NCBI RefSeq assembly: GCF_020085105.1
Contig: NC_058043.1
Location: 14,417,167-14,481,166, forward strand
From: Siniperca chuatsi
Lineage: Eukaryota; Chordata; Actinopteri; Centrarchiformes; Sinipercidae
Direction: 5' to 3'
DNA: 64,000 nucleotides
Shown: positions 1 to 64,000 of the stretch, in pieces
Position numbering within the stretch: position 1 is the stretch's first letter
Layout of the letters: every line of letters starts with the position of its first letter
The notes under the pieces: generated by a model
Database searches by the model: none
Told to the model about the DNA's origin: nothing
What the model saw: the letters and a program-made list of their open reading frames with translations, nothing else
Program-made: the position numbers and the translations under genes

Positions 1-2731
1 AATAAAGTATTTCAATATTATGGCATTTGTTTGAGGTTAAGTTGCACATTTTTTCTATTATGCTCTGTCTAACTCTGACCTTTACAGATGATCCGCACCA
101 AGAATGTCAAGAAATGTCTTCTTTCTTTTTTGGCCTGAATCGTGAATATATTTGAATGTGCACACATATTTCAATAGTGAACGTCAGTAACATCAAACAC
201 AAGAAAAGAAAGAAATCATAAGTGGGTGGGTTTGTTGATAAGGTTATTGGCAAGCTTTACAGCACTTAACTTCCTCTTTGTCTCAATAGCAAATTCTCCA
301 CCCTTATTGTACTGCGTGTTATGGAAACCTTCGTAAACTGGAAAATGACTCTTCACTGACAGAAGTCATGTAATGTTTGAATATTTTTGGAATCATGATA
401 CAGTAAATCATATGTTTACTGTTTAAAAGGAAACAACCTAGTGGCATTTTTTTTCCATTACACAGTCAGTATTTACAGACGGAATTCATCATTCTGTAAG
501 TTCTAACTTGTATTGATGACCACCAAAAGGCAGAATAAATCATATACAGTAAATAATCAGTTTCAGAATAGATTTGACCTGATTAAGATTGGCAAAAAGC
601 AACAATAATAGACTGAACTCTCGAAAACATAATCACACCACACTTAATTCTGTGGTTAACAACCTAAAGCAGCAAATGTTTTCATCATCAGCGGGTCATA
701 TTGTACAAAACAGCTTGCAGACAACAGTTCTATACTTTATTATTTGGGCTCTCTGTTCACAAAAAACACTAATATGAGCTCTGGGGGATCCCTAGCAGTG
801 ATGGCCAAAGAAACAGTTCTACAGATAATTTAATCATTTAAAGTACCACAAACACTAATTGAACTGAAATATAATTCATATTTGGATGATCATTTTTCTT
901 CAGTATATATAAACTACTTTCAGGTGTGCCTGTCACATGCTTATCCTTTCGTGCTTGCTCTATCTTTAACAGGTCCATATTTCAAATCATGAATGTGGTT
1001 TGCGTCAGTCAGGTAGTGATAAAAAGACTAATTTGAGCCAAGACACACTTAACAACACCCAGGTGACATATGAAAGTCCAGCAGAAACAAATACAAAACT
1101 TAAAATAGTTCTGCTGTTGATATTGCTTCATCTCCTTTAGGATTGTGGAATAATAGTCAGGGTAGTTACCAATACATATGATCTGATGTATGTATTTCAA
1201 GAACATAATAGGTAAAATTGTAAAAAATAAATAAAAATGTCCTAAATAACTTCAACTCTATTGTGAAATTATTTCAATCTAGCATTACATAGTGAGCAGG
1301 AAATATTCTTTTTTTTGTTTTTGTTGTATGGCATTCCAGAAATGATTTTCTAATAAGCAAATAGAGGTGTGGAGAGCTAAACCCGAACCACTTGTGGATT
1401 CAAGATCAAGAGAAATATTTGTGTTCATCCTTGACACAGGTCATTTATTCCTGGTGCTATTGAGACTGTTTATTAACCTTACAGGGATCATTATTAACAG
1501 TCTATTTATAGCATGACTATTCAGTTCAAATGACTATATTGTCAATATGTTGCCCATTGTAACATTTCTTAAGTTAGAGTCATGTGACCTCCATCATGTC
1601 CAGCTGATTGCCACAGCACGTAAATATTGGATTGAAATAAATGTTAACATCAAAGCAAATAAAATACTATTTGCCAGATTTCTTGAAATATAACAACTAA
1701 TTCAGTAAGTGTGTATGAAGAGCAAAACAATACATGTGTAGTTATATAACATTATTTTAAGAGCATTCTATTAATTGACTGAATGAATTTTTGTAGGATG
1801 AATAATTTATTGGTTGTTGATTTTACACAAGATCTGTAACAAATGTACAGAAAACCACACCGTTGATGAATAAAATACAGTTACAGTTTCAGTATAAACC
1901 TAGGATACCTCAATGCTGTAAGACACTAAACATATTTTATACATGAAGAACTCATTAAACACAAAACAAATGGCTTGTTGGATCAAGTACCTTGGGGCAT
2001 AATGTATTTCTTTGTGCCAAAGAATGCATATAATGACACAAAATGAACACAATTGTTTTGGAATAATATGACTATATAGTATGTTACTATATAATTAACA
2101 TATTCAAATAAAATGCAGTTTCACTCTTCGTGAGCATTTTGGTTCATACACTATTGTGACCCTTAGCCACCACTTAGTGTATGAAAATGCCAGCAATTGC
2201 ATGACAAGTGTATATTCATTATCACTGGTATCATTGACAATTAATAATGGTTTATGATATAACTTTGGGTAATGACTGTTTTCTTACTAGAATCACACGC
2301 ACCCAAACCCCACCTCACCTACTCATAAATAATAATAATAATAAAACTTTATTTATAGAGCACTCATCAAAAAAAAGTACAAAGTGCTTTGCCCGTGCCT
2401 TAGTCCTTATCCACTTCAACGTAACCATAATCATGACCTTTGTAAACAAGCATGTACTTACAGGAAACTTCACAAATTGCTGCGGCGTCATGCCACAATA
2501 CGTAAAAAGTTTGCCTAGGGAGGGAACTACATCAGTAACAATCTCGGTTTACCAGTTGATCATTGATGACACATAGAGTAGGTCAGAGTAGATCTGGAAG
2601 TTTATTGCAAGACTGAAAATTACAGAACATCTAACTTATTCTGCTTACATGTTCATGAAGTGAAAGACATTGCAGAAGTTGAAGTATTTCAGCTTTACAT
2701 CTTTTGGATGATTACCTGAATGCACAGGAAC
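1..2731. other. Upstream flank of the mucin gene; no gene supported
   Basis: AT-rich sequence with only short open frames (62 to 109 codons) that show no domain, signal peptide or repeat and look like chance. An AATAAA hexamer occupies positions 1-6 and could be the polyadenylation signal of a gene to the left, but nothing else supports that. A dispersed-repeat fragment lies near 2323-2400 (separate entry). The mucin promoter and any 5' non-coding exon must be here, but I could not locate a convincing TATA box. A possible splice acceptor (ttgcag) just before 2680 hints that the first coding exon may be preceded by a non-coding one. Confidence 0.5.
2323..2400. repeat. AAT microsatellite and dispersed-repeat end (fish SINE/LINE-like)
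   Basis: A short AAT run is followed by a TTTATTTATAGAGCACT-type motif and an AAAGTGCTTTGC motif. This pairing recurs at the ends of dispersed retroelements in fish; related fragments occur near 35336, 49400 and 59700 in this window. Family assignment would need a repeat library. Confidence 0.45.
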
Positions 2732-2852
2732 ATGAAAAAGTGGATTAATTTGGGATCCTATAATTGGAGGAGGCTTTCTACCATTCTTATAGTCCTTAGT
2801 TTCGTGGTCATCGTGCTCATTGCATTCTGTGTGTTGTTTGCACAAAAAAGAG
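2732..2852 (+). CDS. Mucin exon 1: start codon and signal sequence
   Basis: The ATG at 2732 opens a 40-codon exon: a basic, Trp-containing N-region (MKKWINLGSYNWRRLS) followed by about 22 strongly hydrophobic residues ending in FCVLFAQKR. It ends in the strong donor GTAAGT at 2853 in phase 1. The next exon starts at 3853 after a CAG acceptor in the matching phase, and its codons run into the array frame without a stop. I therefore prefer this start to the internal ATG at 3948, which would give no secretion signal. The long N-region leaves open a cleaved signal peptide or a signal anchor; a separate C-terminal transmembrane helix favours cleavage, perhaps after the Ala of CVLFA. Confidence 0.75.
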
Positions 2853-5800
2853 GTAAGTCTGTGATTTGTGTAATTTTTTAATGCTGAACCAGGTGAGCCA
2901 TACTCTCATTAATTTACTTAAGAATTATTTTGAATGTAACCCTCTTAACACTTATATCATTAGACAGTATATACTGTATATTTCCATTACATTTTCACAT
3001 GATTCATTTTAGTCTTGAAAATCCTTTAACAATAACTGCAATTAAAGCAGAAAGTACAAATAGAATGACTTTGCTCCTCGCTGTTAAAATGCACACTAAT
3101 CCTCACACAATACTTTATTTGTTATTTGTACTCAATATAGTACAAAGAGTTATTTTTGGAACATTAATGTTCATAAAAATGTGAATGTTAATGTTAGTCA
3201 TTTATTAGTTATTTTAATTTATAAGTCACCTGGAGTAATGTTTTATTGGATGCATTTTAAAAAGCTTATTCAAAAACCTGTTTTTGCAATTTTGCAATTA
3301 GTTCATTTTTTGACAACCAAACATAATCTCAGGCTTGGAGTGTAATTTTTTTCATAGAATAAGCAATACAGTTCACAGTTCAAACGGAAATAACTGATAC
3401 TAACTGTAGATTGACATTTTCAGTTAATAATTGAAGAAATTGAATGGTTTAAGAATACAAACATTACACAAGACACTAGATATGTGCCCGAGATAAGTAA
3501 AATATAGTGTATTCAACGTTAGAGGAAGGGATTTTCATTTTATATGATCTTAGTTATCAATATATTAAAACTGAGTCTAGAAGCCAGCCTCTGCACTACT
3601 GAAGATAAACAGAGTTAACACTGACAAAAATCTTCATTCAACAAGATTATATCGTGATTGTTAATTTTGCAGACAGAACTGACTAAGAAGGGATAGTTCC
3701 AAGGAAACATTGTTCAAACAATAAAAAAGACAGAAGAAAGTGTTAAATTTATGTTAACAGAAGTTTTGACATATTGCAAATGCAAATTGCAAATTGCTCT
3801 GAGGTGTACTAACAAATACATTTATCATGAAAAATATCGTCTTGTTTAACAGGAAATCAAAATGCAAAACAAGGTCAACCTGACGAAACATGGAGGAAAC
3901 CACAGATAACGGATAACCATAAAGGAAAGAATCTATCAAATCTGAACATGGAACTAAATGAGTTGTCAGACGTTTTGCAAATTAGACCAGTATTTAATGA
4001 CACAGACCAACAATATATGACTCAATCACTAGAATCACTGCAAATCATAATTAACAGCACGTCTACTCAGTCTCATACAAATAGCACGACTTTGACTCAT
4101 GCAAAATCAGTCATTCCTAATTCAGAAAAAATATCCTCAACGCATATGACAAAATCGGTAACCACCAAAGCATTTGCACCATCTTTCCCAGCTGATGAAT
4201 CAACAACTTACAATTCAATCACGAAGACCAAGATTATAACCTCAATAATCAAAAAAAATGGAGTAAAAGGAACTAATAACTCTGATTATTCCACAACAAC
4301 AATCAATTCCCTCAGAAATTCGGAAGATACACCCACTTCACCCTCTACATTCCCTCCATTAACGACTCATTTCACTCAAACATCTCATGAACAACAAACT
4401 GAAACAGCACCAAAAAGTACCAGCACAAGTCAGCTTCCACTAACTAGCCAGGAAACATCTACAACAATGATTTCCTTATCGACGGAACAACAATCTCGAT
4501 CTGCTACAATGGTGACACCCACAGGAACAACAGAATTAAAAGCCTCAACCTCTATGCTCAGCACAAATGGAGTAACAATAACTACCAACACTGATCATTC
4601 CACAACAACAATCAATTCCCTCACAAATACGGAGGATACAACCAGTTCACCCTCTACATTCCCTCCATTAACGACTCATTTCACTCAAACATCTCATGAA
4701 CAACAAACTGAAACAACACCAAAAAGTACCAGCACAAGTCAGCTTCCATTAACTAGCCAGGAAACATCTACAACAATGATGTCCTCACCCACAGAGCAAC
4801 AATCTACATCTGCTACAATGGTGACACCCACAGGAACAACCGACTTACCGGCCTCAACCTCAGCGCTCACCACAAATGGAGTAACAATAACTACCAGCAC
4901 TGATCATTACACAACAACAGTCAATTCCCTCACAAATACAGAAGATTTAACCAGTTCACCCTCAACACTTTCTCCATTAATGACTCATTTCACTCAAACA
5001 TCTCATGAACAACAAACTGAAACGACATCAAAAAGTACCAGCACAAGTCAGCTTCCATTAACTAGCCAGGAAACATCTACAACAATGAGGTCCTCACCCA
5101 CAGAGGAACAATCTACATCTGCTACAATGGTGACACCCACAGAAACCACAGAAATAACTCCCTCAACCTCAGCACTCACCACAAATGGAGTAACAATAAC
5201 TACCAACACTGATCATTCCACAACAACAATCAATTCCCTGACAAATACAGAAGATATAACCAGTTCACCCTCTACATTCCCTCCATTAACGACTCATTTC
5301 ACTCAAACATCTCATGAACAACAAACTGAAACAACACCAAAAAGTACCAGCACAAGTCAGCTTCCATTAACTAGCCAGGAAACATCTACAACAATGATGT
5401 CCTCACCCACAGAGCAACAATCTACATCTGCTACAATGGTGACACTCACAGGAACAACCGAATTAACAGCCTCAACCTCTATGCTCACCACAAATGGAGT
5501 AACAATAACTACCAACACCGATCATTCCACAACAACAATCAATTCCCTGACAAATACGGAAGATACAACCAGTTCACCCTCAACATTCCCTCCATTAACG
5601 ACTCATTTCACTCAAACATCTCATGAACAACAAACTGAAACAACACCAAAAAGTACCAGCACAAGTCAGCTTCCATTAACTAGCCAGGAAACATCTACAA
5701 CATTGATGTCCTCTCCCACAGAGCAACAATCTACGTCTGCTACAATGGTGACACCCACAGGAACAACCGACTTACCGGCCTCAACCTCAGCGCTCACCAC

Positions 5801-8800
5801 AAATGGAGTAACGCTAACTACCAACACTGATCATTCCACGACAACAATCAATTCCCTGACAAATACAGAAGATATAACCAATTCACCCTCTACATTCTCT
5901 CCATTAACAACTCATTTCACTCAAACATCTCATGAACAACAAACTGAAACAACACCAAAAAGTACCAGCACAAGTCAGCTTCCATTAACTAGCCAGGAAA
6001 CATCTACAACAATGATGTCCTCACCCACAGAGCAACAATCTACATCTGCTACAATGGTGACACCCACAGGAACAACCGACTTACCGGCCTCAACCTCAGC
6101 GCTCACCACAAATGGAGTAACAATAACTACCAACACTGATCATTCCACGACAACAATCAATTCCCTGACAAATACGGAAGATACAACCAGTTCACCCTCA
6201 ACATTCCCTCCATTAACGACTCATTTCACTCAAACATCTCATGAACAACAAACTGAAACAACACCAAAAAGTACCAGCACAAGTCAGCTTCCATTAACTA
6301 GCCAGGAAACATCTACAACAATGATGTCCTCACCCACAGAGCAACAATCTACATCTGCTACAATGGTGACACCCACAGGAACAACCGACTTACCGGCCTC
6401 AACCTCAGCGCTCACCACAAATGGAGTAACAATAACTACCAGCACTGATCATTCCACAACAACAATCAATTCCCTCATAAATACGGAAGATATAACCAAT
6501 TCACCCTCAACATTCCCTCCATTAACGACTCATTTCACTCAAACATCTCATGAACAACAAACTGAAACAACACCAAAAAGTACCAGCACAAGTCAGCTTC
6601 CATTAACTAGCCAGGAAACATCTACAACATTGATGTCCTCACCCACAGAGCAACAATCTACATCTGCTACAATGGTGACACCCACAGAAACAACAGAAAT
6701 AACAGCCTCAACCTCTACACTCACCACAAATGGAGTAACAATAACTTCCAACACTGATCATTCCACAACAACAATATCTTCCCTCACAAATACAGAGGAT
6801 ACAACCAGTTCACCCTCTACATTCCCTCCATTAACGACTCATTTCACTCAAACATCTCATGAACAACAAACTGAAACAACACCAAAAAGTACCAGCACAA
6901 GTCAGCTTCCATTAACTAGCCAGGAAACATCTACAACAATGATGTCCTCACCCACAGAGCAACAATCTACATCTGCTACAATGGTGACACCCACAGGAAC
7001 AACCGACTTACCGGCCTCAACCTCAGCGCTCACCACAAATGGAGTAACAATAACTACCAACACTGATCATTCCACGACAACAATCAATTCCCTGACAAAT
7101 ACAGAAGATATAACCAATTCACCCTCTACATTCTCTCCATTAACAACTCATTTCACTCAAACATCTCATGAACAACAAACTGAAACAACACCAAAAAGTA
7201 CCAGCACAAGTCAGCTTCCATTAACTAGCCAGGAAACATCTACAACAATGATGTCCTCACCCACAGAGCAACAATCTACATCTGCTACAATGGTGACACC
7301 CACAGAAACAACAGAAATAACTGCCTCAACCTCAGCGCTCACCACAAATGGAGTAACAATAACTACCAACACTGATCATTCCACAACAACAATCAATTCC
7401 CTGACAAATACGGAAGATACAACCAGTTCACCCTCAACATTCCCTCCATTAACGACTCATTTCACTCAAACATCTCATGAACAACAAACTGAAACAACAC
7501 CAAAAAGTACCAGCACAAGTCAGCTTCCATTAACTAGCCAGGAAACATCTACAACAATGATGTCCTCACCCACAGAGCAACAATCTACATCTGCTACAAT
7601 GGTGACACCCACAGGAACAACCGACTTACCTGCCTCAACCTCAGCGCTCACCACAAATGGAGTAACAATAACTACCAGCACTGATCATTCCACAACAACA
7701 ATCAATTCCCTGACAAATACGGAAGATACAACCAGTTCACCCTCAACATTCCCTCCATTAACGACTCATTTCACTCAAACATCTCATGAACAACAAACTG
7801 AAACAACACCAAAAAGTACCAGCACAAGTCAGCTTCCATTAACTAGCCAGGAAACATCTACAACAATGATGTCCTCACCCACAGAGCAACAATCTACATC
7901 TGCTACAATGGTGACACCCACAGGAACAACCGACTTACCGGCCTCAACCTCAGCGCTCACCACAAATGGACTAACAATAACTTCCAACACTGATCATTCC
8001 ACAACAACAATATCTTCCCTCACAAATACAGAGGATACAACCAGTTCACCCTCTACATTCCCTCCATTAACGACTCATTTCACTCAAACATCTCATGAAC
8101 AACAAACTGAAACAACACCAAAAAGGAGCAGCACAAGTCAGCTTCCATTGACTAGCCAGGAAACATCTACAACAATGATGTCCTCACCCACAGAGCAACA
8201 ATCTACATCTGCTACAATGGTGACACCCACAGGAACAACCGACTTACCGGCCTCAACCTCAGCGCTCACCACAAATGGAGTAACAATAACTACCAACACT
8301 GATCATTCCACGACAACAATCAATTCCCTGACAAATACAGAAGATATAACCAGTTCACCCTCTACATTCCCCCCATTAACGACTCATTTCACTCAAACAT
8401 CTCATGAACAACAAACTGAAACAACACCAAAAAGTACCAGCACTAGTCAGCTTCCATTAACTAGCCAGGAAACATCTACAACAATGATGTCCTCACCCAC
8501 AGAGCAACAATCTACATCTGCTACAATGGTGACACCCACAGGAACAACCGACTTACCGGCCTCAACCTCAGCGCTCACCACAAATGGAGTAACAATAACT
8601 ACCAGCACTGATCATTCCACAACAACAATCAATTCCCTGACAAATACGGAAGATACAACCAGTTCACCCTCAACATTCCCTCCATTAACGACTCATTTCA
8701 CTCAAACATCTCATGAACAACAAACTGAAACAACACCAAAAAGTACCAGCACAAGTCAGCTTCCATTAACTAGCCAGGAAACATCTACAACAATGATTTC

Positions 8801-11800
8801 CTCACCCACAGAGCAACAATCTACATCTGCTACAATGGTGACACCCACAGAAACAACAGAAATAACAGCCTCAACCTCTATGCTCACCACAAATGGAGAA
8901 ACAATAATTACCAACACTGATCATTCCACGACAACAATCAATTCCCTGACAAATACAGAAGATATAACCAATTCACCCTCTACATTCTCTCCATTAACAA
9001 CTCATTTCACTCAAACATCTCATGAACAACAAACTGAAACAACACCAAAAAGTACCAGCACAAGTCAGCTTCCATTAACTAGCCAGGAAACATCTACAAC
9101 AATGATGTCCTCACCCACAGAGCAACAATCTACATCTGCTACAATGGTGACACCCACAGGAACAACCGACTTACCGGCCTCAACCTCAGCGCTCACCACA
9201 AATGGAGTAACAATAAATACCAGCACTGATCATTCCACAACAACAATCAATTCCCTGACAAATACGGAAGATACAACCAGTTCACCCTCAACATTCCCTC
9301 CATTAACGACTCATTTCACTCAAACATCTCATGAACAACAAACTGAAACAACACCAAAAAGTACCAGCACAAGTCAGCTTCCATTAACTAGCCAGGAAAC
9401 ATCTACAACAATGATGTCCTCACCCACAGAGCAACAATCTACATCTGCTACAATGGTGACACCCACAGGAACAACCGACTTACCGGCCTCAACCTCAGCG
9501 CTCACCACAAATGGAGTAACAATAACTACCAACACTGATCATTCCACGACAACAATCAATTCCCTGACAAATACGGAAGATACAACCAGTTCACCCTCTA
9601 CATTCCCTCCATTAACGACTCATTTCACTCAAACATCTCATGAACAACAAACTGAAACAACACCAAAAAGTACCAGCACAAGTCAGCTTCCATTAACTAG
9701 CCAGGAAACATCTACAACAATGATGTCCTCACCCACAGAGCAACAATCTACATCTGCTACAATGGTGACACCCACAGAAACAACAGAAATAACAGCCTCA
9801 ACCTCTACACTCACCACAAATGGAGTAACAATAACTACCAGCACTGATCATTCCACGACAACAATCAATTCCCTGACAAATACAGAAGATATAACCAATT
9901 CACCCTCTACATTCTCTCCATTAACAACTCATTTCACTCAAACATCTCATGAACAACAAACTGAAACAACACCAAAAAGTACCAGCACAAGTCAGCTTCC
10001 ATTAACTAGCCAGGAAACATCTACAACAATGATGTCCTCACCCACAGAGCAACAATCTACATCTGCTACAATGGTGACACCCACAGGAACAACCGACTTA
10101 CCGGCCTCAACCTCAGCGCTCACCACAAATGGAGTAACAATAAATACCAGCACTGATCATTCCACAACAACAATCAATTCCCTCACAAATACGGAAGATA
10201 CAACCAGTTCACCCTCAACATTCCCTCCATTAACGACTCATTTCACTCAAACATCTCATGAACAACAAACTGAAACAACACCGAAAAGTACCAGCACAAG
10301 TCAGCTTCCATTAACTAGCCAGGAAACATCTACAACAATGATGTCCTCACCCACAGAGCAACAATCTACATCTGCTACAATGGTGACACCCACAGGAACA
10401 ACCGACTTACAGCCTCAACCTCAGCGCTCACCACAAATGGAGTAACAATAACTACCAGCACTGATCATTCCACAACAACAATCAATTCCCTCACAAATAC
10501 AGAAGATATAACCAGTTCACCCTCTACATTCCCTCCATTAACGACTCATTTCACTCAAACATCTCATGAACAACAAACTGAAACAACACCAAAAAGTACC
10601 AGCACAAGTCAGCTTCCATTAACTAGCCAGGAAACATCTACAACAATGATGTCCTCACCCACAGAGCAACAATCTACATCTGCTACAATGGTGACACCCA
10701 CAGGAACAACCGACTTACGGCCTCAACCTCAGCGCTCACCACAAATGGAGTAACAATAACTACCAGCACTGATCATTCCACAACAACAATCAATTCCTCA
10801 CAAATACGGAAGATACAACCAGTTCACCCTCAACATTCCCTCCATTAACAACTCATTTCACTCAAACATCTCATGAACAACAAACTGAAACAACACCAAA
10901 AAGTACCAGCACAAGTCAGCTTCCATTAACTAGCCAGGAAACATCTACAACAATGATGTCCTCACCCACAGAGCAACAATCTACATCTGCTACAATGGTG
11001 ACACCCACAGGAACAACCGACTTACTGGCCTCAACCTCAGCGCTCACCACAAATGGAGTAACAATAACTACCAGCACTGATTATTCCACAACAACAATCA
11101 ATTCCCTCACAAATACAGAAGATATAACCAGTTCACCCTCTACATTCCCCACATTAACGACTCATTTCACTCAAACATCTCATGAACAACAAACTGAAAC
11201 AACACCAAAAAGTACCAGCACTAGTCAGCTTCCATTAACTAGCCAGGAAACATCTACAACAATGATGTCCTCACCCACAGAGCAACAATCTACATCTGCT
11301 ACAATGGTGACACCCACAGGAACAACCGACTTACCGGCCTCAACCTCAGCGCTCACCACAAATGGAGTAACAATAAATACCAGCACTGATCATTCCACAA
11401 CAACAATCAATTCCCTGACAAATACGGAAGATACAACCAGTTCACCCTCAACATTCCCTCCATTAACGACTCATTTCACTCAAACATCTCATGAACAACA
11501 AACTGAAACAACACCAAAAAGTACCAGCACAAGTCAGCTTCCATTAACTAGCCAGGAAACATCTACAACAATGATGTCCTCACCCACAGAGCAACAATCT
11601 ACATCTGCTACAATGGTGACACCCACAGAAACAACAGAAATAACAGCCTCAACCTCTACACTCACCACAAATGGAGTAACAATAACTACCAGCACTGATC
11701 ATTCCACGACAACAATCAATTCCCTGACAAATACAGAAGATATAACCAGTTCACCCTCTACATTCTCTCCATTAACAACTCATCTCACTCAAACATCTCA

Positions 11801-14800
11801 TGAACAACAAACTGAAACAACACCAAAAAGTACCAGCACAAGTCAGCTTCCATTAACTAGCCAGGAAACATCTACAACAATGATGTCCTCACCCACAGAG
11901 CAACAATCTACATCTGCCACAATGTTGACACCCACAGGAACAACTGACTTACCGGCCTCAACCTCAGCGCTCACCACAAATGGAGTAACAATAACTACCA
12001 ACACTGATCATTCCACGACAACAATCAATTCCCTGACAAATACAGAAGATATAACCAATTCACCCTCTACATTCTCTCCATTAACAACTCATTTCACTCA
12101 AACATCTCATGAACAACAAACTGAAACAACACCAAAAAGTACCAGCACAAGTCAGCTTCCATTAACTAGCCAGGAAACATCTACAACAATGATGTCCTCA
12201 CCCACAGAGCAACAATCTACATCTGCTACAATGGTGACACCCACAGGAACAACCGACTTACCGGCCTCAACCTCAGCGCTCACCACAAATGGAGTAACAA
12301 TAACTACCAGCACTGATCATTCCACAACAACAATCAATTCCCTCACAAATACAGAAGATATAACCAGTTCACCCTCTACATTCCCCCCATTAACGACTCA
12401 TTTCACTCAAACATCTCATGAACAACAAACTGAAACAACACCAAAAAGTACCAGCACAAGTCAGCTTCCATTAACTAGCCAGGAAACATCTACAACAATG
12501 ATGTCCTCACCCACAGAGCAACAATCTACATCTGCTACAATGGTGACACCCACAGGAACAACCGACTTACCGGCCTCAACCTCAGCGCTCACCACAAATG
12601 GAGTAACAATAAATACCAACACTGATCATTCCACAACAACAATCAATTCCCTGACAAATACGGAAGATACAACCAGTTCACCCTCAACATTCCCTCCATT
12701 AACGACTCATTTCACTCAAACATCTCATGAACAACAAACTGAAACAACACCAAAAAGTACCAGCACAAGTCAGCTTCCATTAACTAGCCAGGAAACATCT
12801 ACAACAATGATGTCCTCACCCACAGAGCAACAATCTACATCTGCTACAATGGTGACACCCACAGAAACAACAGAAATAACAGCCTCCACCTCTATGCTCA
12901 CCACAAATGGAGAAACAATAATTACCAGCACTGATCATTCCACGACAACAATCAATTCCCTGACAAATACAGAAGATATAACCAATTCACCCTCTACATT
13001 CTCTCCATTAACGACTCATTTCACTCAAACATCTCATGAACAACAAACTGAAACAACACCAAAAAGTACCAGCACAAGTCAGCTTCCATTAACTAGCCAG
13101 GAAACATCTACAACATTGATTTCCTCACCCACAGAGCAACAATCTACATCTGCTACAATGGTGACACCCACAGAAACAACAGAAATAACAGCCTCAACCT
13201 CAGCGCTCACCACAAATGGAGTAACAATAACTACCAACACTGATCATTCCACAACAACAATCAATTCCCTGACAAATACGGAAGATACAACCAGTTCACC
13301 CTCAACATTCCCTCCATTAACAACTCATTTCACTCAAACATCTCATGAACAACAAACTGAAACAACACCAAAAAGTACCAGCACAAGTCAGCTTCCATTA
13401 ACTAGCCAGGAAACATCTACAACAATGATTTCCTCACCCACAGAGCAACAATCTACATCTGCTACAATGGTGACACCCACAGGAACAACCGACTTACCGG
13501 CCTCAACCTCAGCGCTCACCACAAATGGAGTAACAATAACTACCAGCACTGATCATTCCACAACAACAATCAATTCCCTGACAAATACAGAAGATATAAC
13601 CAGTTCACCCTCTACATTCCCCCCATTAACGACTCATTTCACTCAAACATCTCATGAACAACAAACTGAAACAACACCAAAAAGTACCAGCACAAGTCAG
13701 CTTCCATTAACTAGCCAGGAAACATCTACAACAATGATGTCCTCACCCACAGAGCAACAATCTACATCTGCTACAATGGTGACACCCACAGGAACAACCG
13801 ACTTACCGGCCTCAACCTCAACGCTCACCACAAATGGAGTAACAATAACTACCAACACTGATCATTCCACAACAACAATCAATTCCCTCTGACAAATACG
13901 GAAGATACAACCAGTTCACCCTCAACATTCCCTCCATTAACGACTCATTTCACTCAAACATCTCATGAACAACAAACTGAAACAACACCAAAAAGTACCA
14001 GCACAAGTCAGCTTCCATTAACTAGCCAGGAAACATCTACAACAATGATGTCCTCACCCACAGAGCAACAATCTACATCTGCTACAATGGTGACACCCAC
14101 AGAAACAACAGAAATAACAGCCTCAACCTCTACACTCACCACAAATGGAGTAACAATAACTACCAGCACTGATCATTCCACGACAACAATCAATTCCTGA
14201 CAAATACAGAAGATATAACCAATTCACCCTCTACATTCTCTCCATTAACAACTCATTTCACTCAAATATCTCATGAACAACAAACTGAAACAACACCAAA
14301 AAGTACCAGCACTAGTCAGCTTCCATTAACTAGCCAGGAAACATCTACAACAATGATGTCCTCACCCACAGAGCAACAATCTACATCTGCTACAATGGTG
14401 ACACCCACAGGAACAACAGAAATAACAGCCTCAACCTCAGCGCTCACCACAAATGGAGTAACAATAACTACCAGCACTGATCATTCCACGACAACAATCA
14501 ATTCCCTGACAAATACGGAAGATACAACCAGTTCACCCTCAACATTCCCTCCATTAACAACTCATTTCACTCAAACATCTCATGAACAACAAACTGAAAC
14601 AACACCAAAAAGTACCAGCACAAGTCAGCTTCCATTAACTAGCCAGGAAACATCTACAACAATGATTTCCTCACCCACAGAGCAACAATCTACATCTGCT
14701 ACAATGGTGACACCCACAGGAACAACAGAAATACAGCCTCAACCTCAGCACTCACCACAAATGGAGTAACAATAACTACCAGCACTGATCATTCCACAAC

Positions 14801-17800
14801 AACAATCAATTCCCTGACAAATACAGAAGATATAACCAGTTCACCCTCTACATTCCCTCCATTAACGACTCATTTCACTCAAACATCTCATGAACAACAA
14901 ACTGAAACAACACCAAAAAGTACCAGCACAAGTCAGCTTCCATTAACTAGCCAGGAAACATCTACAACAATGATGTCCTCACCCACAGAGCAACAATCTA
15001 CATCTGCTACAATGGTGACACCCACAGGAACAACCGACTTACCGGCCTCAACCTCAGCGCTCACCACAAATGGAGTAACAATAACTACCAACACTGATCA
15101 TTCCACAACAACAATCAATTCCCTCACAAATACGGAAGATACAACCAGTTCACCCTCAACATTCCCTCCATTAACGACTCATTTCACTCAAACATCTCAT
15201 GAACAACAAACTGAAACAACACCAAAAAGTACCAGCACAAGTCAGCTTCCATTAACTAGCCAGGAAACATCTACAACAATGATGTCCTCACCCACAGAGC
15301 AACAATCTACATCTGCTACAATGGTGACACCCACAGAAACAACAGAAATAACAGCCTCAACCTCTACACTCACCACAAATGGAGTAACAATAACTACCAG
15401 CACTGATCATTCCACGACAACAATCAATTCCCTGACAAATACGGAAGATACAACCAGTTCACCCTCAACATTCCCTCCATTAACAACTCATTTCACTCAA
15501 ACATCTCATGAACAACAAACTGAAACAACACCAAAAAGTACCAGCACAAGTCAGCTTCCATTAACTAGCCAGGAAACATCTACAACAATGATGTCCTCAC
15601 CCACAGAGCAACAATCTACATCTGCTACAATGGTGACACCCACAGGAACAACCGACTTACTGGCCTCAACCTCAGCGCTCACCACAAATGGAGTAACAAT
15701 AACTACCAGCACTGATCATTCCACAACAACAATCAATTTCTGACAAATACAGAAGATATAACCAATTCACCCTCTACATTCTCTCCATTAACAACTCATT
15801 TCACTCAAACATCTCATGAACAACTAACTGAAACAACACCAAAAGGTACCAGCACAAGTCAGCTTCCATTAACTAGCCAGGAAACATCTACAACAATGAT
15901 GTCCTCACCCACAGAGCAACAATCTACATCTGCTACAATGGTGACACCCACAGGAACAACCGACTTACCAGCCTCAACCTCAGCGCTCACCACAAATGGA
16001 GTAACAATAACTACCAACACTGATCATTCCACGACAACAATCAATTCCCTGACAAATACAGAAGATATAACCAATTCACCCTCTACATTCTCTCCATTAA
16101 CAACTCATTTCACTCAAACATCTCATGAACAACAAACTGAAACAACACCAAAAAGTACCAGCACAAGTCAGCTTCCATTAACTAGCCAGGAAACATCTAC
16201 AACAATGATGTCCTCACCCACAGAGCAACAATCTACATCTGCTACAATGGTGACACCCACAGAAACAACAGAAATAACTGCCTCAACCTCAGCGCTCACC
16301 ACAAATGGAGTAACAATAACTACCAACACTGATCATTCCACAACAACAATCAATTCCCTCACAAATACGGAAGATACAACCAGTTCACCCTCAACATTCC
16401 CTCCATTAACGACTCATTTCACTCAAACATCTCATGAACAACAAACTGAAACAACACCAAAAAGTACCAGCACAAGTCAGCTTCCATTAACTAGCCAGGA
16501 AACATCTACAACAATGATTTCCTCACCCACAGAGCAACAATCTACATCTGCTACAATGGTGACACCCACAGAAACAACAGAAATAACAGCCTCAACCTCT
16601 ACACTCACCACAAATGGAGTAACAATAACTACCAGCACTGATCATTCCACGACAACAATCAATTCCCTGACAAATACAGAAGATATAACCAATTCACCCT
16701 CTACATTCTCTCCATTAACAACTCATTTCACTCAAACATCTCATGAACAACAAACTGAAACAACACCAAAAAGTACCAGCACTAGTCAGCTTCCATTAAC
16801 TAGCCAGGAAACATCTACAACAATGATGTCCTCACCCACAGAGCAACAATCTACATCTGCTACAATGGTGACACCCACAGGAACAACCGACTTACCGGCC
16901 TCAACCTCAGCGCTCACCACAAATGGAGTAACAATAAATACCAACACTGATCATTCCACAACAACAATCAATTCCCTGACAAATACGGAAGATACAACCA
17001 GTTCACCCTCAACATTCCCTCCATTAACGACTCATTTCACTCAAACATCTCATGAACAACAAACTGAAACAACACCAAAAAGTACCAGCACAAGTCAGCT
17101 TCCATTAACTAGCCAGGAAACATCTACAACAATGATTTCCTCACCCACAGAGCAACAATCTACATCTGCTACAATGGTGACACCCACAGAAACAACAGAA
17201 ATAACAGCCTCAACCTCTATGCTCACCACAAATGGAGTAACAATAAATACCAGCACTGATCATTCCACAACAACAATCAATTCCCTGACAAATACGGAAG
17301 ATACAACCAGTTCACCCTCTACATTCTCTCCAATAACAACTCATTCCACTCAAACATGTCATGAACAACAAACTGAAACAACATCAAAAAGTACCAGCAC
17401 TAGTCAGCTTCCATTAACTAGCCAGGAAACATCTACAACAATGATGTCCTCACCCACAGAGCAACAATCTACATCTGCTACAATGGTGACACCCACAGGA
17501 ACAACCGACTTACCGGCCTCAACCTCAGCGCTCACCACAAATGGAGTAACAATAAATACCAGCACTGATCATTCCACAACAACAATCAATTCCCTGACAA
17601 ATACGGAAGATACAACCAGTTCACCCTCAACATTCCCTCCATTAACGACTCATTTCACTCAAACATCTCATGAACAACAAACTGAAACAACATCAAAAAG
17701 TACCAGCACAAGTCAGCTTCCATTAACTAGCCAGGAAACATCTACAACAATTATCTCCTCACCCACAGAGCAACAATCTACATCTGCTACAATGGTGACA

Positions 17801-20800
17801 CCCACAGGAACAACCGACTTACCGGCCTCAACCTCAGCGCTCACCACAAATGGAGTAACAATACCTACCAACACTGATCATTCCACAACAATTAATACCC
17901 TCACAAATACCGAATTTACAACCAGTCCTCCCACAACTTCAAAACACACAGCACAGACTGTGACATCAACTTTCAGCTCCACAATCACAACTAATTTTGT
18001 GACACCAACTTTTACACCTACCTCTACTGTCAATCCAAACTCAAATACTACTGCTACAATTCATACACCTTCTACAGTGTCCTCCAACATAACACCTTTG
18101 ACGCAGCCTACTGCTGCACCCACAAGTGAATCAACATCAAAGGAAATATCAAGTAGCAGTCCACAAACATCTTCCCTAACTACACCAACTTCAAAGGTTT
18201 TGACGTCAGCAGAAATCATCAGCACAAACACACTTACTACAGTTAGTCATTCAACATCTACTATTACCCTCCTTTCAAATGCCACCGTCACTTTGACAAC
18301 ATCATCTACAACTCCTCAGTGTAGAGATAAGGACTGTCCTGGGTGTACTGGTACCTGTATATTCAACACGACACTTGGAGGATGCAACTGCCTTTGTCAA
18401 GATTTCGTCTTTGGAAATGTTTGCACTCTTGGACAGAATGACACCTCTGCTCATATTGGTGAGGTTTTTCATCCCCAAATTTATTTCTTCAAAATATTCT
18501 ATTAGCTTAAAATAATTTTTGAATGCAGAGATAAGTTATAGGCTTTTAGCATAATGTGCATTTGGGATTTGTATGCTTTTGGCACTGATATTTGTGTTGA
18601 ATGTAAAATGTTATCGCAATGTCAATATAAGGGTATCATCATTTTTTGCAGATACCGAAGAAATACCAACTCGAAAGGCTAATTTTACTTTGGCATTAAA
18701 CGTCACTTTTCAGGATGCTTATAACAATTTAAGCTCACCTCAATCAGTGGAATTCATCAAGACATTAGAACGGGAGGTAGATTTTTAGTTTTTTTTTCAT
18801 TGTTGCATGACTTCATGATTATTACACAATGATCCAATTTCAGAGTATTTACTCATGTATTATAACTTATTAGTGAGTAATTAATTTCCAGGCAACAATT
18901 ACAATACTTAATACAACATACAGATTTTTTATATCATTTGTGCTTTGCACTCTGTTTTTGATAATATTCAAAAATGTGGATTTATTGCCATAACCATGCT
19001 ATAATAACATCTGTCCTGTGTTCCAGCTCGAAGTCCTATGCAACGAAGCAGATCCACAAAGCTTTAAGAAAGTACAAGTCATCAAATTGTCGTAGGTTTT
19101 TATTCAGCTTCACTGATTATTTAAATTACGTTTTAATCAAGTACAATCTGTTTTCTTTTGGTAATATCTTTCTATTTTTCTACTGTAGACCAGGAAGTGT
19201 TGTAGCAGAGAGCGCGGCAGAGTACGTCTATGCAAACAATGAAACTCAAATCCAGTTTGTCAACACTCAGCTTGATGGGGTGTTGACTGGTATCTTGAAT
19301 GACAAAAGTAACCTCAATAAGATTTCTCAGGCCTTTCATAATGCAAGTGTGCAGTTAAATGGACTCACCTTCCAGCCACCTGAGATTAAAAGTAGGTGTA
19401 CTATATGTCAGTTCTAATCATGCTTATTTGACTTATTGCTGCTTTGCACATTCAGTGTTTCTTCATTTAATATTTGTCAAAATCTCCATATTTGTATTAT
19501 GGTACAAAATTATAAATGCATCACTTTTTTTATCAATCAGATATCACAGACCTGAAGCCTTTTGTTAACTGCACTCAGTTTGCTAATTACACTGCTGAGA
19601 TTAGTAATGGTCAATGGCAGTGTGTTGGACCGTGCAAAACAAACCCTGATTACTGTCATCAACATGGAGAATGTGACAATAACATTTACAAAGGGCCTGT
19701 CTGTAGGTAAGCCAAAACATCTGTTTTTATTTTAATTGCAAGGAGCTTAGATACAGTGGTGTGAAAAAAGTGTTTGCCCCCTGCCTGATTACTTAATTTT
19801 TTGCATGTTTGTCACACTTAAATGTTTCAGATCATCAAACATATTTAAATATTAGTAAAAGATAACACAAGTAAACACAAAATGCAGTTTTCAAATGAAG
19901 GTTGTTTATTATTAAGGAAAAAAATCCAAACCTACATGGCCCTGTTGTTGCTACATGCCACCCTTAGCAGCAACAACTGCAATCAAGTGTTTGCGATAAC
20001 TTGCAATGCGTCTTTTACAGCACTGTGGAGGAATTTTGGCCCACTCATCTTTGCAGAATTGTTGTAATTCAGCCACATTGGAGGGTTTTCGAGCATGAAA
20101 TGCCTTTTTAAGGTCATCCCATAGCATCTCAATAGGATTCAGGTCAGGACTTCACTAGGCCACTCCAAAGTCTTCATTTTGTTCTTCTTCAGCCATTCAG
20201 AGGTGGACTTACTGGTGTGTTTTGGATCATTGTCCTGCTGCAGAACCCAAGTTTGCTTCAGCTTGAGGTCACGATTAGATGGCCGGACATTCTCCTTCAG
20301 GAGTTTTTGGTAGACAGCAGAAGTCATGGTTCCATTTATCACAGCAAGTCTTCCAGGTCCTGAAGCAGCAAAACAGCCCCAGACCATCACACTACGACCA
20401 CCATATTTTAATGTTCTTTTTCTGAAATGCGGTGTTACTTTCACGCCAGATGTAATGGGACACACACCTGATTTAAGTGATTTCTTGACTGAGAACATGT
20501 GTGGCAATAATCAGGCCTGGGTGTGGCTAGAGAAATTGAACTCAGGTGTGAATAACCACAGTTATGTTTTAACAGGTGGGGCAATCACTTTTTCACACAG
20601 GGTCATGTGGGTTTGGATTTTGTTTTCCCTTAATAATAACAACCTTCATTTAAAAACTGCATTTTGTGTTTACTTGTGTTATCTTTGACTAATATTTAAA
20701 TTTGTTTGATGATCTGAAACATTTAAGTGTGACAAACATGCAAAAAAATAAGCAATCAGGAAGGGGGCAAACACTTTTTCATACCACTGTATGTCTAATA

Positions 20801-21571
20801 TGTTTGTTCATATTATTCATATTATTAACATAATTCACTCTTGTGGCCCTTCAACCCAGATGCTTCGAGTCTAGCCTGGAGCAGTTTTATGGCCCACAGT
20901 GTGACCTCTTCCGTCGGGGTCCAGGTTTCTATGGAGCACTGTTTGGATCATTGGCAGCAGCACTCATGCTCTTGATCGTCATTGTCATTGCTGTCACTGT
21001 CAAAAAGAAACATATGGGTGTTTGGTGGGTTATGATGCCTTAAATGCACATGTTTATTTCTTGTTGCCTGTAATCATAAAGTTAAAAACATTGCCATGTA
21101 AAACTAATGAAACTGTCTCAATTTTAGGAAAAGAAACAGCTCTTTTACCAGAAGACTGTCTGCTTTTGAGGAAGATTTCTTTGACTTCTCTGATGCAGGT
21201 CTGTCCTGGTCTGTTTTGTTAGTAATCACTGATCTATTTTAAAAATTCAGTAAACAATTTCTCAGCAAGGACTCTTACATTTGCTGTTTCAACATTATCA
21301 TATTCTTTTCCCCAGGACATCACAACTTTGGAATTGCAGGCAATTACAAATCAGAGGGTTTTAGTCCAAGTCTACAAAATGTTGACACTCAATTGCAAGT
21401 ATTCTTGTTTACTATTCTGGTATTACATACAGTTACAAACATACAATACCTATGAAAGTCTTCTGGAGTACAAGGACAGATAAATGTAAGATCATAGTTC
21501 AAATGTTGATCCTTCTTTTGTATTTCCAGGTCACAACAAAACATCCAGATGTTTTGAACATCAACCCCTAG
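2732..21571 (+). CDS. Giant transmembrane mucin (Ser/Thr array, EGF-SEA-EGF-TM), ten coding exons
   Basis: A large membrane-tethered mucin, expected to form a densely O-glycosylated barrier on epithelial surfaces. Coding exons inferred from splice consensus and matching phase: 2732-2852, 3853-18458, 18652-18776, 19027-19091, 19189-19391, 19541-19706, 20860-21024, 21128-21198, 21316-21398, 21530-21571 (stop TAG 21569-21571). Protein order: hydrophobic signal segment, about 135 unique residues, about 44 repeats of 103 residues, a further Ser/Thr-rich stretch, EGF-like, SEA with a GSVV cleavage-type motif, a second EGF-like, one transmembrane helix, and a cytoplasmic tail of about 70 residues, roughly 5,200 residues in all. 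The EGF-SEA-EGF-TM order matches the MUC3/12/13/17 group; orthology to any one member cannot be decided here. The exon-2 frame is interrupted seven times by small indels (separate entry), probably consensus errors, but real decay is not excluded. The gene converges on errfi1. Confidence 0.85.
2853..3852 (+). other. Mucin intron 1
   Basis: An AT-rich 1.0-kb intron bounded by GTAAGT and a CAG acceptor. It contains only a chance open frame (84 codons, low complexity, hydrophobic). No repeat element was recognised. Confidence 0.65.
3853..18458 (+). CDS. Mucin exon 2: giant single exon with unique N-terminus, repeat array and first EGF-like domain
   Basis: This 14.6-kb exon starts after the CAG acceptor ending at 3852 and ends at a GTGAGG donor at 18459 in phase 1. 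Positions 3855-4257 encode a unique region with several N-glycosylation sequons and a gradual rise in Ser/Thr. The tandem array fills about 4258-17920. Positions 17921-18319 encode a non-repeated Ser/Thr/Pro-rich linker. Positions 18320-18424 hold eight cysteines in an EGF-like arrangement (CRDKDCPGCTGTC then GGCNCLC and NVC) with sequons NTT and NDT. Seven indels between 10.4 and 15.8 kb shift the frame by a net -4, so the exon begins in one frame and ends in another. Large single mucin exons are normal for this family. Confidence 0.85.
4258..17920 (+). repeat. 309-bp tandem array, about 44 copies (103-residue Ser/Thr mucin repeat)
   Basis: The period is 309 bp: the conserved GTCCTCACCC element is at 4781 and 5090, and the ATGGAG element at 4258 and 17850 lies 13,592 bp apart, which is 44 periods minus the net 4-nt indel loss. 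By my count one typical unit has 35 Thr and 17 Ser in 103 residues (about half), no Cys and no N-glycosylation sequon, so it is built for O-glycans. Most units are nearly identical in DNA, with a few diagnostic variants (GTTDLPASTSAL or ETTEITASTS; DTTSSPSTFPP or DITNSPSTFSP; NTDH or STDH). The first units and the last are the most diverged. Copy number in an assembly of such sequence is uncertain. Confidence 0.95.
10405..15745 (+). other. Seven frame-breaking indels clustered in the mucin array
   Basis: Compared with neighbouring units, single bases are missing near 10411, 10718, 10797, 14197, 14732 and 15739, and two bases are added near 13889. The sum is -4. After the first three (-3) the original frame returns, and after the last the frame matches the downstream EGF/SEA exons. 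All seven fall at two homologous positions of the 309-bp unit: the TTACCGGCC/ATAACAGCC site and the AATTCCCTG/AATTCCCTC site, both of which differ between unit subtypes. This pattern suits consensus errors between near-identical repeats better than random pseudogene decay. Confidence 0.85.
18652..19391 (+). CDS. Mucin exons 3-5: SEA domain
   Basis: Three exons (18652-18776, 19027-19091, 19189-19391) joined in phases 1, 0 and 2. They encode FTLALNVTFQDAYNNLSSPQ, then LEVLCNEADPQSFKKVQ, then a segment with SPGSVVAESAAEY, and end near LNGLTFQPPEIK. This is the pattern of a SEA domain: an opening beta strand, helices, and a G-SVV turn where MUC1-type SEA domains undergo autoproteolysis. The serine before PGSVV is encoded across the exon 4/5 junction, so correct splicing is needed to build the cleavage loop. 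Five sequons (NFT, NVT, NLS, NET, NAS) are present. The exon 4 donor (GTAGGT at 19092) was chosen because it keeps this motif in frame. Confidence 0.8.
19541..19706 (+). CDS. Mucin exon 6: post-SEA linker and first part of second EGF-like domain
   Basis: The exon follows a TCAATCAG acceptor and ends at GTAAGC (19707) in phase 2. It encodes NITDLKPFVNCTQFANYT, then WQCVGPCKTNPDYCHQHGEC and ends in GPVCR. The HGEC element and cysteine spacing are typical of EGF-like domains next to SEA in membrane mucins. The domain is completed by exon 7, on the far side of a transposon-bearing intron. Confidence 0.8.
19754..20789 (-). mobile_element. Defective Tc1-like transposon in the mucin intron, 1036 bp, antisense
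   Basis: The element is bounded by TA on both sides (19752-19753 and 20790-20791), the Tc1/mariner target. Its terminal inverted repeats are about 190 bp (19754-19945 and 20598-20789), starting CAGTGGTGTGAAAAAAGTG at the left and ending in the complement of CAGTGGTATGAAAAAGTG. Inside, on the minus strand, is the C-terminal part of a Tc1 transposase. Its frame at 20139-20507 holds VMVWGCFAASGPGRL and VLQQDNDPKHTSK (the second catalytic Asp region), then shifts frame at WPSEVLT. The remaining C-terminal codons, with SPDLNPIE and ending AAKGGM, continue in another frame down to about 19960. The N-terminal DNA-binding half is absent, so the copy cannot move by itself. Confidence 0.9.
20860..21024 (+). 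CDS. Mucin exon 7: end of EGF-like domain and transmembrane helix
   Basis: The exon starts after the ACCCAG acceptor at 20859 and ends at GTGGGT (21025) in phase 2. It encodes CFESSLEQFYGPQCDLFRR, closing the second EGF-like domain, then a hydrophobic span of about 25 residues (FYGALFGSLAAALMLL followed by IVIVIAVTV) and the basic stop-transfer KKKHMGVW. The nearer GT at 21018 would put a stop in the next exon, so 21025 is preferred. Confidence 0.8.
21128..21571 (+). CDS. Mucin exons 8-10: cytoplasmic tail and stop
   Basis: Exons 21128-21198, 21316-21398 and 21530-21571 join in frame (phases 2, 1, 0). They encode KRNSSFTRRLSAFEEDFFDF, then GHHNFGIAGNYKSEGFSPSL, then VTTKHPDVLNINP and TAG. 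RRLS fits the basophilic kinase consensus R-R-x-S, the following stretch is acidic and aromatic, and one Tyr is present. Short tails with FG-rich and F-x-P-x-L elements are familiar in membrane mucins, but I do not recognise a specific ortholog. The last exon is short and less certain than the others. Confidence 0.65.
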
Positions 21572-22260
21572 ATGAAGGCTACAGACTGGAAAATGTTTCC
21601 GGCTTTGTATTGCACATGAAATAATATACTAGTAATTTGTTGTTATAATATTTATGATTTTATTTATATTAATTGTAATTCACTATAGCATATGTGCCCT
21701 CATATAAAAATGAACACCACACTACAGCCATTTGTTATTGCCATAATTTTTTGTTTTAAATTTTGACCTCATTTAAGGACTACACTATGCTACATTAAGA
21801 TGTTTTTATATTTTATTTTATTTATTGTCAATGAGAAATGCTCCCCTGCAGTATTGAGAAACCAAACAAACATTTTATTCTGTCCCTTCCTGAAACTCTT
21901 GCCTAGGGGTTATTTCAGCACTACTGTCTTCATCATACAGGAACATGCTGTAACCTCATTAAGTAAATTTTTGACCTGGTGGCTTTTGCTGCAAGCACTG
22001 TACATCTACATTTACTAAGAGTGCACAAAATAATTTAAAAAATATAGAAGATTCATTTAGATGCAATAGGAACCAGGAGTAGACCTACAGTAAGAATTAA
22101 ATGAGATTTAAATATTTATAAGATGGCTTAGATGAGTGTAGTTTTTATCAGTGTTGACATGGGTTTGGAGCAAGTTGATTTTGAAATGTCGTGCTGTTTT
22201 TGGTATCATTCAACAAAATGCACTTGCCATAGCAATAAAAGTGATAATTGATCTATAACA
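21572..22260 (+). other. Probable 3' untranslated region of the mucin gene
   Basis: AT-rich sequence follows the stop without further coding signal. The best polyadenylation hexamer is AATAAA at about 22233-22238, giving a 3' UTR near 0.67 kb. Assignment rests only on position. Confidence 0.4.
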
Positions 22261-25220
22261 CAAAATCACAGTAACATACAATAATCTATAGCATTCATTC
22301 AAATGCATGGGGTGGAAACAATTACAAACATCTGTCCAATTTTAAGTAATCCAACACATAGGCCATGCAATATGCTACTTTGACTGTGGTGTTGTTTTTT
22401 TAAAGTCAGCATCGAGGGTTTCTGTATTTGTTTCCATTAATGTAAATCAGGTTGGTTATTCCCCATAAGCCAAGGTAATGGTTGCTTGTCAGCAATCAGT
22501 CAGTACAATATCCTGTCACTAGATGGCATACCTTCACTCATTTTAAAGATGTTTTGCCTTTGCAATATGTGAAGAGAGAGGCACAGAGAAAATGCTTCAG
22601 TGTTTACTCACCCTCAGCAGTGATCATCTCTGTCCTGTTGTAGAACTAGACTGTGTACTGTCAACATCAGGTAACAATAGCTTGATTAGTACTGTTACAG
22701 TCCAATGTTATGGCCAATCTTTTTTTTTACTGTGCCATTGCCTTCAAAATTCCTGCTGCTGGTCCACAACAACAATACACAGTTCATTGATGTCTTTTCA
22801 TCTGAACAACTGATGGCTATTTGTGTCCATCTAGTGACTGACTCAGAAGACACACTTGTGACCAATTTCTTTACCTTCACTTGATGTAGGTAAAATTTTA
22901 CCAGCAGCACTTCGGTTTAAGTTAAATATTTACAACTCTGTCCACCCCTCACAGCAAAAGTTACACCAAAACAGAAAGTTGCAATGCATACAATGGAATT
23001 AATTATGTCTTATATTTAATTATGTTAATTATTGTTTATTTGGAAAGTGGGATGAGAATAAGAATACATCCCACATAGAACATACACACTCTACTTATCT
23101 TGCCTCTTGAAAATATGGAAGATTGCAGATGTGCATGTTCTTGCTATAACCAAAGGTATACTCATATATAACAGATAGGAACGAGCATAACTTTCAGGAA
23201 TTATTCCCAGAATAGCAACTTTGGATTCACTGTTAAGAATATTTTACTACACGATTTATGACAAGATAAATATCATTCTCTACATTCTGTCATTATATGT
23301 CATCTTTCCCACAATTTAATTCTTATTATTTGTTAGGTATTATCATGTGACACTGCCACAATAGCCTGATATAATTTTACTGTTAACTACCCTTTTCATT
23401 CACAGTGAAGCACCATACATTGACTAAAATTATATTTTATGAGAAAATAGTTTTTTAAAATAGCATATAGTTCAATTTAGAATAAAACTGCAGATATTTT
23501 ATAGATAGATTAGAAATGAGATTTGGTGTGAATTGCCTCAAACCTGGAAGATTATGTTGTTGAGTATTTTAGAACAAAATATGTAGAAATCTAACCTCAT
23601 GTGCAGAGGAAGCTGTACTGTTAAACCAATTAGTGACTGTAAATTTGCCTCCATAGGCCTGTTTTACAGTGCATTACTACTGAAGACAAAAGCTGTATTT
23701 AACCAATTCATATCTTACGTTTTTGTTGTGTGTATAAAAGTATAACAGTAACTGCTTGATACTCAATTTATATTTCTGGACTTTAGAGTTAGATCCATTA
23801 GTGTAATAATCATTTAACATTTGCTGTACCTCTTGTTCACACTGAACACTGAAACAGTAGGTTTAAATACTATGCTGCATACAAATGGAAAGAGATTAAA
23901 AAAAATAGGAAGTTACATTCTCTTATTTCACTTGAACATTTTAAAAGGTTGTACTTGTGTATTTGCAATCATACTTGTAAATGCTTTTCTTAATTGTGAA
24001 AATGCATAATGTGTATCTCTGAATTATCTGTGTGTCTGACTATGCTTAAACTATATGTGTTTATTTTTTGTACACAGGTCTCTCTTGAAAAGGAGATCCC
24101 GATCTCAATTAGACTACCTGTTTAAATAAAGGATTATTAATAATAATATCTGCATAAACTGTAAAAGATGTTTTATTACTATTCAGCATACCTATTTGTT
24201 CTTCCTAACTTTATAGCAGGATTTGATGTAATTTGCTTGATCAGTTTCTTTGCTTGCTCCTTCCTTAAAATAAAGCTCAGTCAGGTAACAAAAAAGGGTT
24301 ATGTGTAATTGTGGCAAAGAAACAGCCACAGAAACAGGGGCACAAAGTGACTGAATTTCACAGAGAATCATAATGATCCCTTGTGCCTTATTGGCCAAGT
24401 TTGATTAAAAAAAAGTTTCATAAGTCAAGTCAAAAGTCATGGAAATGGTGAAAGTGGAGTCTAAGCAAGTCATTTGTCTGAGTTCTGGCTTAGCCATTTA
24501 ATGCCACATCAGAGCAATAATGTGTTTTAGCTTTTTATTTATTCAGAAGCTAATCTCAAACAACACGCCTTGTAATTCATCTGACACTTGATGACACTTT
24601 CTTGCCCCCAACAGACATTTAAAATGAGCAGTCTGTCTTTAGTTGCTATAGTCACCACATGTGCTGTCACCTAGCAGCTCACCTAAAAGTGAACCAGGTG
24701 AAAGGGTTTGCAGGTGGCCTAGATAGTTCAGACTGCCGCCTTTTGTTCCATTAAGAGGATAATGCAAAATCAATTGCTATCAGCACAGCAAATCTATAGA
24801 AATGGTCACTGCCTTGCTGAGAGGTCATGGTGGATATTCTAACTGCGGTTGAATTGCAGCTTATTTAATAATTATTTGACCTCTAATGCTCTGTGTGGCT
24901 CATTGTGGTTTCGGCTCTATGCCTAACCACATGGACTCAAGTCAAGAGTAAAACACTTGCAACATTGTTTAGTGCTTGAAAACCTGTGGGCACAAAGCTG
25001 GCTGCCACAGAGCATCTAAGCAGTCATAACCAGGAAGAGGAAGGCAATATACTGTACACCTTTCAGTCGGCCATTGTAAGTCACTCTTCTTTCTCTGGAT
25101 AGAGGCCAGTCACAATAAGGCACAGCATAAGGGTGTGTGGGTGATAAAACAGGCCAAACAGCTGAGTTGAGAGTTTAGGCTTGATAGATTGAAGAAACAG
25201 AATGAAGCAGGCTCATAAAT
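22261..25220. other. Intergenic region between convergent mucin and errfi1 genes
   Basis: No coding region is supported; the open frames are 62-73 codons without features. Two CTCF-like motifs in convergent orientation lie at 22515-22527 and 22827-22838. A LINE-like 3' tail lies at 24077-24141. The rest is AT-rich unique sequence. Confidence 0.55.
24077..24141 (+). repeat. Retroelement 3' tail remnant (LINE-like)
   Basis: The motif TCTCTTGAAAAGGAGAT, then CTCAATTAGACTACCTG and TTTAAATAAAGG, resembles the common 3' end of fish L2-like retroelements and their SINEs, followed by an AT-rich simple tail. The body is missing. Class assignment is from memory of the consensus pattern only. Confidence 0.45.
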
Positions 25221-25227
25221 AAGTAAT

Positions 25228-27153
25228 TTTATTTTGCTTTCTTTTTAAAGACTATATACTTATCAACTGTTCATAACAACAAATGGAATTGTTAAATACT
25301 GTACACAGCATACTGTACTCTCCCAGTGCATGTCTTCACCACAGCAGAGAAGTTATTTGATAAACTAGTACTTCATTCAGTTTTATTATTTCTAATAAGA
25401 CATATGAATACCTTAAGATTAAATAGTATCAGTGTATGATGTAAACATTTTTTCAGACATTTAAGTCAAAAGCAACATTATGTTGGCAAGGTTTCGTGAG
25501 CAGGAGGGAGAGAAAAAGTATATTTCAATGACCGTTTGACCTTAGCAGTTATCTGTTTCCCAAACTGAACACCGTGTTCGATACCAAGGGTTACTTCAAT
25601 ACATGTGCTACATTTACTATATCATTCTGATGCTTTTTGAATAATCTACAACAATAAAAATTCATATATTTTCTAGGCTGCCAGCAGCCAAAGTCTCTCA
25701 GACCACACCCACTGCAATCATGTAAGGCAGGAATGCATGAGCAGAACAGGAAAGTCTGTGTCAGGTAGGTAAACCCTGCACTGTAATGCGTCTGTATTAA
25801 CAGGTTAGCCTAACATCTCTGTGATATAAGTTCTGCGTGATCTAAAATGAATAAGTATATCCGGTTAGAATTGACTTTGTGTTACTCTTAACTGAAGTGC
25901 AAGTGAATTAAAATTTTGTGTCAGGTCAGATATGGAGCTGGTTAACTCATCTTTTATAGATTATAATTTCAGAATTTTCCTTTATTAATGGGGAGCATGT
26001 GAAATATAGGATTAATATCAAATGGAGGTAGTACTTGAGGCAAATTTGTTCCAAGCAATAACTCACAGCTTGACCAAAAATAAGCTTCTCCAGCTGTTTG
26101 ATGGTATTTCAGTAAGAATAGCATACATTCACTTCATGTTCAACAGGCCAATTTCTGTGCAACAAAACGGACCTGGACACTGAAAGAAAGCAATCAAATG
26201 TGTGCACTTTTTAGAGGGCTGTACTCAAAAGCAGGTGCTGCAAATAAGCAGAGCACAGTAACAAGTATGGTTGACAATCTTCTACCAATTGTAGAAAGTC
26301 ACTTTAACACCAGAACACTTTTCCAACTGCTGTTCACATGCACGTATGCACAAACAAGTCCACGCACATACATACATCCACACAGACACACTCATCAACA
26401 GACAACTACACCATAAAAGCTGCACTAGACATTCCAAAGGAAATATGCATAGCTACCAGTAATGTACCCACCTCTTAGTACAAAATGTACCATGACAACG
26501 TGCCATGTGGGAAACACATATTTACACAGATATAGTGGCCTGAGTAAGACTCAAACTTCATCAAGACAGGGAAACCATATCAGTGTTGATATATAATAGC
26601 AAACAGAATGGAGATTTGTGTGCTAGCATCCTTCATATTTGTAAAAAATTAATTGGCTTTGTATTTAGACTTCATATATTAAGTGATACATGGTTACATT
26701 ACTGACCTTTTGTCCCTTGTGAGATACAAAAGCAGCATCAATGTATCTCACAAAACATCTTCAACCTTCCAGACACAGAAAACACTGAGCACGAGGTTCA
26801 AGGCCTGCTTGTACCTTCTTACTGTACCACATTATCAGCAAAAATAGCACATTATTGAATGTCATGAAATAAAAATCATATCAAAAATAAGCTCTACAAT
26901 GTTGAATTTTGCCCATAATCTATAGTCAGAGATACAATTTTTACATAAAAGTATCTCGGTTGTGATAGCTATTCCAACATTACCAGTAACTGAATACAGT
27001 GCGCACATACCCTGTGTGTTCAGAATACATGAGGGGTTTAAAAAAAAAAAAAAAAGCAGCTGTTTGAGGGGTTTTAGCATCCAGTTTCACCATTTTTTGA
27101 AGTGGTTTTTGCTCATGTCCAGTAGAGTCCTCTGCTACTTCCACTTAAACCTT
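25228..27153 (-). other. errfi1: Probable errfi1 3' untranslated region
   Basis: Downstream of the stop on the minus strand the sequence is AT-rich with several ATTTA pentamers, as expected for an unstable immediate-early transcript. Candidate polyadenylation signals (AATAAA read on the minus strand) are at 25382-25387 and 25228-25233. They imply a 1.8-1.9-kb 3' UTR, long like the mammalian one. An A-rich run of 15 bases lies near 27040. Confidence 0.45.
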
Positions 27154-28268
27154 TCAAACTAAATCCACATGTGCTTTCCTCCTGGTGTGGCAGTCCCAGT
27201 CTGAGTCTGATACATCTGTATTGCGAGCTGCAGGTCTGTCCATGACTCGAAGAAATTTCTCTACACAAGGTGAGTCCACGAAAGCAGGCCGCTGAGGCAG
27301 GAGATAGTAATGTGTGGTGCTGGCTTTCTTGCCATTCTCCATAACAGGAAGGATGCAGGGGGAGCCCTCACTGTTCTGTCTCTGTAAACCCCGACAGCTT
27401 ACGTACTTAGGATCTGGTGCAAAGCTTTGGGTTGGAGGCATCACCCCATTTATGTATGTTGGGAGGCTCTTGGGGCTGGGGGTGCGTGAGCTGCCTCTGG
27501 ACAAAGGTTCCCTTGGGGGCACCTTGGGTGGTTTGTCCTCATCGCTGTAAGCCCCAGACGAGACTTCTGCTGACCAGCGGCGGTAGTCTCCTGTCTTGAT
27601 CGTTCGTGGAGGAATAGGGGGTGGCACCTCAGGCTTATCCATACAGTGGGTGTAGCGTTTGTGGCACGTGAGGCGCAGCAGCGAGGGCTTGTTAAAGGAT
27701 CCAGCTGGGCCAGAGTGTGAGCGCCGCAGCCTCCTCTGAGCTTTGTCCTGCTGTCTCTGACAGACCACTGGCTCAGGTGGTTCCTGTCGCTGCTGCTCAT
27801 ACTGTTCCCGCACTTCCTGTGGAGGAAGTGTCTGATGCTGCTGTTGGGACGGCTTTGGGCTTTGCGGTCCTAATGGGCCGTCATAGTAAGCGTAGTTAAT
27901 CTGCCCGCAGTCCCTGAAGCTCCTTCGACTGGGGACTACATAACGAAAAGGAGACGATTTGGGATACTGATCAGACACCAGGCAGCAGCTGTCGTCCGAA
28001 CTTGTGAAAAATTCTACCTCATTGTCCATAGCCTGCTCAGTGGAGATGTCGGTTTGTGGAGGGATGGGGGGCAGAGGCTTGGAGCATCTGCCTGGTGTCT
28101 GTGGTGGACTGCTGCACTCATAAACCGAGAGCCTCTGGAATGAGGGGACCACCTGGTCGTCATCAGCAGGACTTGGGGTGGATGGTTCAGCACTGCAGGA
28201 CAGGGAGAGATGGGAGGGCCGGGATTTCTTTGGAGGTAATCTCTGTGAGCTGGGACTGTGTTTATGTC
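27154..28268 (-). CDS. errfi1: errfi1 last coding exon
   Basis: It follows the CTCTCTGACAG acceptor (minus strand, AG at 28270-28269) and carries 370 of 439 residues, including all recognisable functional motifs. It opens [20 protein letters not shown] and ends KAHVDLV. Open frame continues upstream into the intron to 28305, so the splice junction, not the longest frame, defines the exon. One large terminal coding exon is the normal arrangement of this gene. Confidence 0.92.
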
Positions 28269-28913
28269 CTGTCAGAGAGGAAAAATAAAAAAAAATAAGC
28301 ATCATATTAATGGCATGGACAATTGCCCTTTACTACTACAACTTCATTGTATCCTGTAAAAAAGGACTCCTGTGGATTACTAGCTTTCTCTATATTTCTG
28401 GAAAACCACTTACTATATGCAGTAAGTAGCAGATGATTGAAAAGGCACAACACATGCAATGCAGCATTTGTGTATTTCAGAAGACCTGCACTGTGCAGAT
28501 GACAGATCATGCACTTACTTTCATAACTTAGAGACAGTGGAGGTGGCCCTTTTTGCTGGGCACGTGAGCTGTGATCTGTGTGTGCAGTGTCCATACTGAA
28601 GTAGAAGCTATTAAAAAAAGAAACATTTGATTAGTACCAGTTTAAATAAGCCACATTAACATTTCATTGTACTTTACAAGAAATCTCAGACTGACCTGAA
28701 CCATAAAACTTCAGCATGTCATGCAGATTTGTAAAAACGCCCCTTTCTAAAAATGAACTACTAGTCCTGGCACCTGAACACTCACTTGTCCAGCTCATGG
28801 CGATAGCTCCAAGAGGGTTTGGATCCAGCCATGCTGTGACAGTAGCTGCCCCTCAGGAAGGGGTTTTCTATGGGAAAAGAGATCTCCTGGGCAGTCAGGC
28901 CCACTGTGGACAT
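27154..28913 (-). CDS. errfi1: ERBB receptor feedback inhibitor 1 (MIG6/RALT)
   Basis: A cytosolic scaffold induced by growth factors that binds activated EGFR/ErbB kinases, blocks the asymmetric dimer and promotes receptor turnover. Coding exons on the minus strand: 28913-28786, 28595-28519, 28268-27154; 439 residues against 462 in human. The N-terminus [20 protein letters not shown] matches the vertebrate start. Also visible: DPKYVS within [11 protein letters not shown] (kinase-binding segment), [10 protein letters not shown] (the tyrosine pair phosphorylated in the inhibitory motif), proline SH3-type motifs ([23 protein letters not shown]) and the basic [15 protein letters not shown] (a 14-3-3/Chk1-type site). 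A Gln-rich insertion ([20 protein letters not shown]) precedes the basic motif. Splice junctions and phases 2 and 1 agree. Whether this is the a or b paralog of teleosts cannot be decided. Confidence 0.95.
28519..28595 (-). CDS. errfi1: errfi1 third exon (second coding)
   Basis: A 77-bp exon between a CTACTTCAG acceptor and a GTAAGT donor on the minus strand. It encodes [20 protein letters not shown] then LSLSYE. Phases 2 (in) and 1 (out) agree with both neighbours. It corresponds in position to the mammalian segment with DPITMAYSLNSSAQ. Confidence 0.85.
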
Positions 28914-28991
28914 GCTCCAGGCACCCTCGGGTCGCATCAAAGCCAGGAAACACTCAGATCGCCCGGCTGGCTGCCCCTGCTTCTGGTGTAC
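28786..28991 (-). CDS. errfi1: errfi1 second exon with start codon
   Basis: The exon begins at 28991 after a GTGTTACAG acceptor and has about 77 nt of 5' UTR. ATG is at 28913-28911 and the donor GTGAGT begins at 28785. The 42 coded residues end in SYRHELD plus two bases of the next codon. The longer open frame to 29357 is intronic and not coding. Confidence 0.88.
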
Positions 28992-31694
28992 CTGTAACAC
29001 AGCCAAGACACAGCCATGAATGATGGTGAAAGGAAGCTGAAAGCAAAAGCTGATGAAGAGAAACAGAATATGTGTACATTGAAATATACTCTCTGAAAGC
29101 ACAGCCAACATCCTCTGGTGGAGCAAAGAAAGAAAGAAAATCCTGATATTAGAATAGAGAGCAAAATGCACAAATTTGCCCCTTTCTGCTGCCAACAAAG
29201 CCAAATATTTAGTTATGGCCTTGTGCATAGGATTTCTACCCCCTCTAAGAAGACAGGACAACAATATCCTATGACAGAGAAATGACAAAAGCTCAGTTTG
29301 ACAAGATTTTAGGACACCTGTGTCCCAACACACCATGACGACAGAGGACTCGGTCATTCATAATGTTCTAGTCTCATTGTATTTTGCAAAAAAAGGCATA
29401 AAAGCAGTAGGCAGACCAAAATAACAGTCCCTAACAAAGATCTTGTTGTAAAAATGTTACTATAAATGTGCTGTGATTGTTTTTGTTTTTTTGTTTTTAT
29501 TTTATTCGACAAATGGCCTAAGTAGCTGGGATGTGGAGAGATTGCTTACGTAATATGAAACCAAACATAGTTCCCATTTTCTCTTACCAAATTAGAAAGT
29601 TGAGTTTTATAAAGTCGAAACAGCGAGAGCAATGAGTGTTTCAGTTTTTACTTATCTGACAGTACATCTGAAATGTTTAGATTGATAAACAAATACAATA
29701 CAATAGCTAATTTTCAACAGCTTAGGTGCTTCAGTACTCACTGAATGATCTTTACATTTCACCTATAGCCAGAGTCTATATAAGCCTAAATTCAAAATTG
29801 CAAAACATCTAAGAGGTGTGAACTCATTAGCCAACTTTCAGACTTCTATTTCTATAGACTGTGCCTCCACTCTTAATAAGTTTACAGTTTATTTTAAAAC
29901 TAGGCTGTGCTGTGCTCCAATGCTGCAATCTTGCTTGTCCTGAACAGCAGAGGAAGGGGCTCCTCCTGTTACCAGACATATACCTGATGTTGCAAGAACT
30001 CCTTAAGTCAAATGACCCAAATGTTCCTGTCATGTCAAGCATGTGTCAGGGCTGAGTGAACAATGTATACAATATTCAGAGGGGAAGAAACACTGCAGCA
30101 TATCGATATTTCTGGGGTCTGTGATACACTGGAAGCAAAGTCTGATGCCTCACACTGGATTAACCAGTATGTCACAATCTCTGATGAAATGATATTATAA
30201 AGTCACTAAATGTTATAAAAAGTATGTGTTTTCAAGCAAGTGTATCATGGGTAACTATAGGTGTCTTTGTTGTACACCATGTCTGAGTTCACTGTGCACT
30301 GTTGTAGCAAATCTCCTAATGACTTCAGTGCCCTATCAGAAGTGTTAACCATTAATCCTGTTTTTCAGAATGCAGGAAAACAGGTGCATCCATAGCCCTG
30401 GTGGTCATCTCTTCTGGAGACCACAAATGAGGTGCGTGCACACCCAGAGACATGCTGTCCTCCTTACAATGTAGGAGTGATGACTGAGAAGAACACAGAC
30501 CCCTCGTTCCTGGTCTCCTGTGAGCCATATTTATGTGCTGCCCTGACAGCTGGTGAGAAACAAAGCTCTAAAACAACAGGAAGCCTGGGGCATCAGCCTG
30601 AGCCAAACTGCCCAACAAGGCATGCAATCCCCCTGCCCAGGGCCGTCGATTTGGTTCGGCGGGGATGGGAAGCAACATGATCCTCGATAATGAACCCCCA
30701 GGGGCTTGTGCTTCCTCTTGCAACAGGTGCAAAGACAGTTCATCCTGGCAGTTAACCATAGGAGCATTTACAGGCAACAGGATTAAACAAATGATGTGCA
30801 GTCATGCAGAGCACTAACCCCCTTAAGGAGGAATTCTTTAAGTCACTTAATTCAGATACTTTGACCAGAGAACTTGAGTCTTTTTACAGTCAAGTGTGGC
30901 TTTTGTGTTTATACAATAGGTGGACAGGCTCAATGTGAGTGTGAAGATAACACGGAGCCCATGGGTGCTGGACAGGAGGAGGTCTGATGGGTTAGCAGTG
31001 ATGTAAAACATCCGCAGATAGCTTACCTTTGACTCAGGATTGTAGTAGTCACACACAGACCTTGAAAGAAGGAGTTCACACCCCGCTCATGACAACCCTG
31101 CAGCGGTTTCCGAGCAACCATACCCGCTCTACCTGTGCGGCAAGCAAACAGCGCGCACACCCCCTCACTTTACCGGATTGAGATAATAATGGTTAAAAGC
31201 CCTCTAGCAGGCAGGTGACTCACACCACAACACACAAGTCAGCTATCTGGCAAGGCCAGGTAATGATGATACAGAATGAATTGTTATTTCCCTTTTGTTT
31301 AAGATGAAAAGATACAAATAGATATTGTAGACTAAAAGAATCAAACCAGGTTATAGGTTTGCAATCGGCCGAACGTTATGTAAACTTCCAATTTTATATT
31401 TATCATAAAAGATAGACTTACGTAGAAGTTAACAAATGTGTTCCCAAATTCTAGTTTGTTTTTTGTCAGAACTTTTTCGGCTAAAAGACAAGTTGCGCCT
31501 CTGAATGGCTTGCTCTATCCGTCAGAAAATTAAAAACAAGACATACAGCATACAAATAATCACAGTAGGACCTGAAATTGCACCAATTACCTGTGTCTGC
31601 CGTGCTGGCACCAACATACAAAACAATAGACAGGCGAGACATGGGTTCTTACAGTAACTACACAAGACATTTCAAATCACTTTTCTGAACTTAC
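28992..31694 (-). other. errfi1: errfi1 intron 1
   Basis: A 2.7-kb intron between the non-coding first exon and the start-codon exon. Several chance frames of 60-80 codons overlap on both strands without recognisable features. No transposon or RNA gene was recognised. Because errfi1 is an inducible gene, enhancers could lie here, but I see no decisive motif cluster. Confidence 0.6.
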
Positions 31695-31845
31695 CGTAAT
31701 AACTTCGCAGTTCTCCTCCGCAGACTGACTCCTAGACTCCTCTTTGGTCAAATATAGCTCCACGGCGTCTTTGGGGGCTTTGATTTGACTCTGTAATCTT
31801 CAGATTTCTATTGCATCAGGAACGGGACGCCAGAGCATTCGTGAC
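31695..31845 (-). other. errfi1: errfi1 non-coding first exon (5' UTR)
   Basis: Minus-strand sequence ends in TTATTACG followed by a consensus GTAAGTTCAG donor at 31694, in the position expected for the untranslated first exon. The 5' boundary is inferred as about 30 bp downstream of the TATA-like element at 31866-31875. Confidence 0.55.
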
Positions 31846-31880
31846 GCTCCGGCTATAATGTGACACTTTTAAATAAGTCT
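31838..31880 (-). promoter_or_regulatory. errfi1: Candidate errfi1 core promoter (TATA-like box and CRE-type site)
   Basis: Read on the minus strand, TATTTAAAAG (31875-31866) is a TATA-like box, a second AT-rich ATTATAG lies at about 31860, and GCGTCACG (31848-31841) is a CRE-type motif. CREB/AP-1 control fits the immediate-early behaviour of errfi1. Local GC content is higher than in the surrounding DNA. Confidence 0.45.
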
Positions 31881-33480
31881 GGTGTTGTAGTGAGCAATGT
31901 CTAAAGCTCCACCACACGAGAGACGCACTGGCTCCGCCTTGCACACTTGCCCTTAAAGGCACAGTCTTCATTTCTAGCAATCTGTCTGCAGAGTAGGCTA
32001 CGTGCAGCAGGAGACTGGGTGCATATGGATTGCAGAATCACCCTTGAACATATAGCCTACACGCAGGGCTAATTTAAGCATAAGTTAACTTGCAGTCTGC
32101 AGCGCTTCATTTTGTCTCTGCTTTTAAGCTTAGAGGACGAGCAGGTGTCAACACAAGGATACAAGTCAGCTGATGTTTTACTGGGATGGGGGACATGCAG
32201 TAGGGTAATCAGCTCAACTATTAGACATGCAGCCGCTCTGTGAATAAATTAAAATACAGGTTAATGAGATTGATTGACACAGTGCAGTGATGTTTATTCT
32301 TAATTGAATACTGTTGTTTGCAGAATTTTCAGCAAACTTACTAATTATACAGTGAAACGTCATCCTGTAAGTTTAGCCTTTAAAAATGTTCCTTTTTCTT
32401 TTTCGCTCCTTTCCTTTCCTGTGTGGTTTCATAAACAACAGGCATGCATGCTGCAGTCAAAAGTAAACTGCTCATTATCTGCAGGGAGGCAGAGGCAGTA
32501 ATGGGATGGCTGCAGGGTAGATAACACAGACAGCAGGCAAAGAAACACTCTTATCTGCAAAGTATTCTGCTGCCAACTGAATGGAGTCCAGGTTGTTTAG
32601 CTGCTCGCTTATCAGATCACCCTGGGCATTTTCTTTTAGCTGGACCTGTTCTCTCTACCTGACATAATGTTCACTTAAACACTGTAATTAGATAACCTAA
32701 ACTGCAACCTAAACCTAAACTGCAAGATTAATATACACAGGGTTTTTTTTCAGTTCAGGGTAATATATGCATAATCTTGGACGTGCAATCCCTCACACCC
32801 TCCATTTCCAGTCATGAAGCCTACTTAGACCTTAAGTGGTGTTGTATTAACTATGTCACCTAACCTAACCAGGCTATACAAACCCAACACTGACATGCAC
32901 ACTAACCAAACACAGCAATACAATGGCTACAAACACCTTGTGTGTTGAATCAATAGTGGCAGAAAGCAGAGGTGTGTATGGAGAGAGAACAGAGTGTTCT
33001 TGTACCTGAGTTCCTAAAACCTTTACAGCTCGGGCACGGGGTCCCCCAAACCCAAAAGGATTATCATTACATATTTGGCCCTTACATGGACCAGGCTCTC
33101 GCTAATCCCCCTTTATAATTTCAGGCACATTTTTGGGATTCCCCTGGACCAGTTGTGTGACCAGCTGAGGAAGGGGTGAGCGTTTTGCTAGGTGAGATTT
33201 ACAGTTTGTGTGTGTTAACATGAATGACATGAGCATCAGAGTTTGGATTAAAAATTATTTACAACTTTGTTGTGACAGATGGTGCAGGTAATGCTCACCT
33301 ATAACAATAAAGTTACATTTTCGATGAGTGAAAGAAATAAAATGTAATCAAATCCAGTTCAATAAAGCATGTGTTTATAAGTATTTCTGCTTTAAATCTC
33401 TGAATCTGTTATTCAAACACTTTCCATGTTCCACCAACAGACACATTCAGTGGGATAAATAGGCTTCACGTCCAAACTGT
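31881..33480. other. Upstream region of errfi1; no gene supported
   Basis: Unique sequence with no recognisable coding region; the longest frame (32304-32501) is featureless. It probably holds distal regulatory DNA of errfi1, but this is inference from position only. Confidence 0.4.
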
Positions 33481-33522
33481 CTCTCCTCCTACTTCAGCCC
33501 CCACCCCCCAGCTTGTGAGCCA

Positions 33523-33600
33523 CGTCATGATGTCATCACTCACAGGAAGTTCCTTATAAAGTTAGTCAGGGAGTAAAAAAAAAAGTTAGTCAGGCAGGGA
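33523..33600 (+). promoter_or_regulatory. Orphan promoter-like element (CRE/AP-1, ETS, TATA)
   Basis: In order on the plus strand: CGTCATGATGTCAT (33523-33536, overlapping CRE/AP-1-type sites), GGAAGT (33545-33550, ETS-type) and TATAAA (33555-33560), then a direct repeat of GTTAGTCAGG at 33561 and 33585. The spacing would suit a start site near 33588. A 71-codon frame opens at 33638 (MADERTHVKKDILSRK...) but has no known domain and may be chance. Confidence 0.35.
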
Positions 33601-34980
33601 GATAAGCAGCCAGAGGCAGCTCTGATGAGAGTTTGAGATGGCAGATGAAAGAACTCATGTCAAAAAGGATATTCTTAGCAGGAAAAATTACTCTGCCTTT
33701 TCTCTGGTTCTGCTTCATGACTCATGCAGAACTTTACTCCCCCCCCCAAAAAAAATGACACCTTCGGCTAGTTTTCCTTTCAGCTGCACTTGGACCAGAA
33801 AGGAATTTCCCTTTGTGGCTCACACTCCAAACAATGGTATACTTATGAAGTGACTCTTCAGTCTGTCAGCTTATTACTATGAATCCCTCACCAACAGGAA
33901 GGGTGGAGTTTAGTAGGAAACAAGGCAAAAAAAAAACCCTGTATCAACAGTGTAAATGATTTATTCACTATGGAGGTCACAGCAGTCATTGCCCCTGCCT
34001 GCTGAGGTAATTACATTATGTGCATATTTAGCCTGCGTCCAAAGTTCACACTGATATAAACACAGCAGGAAAAGGTTCAGTGTTGTAGTAAGGTGACGTC
34101 AAGCCTGTTAGTCTGAACGAGATTCCAGTTAATAGGTGTTCAACTTGTGTTTGATTTTGCTCTGTTTACATGTTGTCTCAAAGGACCGAGGTTTGCTGTC
34201 TGTCCCTATGTAAAATTTAAAGGTGATTGTAAGCATTTTGTGACCAGCAAGGTCTGTAACACTGCTGACACCTTTAAAAAGCAGCCAAGAGTCAGTTCAG
34301 CCACATTACAAACAGGGATAATTTTGTATTATTAAGAGTATTAAGACATGCAGATTTTTTTTGTTTGTTTTGTCTGCAGAGGTTTTGAGGTACAATATCT
34401 GTCACCCCAATACAATGGAGGTGAGTGGATTTTTTTTTTGTAGTGGTTAAAGCTTTGAATAATGCAAAGATCTGGCTGTGAACAGTTGTCATTTTTAATA
34501 AAAGTAACTCCAATAAAAACTGTTCACAGCAAAGTTATCCACAATAGTAGGAATGTTGTTTTTGGAAAGACTTGCAGTTGAGTTTTTTAAATGTAATTTT
34601 TCACACAAACAAACAAACCACCACAAACACATTATTTAATATATTATGAATATATAATAATCTTATATAATAAATTCTTATTACAAGTTCCACCTTTTTA
34701 GTTTTTCCAGAGCTTATAGCCATATCCCAGCTCAGCTGATGGAGTTTGCTCAGTTGTCATGGAGCCGTTTTTGTTGGTTATCGATTCGCAGTTAGTCCGA
34801 TATGGGGTCGAGATCATAACCCCTCTCTTCTCTGTTTATGTATTGTCTCTGTCATCTTCCATCAAACTCCATCTGCTGATAAAGGCCCTAAGATGTGGCT
34901 TCCAGAAAAACCAACCAACTATGTGGACTGATTAGAGTGATTAGAGTATTAGCTTTTTCCATCAGCAAAAATGAACCTTC
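33601..34980. other. Intergenic; no gene supported
   Basis: Includes the unassigned 33638-33853 frame described with the promoter-like element. Otherwise AT-rich sequence with A/T runs and featureless frames of 61-73 codons. Confidence 0.4.
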
Positions 34981-35011
34981 AAGCTCAAAACGTTAGTGTT
35001 TCATGTTTTTT

Positions 35012-35190
35012 TAAACTCTCATGTCTGTATCGTCAATATGAAGCTACCGCCAGCAGCCAGTTATCTTAGCATAAAGACTGGAGGCAGACGCAGTGTTATG
35101 GGGCCTTTTGTGCCGGACTATTGCACTATTTCTTGGCTGGGCGCAGTGAGTTCTTGGAGTCTCCACTGGTCGTCTGTCAACCAGTATGTA
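35012..35190. repeat. Degenerate internal part of the TTAA-flanked repeat family
   Basis: Segments CTCTCATGTCTGTAT, CCAGCAGCCAGTTATCTTAG, CATAAAGACTGGAGGCAG and ACTATTTCTTGGCTGGGC(G)CAGTGA match, with differences, the interior of the element at 63192-63599. A related terminus lies at 35712-35757. Fragmented or old copy. Confidence 0.55.
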
Positions 35191-35335
35191 CTAGTAACCT
35201 TATCACTCTAGTCACAAACTCTCTGTGACTCGATAGTGGGTCCACTTGATTACTATCCCGACGCATGCTGGTGTTGCATCAGCTGGGCGGAGTTAAAAAG
35301 TTTTCTAATATTAAGGGTTGCATGCTATGCATTCA

Positions 35336-35385
35336 AGACAAGGCAACTTTATTTACATAACACATTTCATACAGAGGGTAAATTT
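35336..35385 (+). repeat. Short retroelement-like fragment
   Basis: CAAGGCAACTTTATTTACA, then ACACATTTCATACA: a frequent fish dispersed-repeat motif resembling the 57769 and 59690 fragments. Body absent. Confidence 0.35.
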
Positions 35386-35711
35386 GAAGTAGTAAATTCA
35401 TGGACAAAGCAGAGGGATATAGCGTGACCTTGTGTAATGTTTACAATGCAGATCTTTGACATTAGGTCTGGCAATAAGAGTAATTTAGTGCTGCTACACC
35501 TAGTCCACACATGCAAAATTAAATTATATTGGTGGGATGTCTAAGTTTGAATCTGATCCAAATCTTACCCTATCATTATCCTGGTGATTATTTTGCAGGC
35601 AAACCTAGTAACCCCCGCCCCGTAAAAAAAAAGAACGATGAGGGCTCTCGGAAAGGATCGGAGCCATAAGATCCGGCTCCATTCAAAGAGCTGTAATTCC
35701 CATCACTATCA

Positions 35712-35757
35712 GCAAGAAAGTGAATAAGCATATTTTCTAAAATGTCACACTGTTCCA
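35712..35757. repeat. Terminus of TTAA-flanked inverted-repeat element
   Basis: GCAAGAAAGTGAATAAGCAT then ATTTTCTAAAATGT and GTTCCATTAA match the right end of the intact copy at about 63550-63599. The segment between this and the 35012-35190 piece is not clearly related, so the copy is probably rearranged. Confidence 0.55.
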
Positions 35758-38700
35758 TTAAAGGCAATTTTTCAGACCTTTTAGAAACAAAATCATATTC
35801 ACTTCCATTATTCCAGTATTTGGGTTGTGACAGAAATTATATCTCAAAACCTTGGCAAATGAAGTAAAAACTAACTTAGGCTAAGGAAGTAAGAAAATAT
35901 GCATTTTCTTAATTGGGAGGGAACTGATTGACTGGTGTTGTTTTAATGTATCTGTTAATTGTAAAACGATTTGTGACTCAGCTCTAGAAAGGTGCTAAAT
36001 AATTAACTTACTATTTTGAGTTCAAATAGTGTCAATAAATCTTTATTTATTCACAGAGAAATACAACAGTAGCATTCAGAAAGAATACACTTTTAATTTC
36101 AACATGTGTCTTGCCCTCATGGTTCACACTCCAGATCACACAAGCTGTGCATCCAGTCGGTGCTCATAACCCCACGGCCGAGGCTCAGGCTGACACATCG
36201 TTGTGTCTTACTGCTGGATCGTGGTTTCGTCTGGCAGACCCACACACACTTGGCTCCTGCCATGGAAACAAAACACAAATCCCCAGGCAACGGGCTGTCA
36301 TCTCTCAATGCAATGTAAATAGGACCATATTAAAGCACTTCTACTTGTTAACCATACCAAACTCCTGACAGTCCTCGAGCTGCTTCAGTTATTAATCACT
36401 TCCTGTATTGGTACAAAGACTTCTGGGAAATGGACGGATTTTAGGGTAAATTGCCTCACACACAGGTATTATCTATTTTGGACCGCAATATAATCAAAAG
36501 CAGCAATAACGAGTCATCATTGCATCACTCCTCAACATTGTTATGTTGAGTGGTTCAAGTGCAGCCACAGCCTTCTGTTAGTAATGGGTGGAGCAAGCCA
36601 GTCCACCTCGTTGATGATGACAGGGTGTGTTTAGTCTCCACGACCCGAGGATCCCTTTAGACATAGACCGGGGGAGTTATTGGCGAACACATCCTATGAC
36701 TTAAACTGAATCAAAGTTCGTAATGATGAATGGCTGGTTATTAGTGTGGCTAACATACTGTATTAATTCTTCTTTTGGGGTTTTGGGAAGTAGTAAAAAG
36801 AATGGGAACATCTATAGATTACATTCACAGTCACACATAATCCCATACACAGAGATCCACACAAACATTCTCATTTGTGTCTGGTGTTTGGGGAAAAGCT
36901 GTGAAAACGACAGCTGTGGTGTGATGGAGAGCGTCATGCTGGTTCGACTTTCTCCAGCTGCTGGTTCAGAGCCAACTCTGCTCACAGGCTGCACCACAGG
37001 ATTGACTGACACAGATGGAAACTGACTCGTAATATGCCTTATTTCCGGCCTCACAACTAATATTCACTGTACAGAACATCAGCTATCTTTTGCCTACATT
37101 TTCATTTTCTGGTCAGGCTGCATTATTGAATCCTAAAGGGTCTCATGAAGAAATACATTACCAGTTTCCCCCGCAATGTAATGCCTGTATTGTATTTCAA
37201 ACGTCCAACACAGGAGTTTCTGGCATTTGGCCGATGAGTATCCCAGGTTTCCGGTGTTCCTGATGTCAGCCTGTAGAGGAGAAGGTTTAGGCTTTGCTTA
37301 ATGTAGCAATCTATTAATCTTAAGTAACAACTGATTGCTGGGGGAGTTCGCTCTTCCCCTGATTTCCTGGTTCAGTCTCACTTATGGGGGATATTAGAAA
37401 CACAGCACACAGCAGGACCCAAGGCCACACGGCTCTGCTGATAAAGATTTCAGATGTTGTTCACCAAGGAGATCAGCAGGCTTGCATCACAAGGGGGCAC
37501 CTCTAATGGAGTAAGGTATAAATCAGTAGCCACAGGATTAAGAAAGCATTGCTCTTTAGGTACATGAAGAGGACAGAAAAACACATGTGTAATGAAGGAT
37601 GCAGTCCACAGATGAGCTACAGTCAGTGACTAGAACAAGTCCTGTTTCCCCATTTGTGTGTGTGTGTGTGAGTGTACATGAATATGTGCATGTGGCAGGG
37701 CCCGATGACAGGGACTGAGTCATTCAGGGCAGAGTATGTGCTTTGTCAGAGTGCCTTTTGTTCCATTCACACATGGATTTAGGGCCCCTGATGAAGTCAG
37801 CCAGACTACCTGATCTGGCGCTGGGCAGCAGCCACATTAATTCCTCACAACAGAAATGCTCTGGATCACTGCTCACACAAACCTGTTAACGAGCGAGCCT
37901 ACGGGTTCAGGAGAATGCAGATGAGGTCCAGCTCCCATTTTCCATCCCCTACGAGCAGGTTGGCTGTGCAGACGCATATGTTTGGGGCAAAATGTGCCCC
38001 TCCAGGGAGAGAACTACGCGTGGGTGGAAATACAGTCCTGTCCTAAACTCAGTGGTAAGGGTACATGGACTATAACGGCCTTAGGGCTACATGCTGAAAG
38101 CTAAGCCAGATGAATAACTAAACTGCCATCTACTCTACACCACAACATAATTTGTACCTTTTCTCAAGAGTTAATGCAGAGTCACACTAACCCATGGTAT
38201 TAAATTGGAGAACAGTGAATTCTGGACAGACACAGCTTCATCGGCTCATTTATTAAAGGTACCTTAGAATTAGTCACGCATAGTGTGCTAAAAAACTAGT
38301 GTACAAGGAATACTAATAATTAAGATAAGAGTAAAACTAAGAAAAAAGAAATATAGAGGATTAAAACTCAAAGATAAAACTAAAGTTAAAAGTATATGTA
38401 ATATAGGTGTTAAAATGCACGTATATTGGCTGGGTCTAGTGGAGCATCAACATCATTGAAGCTGTTGTGGAGGCTCACTATGGCCCAACACTTTACCAGC
38501 AATGGCTATCCATCTCAATATTTACATCTTCACATTTTTGTGATTTACTTGCTCCGAACAAAAAGGATAGAAAGTGACTTGTTTTACACTATGGTACTGC
38601 CAAGACAAAACAGAGGGCAAAATAGAGGCTTCACAGGAGCCACCTTCATGCTTTGTAAATTTAGCTGTGGGTCTAAAGAACATTCAAAGTCAGGTTTAAA

Positions 38701-41700
38701 TAAGGACTGTAATTATCTTGGAGCCAGCAGATTATTCTCAGCAAAATCATGGGTTATCACTGCTGTGCATCATGTAACAAGTGAAGCTTATATTTCTTAA
38801 GGTCTGATTACTTGGGCACAACAGTGGAATTCTGGTTTAGCTTCTCAAACATAGGTCATACTTTGTCCTGTAGGTCTGCTGTACATAACAGTTTCTTATA
38901 CAGTAGGGTCACTAAGACGAACAGCTTCTGTTTGAAGAGGCGATGAAATGTAGAATTAACGGTTGTTATGCCTTGTAAATTTAACACAAAATCTCAGTTT
39001 ATCTTTGCCTTCTTTCCACCTTCCAGCAAACCCTGCAGATGCTGTCCTCTACAAACTGCTGTGGTTCCTGGCAGGAAATAAATCAGCCAGGGAGCCGTCC
39101 CAGACCAAACACTGCAAGGGCCTCTGGAGCCTGAAGGCGTGTGGGAGTTGTGCACCGAGTTCACGGGGCACAATGTGCTTGTTACTTCCTCGTCAAGTAA
39201 AAAAACAGACTTTGCTGTATACACTTGACATAAACTCATATTGACTCATGAAAAAAATGTGTGCACACATAGATGCCTGCACATACTTGAATTTACACAT
39301 AGACAATAGACAGAGAGAGAGACAGACATGCACATGCTGAAGTCAAACATTTTCATTTTCATATTTTTTCTAACACTTTGAGAGCAGTAGTCTATACTTA
39401 ACACCCTCTACCCACAAATCTCCCTTTAAAACCGTATTTACCGTAAAGCTCCTGACATAATTACTGCATCATTTAGAGCCTTCTCTGAATTTCCTTTACT
39501 GAAAAATATTCTGATCCACTACACAGTGTCATTTTACACTTCTCTAAGAGATATTACACTCACATATGTGTTCCTCTGACCCCAGACTGCCTTTGCTGAA
39601 GGACTGGCTTTAAATAGGGGCTCATGTCAAAGAAGGTTAAGACACACTCTGACACTCGGCTTGCGTTAAAGAGCCTTCTATGTTATCGCTCATGACCTGA
39701 ACCAGACCCTGAACATGTCTGTCTTCAGAAGACATTATCAAAAGAATAAAGATATGAACAGTGTCTCTAGTTTTACAAAAGGAAGAAAACTGGCATCCCA
39801 TTTAGTACAGCATGTTTAGCAGTACTATTTTCTCAGACAGAGAAAGTATTGCAAAAACATCCTCAGATCATGTAAAGTTTCCACAATGAGTTTTCAGGGA
39901 GATCAAACATATTAAGCCCTTAAACATATCTCTCTCTGACTAACTACAGCCTGATAATTAGCCTTGCATAATTAAAATGCTGCCATAATACCCTGGAATA
40001 ACTCTGCACGGAATACACTTGAGCACAAAGCCTCTGAAAGCGCAGGTAATTTTCCATGAGCATGTGTGTCTGTGACATCTGAGACATCAGTATCCATGTC
40101 CTTCATTTGTAGGCGACAATAGCCGGCCATCCAATTACCAATCATGTTTCCTTGACAAGGATAAGCTCGGCTATCTTGCCTACCAATGATAGCCTCGATG
40201 CATCTGCTCCTTGCTTTATTATTTAATCATATCCATTTCCGTAACTCTTATCTGCTAACAGGATGAGGAGACCGGAGGAAGAGGAGACTAATGTTTATAT
40301 TAGACCCACCACAAACACACACATGATTGTGTTTTCCCACAGATTGTTCTTCTCAGGCCACAATTGCGTTGATAAAGAGGACACATAGAGTGATAGACAG
40401 ACTAGACAGATGGGGAGGTGGCCTCTCTTTGAATGTTTATTTAGATTAGAGTGAAAGTAAGCATCTTAAAATGCAGCAGAAGTCAACAGGAGAACAAGAT
40501 GGCAGAGCCTGTCATGTTGAAGTGCTTGACTTCATCAAAAAACAATAATATATGGTAAAAGTAATTACGTATACTTGGCCATGACAGAGAAAAAGAGGAT
40601 AAAGAAAGTTAACAAACAGATAGCTGCTGTGCATTAAGATAGTTTATATGGAAAAAGCACCTCATTTTAAACAGTTGTTTGGCACATGAACATTATGGAA
40701 TATTATAGACTTCTGTTGTTTATATAAAACAATATGCTGCTTCACAGTGAGTGCTTTAACCGTGTCCTGCATATCCTGCAATCTTCTCTGAAGTGAGCTT
40801 GCAAAGTGTTCCCACCAGTACCTACTAATTAAGTTCATGCTCATTAAAGTGCTGAAAGTAGCTCCTTTGAAATACTGTCTGGAATGCTGCAAACACCAAA
40901 CAAATCCATATGAAATCTTTCAATCTAAGTCTTTTCAGATTAAGAACTAACAATCAAAGGTTGCAATGATTCTGTGTATGGTGAGAAATCATGATAAAAT
41001 TCAGAATGTAAAGGTGTTTTTACATTAAAGTTCACCGATGAGCGGCTATCTGAAGCTCTGCAAATTGTTTACTGTTTGTAATGGAGAGGGGAAGCAGGGA
41101 GGCTCTAACACATTCTCTTAAACTGTGCCCAACTAGTGGATGCATACCAAACTCAGGCCAGATAAGATTGTAAGTCATTGAAAGGGGTCCAAAACACCCA
41201 GCTCTTCCCTCCCTTGTTCCAACAGCTCCTTTCAGGGATATCTCTATTCGGCCCTCTATCAGGACAGGAAGCACCCAGCCGAGAGAGACAACAACAGCTC
41301 TGCTTCCTCTGGCTTTTCCCTGCCCTGGCAAGCTGAGCTAATAGGAAGTAGATAAAACATCCTGGAAACTGGAATGTGTTGAGTTTGTGTTTATGAGTGT
41401 TTACAGACATGTACAGTATGTCCACATGCATTTGCGCCTGTGTCATTGCAAGCGTAAGAGTTGGACAAATACCGTCAGCACAGGATGAACAGCAGAATAC
41501 AGGCAGCACTTTATGGGAGTGTGTCAGCATGTTGTTGGCACTCTGTGTGAGGAGAAGCAGACATGGCCCTAGAAGTGTTTTCCTAGTCCCCGGTTGCCTG
41601 TTACTCAGAACAACAGCAGACACACAGAGGAGGAATGGATTTTGTAATGGGAAAGACTTAAGTCTGACGGACGTGCTGGCCTGCACCGAACACCTTACTT

Positions 41701-44700
41701 GTACAAGAGTACAAACAAAACTCCCTGCTGTCTGCTGGCCTTTTGTGATTGCATAGGCATGTGTCCACGTGACGTAATGCAGATCTCTCATGTGACACAG
41801 CTAGAGCTCTGCAAACAGATCTGTGTCATGTTGTTCCAAAGCCAGTCTAGTATTGGTGATATTTATACCTTCAGTCAAATCGTGACCAGGAAGCAAAAAG
41901 GAATTTCTGGGGATAAACATTCATCACCTAAATCAGCTTGATGATTCACATGGAAAGAAGGAGTTAGAGAGGAAGCGTGTGAGAGAGTTTGAGAAAGATG
42001 GGTCAGGGAGTACTCACAGGAGAGAAGCCACCCACACTTACCACAAAGGCTTGACTCATGCGGTTTGGTTGGCACACGGCTGTGGGACAGTGACATTACA
42101 CTGGGTCTCCTCTCCAGGATGTGCTGCTTGCCCCCTGAGCTAGAGCAGAGCGGAGAGTCCAAGTTACTGACAACACATTTCATGACTGGAGCCACAGTAA
42201 CTGGCAGATGATTAGAGTAGACACACAATTATCTAAATCATGACATACGACCCTGCAGAGAGCACATTGTCAGAGCTTGTGGTCATGCACGTTGTCACGA
42301 GTGTCACTCCTTCTACAGTGAGCATGTGTAGCATGCTTCAGCAGTGAATAACTGAGCTCTGCAATACTTTGTGATTCTGTTTGTCAGATCATTTCATTTT
42401 TCAAAATTTAAAAGACCATCCTTTATGTCAAAAAGGACATATACCTTTATGTATGCAGGGGATGTTTTGTGCTGTGTTTGGACAGTAGTTATATACACTG
42501 TTGACAACACTCTGTTTGGCACATTGTGTGCTTGTTATTGCTCTTATTCTGCAGTCTCTAATCAGTAACATTCATGCTGCATAAGGGTCATTCATTTCTG
42601 TGTGATGGTCAGAGAAAATGAGACAAACTTTCTTTCTGAAAGGAATATCGCTTTCCATCACATGCCAAAGTAAGACATCTGAGAGAACTTCAAGAAAGTG
42701 AACGTGGTGCAATCTCCTTTCTAGGAGTATTTAATGTATTTATTGTTCTTGTCCCAAGTTAGTTATCAACATGAGTGGTCATGATCATATGTAACACCTG
42801 ATGTTTTGTTAGTTTTAGCACATGGCGTCTCTTTCCTGTTTTCATCTCACTGTGTCCCTGGTCACTTTGTGTACACTCTGTTTACCTCCAGCTTGTATAG
42901 CCAAGCTGATAAAAACCCTCCCTCCTATGGACACTGAGATAAGAGCCTGTGATTACGACAGGTAGAATAGTTACGTGCACTCTTACACATGTGGTGTTTA
43001 TAAATCTGTTCTTACCAGCTCTCCCAGGGCTTAAGGGTGTTTCCTGATTGGATATGTTGAAATATTCTCTATGGAAGCCACACAGTGACACACAATGTAA
43101 AAACTTTTGTGGAGTGCAGGCTGTGTATGACATGATTACTCAACAGCCCAAGGGCCAAGTTGTGTTTGTTACCACTATATTGAAATAAGAGTAGGCACCA
43201 GCTCTAGTATTAGTTGGCTAGGTCAGATGCAGAAAACTAGTGGCAGATGAACAACTGGACAAGAACTGTACAACACTGTAGGTTTAGAGAGTATTACATA
43301 TTTTGAATTTAAACACCTGTGCAAAAAGTTTCAAAGACTGGCCTGCTTAAACAGATTACTGAATTAGCATCTCAAAGTTATCATGACCTGTCATTGTTCC
43401 GTGCCACAATGTTGCCAAAAGCCTGGGAAAAGTTAAACAATTAGGAGCCAGCTCATCCTGGAGTCAAATCAGTTTCTCATTGGAAAGACCTCAGTGAGCC
43501 CTGGATCCAAGCAGCCGGCTTGTTGGAATAATGTTGTGGCAAACCCATGTGTTTACAGAGCTTCCCATTGTGGTAAACATGGATTTTTAAAAGTCTGACA
43601 GCTTTTAAACTCCCACCACCCACACTGTCTCATAAAGGCAGGACGTGGTTGAAAGTACAGCTTGAATTGGGCGCAGACCTTCTTCTGTTCCCACTAACTG
43701 CAGTTTGTGTGGCTGACTGATTTGAGTCTAGAGTTTCATACACACACAAAACCCACACATTGTTTGTTTTACTTGTTGCCCTAGTGATAGTGGCATCTCT
43801 CAATAGTTGACCTGAATAGATGCCATGGGGGTAGCACTGGGCATAGCTTGATTCGTGTTGCTTCTGCTAAACTTATAAGAGTAGAAATTGATCCGACATA
43901 CTGTAGTCTACTATAATGGAAATCAATCCTGGCAAAAAAATTATACTGGGTACTTGGTAACATTAAGTATACAGCGTCTTCTTTATTAATATTCAGTGTC
44001 AACTGCTGATTGTGTGTGATTGGTAACTCTATCCCGTGTGGAGGATGTATCTGAGTGTCTGTATGTGGCAGTCTGTTTCTGGAGTGACAGTGATGGAGAG
44101 AGACCAAAGCAGATCATCCTGAGCCAGATGGGGGTGGGAGCTGTATGCTGTTTGTTTCTGGATCAACAGGCTGTTCCTTTCCTGATAGGCAGAGGGATAT
44201 ATTACCGGCAACTGATTGCTTTACAACCCATTGGCACCAGACCGTCTGCCTCAGGTAGGCTCTGCACCTGTATGCTCAACAAGACTGATAGCAAATAAAC
44301 ACAAACTACACACAGGTCTGGAGACAGCCTCCTGAGGCTTTAAAGCTGACTGTCTCCTGAGTCAGGTACTTTATGAGTAAGTGTAGTGTGGGGAATCAGA
44401 TGAACCTATACAATACTGTCACACCTTGGAACAGTGAACTCGATGCTACTGTGCTGAGAATATGAGCATAAATATTCTTAGTGACAAAGTATGAAATTAC
44501 ACAGCCTCCTATTAGTTTCCCAAACTGTTCCTTTACCTTTAACAAGGAATAATGTGTGCGTGCTGAGCAAACTCATTTACAAAATAATGTAGGGAATTCG
44601 ATTCATTTTTGGTTGCGTTATCAAGAAATCAAACTTCTTCAAAGCAAGACTCTTGCTGAGAGTCAGATAATCGTGGGGCAACACTGAAGGTTTGTCATCT

Positions 44701-46985
44701 GTGACTGGTTGGACCTGATCTGTCACATGTATCTCTGTCCTCTCACTGAGCACAGAGGGTGGGGTTTACCCCTGGCCTGTCTGTGCAGAAGAGTAAAACA
44801 AATTATTTACACTGAACTTCTCCATCCATATAGTTGAGCATTTTCTCTGCGTCTCCTCACTTTCCCAAAGTAAATGGGTAAAAAAAATAAAACTTTTTTT
44901 GATTAAATGAATTAGATTAAGTTAAATGGGCAGATTGTGTAACTAGTAAAAACATATCACTAAATCACTATATCATTTACTTTTTCTATCAACAGGCTTC
45001 TGAGAAAGGATGGCAGCCTGTTGCTGTGATGCTCTGACAATACACTTACTGGTATCTAGGTTATATTTCAAAAGTGTCACATATATTTCTAGCAGCTGTG
45101 GTACACTTTGTCTTCACCATCATTGATGCATGACTTGGATCCCTACTGCATGCACTCGCTGAAGGAAGACAAATACAGGTCAGCATATTGTGAAACCATT
45201 TGGCACTGAGCTCGTTGTGCATCAAGTCATGTAAGTGAATGTGTGCAGAAACATATGCAGAAGTTGCATTTTGTAATCTGAGCGTGCATATATGTGCATC
45301 ACTGATTCTGTGTCCACCCACATGTAGGCATTTTTTTTGTCTTACTGGAATACTTTAAAACTTGTTTTATACTGACAGAGTTTGCAGATTGAAGTACTAC
45401 TAAATGAGTCAAACTTGGCCTCTCTCTGTACCAAGCATGTATTTAAAGAAACAGAAAAAAACTTGAAACGTCAAACAGGAAAGTCAGGATTTATGAAAGC
45501 AGAAAAATGTGTGGCTGCAAGGTTAACCCAGTGTTGTACGGGAGAAAACGTACATACTGATCTTGAAATCAGCAACTCTCTCTCATGTAACCTTCTAATC
45601 ATCGCCCGCCTCGTAACCTCTGGACATGAGTACATGTGTTTCCATCACCTGTGGGTCTGTGCATATACAGTACATGTGCACTGCAGGCTCTCAGTGTGTC
45701 TTATGGCCACAGTTTACAAACAGAGTCTGTCTGCCGTTACCGGACACCGGAGCTATTCTGGCCTCTTCTTCCGATGCACACCATCCTAGTGTCCGGTCTC
45801 CATGTGGAAGTCTGCAAGCCAAGGTCACCGGGTCACATTCCTCCAGCTCTTTGGCATTCTGCCCCAGGGTTCAAGTAGTGTGGAAGCATGTGTGTGCGCA
45901 TGTGTGTTTGTGTGGTGTGTGTGCTTGAGTTGTTTGTCTTTCATGCCACAAACTGCGTTCTGTTAGAGGAGAGGCATTGCAAGAGAGTTCTGCACTGGTG
46001 ACAGATAAAGGTGCACACACACACAGAGGTTGTATTTGAAATGTAGAGCTTTAAAAGGACATGTTATACAGGAGTGTGATTAATGTGACTGTCTCCACAC
46101 ATACTTTCAACAGTCCTGGTTGGCTGGGAGGTGAGTGCTATGAGAAACCGCTGTTTGCTCGAGGGTGGACACTGATCCTTCAGGATCAATTGCGGATAGA
46201 CATAGTTTAAGTCTATCTGGTTGATTTAGACTCTGTGTACTTGACACTTGAGCAGACCAGCGGAAGTGGAGAGAGTCAGTACAGCACTATAGTGTGAGAA
46301 ATTCAACACAGTTAGGCAGTTAAAAAATCCAGTCATAGAGATCCACCAGAGGCAGAAGAAATAAATATGTGTTTTATATAGAGTGCAAGACTGCTCCATA
46401 GTTGCCAGTTTCAGAGATGATTTGATGATTCAGCTTCAGATTCAGATCCTTTACGTAAATAATTTAGTAATACCACACTTATTCACACACATTCCAATAC
46501 TCCATTCAAGTAACAGCCCAGCATTAGAAAAAGTACCAATGTAATATCAACAAAATCAAAAGTAAAAATACTCATAATGCAGCAGAATGGTCCCCGGTAC
46601 ATTTATATTTTTATGTATTATATCATTGTATTATTATTACTGGTGCATTAACATGTAAGAAGCATTTTTATGTTGGAGGTGGAGCTAAGTAAATGCCTTG
46701 CACACTGAAGGGCAGCAATACATCATATTTTATAAGCTTGTCATATGTTGTGCATGCAAAATCTTAATCTATGAAGTTACTAGTAACAACAGCTGTTAAA
46801 TAAATGTAGTCGGGCGAATGAATATTGAATTAAAAAGTATAAAGAAGCAGAAAATGGAAATACTCATTTAAAGTACCTCAAAAGTGTACTTCAATTCAGT
46901 ACTTAGTTACATTTCACCACTGGCTACAGCTTTGAATCTTGAAACCAAATTATTACATGCAAACCTGACCATATTTCTCCAACAG

Positions 46986-46986
46986 C

Positions 46987-47034
<48 letters not shown>
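46986..47034. repeat. CA microsatellite
   Basis: An uninterrupted dinucleotide CA run of about 24 units. It creates spurious Cys-Val frames on the minus strand. Confidence 0.95.
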
Positions 47035-47037
<3 letters not shown>

Positions 47038-47439
47038 ACATACATGAGTCTTTCCTCTGAACTGACATGTTTGTTTTGATAGGCCAGTGAGGGAGAGGAG
47101 GCCCAGGTAATCCCTAGATGACAGACACCCTGTTCTGGTCTTGTCTTCTTCCCCTGCCAGCATCTGGAAAGGGAGGAGCCATCTGATGAGCCCCCAGAGG
47201 AAGACACACACACACAGCAGATCTTTGTCTGTCTGGAGAGGGTGGGACGAGGGGCGTGGGAGGCCAATACAAAGCCTTTTTTCCTGCAACAACTGTGATT
47301 ACATGACAACACCAGTCAATCACTAACATGAGACATGTCGGATTGCTACAGAATAAATACAAACAGCGCTGTCAGGGTTCTTGTTGGATGACCAACTGAT
47401 TTCAGTGAAATGATCTGTGGTTAAAAACACATGCAGATT

Positions 47440-47760
47440 TTTAAGTTATCTATGGGCATGCTAGCAACCCCATGAGGCTGTAATGCTTAATACGCACCAA
47501 AAAAGGAAACTGAACTTTTGGCTTGTTAAAATAACAATGTTACTATATTGACATACAGTTAGCATGTCAATATTTTGCACGTTTTCCGTGTTAGCATGAT
47601 GAAATGCTAACATTTAAACATTAGCATATTAGCATGCTATGTTACTATTCATTTTAAAGTAGAGCTGTTTCAGTATCCTGTCATGAACTGAAGTGTTGGA
47701 CAAGTGGAAATTCTGACCTGTTGGTGGCGCTAGACTAAAAGTCACCAGTCAGATGCAATA
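47440..47760. repeat. Degenerate dispersed fish repeat rich in TTAGCATGCTAA motifs
   Basis: Multiple GTTAGCATG, GCTAACATT and TTAGCATGCTA motifs in both orientations, followed by GTTGGACAAGTGG and a GGTGGCGCTAGAC(T)AAAAGTCA segment. This combination recurs in many fish genomes as a dispersed repeat. Class is not determined. Confidence 0.5.
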
Positions 47761-48880
47761 AAAGTCAAAATGTAAACAAACCACAGACCTCACAAATTGT
47801 TTTTCCACGTCTATTAATGAGTGCAAGAATAGCATCAAAAATAGAGACAGTGTGTCCATCAACACTTTGGAAATTGTGTATTATGTCTCTTTCTGACACT
47901 TCCACAGCCAGTGGTTATAATATGAGATTTTTGGTTTTGTAGTTAACACTCACTTGCTATGCTGTTTTTTACTCTTCATGCCCATCATACCTTTAGGCTT
48001 CAAACCTATTTATTAGAACCCACAGTAAAATTACTAAAAACCATATAGGGCTCATAGCCCAAACTTTTATATATTCTACTCAACTTTACAGGTCACTTGA
48101 AGAAACCTGATGTGTTAAAAAAAAATGTTTTATTTACAATTGGACAGTGAAGCCTGAACCCAAACAAGGCGATATTCCAGAGCTCCCTGAAATTCCAAGA
48201 GTCCTGCCGGAAATCCAACATGAGGCAAAAGGCCGCCCCCTTGAAAGGGTCGCAGAGTGTGAATAAGTCCACAGCGCGAACATGGCCGTGGCTGACAGAC
48301 GGACTGAGTCAGCGCCACATTCCAGTGGAGTCAACCATCCACTTTACCCTCAGCACATGCACCCCTCCCCTTGCACACACACACACACATCACACATTTT
48401 TCTCTTGCTCACACACACATACTGTACACTATACAGGTGTATCAGATTTATACCATCGACTTTACCCTGACAAAACTGTTCCCCTTTGGACTACTCTAAA
48501 CCACATAGTCTGTCTCTTGTTGCTGCCATCCAAATGTAAACATATGAGGTTTTAGATATTTTAGATATGAAGAGCAGCTGCACTCACTCACTGACCAACA
48601 CCAGCAGTAGGCAGGAGAGGCTGACTGCTCACCTGATGTAAAGTGATGTAAATGCATCTCTCTGTGTACATGGCAGTCAGTACAGTATATCCCATGCAGC
48701 TGCTAATGGATGTCTGGATGCTGCCCTGATTCATCTGCTCACAGACTAAACCCGTCATATCAATCCAATCAGTCCGACTTTACAGGAAATAGCATGAAGC
48801 AGGGTTTTATTATAGGCAAAAACTGCATATCTGTGTACAGTTTTGTTAATCTGATGTTTTTTTTACTACACTTTGCAATA

Positions 48881-49456
48881 CTATATGTCCAAAAAAGTAT
48901 GGACACCTGATCAAACTATGTGTATAACTAAACATTACACCCATATGTGATTGTTGAACATCTCTTTTCAGGATCATGGGCATTAATATGCTGCTGTGAC
49001 AGCCTCCACTCCTCTCCGAAGGCTTTCCATAGGATTTTAGAGCCTGGCTGTGGGGATTTGTTCACCTTCAGCCACAGGAGCATTAGTGAGGTCAGGTAGT
49101 GAAGGATACGCCCTGGTTTGTATTCAAATTGATGTTCCAATTCATCCCAAAGGTGATGGATAGGGTTAGAGACAGGGCTCTGTGCAGGCCAGTTGATCAC
49201 GGACATCTTTTAAATCATTTCTCAAAACTTATCTTTTAAAAAAAGCTTTTTATTAATTCTAGCACATTGGGTATTTTATTCCATTTTAATGTAGTTGTAT
49301 AAAATAATTATTTTAGTTGTCTGATTTTATTTGTTTCATTGCAATGAAATGTTTTAATCCTGGTCCAACCATATAAAGCACTTAGTAACTTTGTTTTGTA
49401 AAGTGCTGTATAAATTACATTAAATTATTATTATAAACTTTTGGACATGGAGTAAT
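48881..49456 (-). mobile_element. Degenerate Tc1/mariner element interrupted by a second repeat
   Basis: The left end TACTATATGTCCAAAAAAGT has an inverted partner near 49436-49456 (complement of CTCCATGTCCAAAAGTTTA). A minus-strand frame at 48928-49206 carries WPAQSPVSNPIHHLWDELE, the conserved C-terminal catalytic motif of Tc1-type transposases, with substitutions at the expected Asp and Glu. The interval 49205-49433 is unlike this family and looks like a later retroelement tail. Confidence 0.7.
49205..49433 (+). repeat. Retroelement-like tail nested in the Tc1 remnant
   Basis: AT-rich segment ending TTGTAAAGTGCTGTATAAAT then ACATTAAATTATTATTA, a common fish LINE/SINE tail motif with an AT-rich simple end. 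It separates the Tc1 coding remnant from its right terminus, which implies later insertion. Confidence 0.5.
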
Positions 49457-52400
49457 GGAGTACTTGAATCTGTCTCTGACTCTGTCCCTCTGGAAAAAAA
49501 ATAAAAAAATTCAATTAATTCATTCAAATTAAATTCAAAAGGACTTTATTAGTACAACAGTCCAATATAGTACTTGCCAAAGCACTGTATAAATATTGAC
49601 CTAACTTGTGTATATACAAATATGTAAATGTATGTATATAATGTGTAACAATCAAGGACTCAATGAGATGTTTTTACTATGTAACGGCAACAGTAATTTT
49701 AACAGTATTTTAAAAATAACAGTGGTAAAAATAGAAAAAAAACATAAGAGAATTTAATAACATTAACTATAGATCAAACAGATCAGTCGCTGTCCGTCTC
49801 ATTGTTCTCTCTCTTGCTCTTCCCTCAGTGTGGAAGTGCAGGGCTGTTGCCACAAAGGTGTGTGATTAACTCTGCGTGAGTCAGATACAGGTGTTTCGCC
49901 TCTAACAACACCCCCTTCCCCAGGTTTTTTAGGTTTATAGTTATGAGGCAGCCTGCATCTTCACACGCAAGCCTGCTGTCAGTCAGGAGCCGTGGCGCAC
50001 AGGCTATCATTCATCACACTGGAGACAGTTGGAGGGTCTGCAGCTGGGGTGTCTGTGTTTACACATTGACAGATTTAGACCAGCTTAGATATGACTGATC
50101 TCTCTCATGGGAGGAAAATTGATAGCAGAAACAGGTAGAGTTTGCACTTACTATGGTTAAGGATAACAACCACTGATACAAGTTGTATTAAGCACCATAA
50201 CAGAGAGAAACAGAGGTAAATCTGGGTTTTCAGATAAGACACACACACGCTGAGGATCTAAATGATTTTCTGGACACCAACAGGGCATTCTTACTAATTT
50301 ACATTAAAGGAGTTTGAACAGAGTCTGGGGTCTTCAGTCCAATCTAGAGCCCTGCCCTGTATTGCAGGCTCAGCTTGTCATCATGAGGACTATTACCAAT
50401 GTATGATAATGGTGATGACTGGTATTGTCACTTGCCGGGAGTAATGCAATGTGGATTTTCCTGTAAGGTCACAAGAGTGACGCAAAACCCGTGTCTCAAG
50501 AGCACAAACTGAGTCATCTATCCAAATAAAATACAATATACCTGGTGTGAGTACAGCACTTTCAGATGTCTATCGTCTTGTGTTTGAAACGTAGTTGTGC
50601 CAAAGCTGGTCTACACTAGGTATAGGTATAAACAGCTGCCCTCTTCTTCAGATTTTTAGCTTACGTAAATGACCTGTTTTAGGTCACGTTATTTAGTTTT
50701 GTAAAATCATAGTGGCTCAGTGGTTAGCACTGTGTCAAGCTCATACATGAACAAGTACTGTAGAACAGAACAGAAGACATCTTAAAGGATAGAATCACAT
50801 TAAAATCCCATCCAAATATTTGGATATGTGTTTTAGTTAGCCAAGTGGGTATCTTTCAGAGTTACAGTCTTTTTAGTACAAAATTCCCTCCTTGTTTTAC
50901 CATCCAGCCGCTACAGCTCAGCAAGCAAACAGTCCTGGGAAATGTCTTACTCAAAAGACTCCAACTTTGGGCTGCAACTTTGGAAAACACCCACTTGATT
51001 TAAGGTGAACTGAAATGCATTTTTGCACAGAAGATTTTGTCCCCCATCTCTTACATTGGAGTCACAGTACAAAGGGATCTCTTCACTGCCAGTATCGACA
51101 GGTGGAACAATTACAGTGACCAATAACTTTATAAATATGTTTGTTTTAAGACTGTGAATGTGAACTTTTAAAGCAGCCATAATCAATATTTTTATAACAA
51201 TGGATCAAGTGACGATGTGTAATGTAAAGAGTCGCTTGTAGTAACGAACCTACAGAGAGTTACCACTAGACTCTGCGGTTCCACTCACTGTACGGAAATT
51301 TATAGTGTCTTTCAGCTTTTCAATTTCCGGCCCAAAATCTGACTGATTTGATTCAACCTCACGACTCTGAGCAGGCAGCTGTTTTTAGCAAAAAAATCCC
51401 AACCAAAACACAACTTCAAATGAATGTTAATGTTGCTCCGTATCTGTTGGATGTGTGATAAGTAACTGTTTGCTAACATGTTCGCCATATCAACTTAAAA
51501 TAAACTTGACTTGACTTAAAGGTAATAATATGTCAGTGTCTTGTTTACAGCTTGTTTTCACTGCCCCAAAGTGGCTTAAAAAATCTATTGTTGCAGGTTT
51601 AAATATACCCCAGTTTAATTACTGTTCCAATGGCCAAAAACGGAAATTGAAAGGATTTTACAATATATAGTAGGCTTTTGATACAGTAAATATACCACCT
51701 GAAAACCTTTCCTCCTTCCTGAAACAATAAATCTTTCTTTTTTCTTATTTTACCTATTTCCCTTTTTCATCCCTCTCCCTGCCTCTCGTTTCTCCCTCCT
51801 TTCTCTCACCCACACGGCTGCCCTTGGGCAGGCAGCACTAAAAATAATTGAAATAGTGATACACTGTTAAGCAGCCTTTATGAGCAGCTGGAAACTGCAG
51901 AGGTACTGCCTTCATCTGCAACTCGTCAGTGATCGCTGGAAAATATGGGCCAGTGATGGAGTGATAACAGTAATGTGAAGGCTGCTCTAGTTAAAGGATG
52001 TTCGGGATTTGCGGCTTTGCTTGCTAATGAGCAGGTAACTAGCAGCCAGTGTTTCCATTCATGTTACAAAAAGATGCTGTGTTTCCATTACATCAAAATA
52101 AACGGCTGGCAAAAGTCCAAATTAATTTGGAGAGAAACAAAACAGTAAAACTTTACTTTAACTTCTAACTATTTAGCATTGATAGGCAGTATATACACAT
52201 TTAATAAATGACTTATAACACAGTATTATATAGTTGTATGCAGATATAAGTGTTTATTAATGTATTTGTCAACAACTATAACCTCTTCTGTGGTCACCCA
52301 TAAGTGGAGGCTGCTGTATAAACAGATAATGAATGACAATATAGTAAAACACAGTTGTAATAATATAAAATATGTCTTTATAGGAGAAGTTATAATTGTT

Positions 52401-53913
52401 GACAAATGCTGGACATTATTAAACACTTGTGTTGTCTTTATATCTCCTTACAATTACATTATAATGTGTTATAAACCATTTCTAAAATATTTGTATAGTG
52501 CTTACAAATGCTAAATAGTCAAAGAGCTAAAAGTTAAGTGGTTTCCTTCAGGTACATTGTATGGTTTCAATACACTTTTTTACCAATAGAAAGGACAAAG
52601 TTGACCTAAAACAATGAAAATAGAGCCATTAACCAAGAAAACGCAACTGAAAGCACAAGCCCCACCTCGTTCACTTAGCAATGATGAAATATATGAAAAC
52701 ATGTCTTTATGTTTGGGGTGTGAAGCTTGAAAAGGACTATGACTGGAGACAGATTCAGGTTACCTGAAATGACTGGGCATGTGGCTGCATGGGGCAGCTT
52801 CTAACCTGTGCTGAAAAGGACAGACACCCCGAGGGTCGGACTGCGGCAGCTGGTATGTTTCTAAAAACAGGCAACCCGCTGCCCCTCCACCGCTTCCTCC
52901 TCCTCCTCCTCCGTTCTTCACAGCAGACGCTGATCTCTGTCTGTCTTCAGAAGGAAGCAATTATTGAGTCAGAGGGAAAGACGCCTCCTTTTAATAAACT
53001 CACATCAAATCATCCGATGACTGACAGCCTCAGAGTGTGACTCACTTGTTAGACGGAAATGGAGAGTGAAAAGGTTCAACAATGACAAAAAGAAAACTGA
53101 ATTAGAGGTCTTAAGAGAGGCAGAGTCATGCAGTCAGGACAGAGCTTCAGGCACCAGACGGCCTAAGCTTTCATCCTCCTTAATTTCTCTCCTCATAAAC
53201 AGCATTTCCCTCCTCCACTCGAGCAGTGTAACCTGGCTACGGTACCTTCTATTACTGCCTCCCCTGTCTTTCTAGCTGCTGTCCTCTCTCTCTCTCCTCT
53301 CCCTGTCTGTCTGACTGTATGACTCTTACCCTCTGTCCTATGTCAGCTCAGTCTCTTACATAAGGTTGACCTGGTAAAATTCCACAGTGCTCGCTTGCTC
53401 CCTGCTCCTCTAACTTCTAAGTGTTTCACCCTGTAGCGACAGCAATATGTTACTGTTCAGATCCAGCCGCCCACGCATAGGATGTTTTTCCAGCTGCTCA
53501 CAAACAAGCTACCTCACTATAGATGAGGCTTGAATAGAGGAGAGGCTTTACTTTTAAGGGAGTCCATAATGTGAAAACACTGTGTCATTGTTGTGAGTGG
53601 TCTTGCCTCCCGATCTGGAGTGTTTCTTGAAGCTACTCATGTGAATTGGGGACACTTTGGCTGCCACTGATCTGATGGACACGAAATAGCACTTTTAAAT
53701 TTTAAATTACGCTTGGCTAAATGTGCACACAGTGAACATCAGATGCTGTATCTGATATGGTAGTATTACTATTTTTACTTATTTTTACTATATTCAGTTT
53801 GTCCTTTAAAAAAATGTTCTTTTTAGGTTGCTGTACAAATTTTACTAAGTTTTTTATTGTGTGCAGCTGTAATAAACAAAATTCGAATGTTTGACTACAA
53901 ATTAAACCTGCAA

Positions 53914-53965
53914 TAACTACGTGGCTACGTAGTTATGTTATGTGGCTACGTAGTTAGGCTATGTG
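53914..53965. repeat. Tandem hairpin motif (TAACTACGT/ACGTAGTTA)
   Basis: Positions 53914-53935 form nine-base inverted arms around a GGCT loop. The core GTGGCTACGTAGTTA is repeated immediately downstream with an ATGTTATGTGG spacer. Confidence 0.85.
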
Positions 53966-55280
53966 GGGGCAGTGGAAACAAATTGTGAACACCACATTGA
54001 CAAATCATTGCCATTTAAGTTGATATGTCCAATATTCACTCTCTTTTAGCTCTGTTTTTGGTCTCTACCAACTCCTGAGAAAAATATCTGGCTCTTTAGC
54101 TGCTAAATGCTCCCCTATGTTCACCAGTTAGTCGCTAACTGTGTCTGTCTGCTGTTTGGTGCTGAGCTGGTAGAGTAAAGTGGGTTTTTAGAGCTTTTTC
54201 TACTGAAAAATGATGCTATGAGAGCGGTGAGAGTGAACCAAAACAATAAAGTTGGGGGCAGATTTGGGCAACAATTTCTCTGTAAGTCCTCTTTCACATT
54301 ATCACATTGTTTTCACATTGTCATTTGATATATACATACAGTATTTGTGATAAAAATCGATTATAGCTGCTTTAATGAACATTTTAGTCTCACTCAACCC
54401 CCATCATTGCACCACAACATCTTTTCAATTTCAATTGCTGTACAGATTCCGTTTCATCTTTACTTTAGAAAATGGCTCACATCACCAGTTCCAGCAGGTA
54501 AAAACCGCAGCAGGAGAGCATACTATAACTCAGAGATCACAGATAACTCGTCTGATGAGTCACAGACCGGAGGATGACAGATGAGACCTATCAGTTAGCT
54601 TTGGGATGTAACATGACACCACCACACAGGCAGGACTACACACACACACACACATACACAGTCAAACATGACAGATATAAAGTCACATATTAAGTGCTTT
54701 CTGCTGCATTACTCATGTCCATTTGAAATCCATAGGTCCACAGAGTGGAACAATAAAATGGATCAGTTACACACATCCTGGCTAATGCAACTCACAAACA
54801 GACTGTGTTGTTTGGAGACACTGAAAAGTGGAAGGTCAAAAACAGAAAGTAGTGACATCGCTCAAGCTCCATCAATTTGTTTCTTTGTTTTTCTAAGCAA
54901 TGACATCTCAAAAATCACATCTGAATATGTTTATATACTATGATCACAATGATGTTACTTATCAGGTGACCAAATAACTCCAATGTGCATATACAGTGTA
55001 CGTTAAGTGCATATATTGAACTGTAGCTCTGTGCAGGTCTGGCATTTGTTGTACAACACGACCTGTACTTCTCTCCAGTTCATTAGTCCATAATCTCACC
55101 AGAGTTTACACAGCTGTGACAACCTGGATCTCTAAACACTGTGCATTTGCCCAAAATGGAAGATAACTGAATCAATCGTTACAGTGATGTCAGAAATCCA
55201 AGGTTCTTGGTCTTTTGCTCACTCCTCCCCCCTTCCAACTTTTTGCCCTCACAGTCTGAATAAATCATGCAATATTTCCA

Positions 55281-55340
55281 ACACTTAAAATAGGAACTCT
55301 ACTTTTTGTAGACACTTAAAATAGGAACTCTACTTTTTGC
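55281..55340 (+). repeat. 31-bp tandem duplication
   Basis: ACACTTAAAATAGGAACTCT plus ACTTTTTG occurs twice with a 31-bp period (starts 55281 and 55312), nearly identical, so recent. Confidence 0.9.
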
Positions 55341-57310
55341 GTGACAACTGTGCAAGTCAGCTGTTTGGCAATCCCTTTTCATTTCATCCATAACACAGCA
55401 AAGCCTCCAGCACAACGTGAAACATTTTTCTCTTCCTTGCTCAGATTATTCAACAAGCTCATGAAATTCCTTCTGCTTCGAGCCCATGGGCTGCTGTGAG
55501 TCAGTCATTCACTGCTGTGTAAGTAGCAGAGCAGACTGGCAGAGATGAAGCCAAACACTTCTGTCCCTGACTTGAACTGCACATGGTTTTCAGAGCCGAA
55601 CACCAAAGAGGGTTTTTTTCCCTGACCTGCAGGTTAGTCAACCCAGAGTGCAAACATCATTGCTCCAGTCCTTGGACAGTGCTAACACAGTTCTAAGAAT
55701 CAGGTTAATTTGTAGGTACATTTTGTTGAATTTTATCAAAGTTTTCTCACAGCTGAGTACAGTAAAATGTTGTAGCCATGGATAAATCTCCACAGAGAAG
55801 TGTGATATGTTTAAGCATTGGCAGATGTGAAACAAAGCAAAGGCCTGAATAGTCAAATGACTGTAACTACAATAAAACAATGCACAATAATGTATTACAT
55901 TGTTTATATATCCCTGCACATGTAAATGTATGTACAAATGCAAGTTGCAACACACTTGTAAGCCACACGCACACAGGCTGAAGACACGAAGAAGAACAAG
56001 TTTTACTGCTGGAAGGAGGGAGGATGAATCCTTTATTTAACCCTTTAGGGTGAGGTAAAAACACCTCCATAATACAAGTGTTCAGACTGTGATAACACGC
56101 ACAAGCTTTTCTGCATGATGTTGTAAACTGAGCAATGTTACACCACCACAGCTGGTTCAACCCCCGACCAGCCACCCCCGCCGTTGTACAACAGGATCTC
56201 GTCGTTCCCACATTTCCTCCAGCATCATTGCCACAGAGCTGATCAAGACAGATGGTCTCATGAGTTTAGTATTCTGCTGGCTGGCTGCACGGACTCGCTG
56301 GCTGGCTGTCCTCACTCTGCACAGAGAGGCTGGCTAATCATTTGTCAGCCCCTGTGGGGTATGAGGCCAGCATGTCAACAACGGGCCCAGTGTTTCTCAG
56401 GCCAGCGATGGAGATTAGAGAGTGAGGCTGATCCAGCCACTCTGCGAGGGGGGGGGGCAAAAGGAAGCAAGCAAGGGAGAGAGGGTGGTATTCCTGGGTC
56501 TGTCTCAGGGAGGGAATGCAGCTCAGACTGTGTTTTGCAACAGTCACGGCCGTTTGGGACTGACAGAAGGGGCACTAGAGGCATATTATGTTTGCCAGCC
56601 ACATTAACACTGGCACAAAGGCACCCCTAACGTGCAAGAGTATCTATTTCATCACATCAGGACACATGTATGGTGTTCCCCTAATGCAAAGAACGTCTAT
56701 GTTTTCTCTGAGAGGTGTTGTGCAACAATGTTCCAGGTCAAAAGGCTAACCCATGGAAATCTACAGACAAACTCGGGGGAAATGGTTTCAGGCTTACAGG
56801 ACAAAACATGTTTCTTCAGATTATGAGTGAACCAAAACATTAGGACCAAGAAAATCATTTCAGCCTTCATGCAGGTTGACTCCCCTCTGTTATCAGTTGT
56901 TCAAACAGCCCTGTGCTACACAATGTACCTGCTGCCCACACAGCTGCAGGAAGCTCCACCTTCACGCCATCACCAGCAACACAATATGTCTCGTTCTGAG
57001 ATTTCTCACCTCAGGCCTCCAGCTCCTCATATACACACACACATACATACATATTCCCATTCTGTATGTACAAGTAAGTGCCAGATTTCAACAGTCCTAC
57101 AGGCAAGGCAGACTGTGTGAGTCCAGGTGAAGATGATAAAATATACACATCTGACATCTAGTGGCTGAGCAATGTAAATGTCCACACTCAGGAAGTGGTA
57201 GACTTTATGCACCAGGGTGAATAAAATGAACATAAACTGTACAGTATCGAGGCTAAATCTATCAGTGTGGACCACTTTTTAAAGGGAAACATATTTTCTC
57301 ACTTATCGAG

Positions 57311-57856
57311 TCAAGTAAATTTTATTTATATTAGAGCTGCAATGTTATTAGTTGATTAATCAATCAGTTGATTGACAAAAAAAAAAAAAATCAGCGACTA
57401 TTTATAATCGATTAATCGTTTGAGTCAAGCAAAAATACCAAAAAATTAGATGGTTACAGGTTCTCAAATGTGAGACTTTGGCTACATTAGCAGCTACCAG
57501 TATAACATCCAAATCTCCAACCAAACTGCATGGCAGCAGTTGAGTTGCATTGTGGGTAAAGTGGGATCCAGGTTTTAACAAGGAAGAAGAATGTGTGGAA
57601 TAAAAATATATCTCTGGTTCTGCTGCATCAATTTTGATCCTTTTTTAACTGTATATCATGAGTCAGACAATGTTATAGAAGTACAATGCTAAATCGGTGG
57701 AGTACTCGATTAATGGAGAAAGTTATTGGCAGATTAATCGATAATGAAAATAATAATTAGTTGCAACCATAATTTATATAGCCCAAAATCACAAATTTGC
57801 CTCCAAGGGCTTTACAATTTGTACAGCATGCAACAACCTCTATCCTTAGACATTAA
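57311..57856 (+). repeat. Dispersed repeat split by a hAT-type element
   Basis: TCAAGTAAATTTTATTTATA at 57311-57330 continues as TTTATATAGCCCAAAATCAC after 57772, then TTTGCCTCCAAGGGCTTTAC. Together they form one familiar fish repeat start. The pieces are separated by the hAT-type insertion at 57332-57771. Confidence 0.6.
57332..57771. mobile_element. Non-autonomous hAT-type element with 8-bp target duplication
   Basis: A 440-bp element starting TAGAGCTGCAATGTTATTAG and ending in the complement of TATGGTTGCAACTAATTATT, an imperfect terminal inverted repeat. It is flanked by the direct repeat ATTTATAT at 57324-57331 and 57772-57779. An 8-bp duplication and TAG(G)GCTGCAA-like ends are typical of hAT transposons. 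The interior has no transposase frame. Confidence 0.8.
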
Positions 57857-59432
57857 AAATTATTTAATACCTGGAACAAAACAGACTGCGTATGACGTTG
57901 GCGCGGATTATCAGTGAAATCAAAGCTGCTCAAACATAAACAAGATGTTAATCTGAATCCACTGTCTGCACACAAGAACAGGGCAGAAACACTGAGCCCA
58001 CACTAATCACACACAAGATCCAGTCAGAGTTTCTGCAAATGAAGTGATTTTGACTATTCACAGAGAGGATAAAACCTTCAATGTTGGCTTGCAGTAGAAG
58101 AATTAACTGTAGGTGGAACAGGCTGTACTAAAGAAAAACATTGAGTTTCATCACCAGCCATCTTACGTCAAGATGACTAACAAGATAGGCAGCAGCATAC
58201 CTCCTTTATGTCCCTGAACAAACCCTTCCTGTAACTGATATGTCCTCAAATCAGGCTTGTTCACCACAAAAGATAAGTGTACATGAAAAAATTACATTAC
58301 ACTGTACAGATTGTAGTGGAAAATGCTATTCATTGTGTAAGTGAAAGTACTGGTATGAAGGATGAAGAAACTGAGTTGTCTGGTCAACATAAAAGACTAT
58401 CAAACATTTTATCACTACTAAGTTTGTCAGTAGTCACAACCCAAAGTGTGCTTCAATCAGACTCATATCCTTCATGAATGACAACTAAAACTCTAAGTGG
58501 TTGTAAATTCAAGGTGTGCACGGTAATTGCTTAGCACTGTGACGTTCTCTGCCCGGTTTAGCAACTAATTCTTAACCTATTAATCAAATGAGAATCACAT
58601 GTTCACATGTGATTCAGCAGAATTCTTTTGCCCATATGTCCTATATAAGAAACCACTCCCTCCATTGACTCTGATTGGGACTTTATGTGAAAGTGAGTAC
58701 CAACCATCAAAGAGAAAGGCTCAGGAACTGGACTGACAAAACCCAACTCACTTAGTTTTCCTAATTTTCCCTCCCTATTGAATTCTTGCTTTAGTGATGT
58801 AATATGCAGACAAGATTTGAGCCAATGAAATGCTGCCTCCACGCAATCACTGAAAAAACAATAGTTTAACTTATTTAATTTATATTGAACCATTGTTCGA
58901 TGCAGGTCTGCCTTATTCTGTGTGCATATTCCACAGAAATTTAAAAATATTCCTATAAGAGGATTGCATTACAGAAAGGTGAAATAATCTCATCCCATGG
59001 GGAGAATTTTGTTTTAAAAAAATACTTATGACTTTCCTGACAAAATACATAACATAACAAGCATAACAGGAATTTGAGTACAATGACAGACTCTGAGAAG
59101 TGTTTTGTCATTTGACATTTGAAAGTGCAGTTTGCAAATTTAAATATTTGCTTGAAATAAGGAAAAGTAAGGGCTAACAGTGCAATCATTTGAGAAAAGT
59201 ATACTATACATGCCTCAAGACCTTGACCCTCGGAACAAGATGTTTTATAATTTACTGAAGTGAGTTGGGTTGATTTTAATTGTGATAATTAAACTGTGTC
59301 TTAATTCAGAAGAATCCAGGGAAACATTTGTGAAAAAGAACATTATTTTAGTCAAGTATCTTATCATTTGTTCTTATTTCACCCGAGGCCAACTGGGTAG
59401 GAAAGATGTTTGCAAATATGGATACAAGGCAG

Positions 59433-59680
59433 AATAGTGGTTTGGCTGTTAGCGCTGTCACCTCACTTTAATTGTTTTCCAACTAGTGTTTTCACGTTTC
59501 CCTGAATTCACAATGGTTTTGTCTGGGTGCTCAAGTTTCCTCCCACAGTCCAAAGACTTGCACGTCAGGTAGACAGGAGGCTCTCTCTTACACTCTCCAT
59601 AGGTATGAGTGTCAATGACCTAATTATTGATTGACAACCTGTCCATGGTGTTCCGCTGCCTTCAGTCAAGCTTAGCTAGT
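59433..59680 (+). repeat. Degenerate dispersed repeat (TTTCCTCCCACAGTCCAAAG class)
   Basis: GGCTGTTAGCGCTGTCACCT at the start, then GGGTGCTCAAGTTTCCTCCC and ACAGTCCAAAGACTTGCACG in the centre. This ordered set marks a very common fish dispersed element; the copy is diverged. Confidence 0.6.
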
Positions 59681-59689
59681 GTCCCCTTT

Positions 59690-59750
59690 CTAGTTATATG
59701 TATAGTACTATTTCATACAAATGATGTTCAAAGTGCTTTACAGGATAATA
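59690..59750 (+). repeat. Short retroelement-like fragment
   Basis: TTTCATACAAATGATGTTCA followed by AAGTGCTTTACAGGATAATA: the same dispersed motif class as near 2323 and 35336. Confidence 0.4.
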
Positions 59751-60246
59751 AAACAAACAAGCTATGTGGTTTTCAAAGTGACCAAGAGCTTTGAAAACAA
59801 GTAGCCTGTACCTGTGGCAGCAACAAATTTTCTGAACAAATATAAGGCTTGTTTAATATTGTATTAAAAAGACCATTTAAAAGACTGTATGTCTGTAGGT
59901 TTATGCAAATGTCTAGGGAGGAAATATGTCAAATTTGCTTGTATGGATGACATGTGTTGGTTTTGCATGCAAATGTACATGCAAAACCAACACTGAGGTG
60001 AATGCAAAACATGACAACAAGAAAATGAAAACATTCAATAAAATGAAAAATCATTAGCGGTATCTAGGTTGATACTTATTTCTGGTTTTCTTAACGGCAC
60101 ACTGGTTGCAGTGACAAAGTTAATGTAGTATAAATTTTCACTAAGGTAACATGATAAGCCAAAAGGACATTGAGAGAAGAGAATCAAAGAGCAAACCACT
60201 AGCAAATGTCAGGAAAATGCTCTGGAAAGATGAACCCCCACCTGCA

Positions 60247-60274
60247 CAACACACACATACACACACACACACAA
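60247..60274. repeat. AC microsatellite
   Basis: Short AC dinucleotide run, slightly interrupted. Confidence 0.9.
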
Positions 60275-60494
60275 GGTGCAAAGTGAGTCTTTCCTTCGTA
60301 CATGCAATGTCATCAAATAAGATGCCACATCCATAGTTCCTTAAGAATTAAGGTTCTATCAGTTTAGACAAAATCACAATAATAGTGCAAATAATACTAC
60401 AGCCATTTATACCATAAATATGTAAATATAGGTCAATATTATAAGAACCATTTCACATGGTTTGCAGTTACTTGGTATTACATCTTCAGGTGGC

Positions 60495-60628
60495 CGGGGA
60501 GGGGCCAATCACACAAATTCGCTTTGAGGCTTACAGCCCAGAGTTTGCATACAACAATATTTCCTAATGTACTGACAGATAAGGACACTGTTGTCATTAC
60601 TAGCTTCCGTCACCGGCTCATCGGCGTC
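60495..60628 (+). promoter_or_regulatory. tas1r3: Probable tas1r3 proximal promoter and 5' UTR
   Basis: A GC-rich GGCCGGGGAGGGGCCAATCA block (GC-box and CCAAT-type motifs) lies about 120 bp before the start codon in an otherwise AT-rich region. No TATA box is evident. Assignment rests on position and motif only. Confidence 0.35.
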
Positions 60629-63600
60629 ATGACTGCACCTTTCATTCTGCTGGTTATGTGCTGGGCGTTTAGACTGAGCTGCAGTTCACCTGAATGGTTC
60701 CACAACATTTCTACAAGTCTCTTCAATTTGTCTGGGGACATTATGCTCGGAGGGCTCTTTCCCATTAACAAGCTCACCAGCAACCTCAGCCAGAGGAGGG
60801 AACCTAACAACGTCAGCTGTGAAAGGTAATTTCATAAGGTTATGGGGAAATAATGGGAAATAATGAGCCTATTATCTGAGATTCTGCACCAATATGTATG
60901 CTTAACCTGACTAACAAGGCTTCTACTTAGTTTTTTCTGCCTGTGGTCCCACAGTTTAAACGAGTATGGACTGGGCCTCGCTCTAGTAATGAAATATGCA
61001 GTGGATGAGATCAACGCAAACCAAATTCTGCTCCCTGGCTTCAAGTTGGGTTATCAAATCTATGACACATGCAGACAATCTGCTGTCGTTGTGAAGCCTA
61101 CCATCTCTTTCCTCACAGCAAAATCTAGCAAAGTACTATCTGTGGAGTGTAATTACACCAACTATGAGACCAGCATATCAGCTGTGATTGGTCCTTATAG
61201 CTCGGAAACGGTGTCAGCCATAGGAAAACTCCTGGGATTCTTTCTGATGCCACAGGTTTGGTTGCAAATATGTCTAGTCATATGTCCACATACGTTCTCT
61301 TTATGGGCAGATTTGACATTTCCTCAAAAAATATTCCAAATGTTGAAAATAAATCTTAAAAGTAAAGATAAACATTCACCTCTACAGTGTCCCACAAGAA
61401 GTTGATTGTTTTATCTCACAGGCAAGTGAGCTGTTTTACAAGGCAATCACAGAAAAATATTCATTTGTTCATTCATTAGTCAATCATTACCTGTTTTGGC
61501 TTTTTTATTTTTTTTCTTACAATATAATTACATAGAAAACAACTGCCCACTTGCATTGAAAATCATCCTGCAACCTCAGTAAATGTGCATTAGGCCTTAT
61601 GTGCCAATAATGGGCAGGGCTGTGTAACATCAGTGTGGTAAAATTCAAAGTGGTATAATATGACTCTTCTCACTTCAGATTAGCTTCGGTGCCACCAGTG
61701 ACAAATTCAGTGACAAGCTTCTCTACCCGTCATTCTTCCGTACGGTGCCCAGTGACAAATGGCAAGTGGACGCCATGGTGCGTCTGCTGAAGGAGTTTAA
61801 CTGGAACTGGGTGGCAGTGGTGGGCAGTGAAGAGGAGTATGGACAACAAGGTGTGCAGGAATTCTCCAAAATAGCAGAAAATCAGTCTGTCTGTGTGGCC
61901 TATCAGGGGCTGATTCCAATATACACTGACCCTGGACCAACGGTCAAAACCATCATCGACAATATCGAGGTAACCAAAGTCAGAGTGATAGTGGTCTTTT
62001 CTCTCGCAGAGCCAGCTGAGGTCTTTTTTAAAGAGGTTAGTGAAGCAGAGAATTTTAAATTTTAAACATGTTTTACATGTTATTGGTGGATAGATTATAT
62101 TCAATTCAGTACCAATCATCCAATCTAATCTATTCCAGGTTATCAGGAGGAATGTAACGGGTGTGTGGATTGCTAGCACAAGTTGGGCCATCCATCGTCG
62201 ACTGACTTCTCTTCCCCATATCCAAACAGTCGGTACAATCATTGCATTCACTGACAAGACACAGACCCTGGATCTGCTCACTGCTTACACACAGGAGCTC
62301 TTCATCAAACTGAGTGAGGAGAGCGCAAAGACGTCCCCTCCAGCACCACAGTCTGGCAATCCTGACAATCCCTGCCCACAATGTTGGAACTTGTCGTCTG
62401 CTAATATTAGCTTGGTGACAAACCATGCAGTGCAGCGCACAGCTTTCAGTGTGTATGCTGCCATCTACAGTGTGGCGCAGGCATTGCACAACCTGCTGGG
62501 ATGCAATTCAACTGCCTGTAAGCAAGGATCTGAAACCAAAATCTATCCCTGGAAGGTGATTTTTTTTGTCTGCTATATAGGTGATTGCAGACGATTTGGA
62601 ATTAAAATTATTTTTTGACAACACTGAAATTATATAATGAATAAAATCTTCTTTTGCAGCTGTTGGAGGTTTTAAGGAATACTTCTGTAGACATAAATGG
62701 CACAAATTTTAAATTTGACAGTAATGGAAACCCAAACATAGGATACAATGTGATTGAGTGGGTCTGGGAAGACTCACAATTAACCTTCACAGATGTTGGA
62801 AGCTTTTATGAACAACTGTCCATCAACAAGTCCCTCTTCAAATGGCACACTCTAAACTCAGAGGTAATTTCAACAATTTATTAGAAAAGTGATATAAACT
62901 TTTTAACATATACAGTTTAAAAGCTTTGTGATTAAATTCCACCTAATCATAATTCAGTTTGGGTTCCTGAAATATTGCATTTTTTTTTACCATAACAATC
63001 TTAACTGCAATGCCACACATTTTGCAGGTTCCTGAGTCCACCTGTTCAGCAAAATGTGGAAGAGGCCAGGTCCGCAGAGTCAAAGGCTTCCATTCCTGCT
63101 GTTTTGATTGTATCAACTGTCAGCCAGGCACTTACCAGGAAAATCAGGGTAATGTGGTTGTCCATACATCTCTCAAAAACTTGACCCTTATTTAAAGAAA
63201 TAGTGCAACATTTTGGGAAATACCTTATTCTCTTTCTTGCCGAGAGTTAAATGAGAAGATTCATATCCCTCTCATGTCTGTATGGTATATATTAGGCTAT
63301 AGCCAGCAGCTTTGCTTAGCTTAACATAATGACAAGGGGAAACAGCTAACCTAGCTCTGTTCAAAGGTAACAAAATCCACCTATTACCACCTCTAAAGCT
63401 CACTAATTAACACGTCACATCTTGTTTGTTTAATCCGTACGTGCTGGACTATTTCTTGACCAGGCACAGTAACTTCGAGGTGGTTTTGAGGTTGCCAGAC
63501 AACCAGCAAAGACTCCAGGAAGTGACTGTGTCTTCTCATCTAACTCTTCGCAAGAAAGCAAATAAGCATATTTTCCAAAATGTTGAACTATTCCTTTAAT

Positions 63601-64000
63601 GGTGATGCAAACCATGCATCACTTCCAGTCATGGTTTGATTTGATTTCTAGATGCGCTTGTTAATCAAACCAAATTTCCTGTTTTCTGACTCATAGAGGA
63701 CATCCAGTGCAAGAAGTGCCCTGAGGGTCAATGGTCTCTGAACAGCAGCACTAATTGCACTGAACCCACCTTTGACGTTTTGTCCTGGGACACACCTGAG
63801 GCTCTGGAAATGATGCTGGCCGGGGTGCTGCTGCTGGTATGTCAGGGGTCAGTGGGTGTTATGTTCCTGAAACACCGGGGGACCCTATTGGTAAAGGCCT
63901 CAGGGGGAGCCCTGAGTTTTGTAGCTCTGCTAAGCCTGATGGGAGCTTGCCTCAGTCTGCTGCTCTTCCTGGGCCAGCCAGGGGACGTGGTGTGTCGTCT
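60629..64000 (+). CDS. tas1r3: Taste receptor type 1 member 3, truncated by window end
   Basis: A class C GPCR that pairs with T1R1 or T1R2 to form amino-acid and sugar taste receptors. Exons: 60629-60825, 60955-61255, 61679-62035, 62139-62555, 62660-62863, 63028-63148, 63697 to window end; all phases agree. ATG 60629 gives a signal peptide (MTAPFILLVMCWAFRLSC); an in-frame upstream ATG at 60524 would bury it. Ligand-binding module: GDIMLGGLFPINKL, LLPGFKLGYQIYDTC, SAVIGPYSSE, FFLMPQISFGATSDKFS, PSFFRTVPSDKWQ, NWNWVAVVGSEEEYG, TAFSVYAAIYSVAQALHN. Cysteine-rich domain with nine Cys: STCSAKCGRGQVRRVKGFHS onward. TM1 and TM2 follow with VKASGGALSF and CLSLLLFLGQPG, which resemble T1R3 more than T1R1 or T1R2. 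The rest of the membrane domain lies outside the window. Confidence 0.92.
61679..62555 (+). CDS. tas1r3: tas1r3 exons 3 and 4, split by an extra 103-bp intron
   Basis: Exon 3 (61679-62035, 119 codons) ends AEPAEVFFKE with donor GTTAGT. Exon 4 (62139-62555, 139 codons) begins VIRRNVTGVWIASTSWA after TATTCCAG. In mammalian T1R genes this stretch is one exon of about the same total length. The intervening 103 bp contain in-frame stops (TTTTAA shortly after the donor), so it must be spliced. Both sides are phase 0. Confidence 0.85.
63192..63599. mobile_element. TTAA-flanked inverted-repeat element (MITE) in the tas1r3 intron
   Basis: Begins TTAAAGAAATAGTGCAACAT and ends in the complement of TTAAAGGAATAGTTCAACAT; the inverted ends match over about 50 bp with some differences. 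TTAA is present at both limits, as with piggyBac-type insertions, though class is not proven. There is no transposase frame. It lies between the exons for the two halves of the cysteine-rich domain. Related fragments are at 35012-35190 and 35712-35757. Confidence 0.75.

Follow-up and report, generated by a model that had tools for sequence, protein, structure and literature searches.

Mucins that are anchored in the membrane have been described from several vertebrates. MUC16 is a very long member of this group. It is described as carrying multiple SEA domains (PMC1552070). In chicken and zebrafish Muc13, according to the same source, the PTS region is divided among several exons, and HEG adjoins the gene in chicken and mammals (PMC1552070). 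From a fish, the gilthead sea bream, comes I-Muc, a membrane mucin with a SEA domain and a short tail, presented in its description as having no clear mammalian orthologue (PMC3680472). Exon 2 of MUC3A is given as 15,873 bp long (PMC9578598), and the Ser+Thr share of human mucins as 25-52% (PMC13345508, section 7).

Here we analyse a window of 64,000 nucleotides from Siniperca chuatsi (NC_058043.1, 14,417,167 to 14,481,166). On its predicted exons, a gene within it, beside ERRFI1 and a PAX gene, encodes a SEA-type membrane mucin that resembles MUC17. What makes the gene identifiable is the set of later exons, encoding a membrane span and a MUC17-like tail besides a SEA domain and EGF-like cysteines; the repeat exon is otherwise an ordinary one, of the kind usual in mucins.

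Gene model and predicted protein

The splice model (Table 1) was built by hand from the sequence, without transcripts, and the frames of the tail were settled partly with the resemblance to MUC17 in mind. The phase of the candidate first exon fits the frame at 3853, and the model reads through to residue 2,238. Within the PTS exon the repeat array has unique sequence on both sides, that on the 3' side being rich in Ser/Thr, and the exon also includes an EGF-like segment with many cysteines.

Table 1. Features of the predicted gene and its repeat array (positions in the window)
Feature	Position	Strand	Basis or remark
Candidate first coding exon, ATG and hydrophobic stretch (signal peptide or signal anchor)	2732..2852	+	GT donor at 2853; 19-residue hydropathy 3.48
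Single PTS exon, 14,606 bp	3853..18458	+	AG acceptor, GT donor; frame open 3831-10445, then broken by indels
Units 20-22	10127..11050	+	Each 1 base short
Units 22-44, 4-unit (1,236-bp) period	10743..17847	+	Period test; block-type count
Units 32-34	13832..14758	+	Unit 32 two bases long; 33 and 34 each 1 base short
Unit 38	15686..15993	+	1 base short; frame stays broken downstream
SEA exon 1	18652..18776	+	Splice signals; joined SEA score
SEA exon 2	19027..19091	+	Splice signals; joined SEA score
SEA exon 3, starts PGSVVA	19189..19391	+	Splice signals; joined SEA score
EGF-like exon	19541..19706	+	Splice signals; EGF_2 14.4 bits, below cut-off 22.1
Membrane-span exon	20860..21024	+	19-residue hydropathy 2.94
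Cytoplasmic tail exon 1	21128..21198	+	Splice signals, frame
Cytoplasmic tail exon 2	21316..21398	+	Splice signals, frame
Last coding exon with stop	21530..21571	+	With tail exon 2 encodes the MUC17-like last 23 residues

The joined SEA stretch of 131 residues, submitted to Pfam alone, scores 29.0 bits with PF01390 (cut-off 26.4), and is located between the repeats and the membrane; SEA was absent from the Pfam report when a longer query was used, and sequence searches of PDB found no SEA chain. A search of the genome itself for the SEA family gave 0 matches, but none of 14 control genomes gave any either, so that this result is uninformative. PGSVVA, at the start of the third SEA exon, resembles the SEA cleavage motif. 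A membrane span and a short tail follow, as in SEA-type membrane mucins.

The last 23 residues of this tail score 31 when compared with the C-terminal peptide of human MUC17 (PMC6705488), the mean of shuffled sequences being -15.9 (sd 10); 2 of 100,000 shuffles reach that score (P 2e-5), and each of the other 52 offsets gives -1 or less. The gene would have the homologous tail of the MUC3/12/17 group, as judged by comparison with the MUC17 peptide only. The model ends in NINP, and the class I PDZ-binding end of that group is absent.

In the protein that we propose, the array would be a Ser/Thr-rich (PTS) region forming a long sugar-coated rod, anchored on an epithelium through EGF-like segments, a single membrane span, a short tail, and a SEA domain whose parts remain joined after self-cleavage. 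Such a protein would build a glycocalyx that keeps microbes and debris away from the cell. Expression, O-glycosylation, SEA cleavage and barrier role are all inferred for a protein predicted from sequence.

Beside the mucin gene, ERRFI1, a PAX gene and a class C receptor were identified. A scan of the window with 4227 Rfam families gave no matches at gathering score.

The repeat array

The original prediction of a 44-copy mucin array with a period of 309 bp is borne out: at 4256-17926 on the forward strand there are 44 complete units, followed by a partial one of 78 bp (44.3 copies, 95% matches), which is far beyond chance. The array also lies in a single exon, as had been claimed, inside one modelled exon with AG before 3853 and GT after 18458. 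The consensus unit has 103 residues, including 35 Thr and 18 Ser, so that Ser+Thr amount to 51.5%, in agreement with the claim of about half; with Pro the share is 59%, as in the Ser/Thr/Pro-rich repeats of SEA-type membrane mucins. We count the Ser+Thr share, at the upper end of the human range, in favour of the mucin reading.

The earlier statement that no name is known for the 103-residue repeat agrees with the Pfam result: for the 5' 20 units, Pfam reported only DUF4620, at 31.6 bits in total, but no single stretch passed on its own, and membership was rejected. Copy number may plausibly vary, by analogy with human mucins as described in PMC13345508.

Divergence among units

Units had been called near-identical in DNA, which is too strong. 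The mean pairwise difference over 44 units is 4.2% (3.7% without units 1 and 3), and just one of 946 pairs is identical. Unit 1 (32/309 bases) and the last stub (8/78 bases) are the most divergent. Singleton variants are evenly distributed along the unit, and association between variants fades within about 60 bp. Neighbouring units are slightly less alike than random pairs, their distance at lag 1 being 1.14 times the mean. Near-copy blocks were considered as proof of recent block duplication and rejected, the best 2-, 3- and 4-unit matches being reached by 0.34, 0.39 and 0.41 of shuffled orders. Units 22-44 show a weak period of four units (corrected p 0.006, this half having been chosen after looking; 0.02 for the whole array).

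Exchange of short tracts, irrespective of how far apart the units lie, is probably what keeps them alike, together with some exchange of 4-unit blocks in the 3' half. This reading is drawn from the pattern of variants, which mixing in the consensus could blur.

Reading frame

At the 5' side of the array the open frame comprises 2,204 codons, and its first stop, at 10443, corresponds to residue 2,238 when the model is translated from the unaltered assembly. Downstream, the frame is interrupted: frameshifting indels are found in seven of the 44 units, six of which are 308 bp long and one 311 bp. Six of the seven indels occur at two columns of the unit, three at each, and their carriers are bunched but are not close relatives; deletions are found at a column that varies between types of unit. 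When each unit is translated in its local frame and gaps in the alignment take the letter of the consensus, none of the 44 contains a stop, the expectation being 3.2 stop-bearing units if the same 94 distinct variants were placed randomly (P of none 0.046). The repeat is weakly constrained (pN/pS 0.72).

As assembled, the array does not give the continuous domain of about 4,500 residues that had been predicted, because of these frameshifts and the closure of the frame at 10443; that part of the prediction holds only if the seven indels are assembly errors, in which case the repeat domain would have about 4,560 residues. Since six of them recur at just two columns, in units of no close relationship, we regard the indels as probable, if unproven, consensus errors, the repeat being difficult for an assembler. 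The array may serve as a warning that repeat exons in genome assemblies can contain false frameshifts.

Assembly may have done more than this. If the consensus blends reads from more than one unit or allele, the variant mosaic itself would be partly made by assembly, and the short-range shuffling would not be biology. The bunching of the indels and the position of the deletions would suit such mixing, and human mucin repeat exons are reported to have needed manual curation (PMC13345508, section 5); yet the 4-unit period survives, and the singletons are spread evenly over the unit. This is a possibility to be kept in view, but a rather doubtful one.

Alternatively, the frameshifts are real, and the gene is a null or truncated allele or is decaying, with a product that ends at residue 2,238 and has no SEA domain, membrane span or tail. 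The lengths of the seven units and the stop at 10443 are as this would require, and human MUC19 is reported to have genuinely lost its frame (PMC13345508, section 5). The recurrence of the same columns in bunched but not closely related carriers speaks against it, as do the other exons and the local frames, all of which are open; we think it unlikely.

Models of turnover

Homogeneity of the array had been taken to imply recent or continuing unequal exchange. As put, this is weak: proximity does not make units more alike, and the block matches are within those of shuffled orders. A trace of block exchange is nevertheless present, in the 4-unit period. Could the homogeneity be due to unequal crossing over and nothing else, with entire units or blocks being gained and lost? 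We compared the array with turnover models (10 runs per model, parameters not fitted). The divergence of unit 1 and of the last stub would suit unequal crossing over, as would the period in the 3' half, and on one measure, association within 30 bp, unequal-exchange models fit better, conversion models under-predicting it (0.10-0.18 versus 0.47 observed). At 61-120 bp, however, three unequal-exchange models give an association of 0.17-0.28, and 0.05 is observed; their lag-1 ratios are 0.36, 0.85 and 0.90 (the last two within about 2 sd) against the observed 1.14; and the near-perfect two-unit copies that they lead one to expect are not seen in the array. Unequal crossing over on its own is decidedly improbable. 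The array lends itself to telling apart conversion and unequal crossing over in repeats that encode protein.

That the array is non-coding, satellite-like DNA, open by accident, would agree with the broken frame and weak constraint, but is ruled out for practical purposes by a Ser/Thr-rich open unit (half Ser/Thr, period divisible by 3, 2,204 open codons at the 5' side) within a gene whose SEA and membrane-span exons come after the array in phase.

A mucin PTS region, short-tract exchange, and indels that are consensus errors together make up the explanation that we consider likely for the locus as a whole.

Comparison with known mucins

A more specific proposal, which we put forward tentatively and at somewhat less than even confidence, is that this fish has a true MUC3/12/17-type membrane mucin in a setting of PAX, ERRFI1 and taste-receptor-like genes, with its own 103-residue repeat and no PDZ anchor. 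Its array, in which a 4-unit repeat is nested, would owe its likeness mostly to conversion of short tracts among distant units, and not simply to units being gained and lost. The group would then predate the origin in amphibians that has been proposed for the MUC3 cluster; a fish gene with a MUC17-like tail and a SEA domain bears on the time of origin of such surface mucins.

Repeated SEA domains of the MUC16 kind were rejected, Pfam reporting none in units 1-20 (3831-10445) with E up to 1; the one SEA stretch is 3' of the array. The VWD domain of gel-forming mucins was not found in the Pfam-scanned parts, which excluded units after 10445, the last 66 residues of the tail, and everything upstream of 2732. 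Muc13 is likewise a membrane mucin with PTS, EGF and SEA (PMC1552070), but the present gene has one PTS exon, and the genes identified beside it are others. I-Muc of gilthead sea bream, known as a partial transcript, is by its description like it in having SEA and a short tail (PMC3680472).

With the MUC3 cluster (human MUC17, MUC12, MUC3A and MUC3B) the gene shares one giant PTS exon, SEA, an EGF-like segment and a membrane span. The cluster has a class I PDZ end and an ACHE-TRIM56-SERPINE1 neighbourhood. The present gene lacks the PDZ end, and the neighbours identified for it by Pfam are those named above. The repeat unit has 59 residues in MUC17 and is given as 17 in MUC3, as against 103 here. 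The last 23 residues of the predicted tail are similar to MUC17; in MUC3A, the Ser+Thr share is as in the present array, and exon 2 is similar in size to the 14,606-bp exon described here (PMC9578598).

Array structure and gene features

The mucin repeat array is real and large, as the original prediction held, and its repeat exon is of ordinary size for its kind; exon 2 of MUC3A, put at 15,873 bp in a passage of PMC9578598, may serve for comparison of size. Tandem Repeats Finder returns one single array with a period of 309, 44.3 copies and 95% matches, and cutting at a fuzzy anchor gives 44 full units, numbered 1-44 along the window, and one 78-bp partial unit. The consensus unit encodes 103 residues, including 35 Thr, 18 Ser and 8 Pro. 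The array lies on a 35.7-Mb contig of the Siniperca chuatsi assembly (719 Mb, 65 contigs).

Features of the window and of the DNA upstream of it (L001 and L002); bare coordinates are window positions
Feature	Position	Strand	Evidence
PAX paired domain, two exons, upstream of window	L002 381-1704	minus	
5 kb directly upstream of window	L001 5001-10000		N
Candidate first exon	2732-2852		placed by hand
Mucin repeat array	4256-17926		Tandem Repeats Finder
SEA stretch, 131 residues when joined	18652-18776, 19027-19091, 19189-19391		Pfam SEA
Tc1-like remnant	19765-20779	minus (DDE_3 match)	inverted ends; weak DDE_3, 16.2 bits, below cut-off 28.6
Mig-6 (ERRFI1) coding exon, downstream of mucin	27157-28329	minus	31.5 bits, cut-off 25
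Microsatellite	46988-47034		perfect (AC)n, 23.5 copies
Short ORF	48931-49209	minus	weak DDE_3, 12.9 bits, below cut-off
Class C receptor gene, taste-receptor-like	60911-63998		ANF_receptor and 7tm_3 matches

Reading frame and indels

The domain of about 4,500 continuous residues that had been predicted is not encoded by the sequence as assembled, because the frame that is open at the 5' end runs into a stop at 10443, residue 2,238 of our model. Seven units carry indels: a single base is missing from each of units 20, 21, 22, 33, 34 and 38, whereas unit 32 has two extra bases. Three of the six deletions are at alignment column 286 and three at column 55, which the insertion adjoins; in 100,000 random draws, two columns never took three of the seven indels each. 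Similarity among units that share a deletion does not exceed that of random trios (mean differences of 9.3 and 12.0 vs 11.4 and 11.5; P 0.29 and 0.57), yet the carriers are clustered in neighbouring units (4 adjacent pairs, P 0.003). Column 286 is a site where unit types differ: units 20 and 21 are C-type to its left and lack a C, unit 34 is A-type there and lacks an A, and unit 20 is a mixture of both types. We read the indels as consensus error where reads or alleles were mixed; this is not proven, since a passage of PMC13345508 reports real frame loss in the repeat exon of human MUC19. The frame breaks need checking before any claim is made for the length of the mucin.

With gaps filled by consensus, none of the 44 units has a stop in its local frame, where 3.2 units with a stop would be expected if the 94 distinct variants were randomly placed (P of none 0.046). 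The pN/pS ratio, counted on distinct variants, is 0.72 and drops to 0.60 when units 1 and 3 are left out. Sequence constraint on the repeat is weak.

Exchange among units

The mean pairwise difference is 4.2% among the 44 units and 3.7% without units 1 and 3, and one of the 946 unit pairs is identical. Divergence from the consensus is greatest in unit 1 (32 of 309 bases) and in the terminal stub (8 of 78), followed by unit 3 (24 bases); units 2 and 44 do not stand out (3 and 5). Array ends that are more degenerate are reported for about half of human mucins in a passage of PMC13345508. Neighbouring units resemble each other a little less than random pairs do, with a lag-1 ratio of 1.139 vs a permutation mean of 1.002 (sd 0.054). 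Association of common variants has a mean r2 of 0.375 within 30 bp and falls to 0.071 at 31-60 bp and to 0.04-0.05 between 61 and 309 bp; at greater distance it is 0.025-0.031.

These properties were compared with seven toy models of array evolution (10 runs each, parameters not fitted). Models of conversion at any distance come nearer to the array than unequal exchange in lag-1 ratio, in association at 61-120 bp and in two-unit copies; within 30 bp their association, 0.10-0.18 vs 0.47 observed, is too low. The three models of pure unequal exchange match at that distance (0.39-0.47), but give lag-1 ratios of 0.36, 0.85 and 0.90 (sd 0.11-0.14), association of 0.17-0.28 vs 0.047 observed at 61-120 bp, and near-perfect two-unit copies, which the array does not show. 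Conversion confined to near neighbours yields a lag-1 ratio of 0.56. None of the seven reaches the 26 singleton columns observed (means 6-18).

Pure conversion is opposed by a 4-unit period in units 22-44, where lags 4, 8 and 12 average 8.4, 8.3 and 9.1 differences vs 11.9; the corrected p of the best lag is 0.006 for this half, chosen after looking, and 0.02 for the whole array. The period is absent from units 1-22 (lag-4 z 0.03, best-lag corrected p 0.17). One right-hand block type occupies all five units of one phase, picked post hoc, and 4 of the 18 others. Some exchange of blocks has thus taken place, with either short exchanges or consensus mixing on top of it.

Shared variants, present in at least two units, are rare in the middle half of the unit (4 of 35 columns in codons 38-88, limits picked after looking at the data). 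When units 1 and 3 are excluded, an all-window scan for such a gap yields p 0.0005, rising to 0.037 once linked columns are merged; singletons show no such avoidance of the segment (28 of 51; scan p 0.74). The segment may have a more recent common ancestor.

Gene model and resemblance to MUC17

The gene that carries the array is a SEA-type membrane mucin whose tail resembles that of MUC17. Exons were placed by hand with AG-GT borders, from 3853 to the stop at 21571. In the candidate first exon, basic residues are followed by a long run of strongly hydrophobic ones (hydropathy 3.48), possibly a signal anchor and not a cleaved signal; if real, this would be unusual for a type I mucin. The joined SEA stretch scores 29.0 bits (cut-off 26.4); SEA is absent from the report at E up to 1 when the query is longer, and phmmer against PDB did not find a SEA chain. 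It is followed by an EGF-like exon (EGF_2 14.4 bits, below the cut-off of 22.1), then by a membrane span and the tail. A Tc1-like transposon remnant, with 160-nt inverted ends that are 92% complementary, sits in the intron that separates the EGF-like exon from the membrane-span exon; the short ORF at 48931-49209 is perhaps another Tc1-like fragment.

A passage of PMC1552070 (2006) has homologues of MUC3/12/17 seemingly missing in fishes, and one of PMC9578598 (2022) suggests emergence of the MUC3 cluster in amphibians; sea bream I-Muc is described in part of PMC3680472 as a SEA membrane mucin without clear mammalian orthologue. No claim is made that this is the first report of a MUC17-type gene in fish.

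Together, the upstream PAX gene and the class C receptor gene resemble the human PAX7-TAS1R2 neighbourhood, and these two genes with Mig-6 are what a vertebrate would be expected to have; the N stretch upstream may be an assembly gap. The MUC3 cluster is bordered by ACHE, TRIM56 and SERPINE1, as stated in a passage of PMC9578598.

The end of the model was compared with the C-terminal peptide of human MUC17 printed in a passage of PMC6705488. Aligned ungapped to this peptide, the model's final 23 residues score 31 (BLOSUM62) vs -15.9 (sd 10) for shuffles. Of 100,000 shuffles 2 do as well, and none of the other 52 offsets over the last 75 residues exceeds -1. The tail frames, chiefly the donor at 21024, were fixed partly with this likeness in mind, and the test is therefore weaker, more so for the upstream tail than for the last 23 residues. 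Its C-terminus in the model is NINP, which is no class I PDZ end, the protein differing in this from the MUC3 cluster, of which such an end is a feature according to a passage of PMC9578598.
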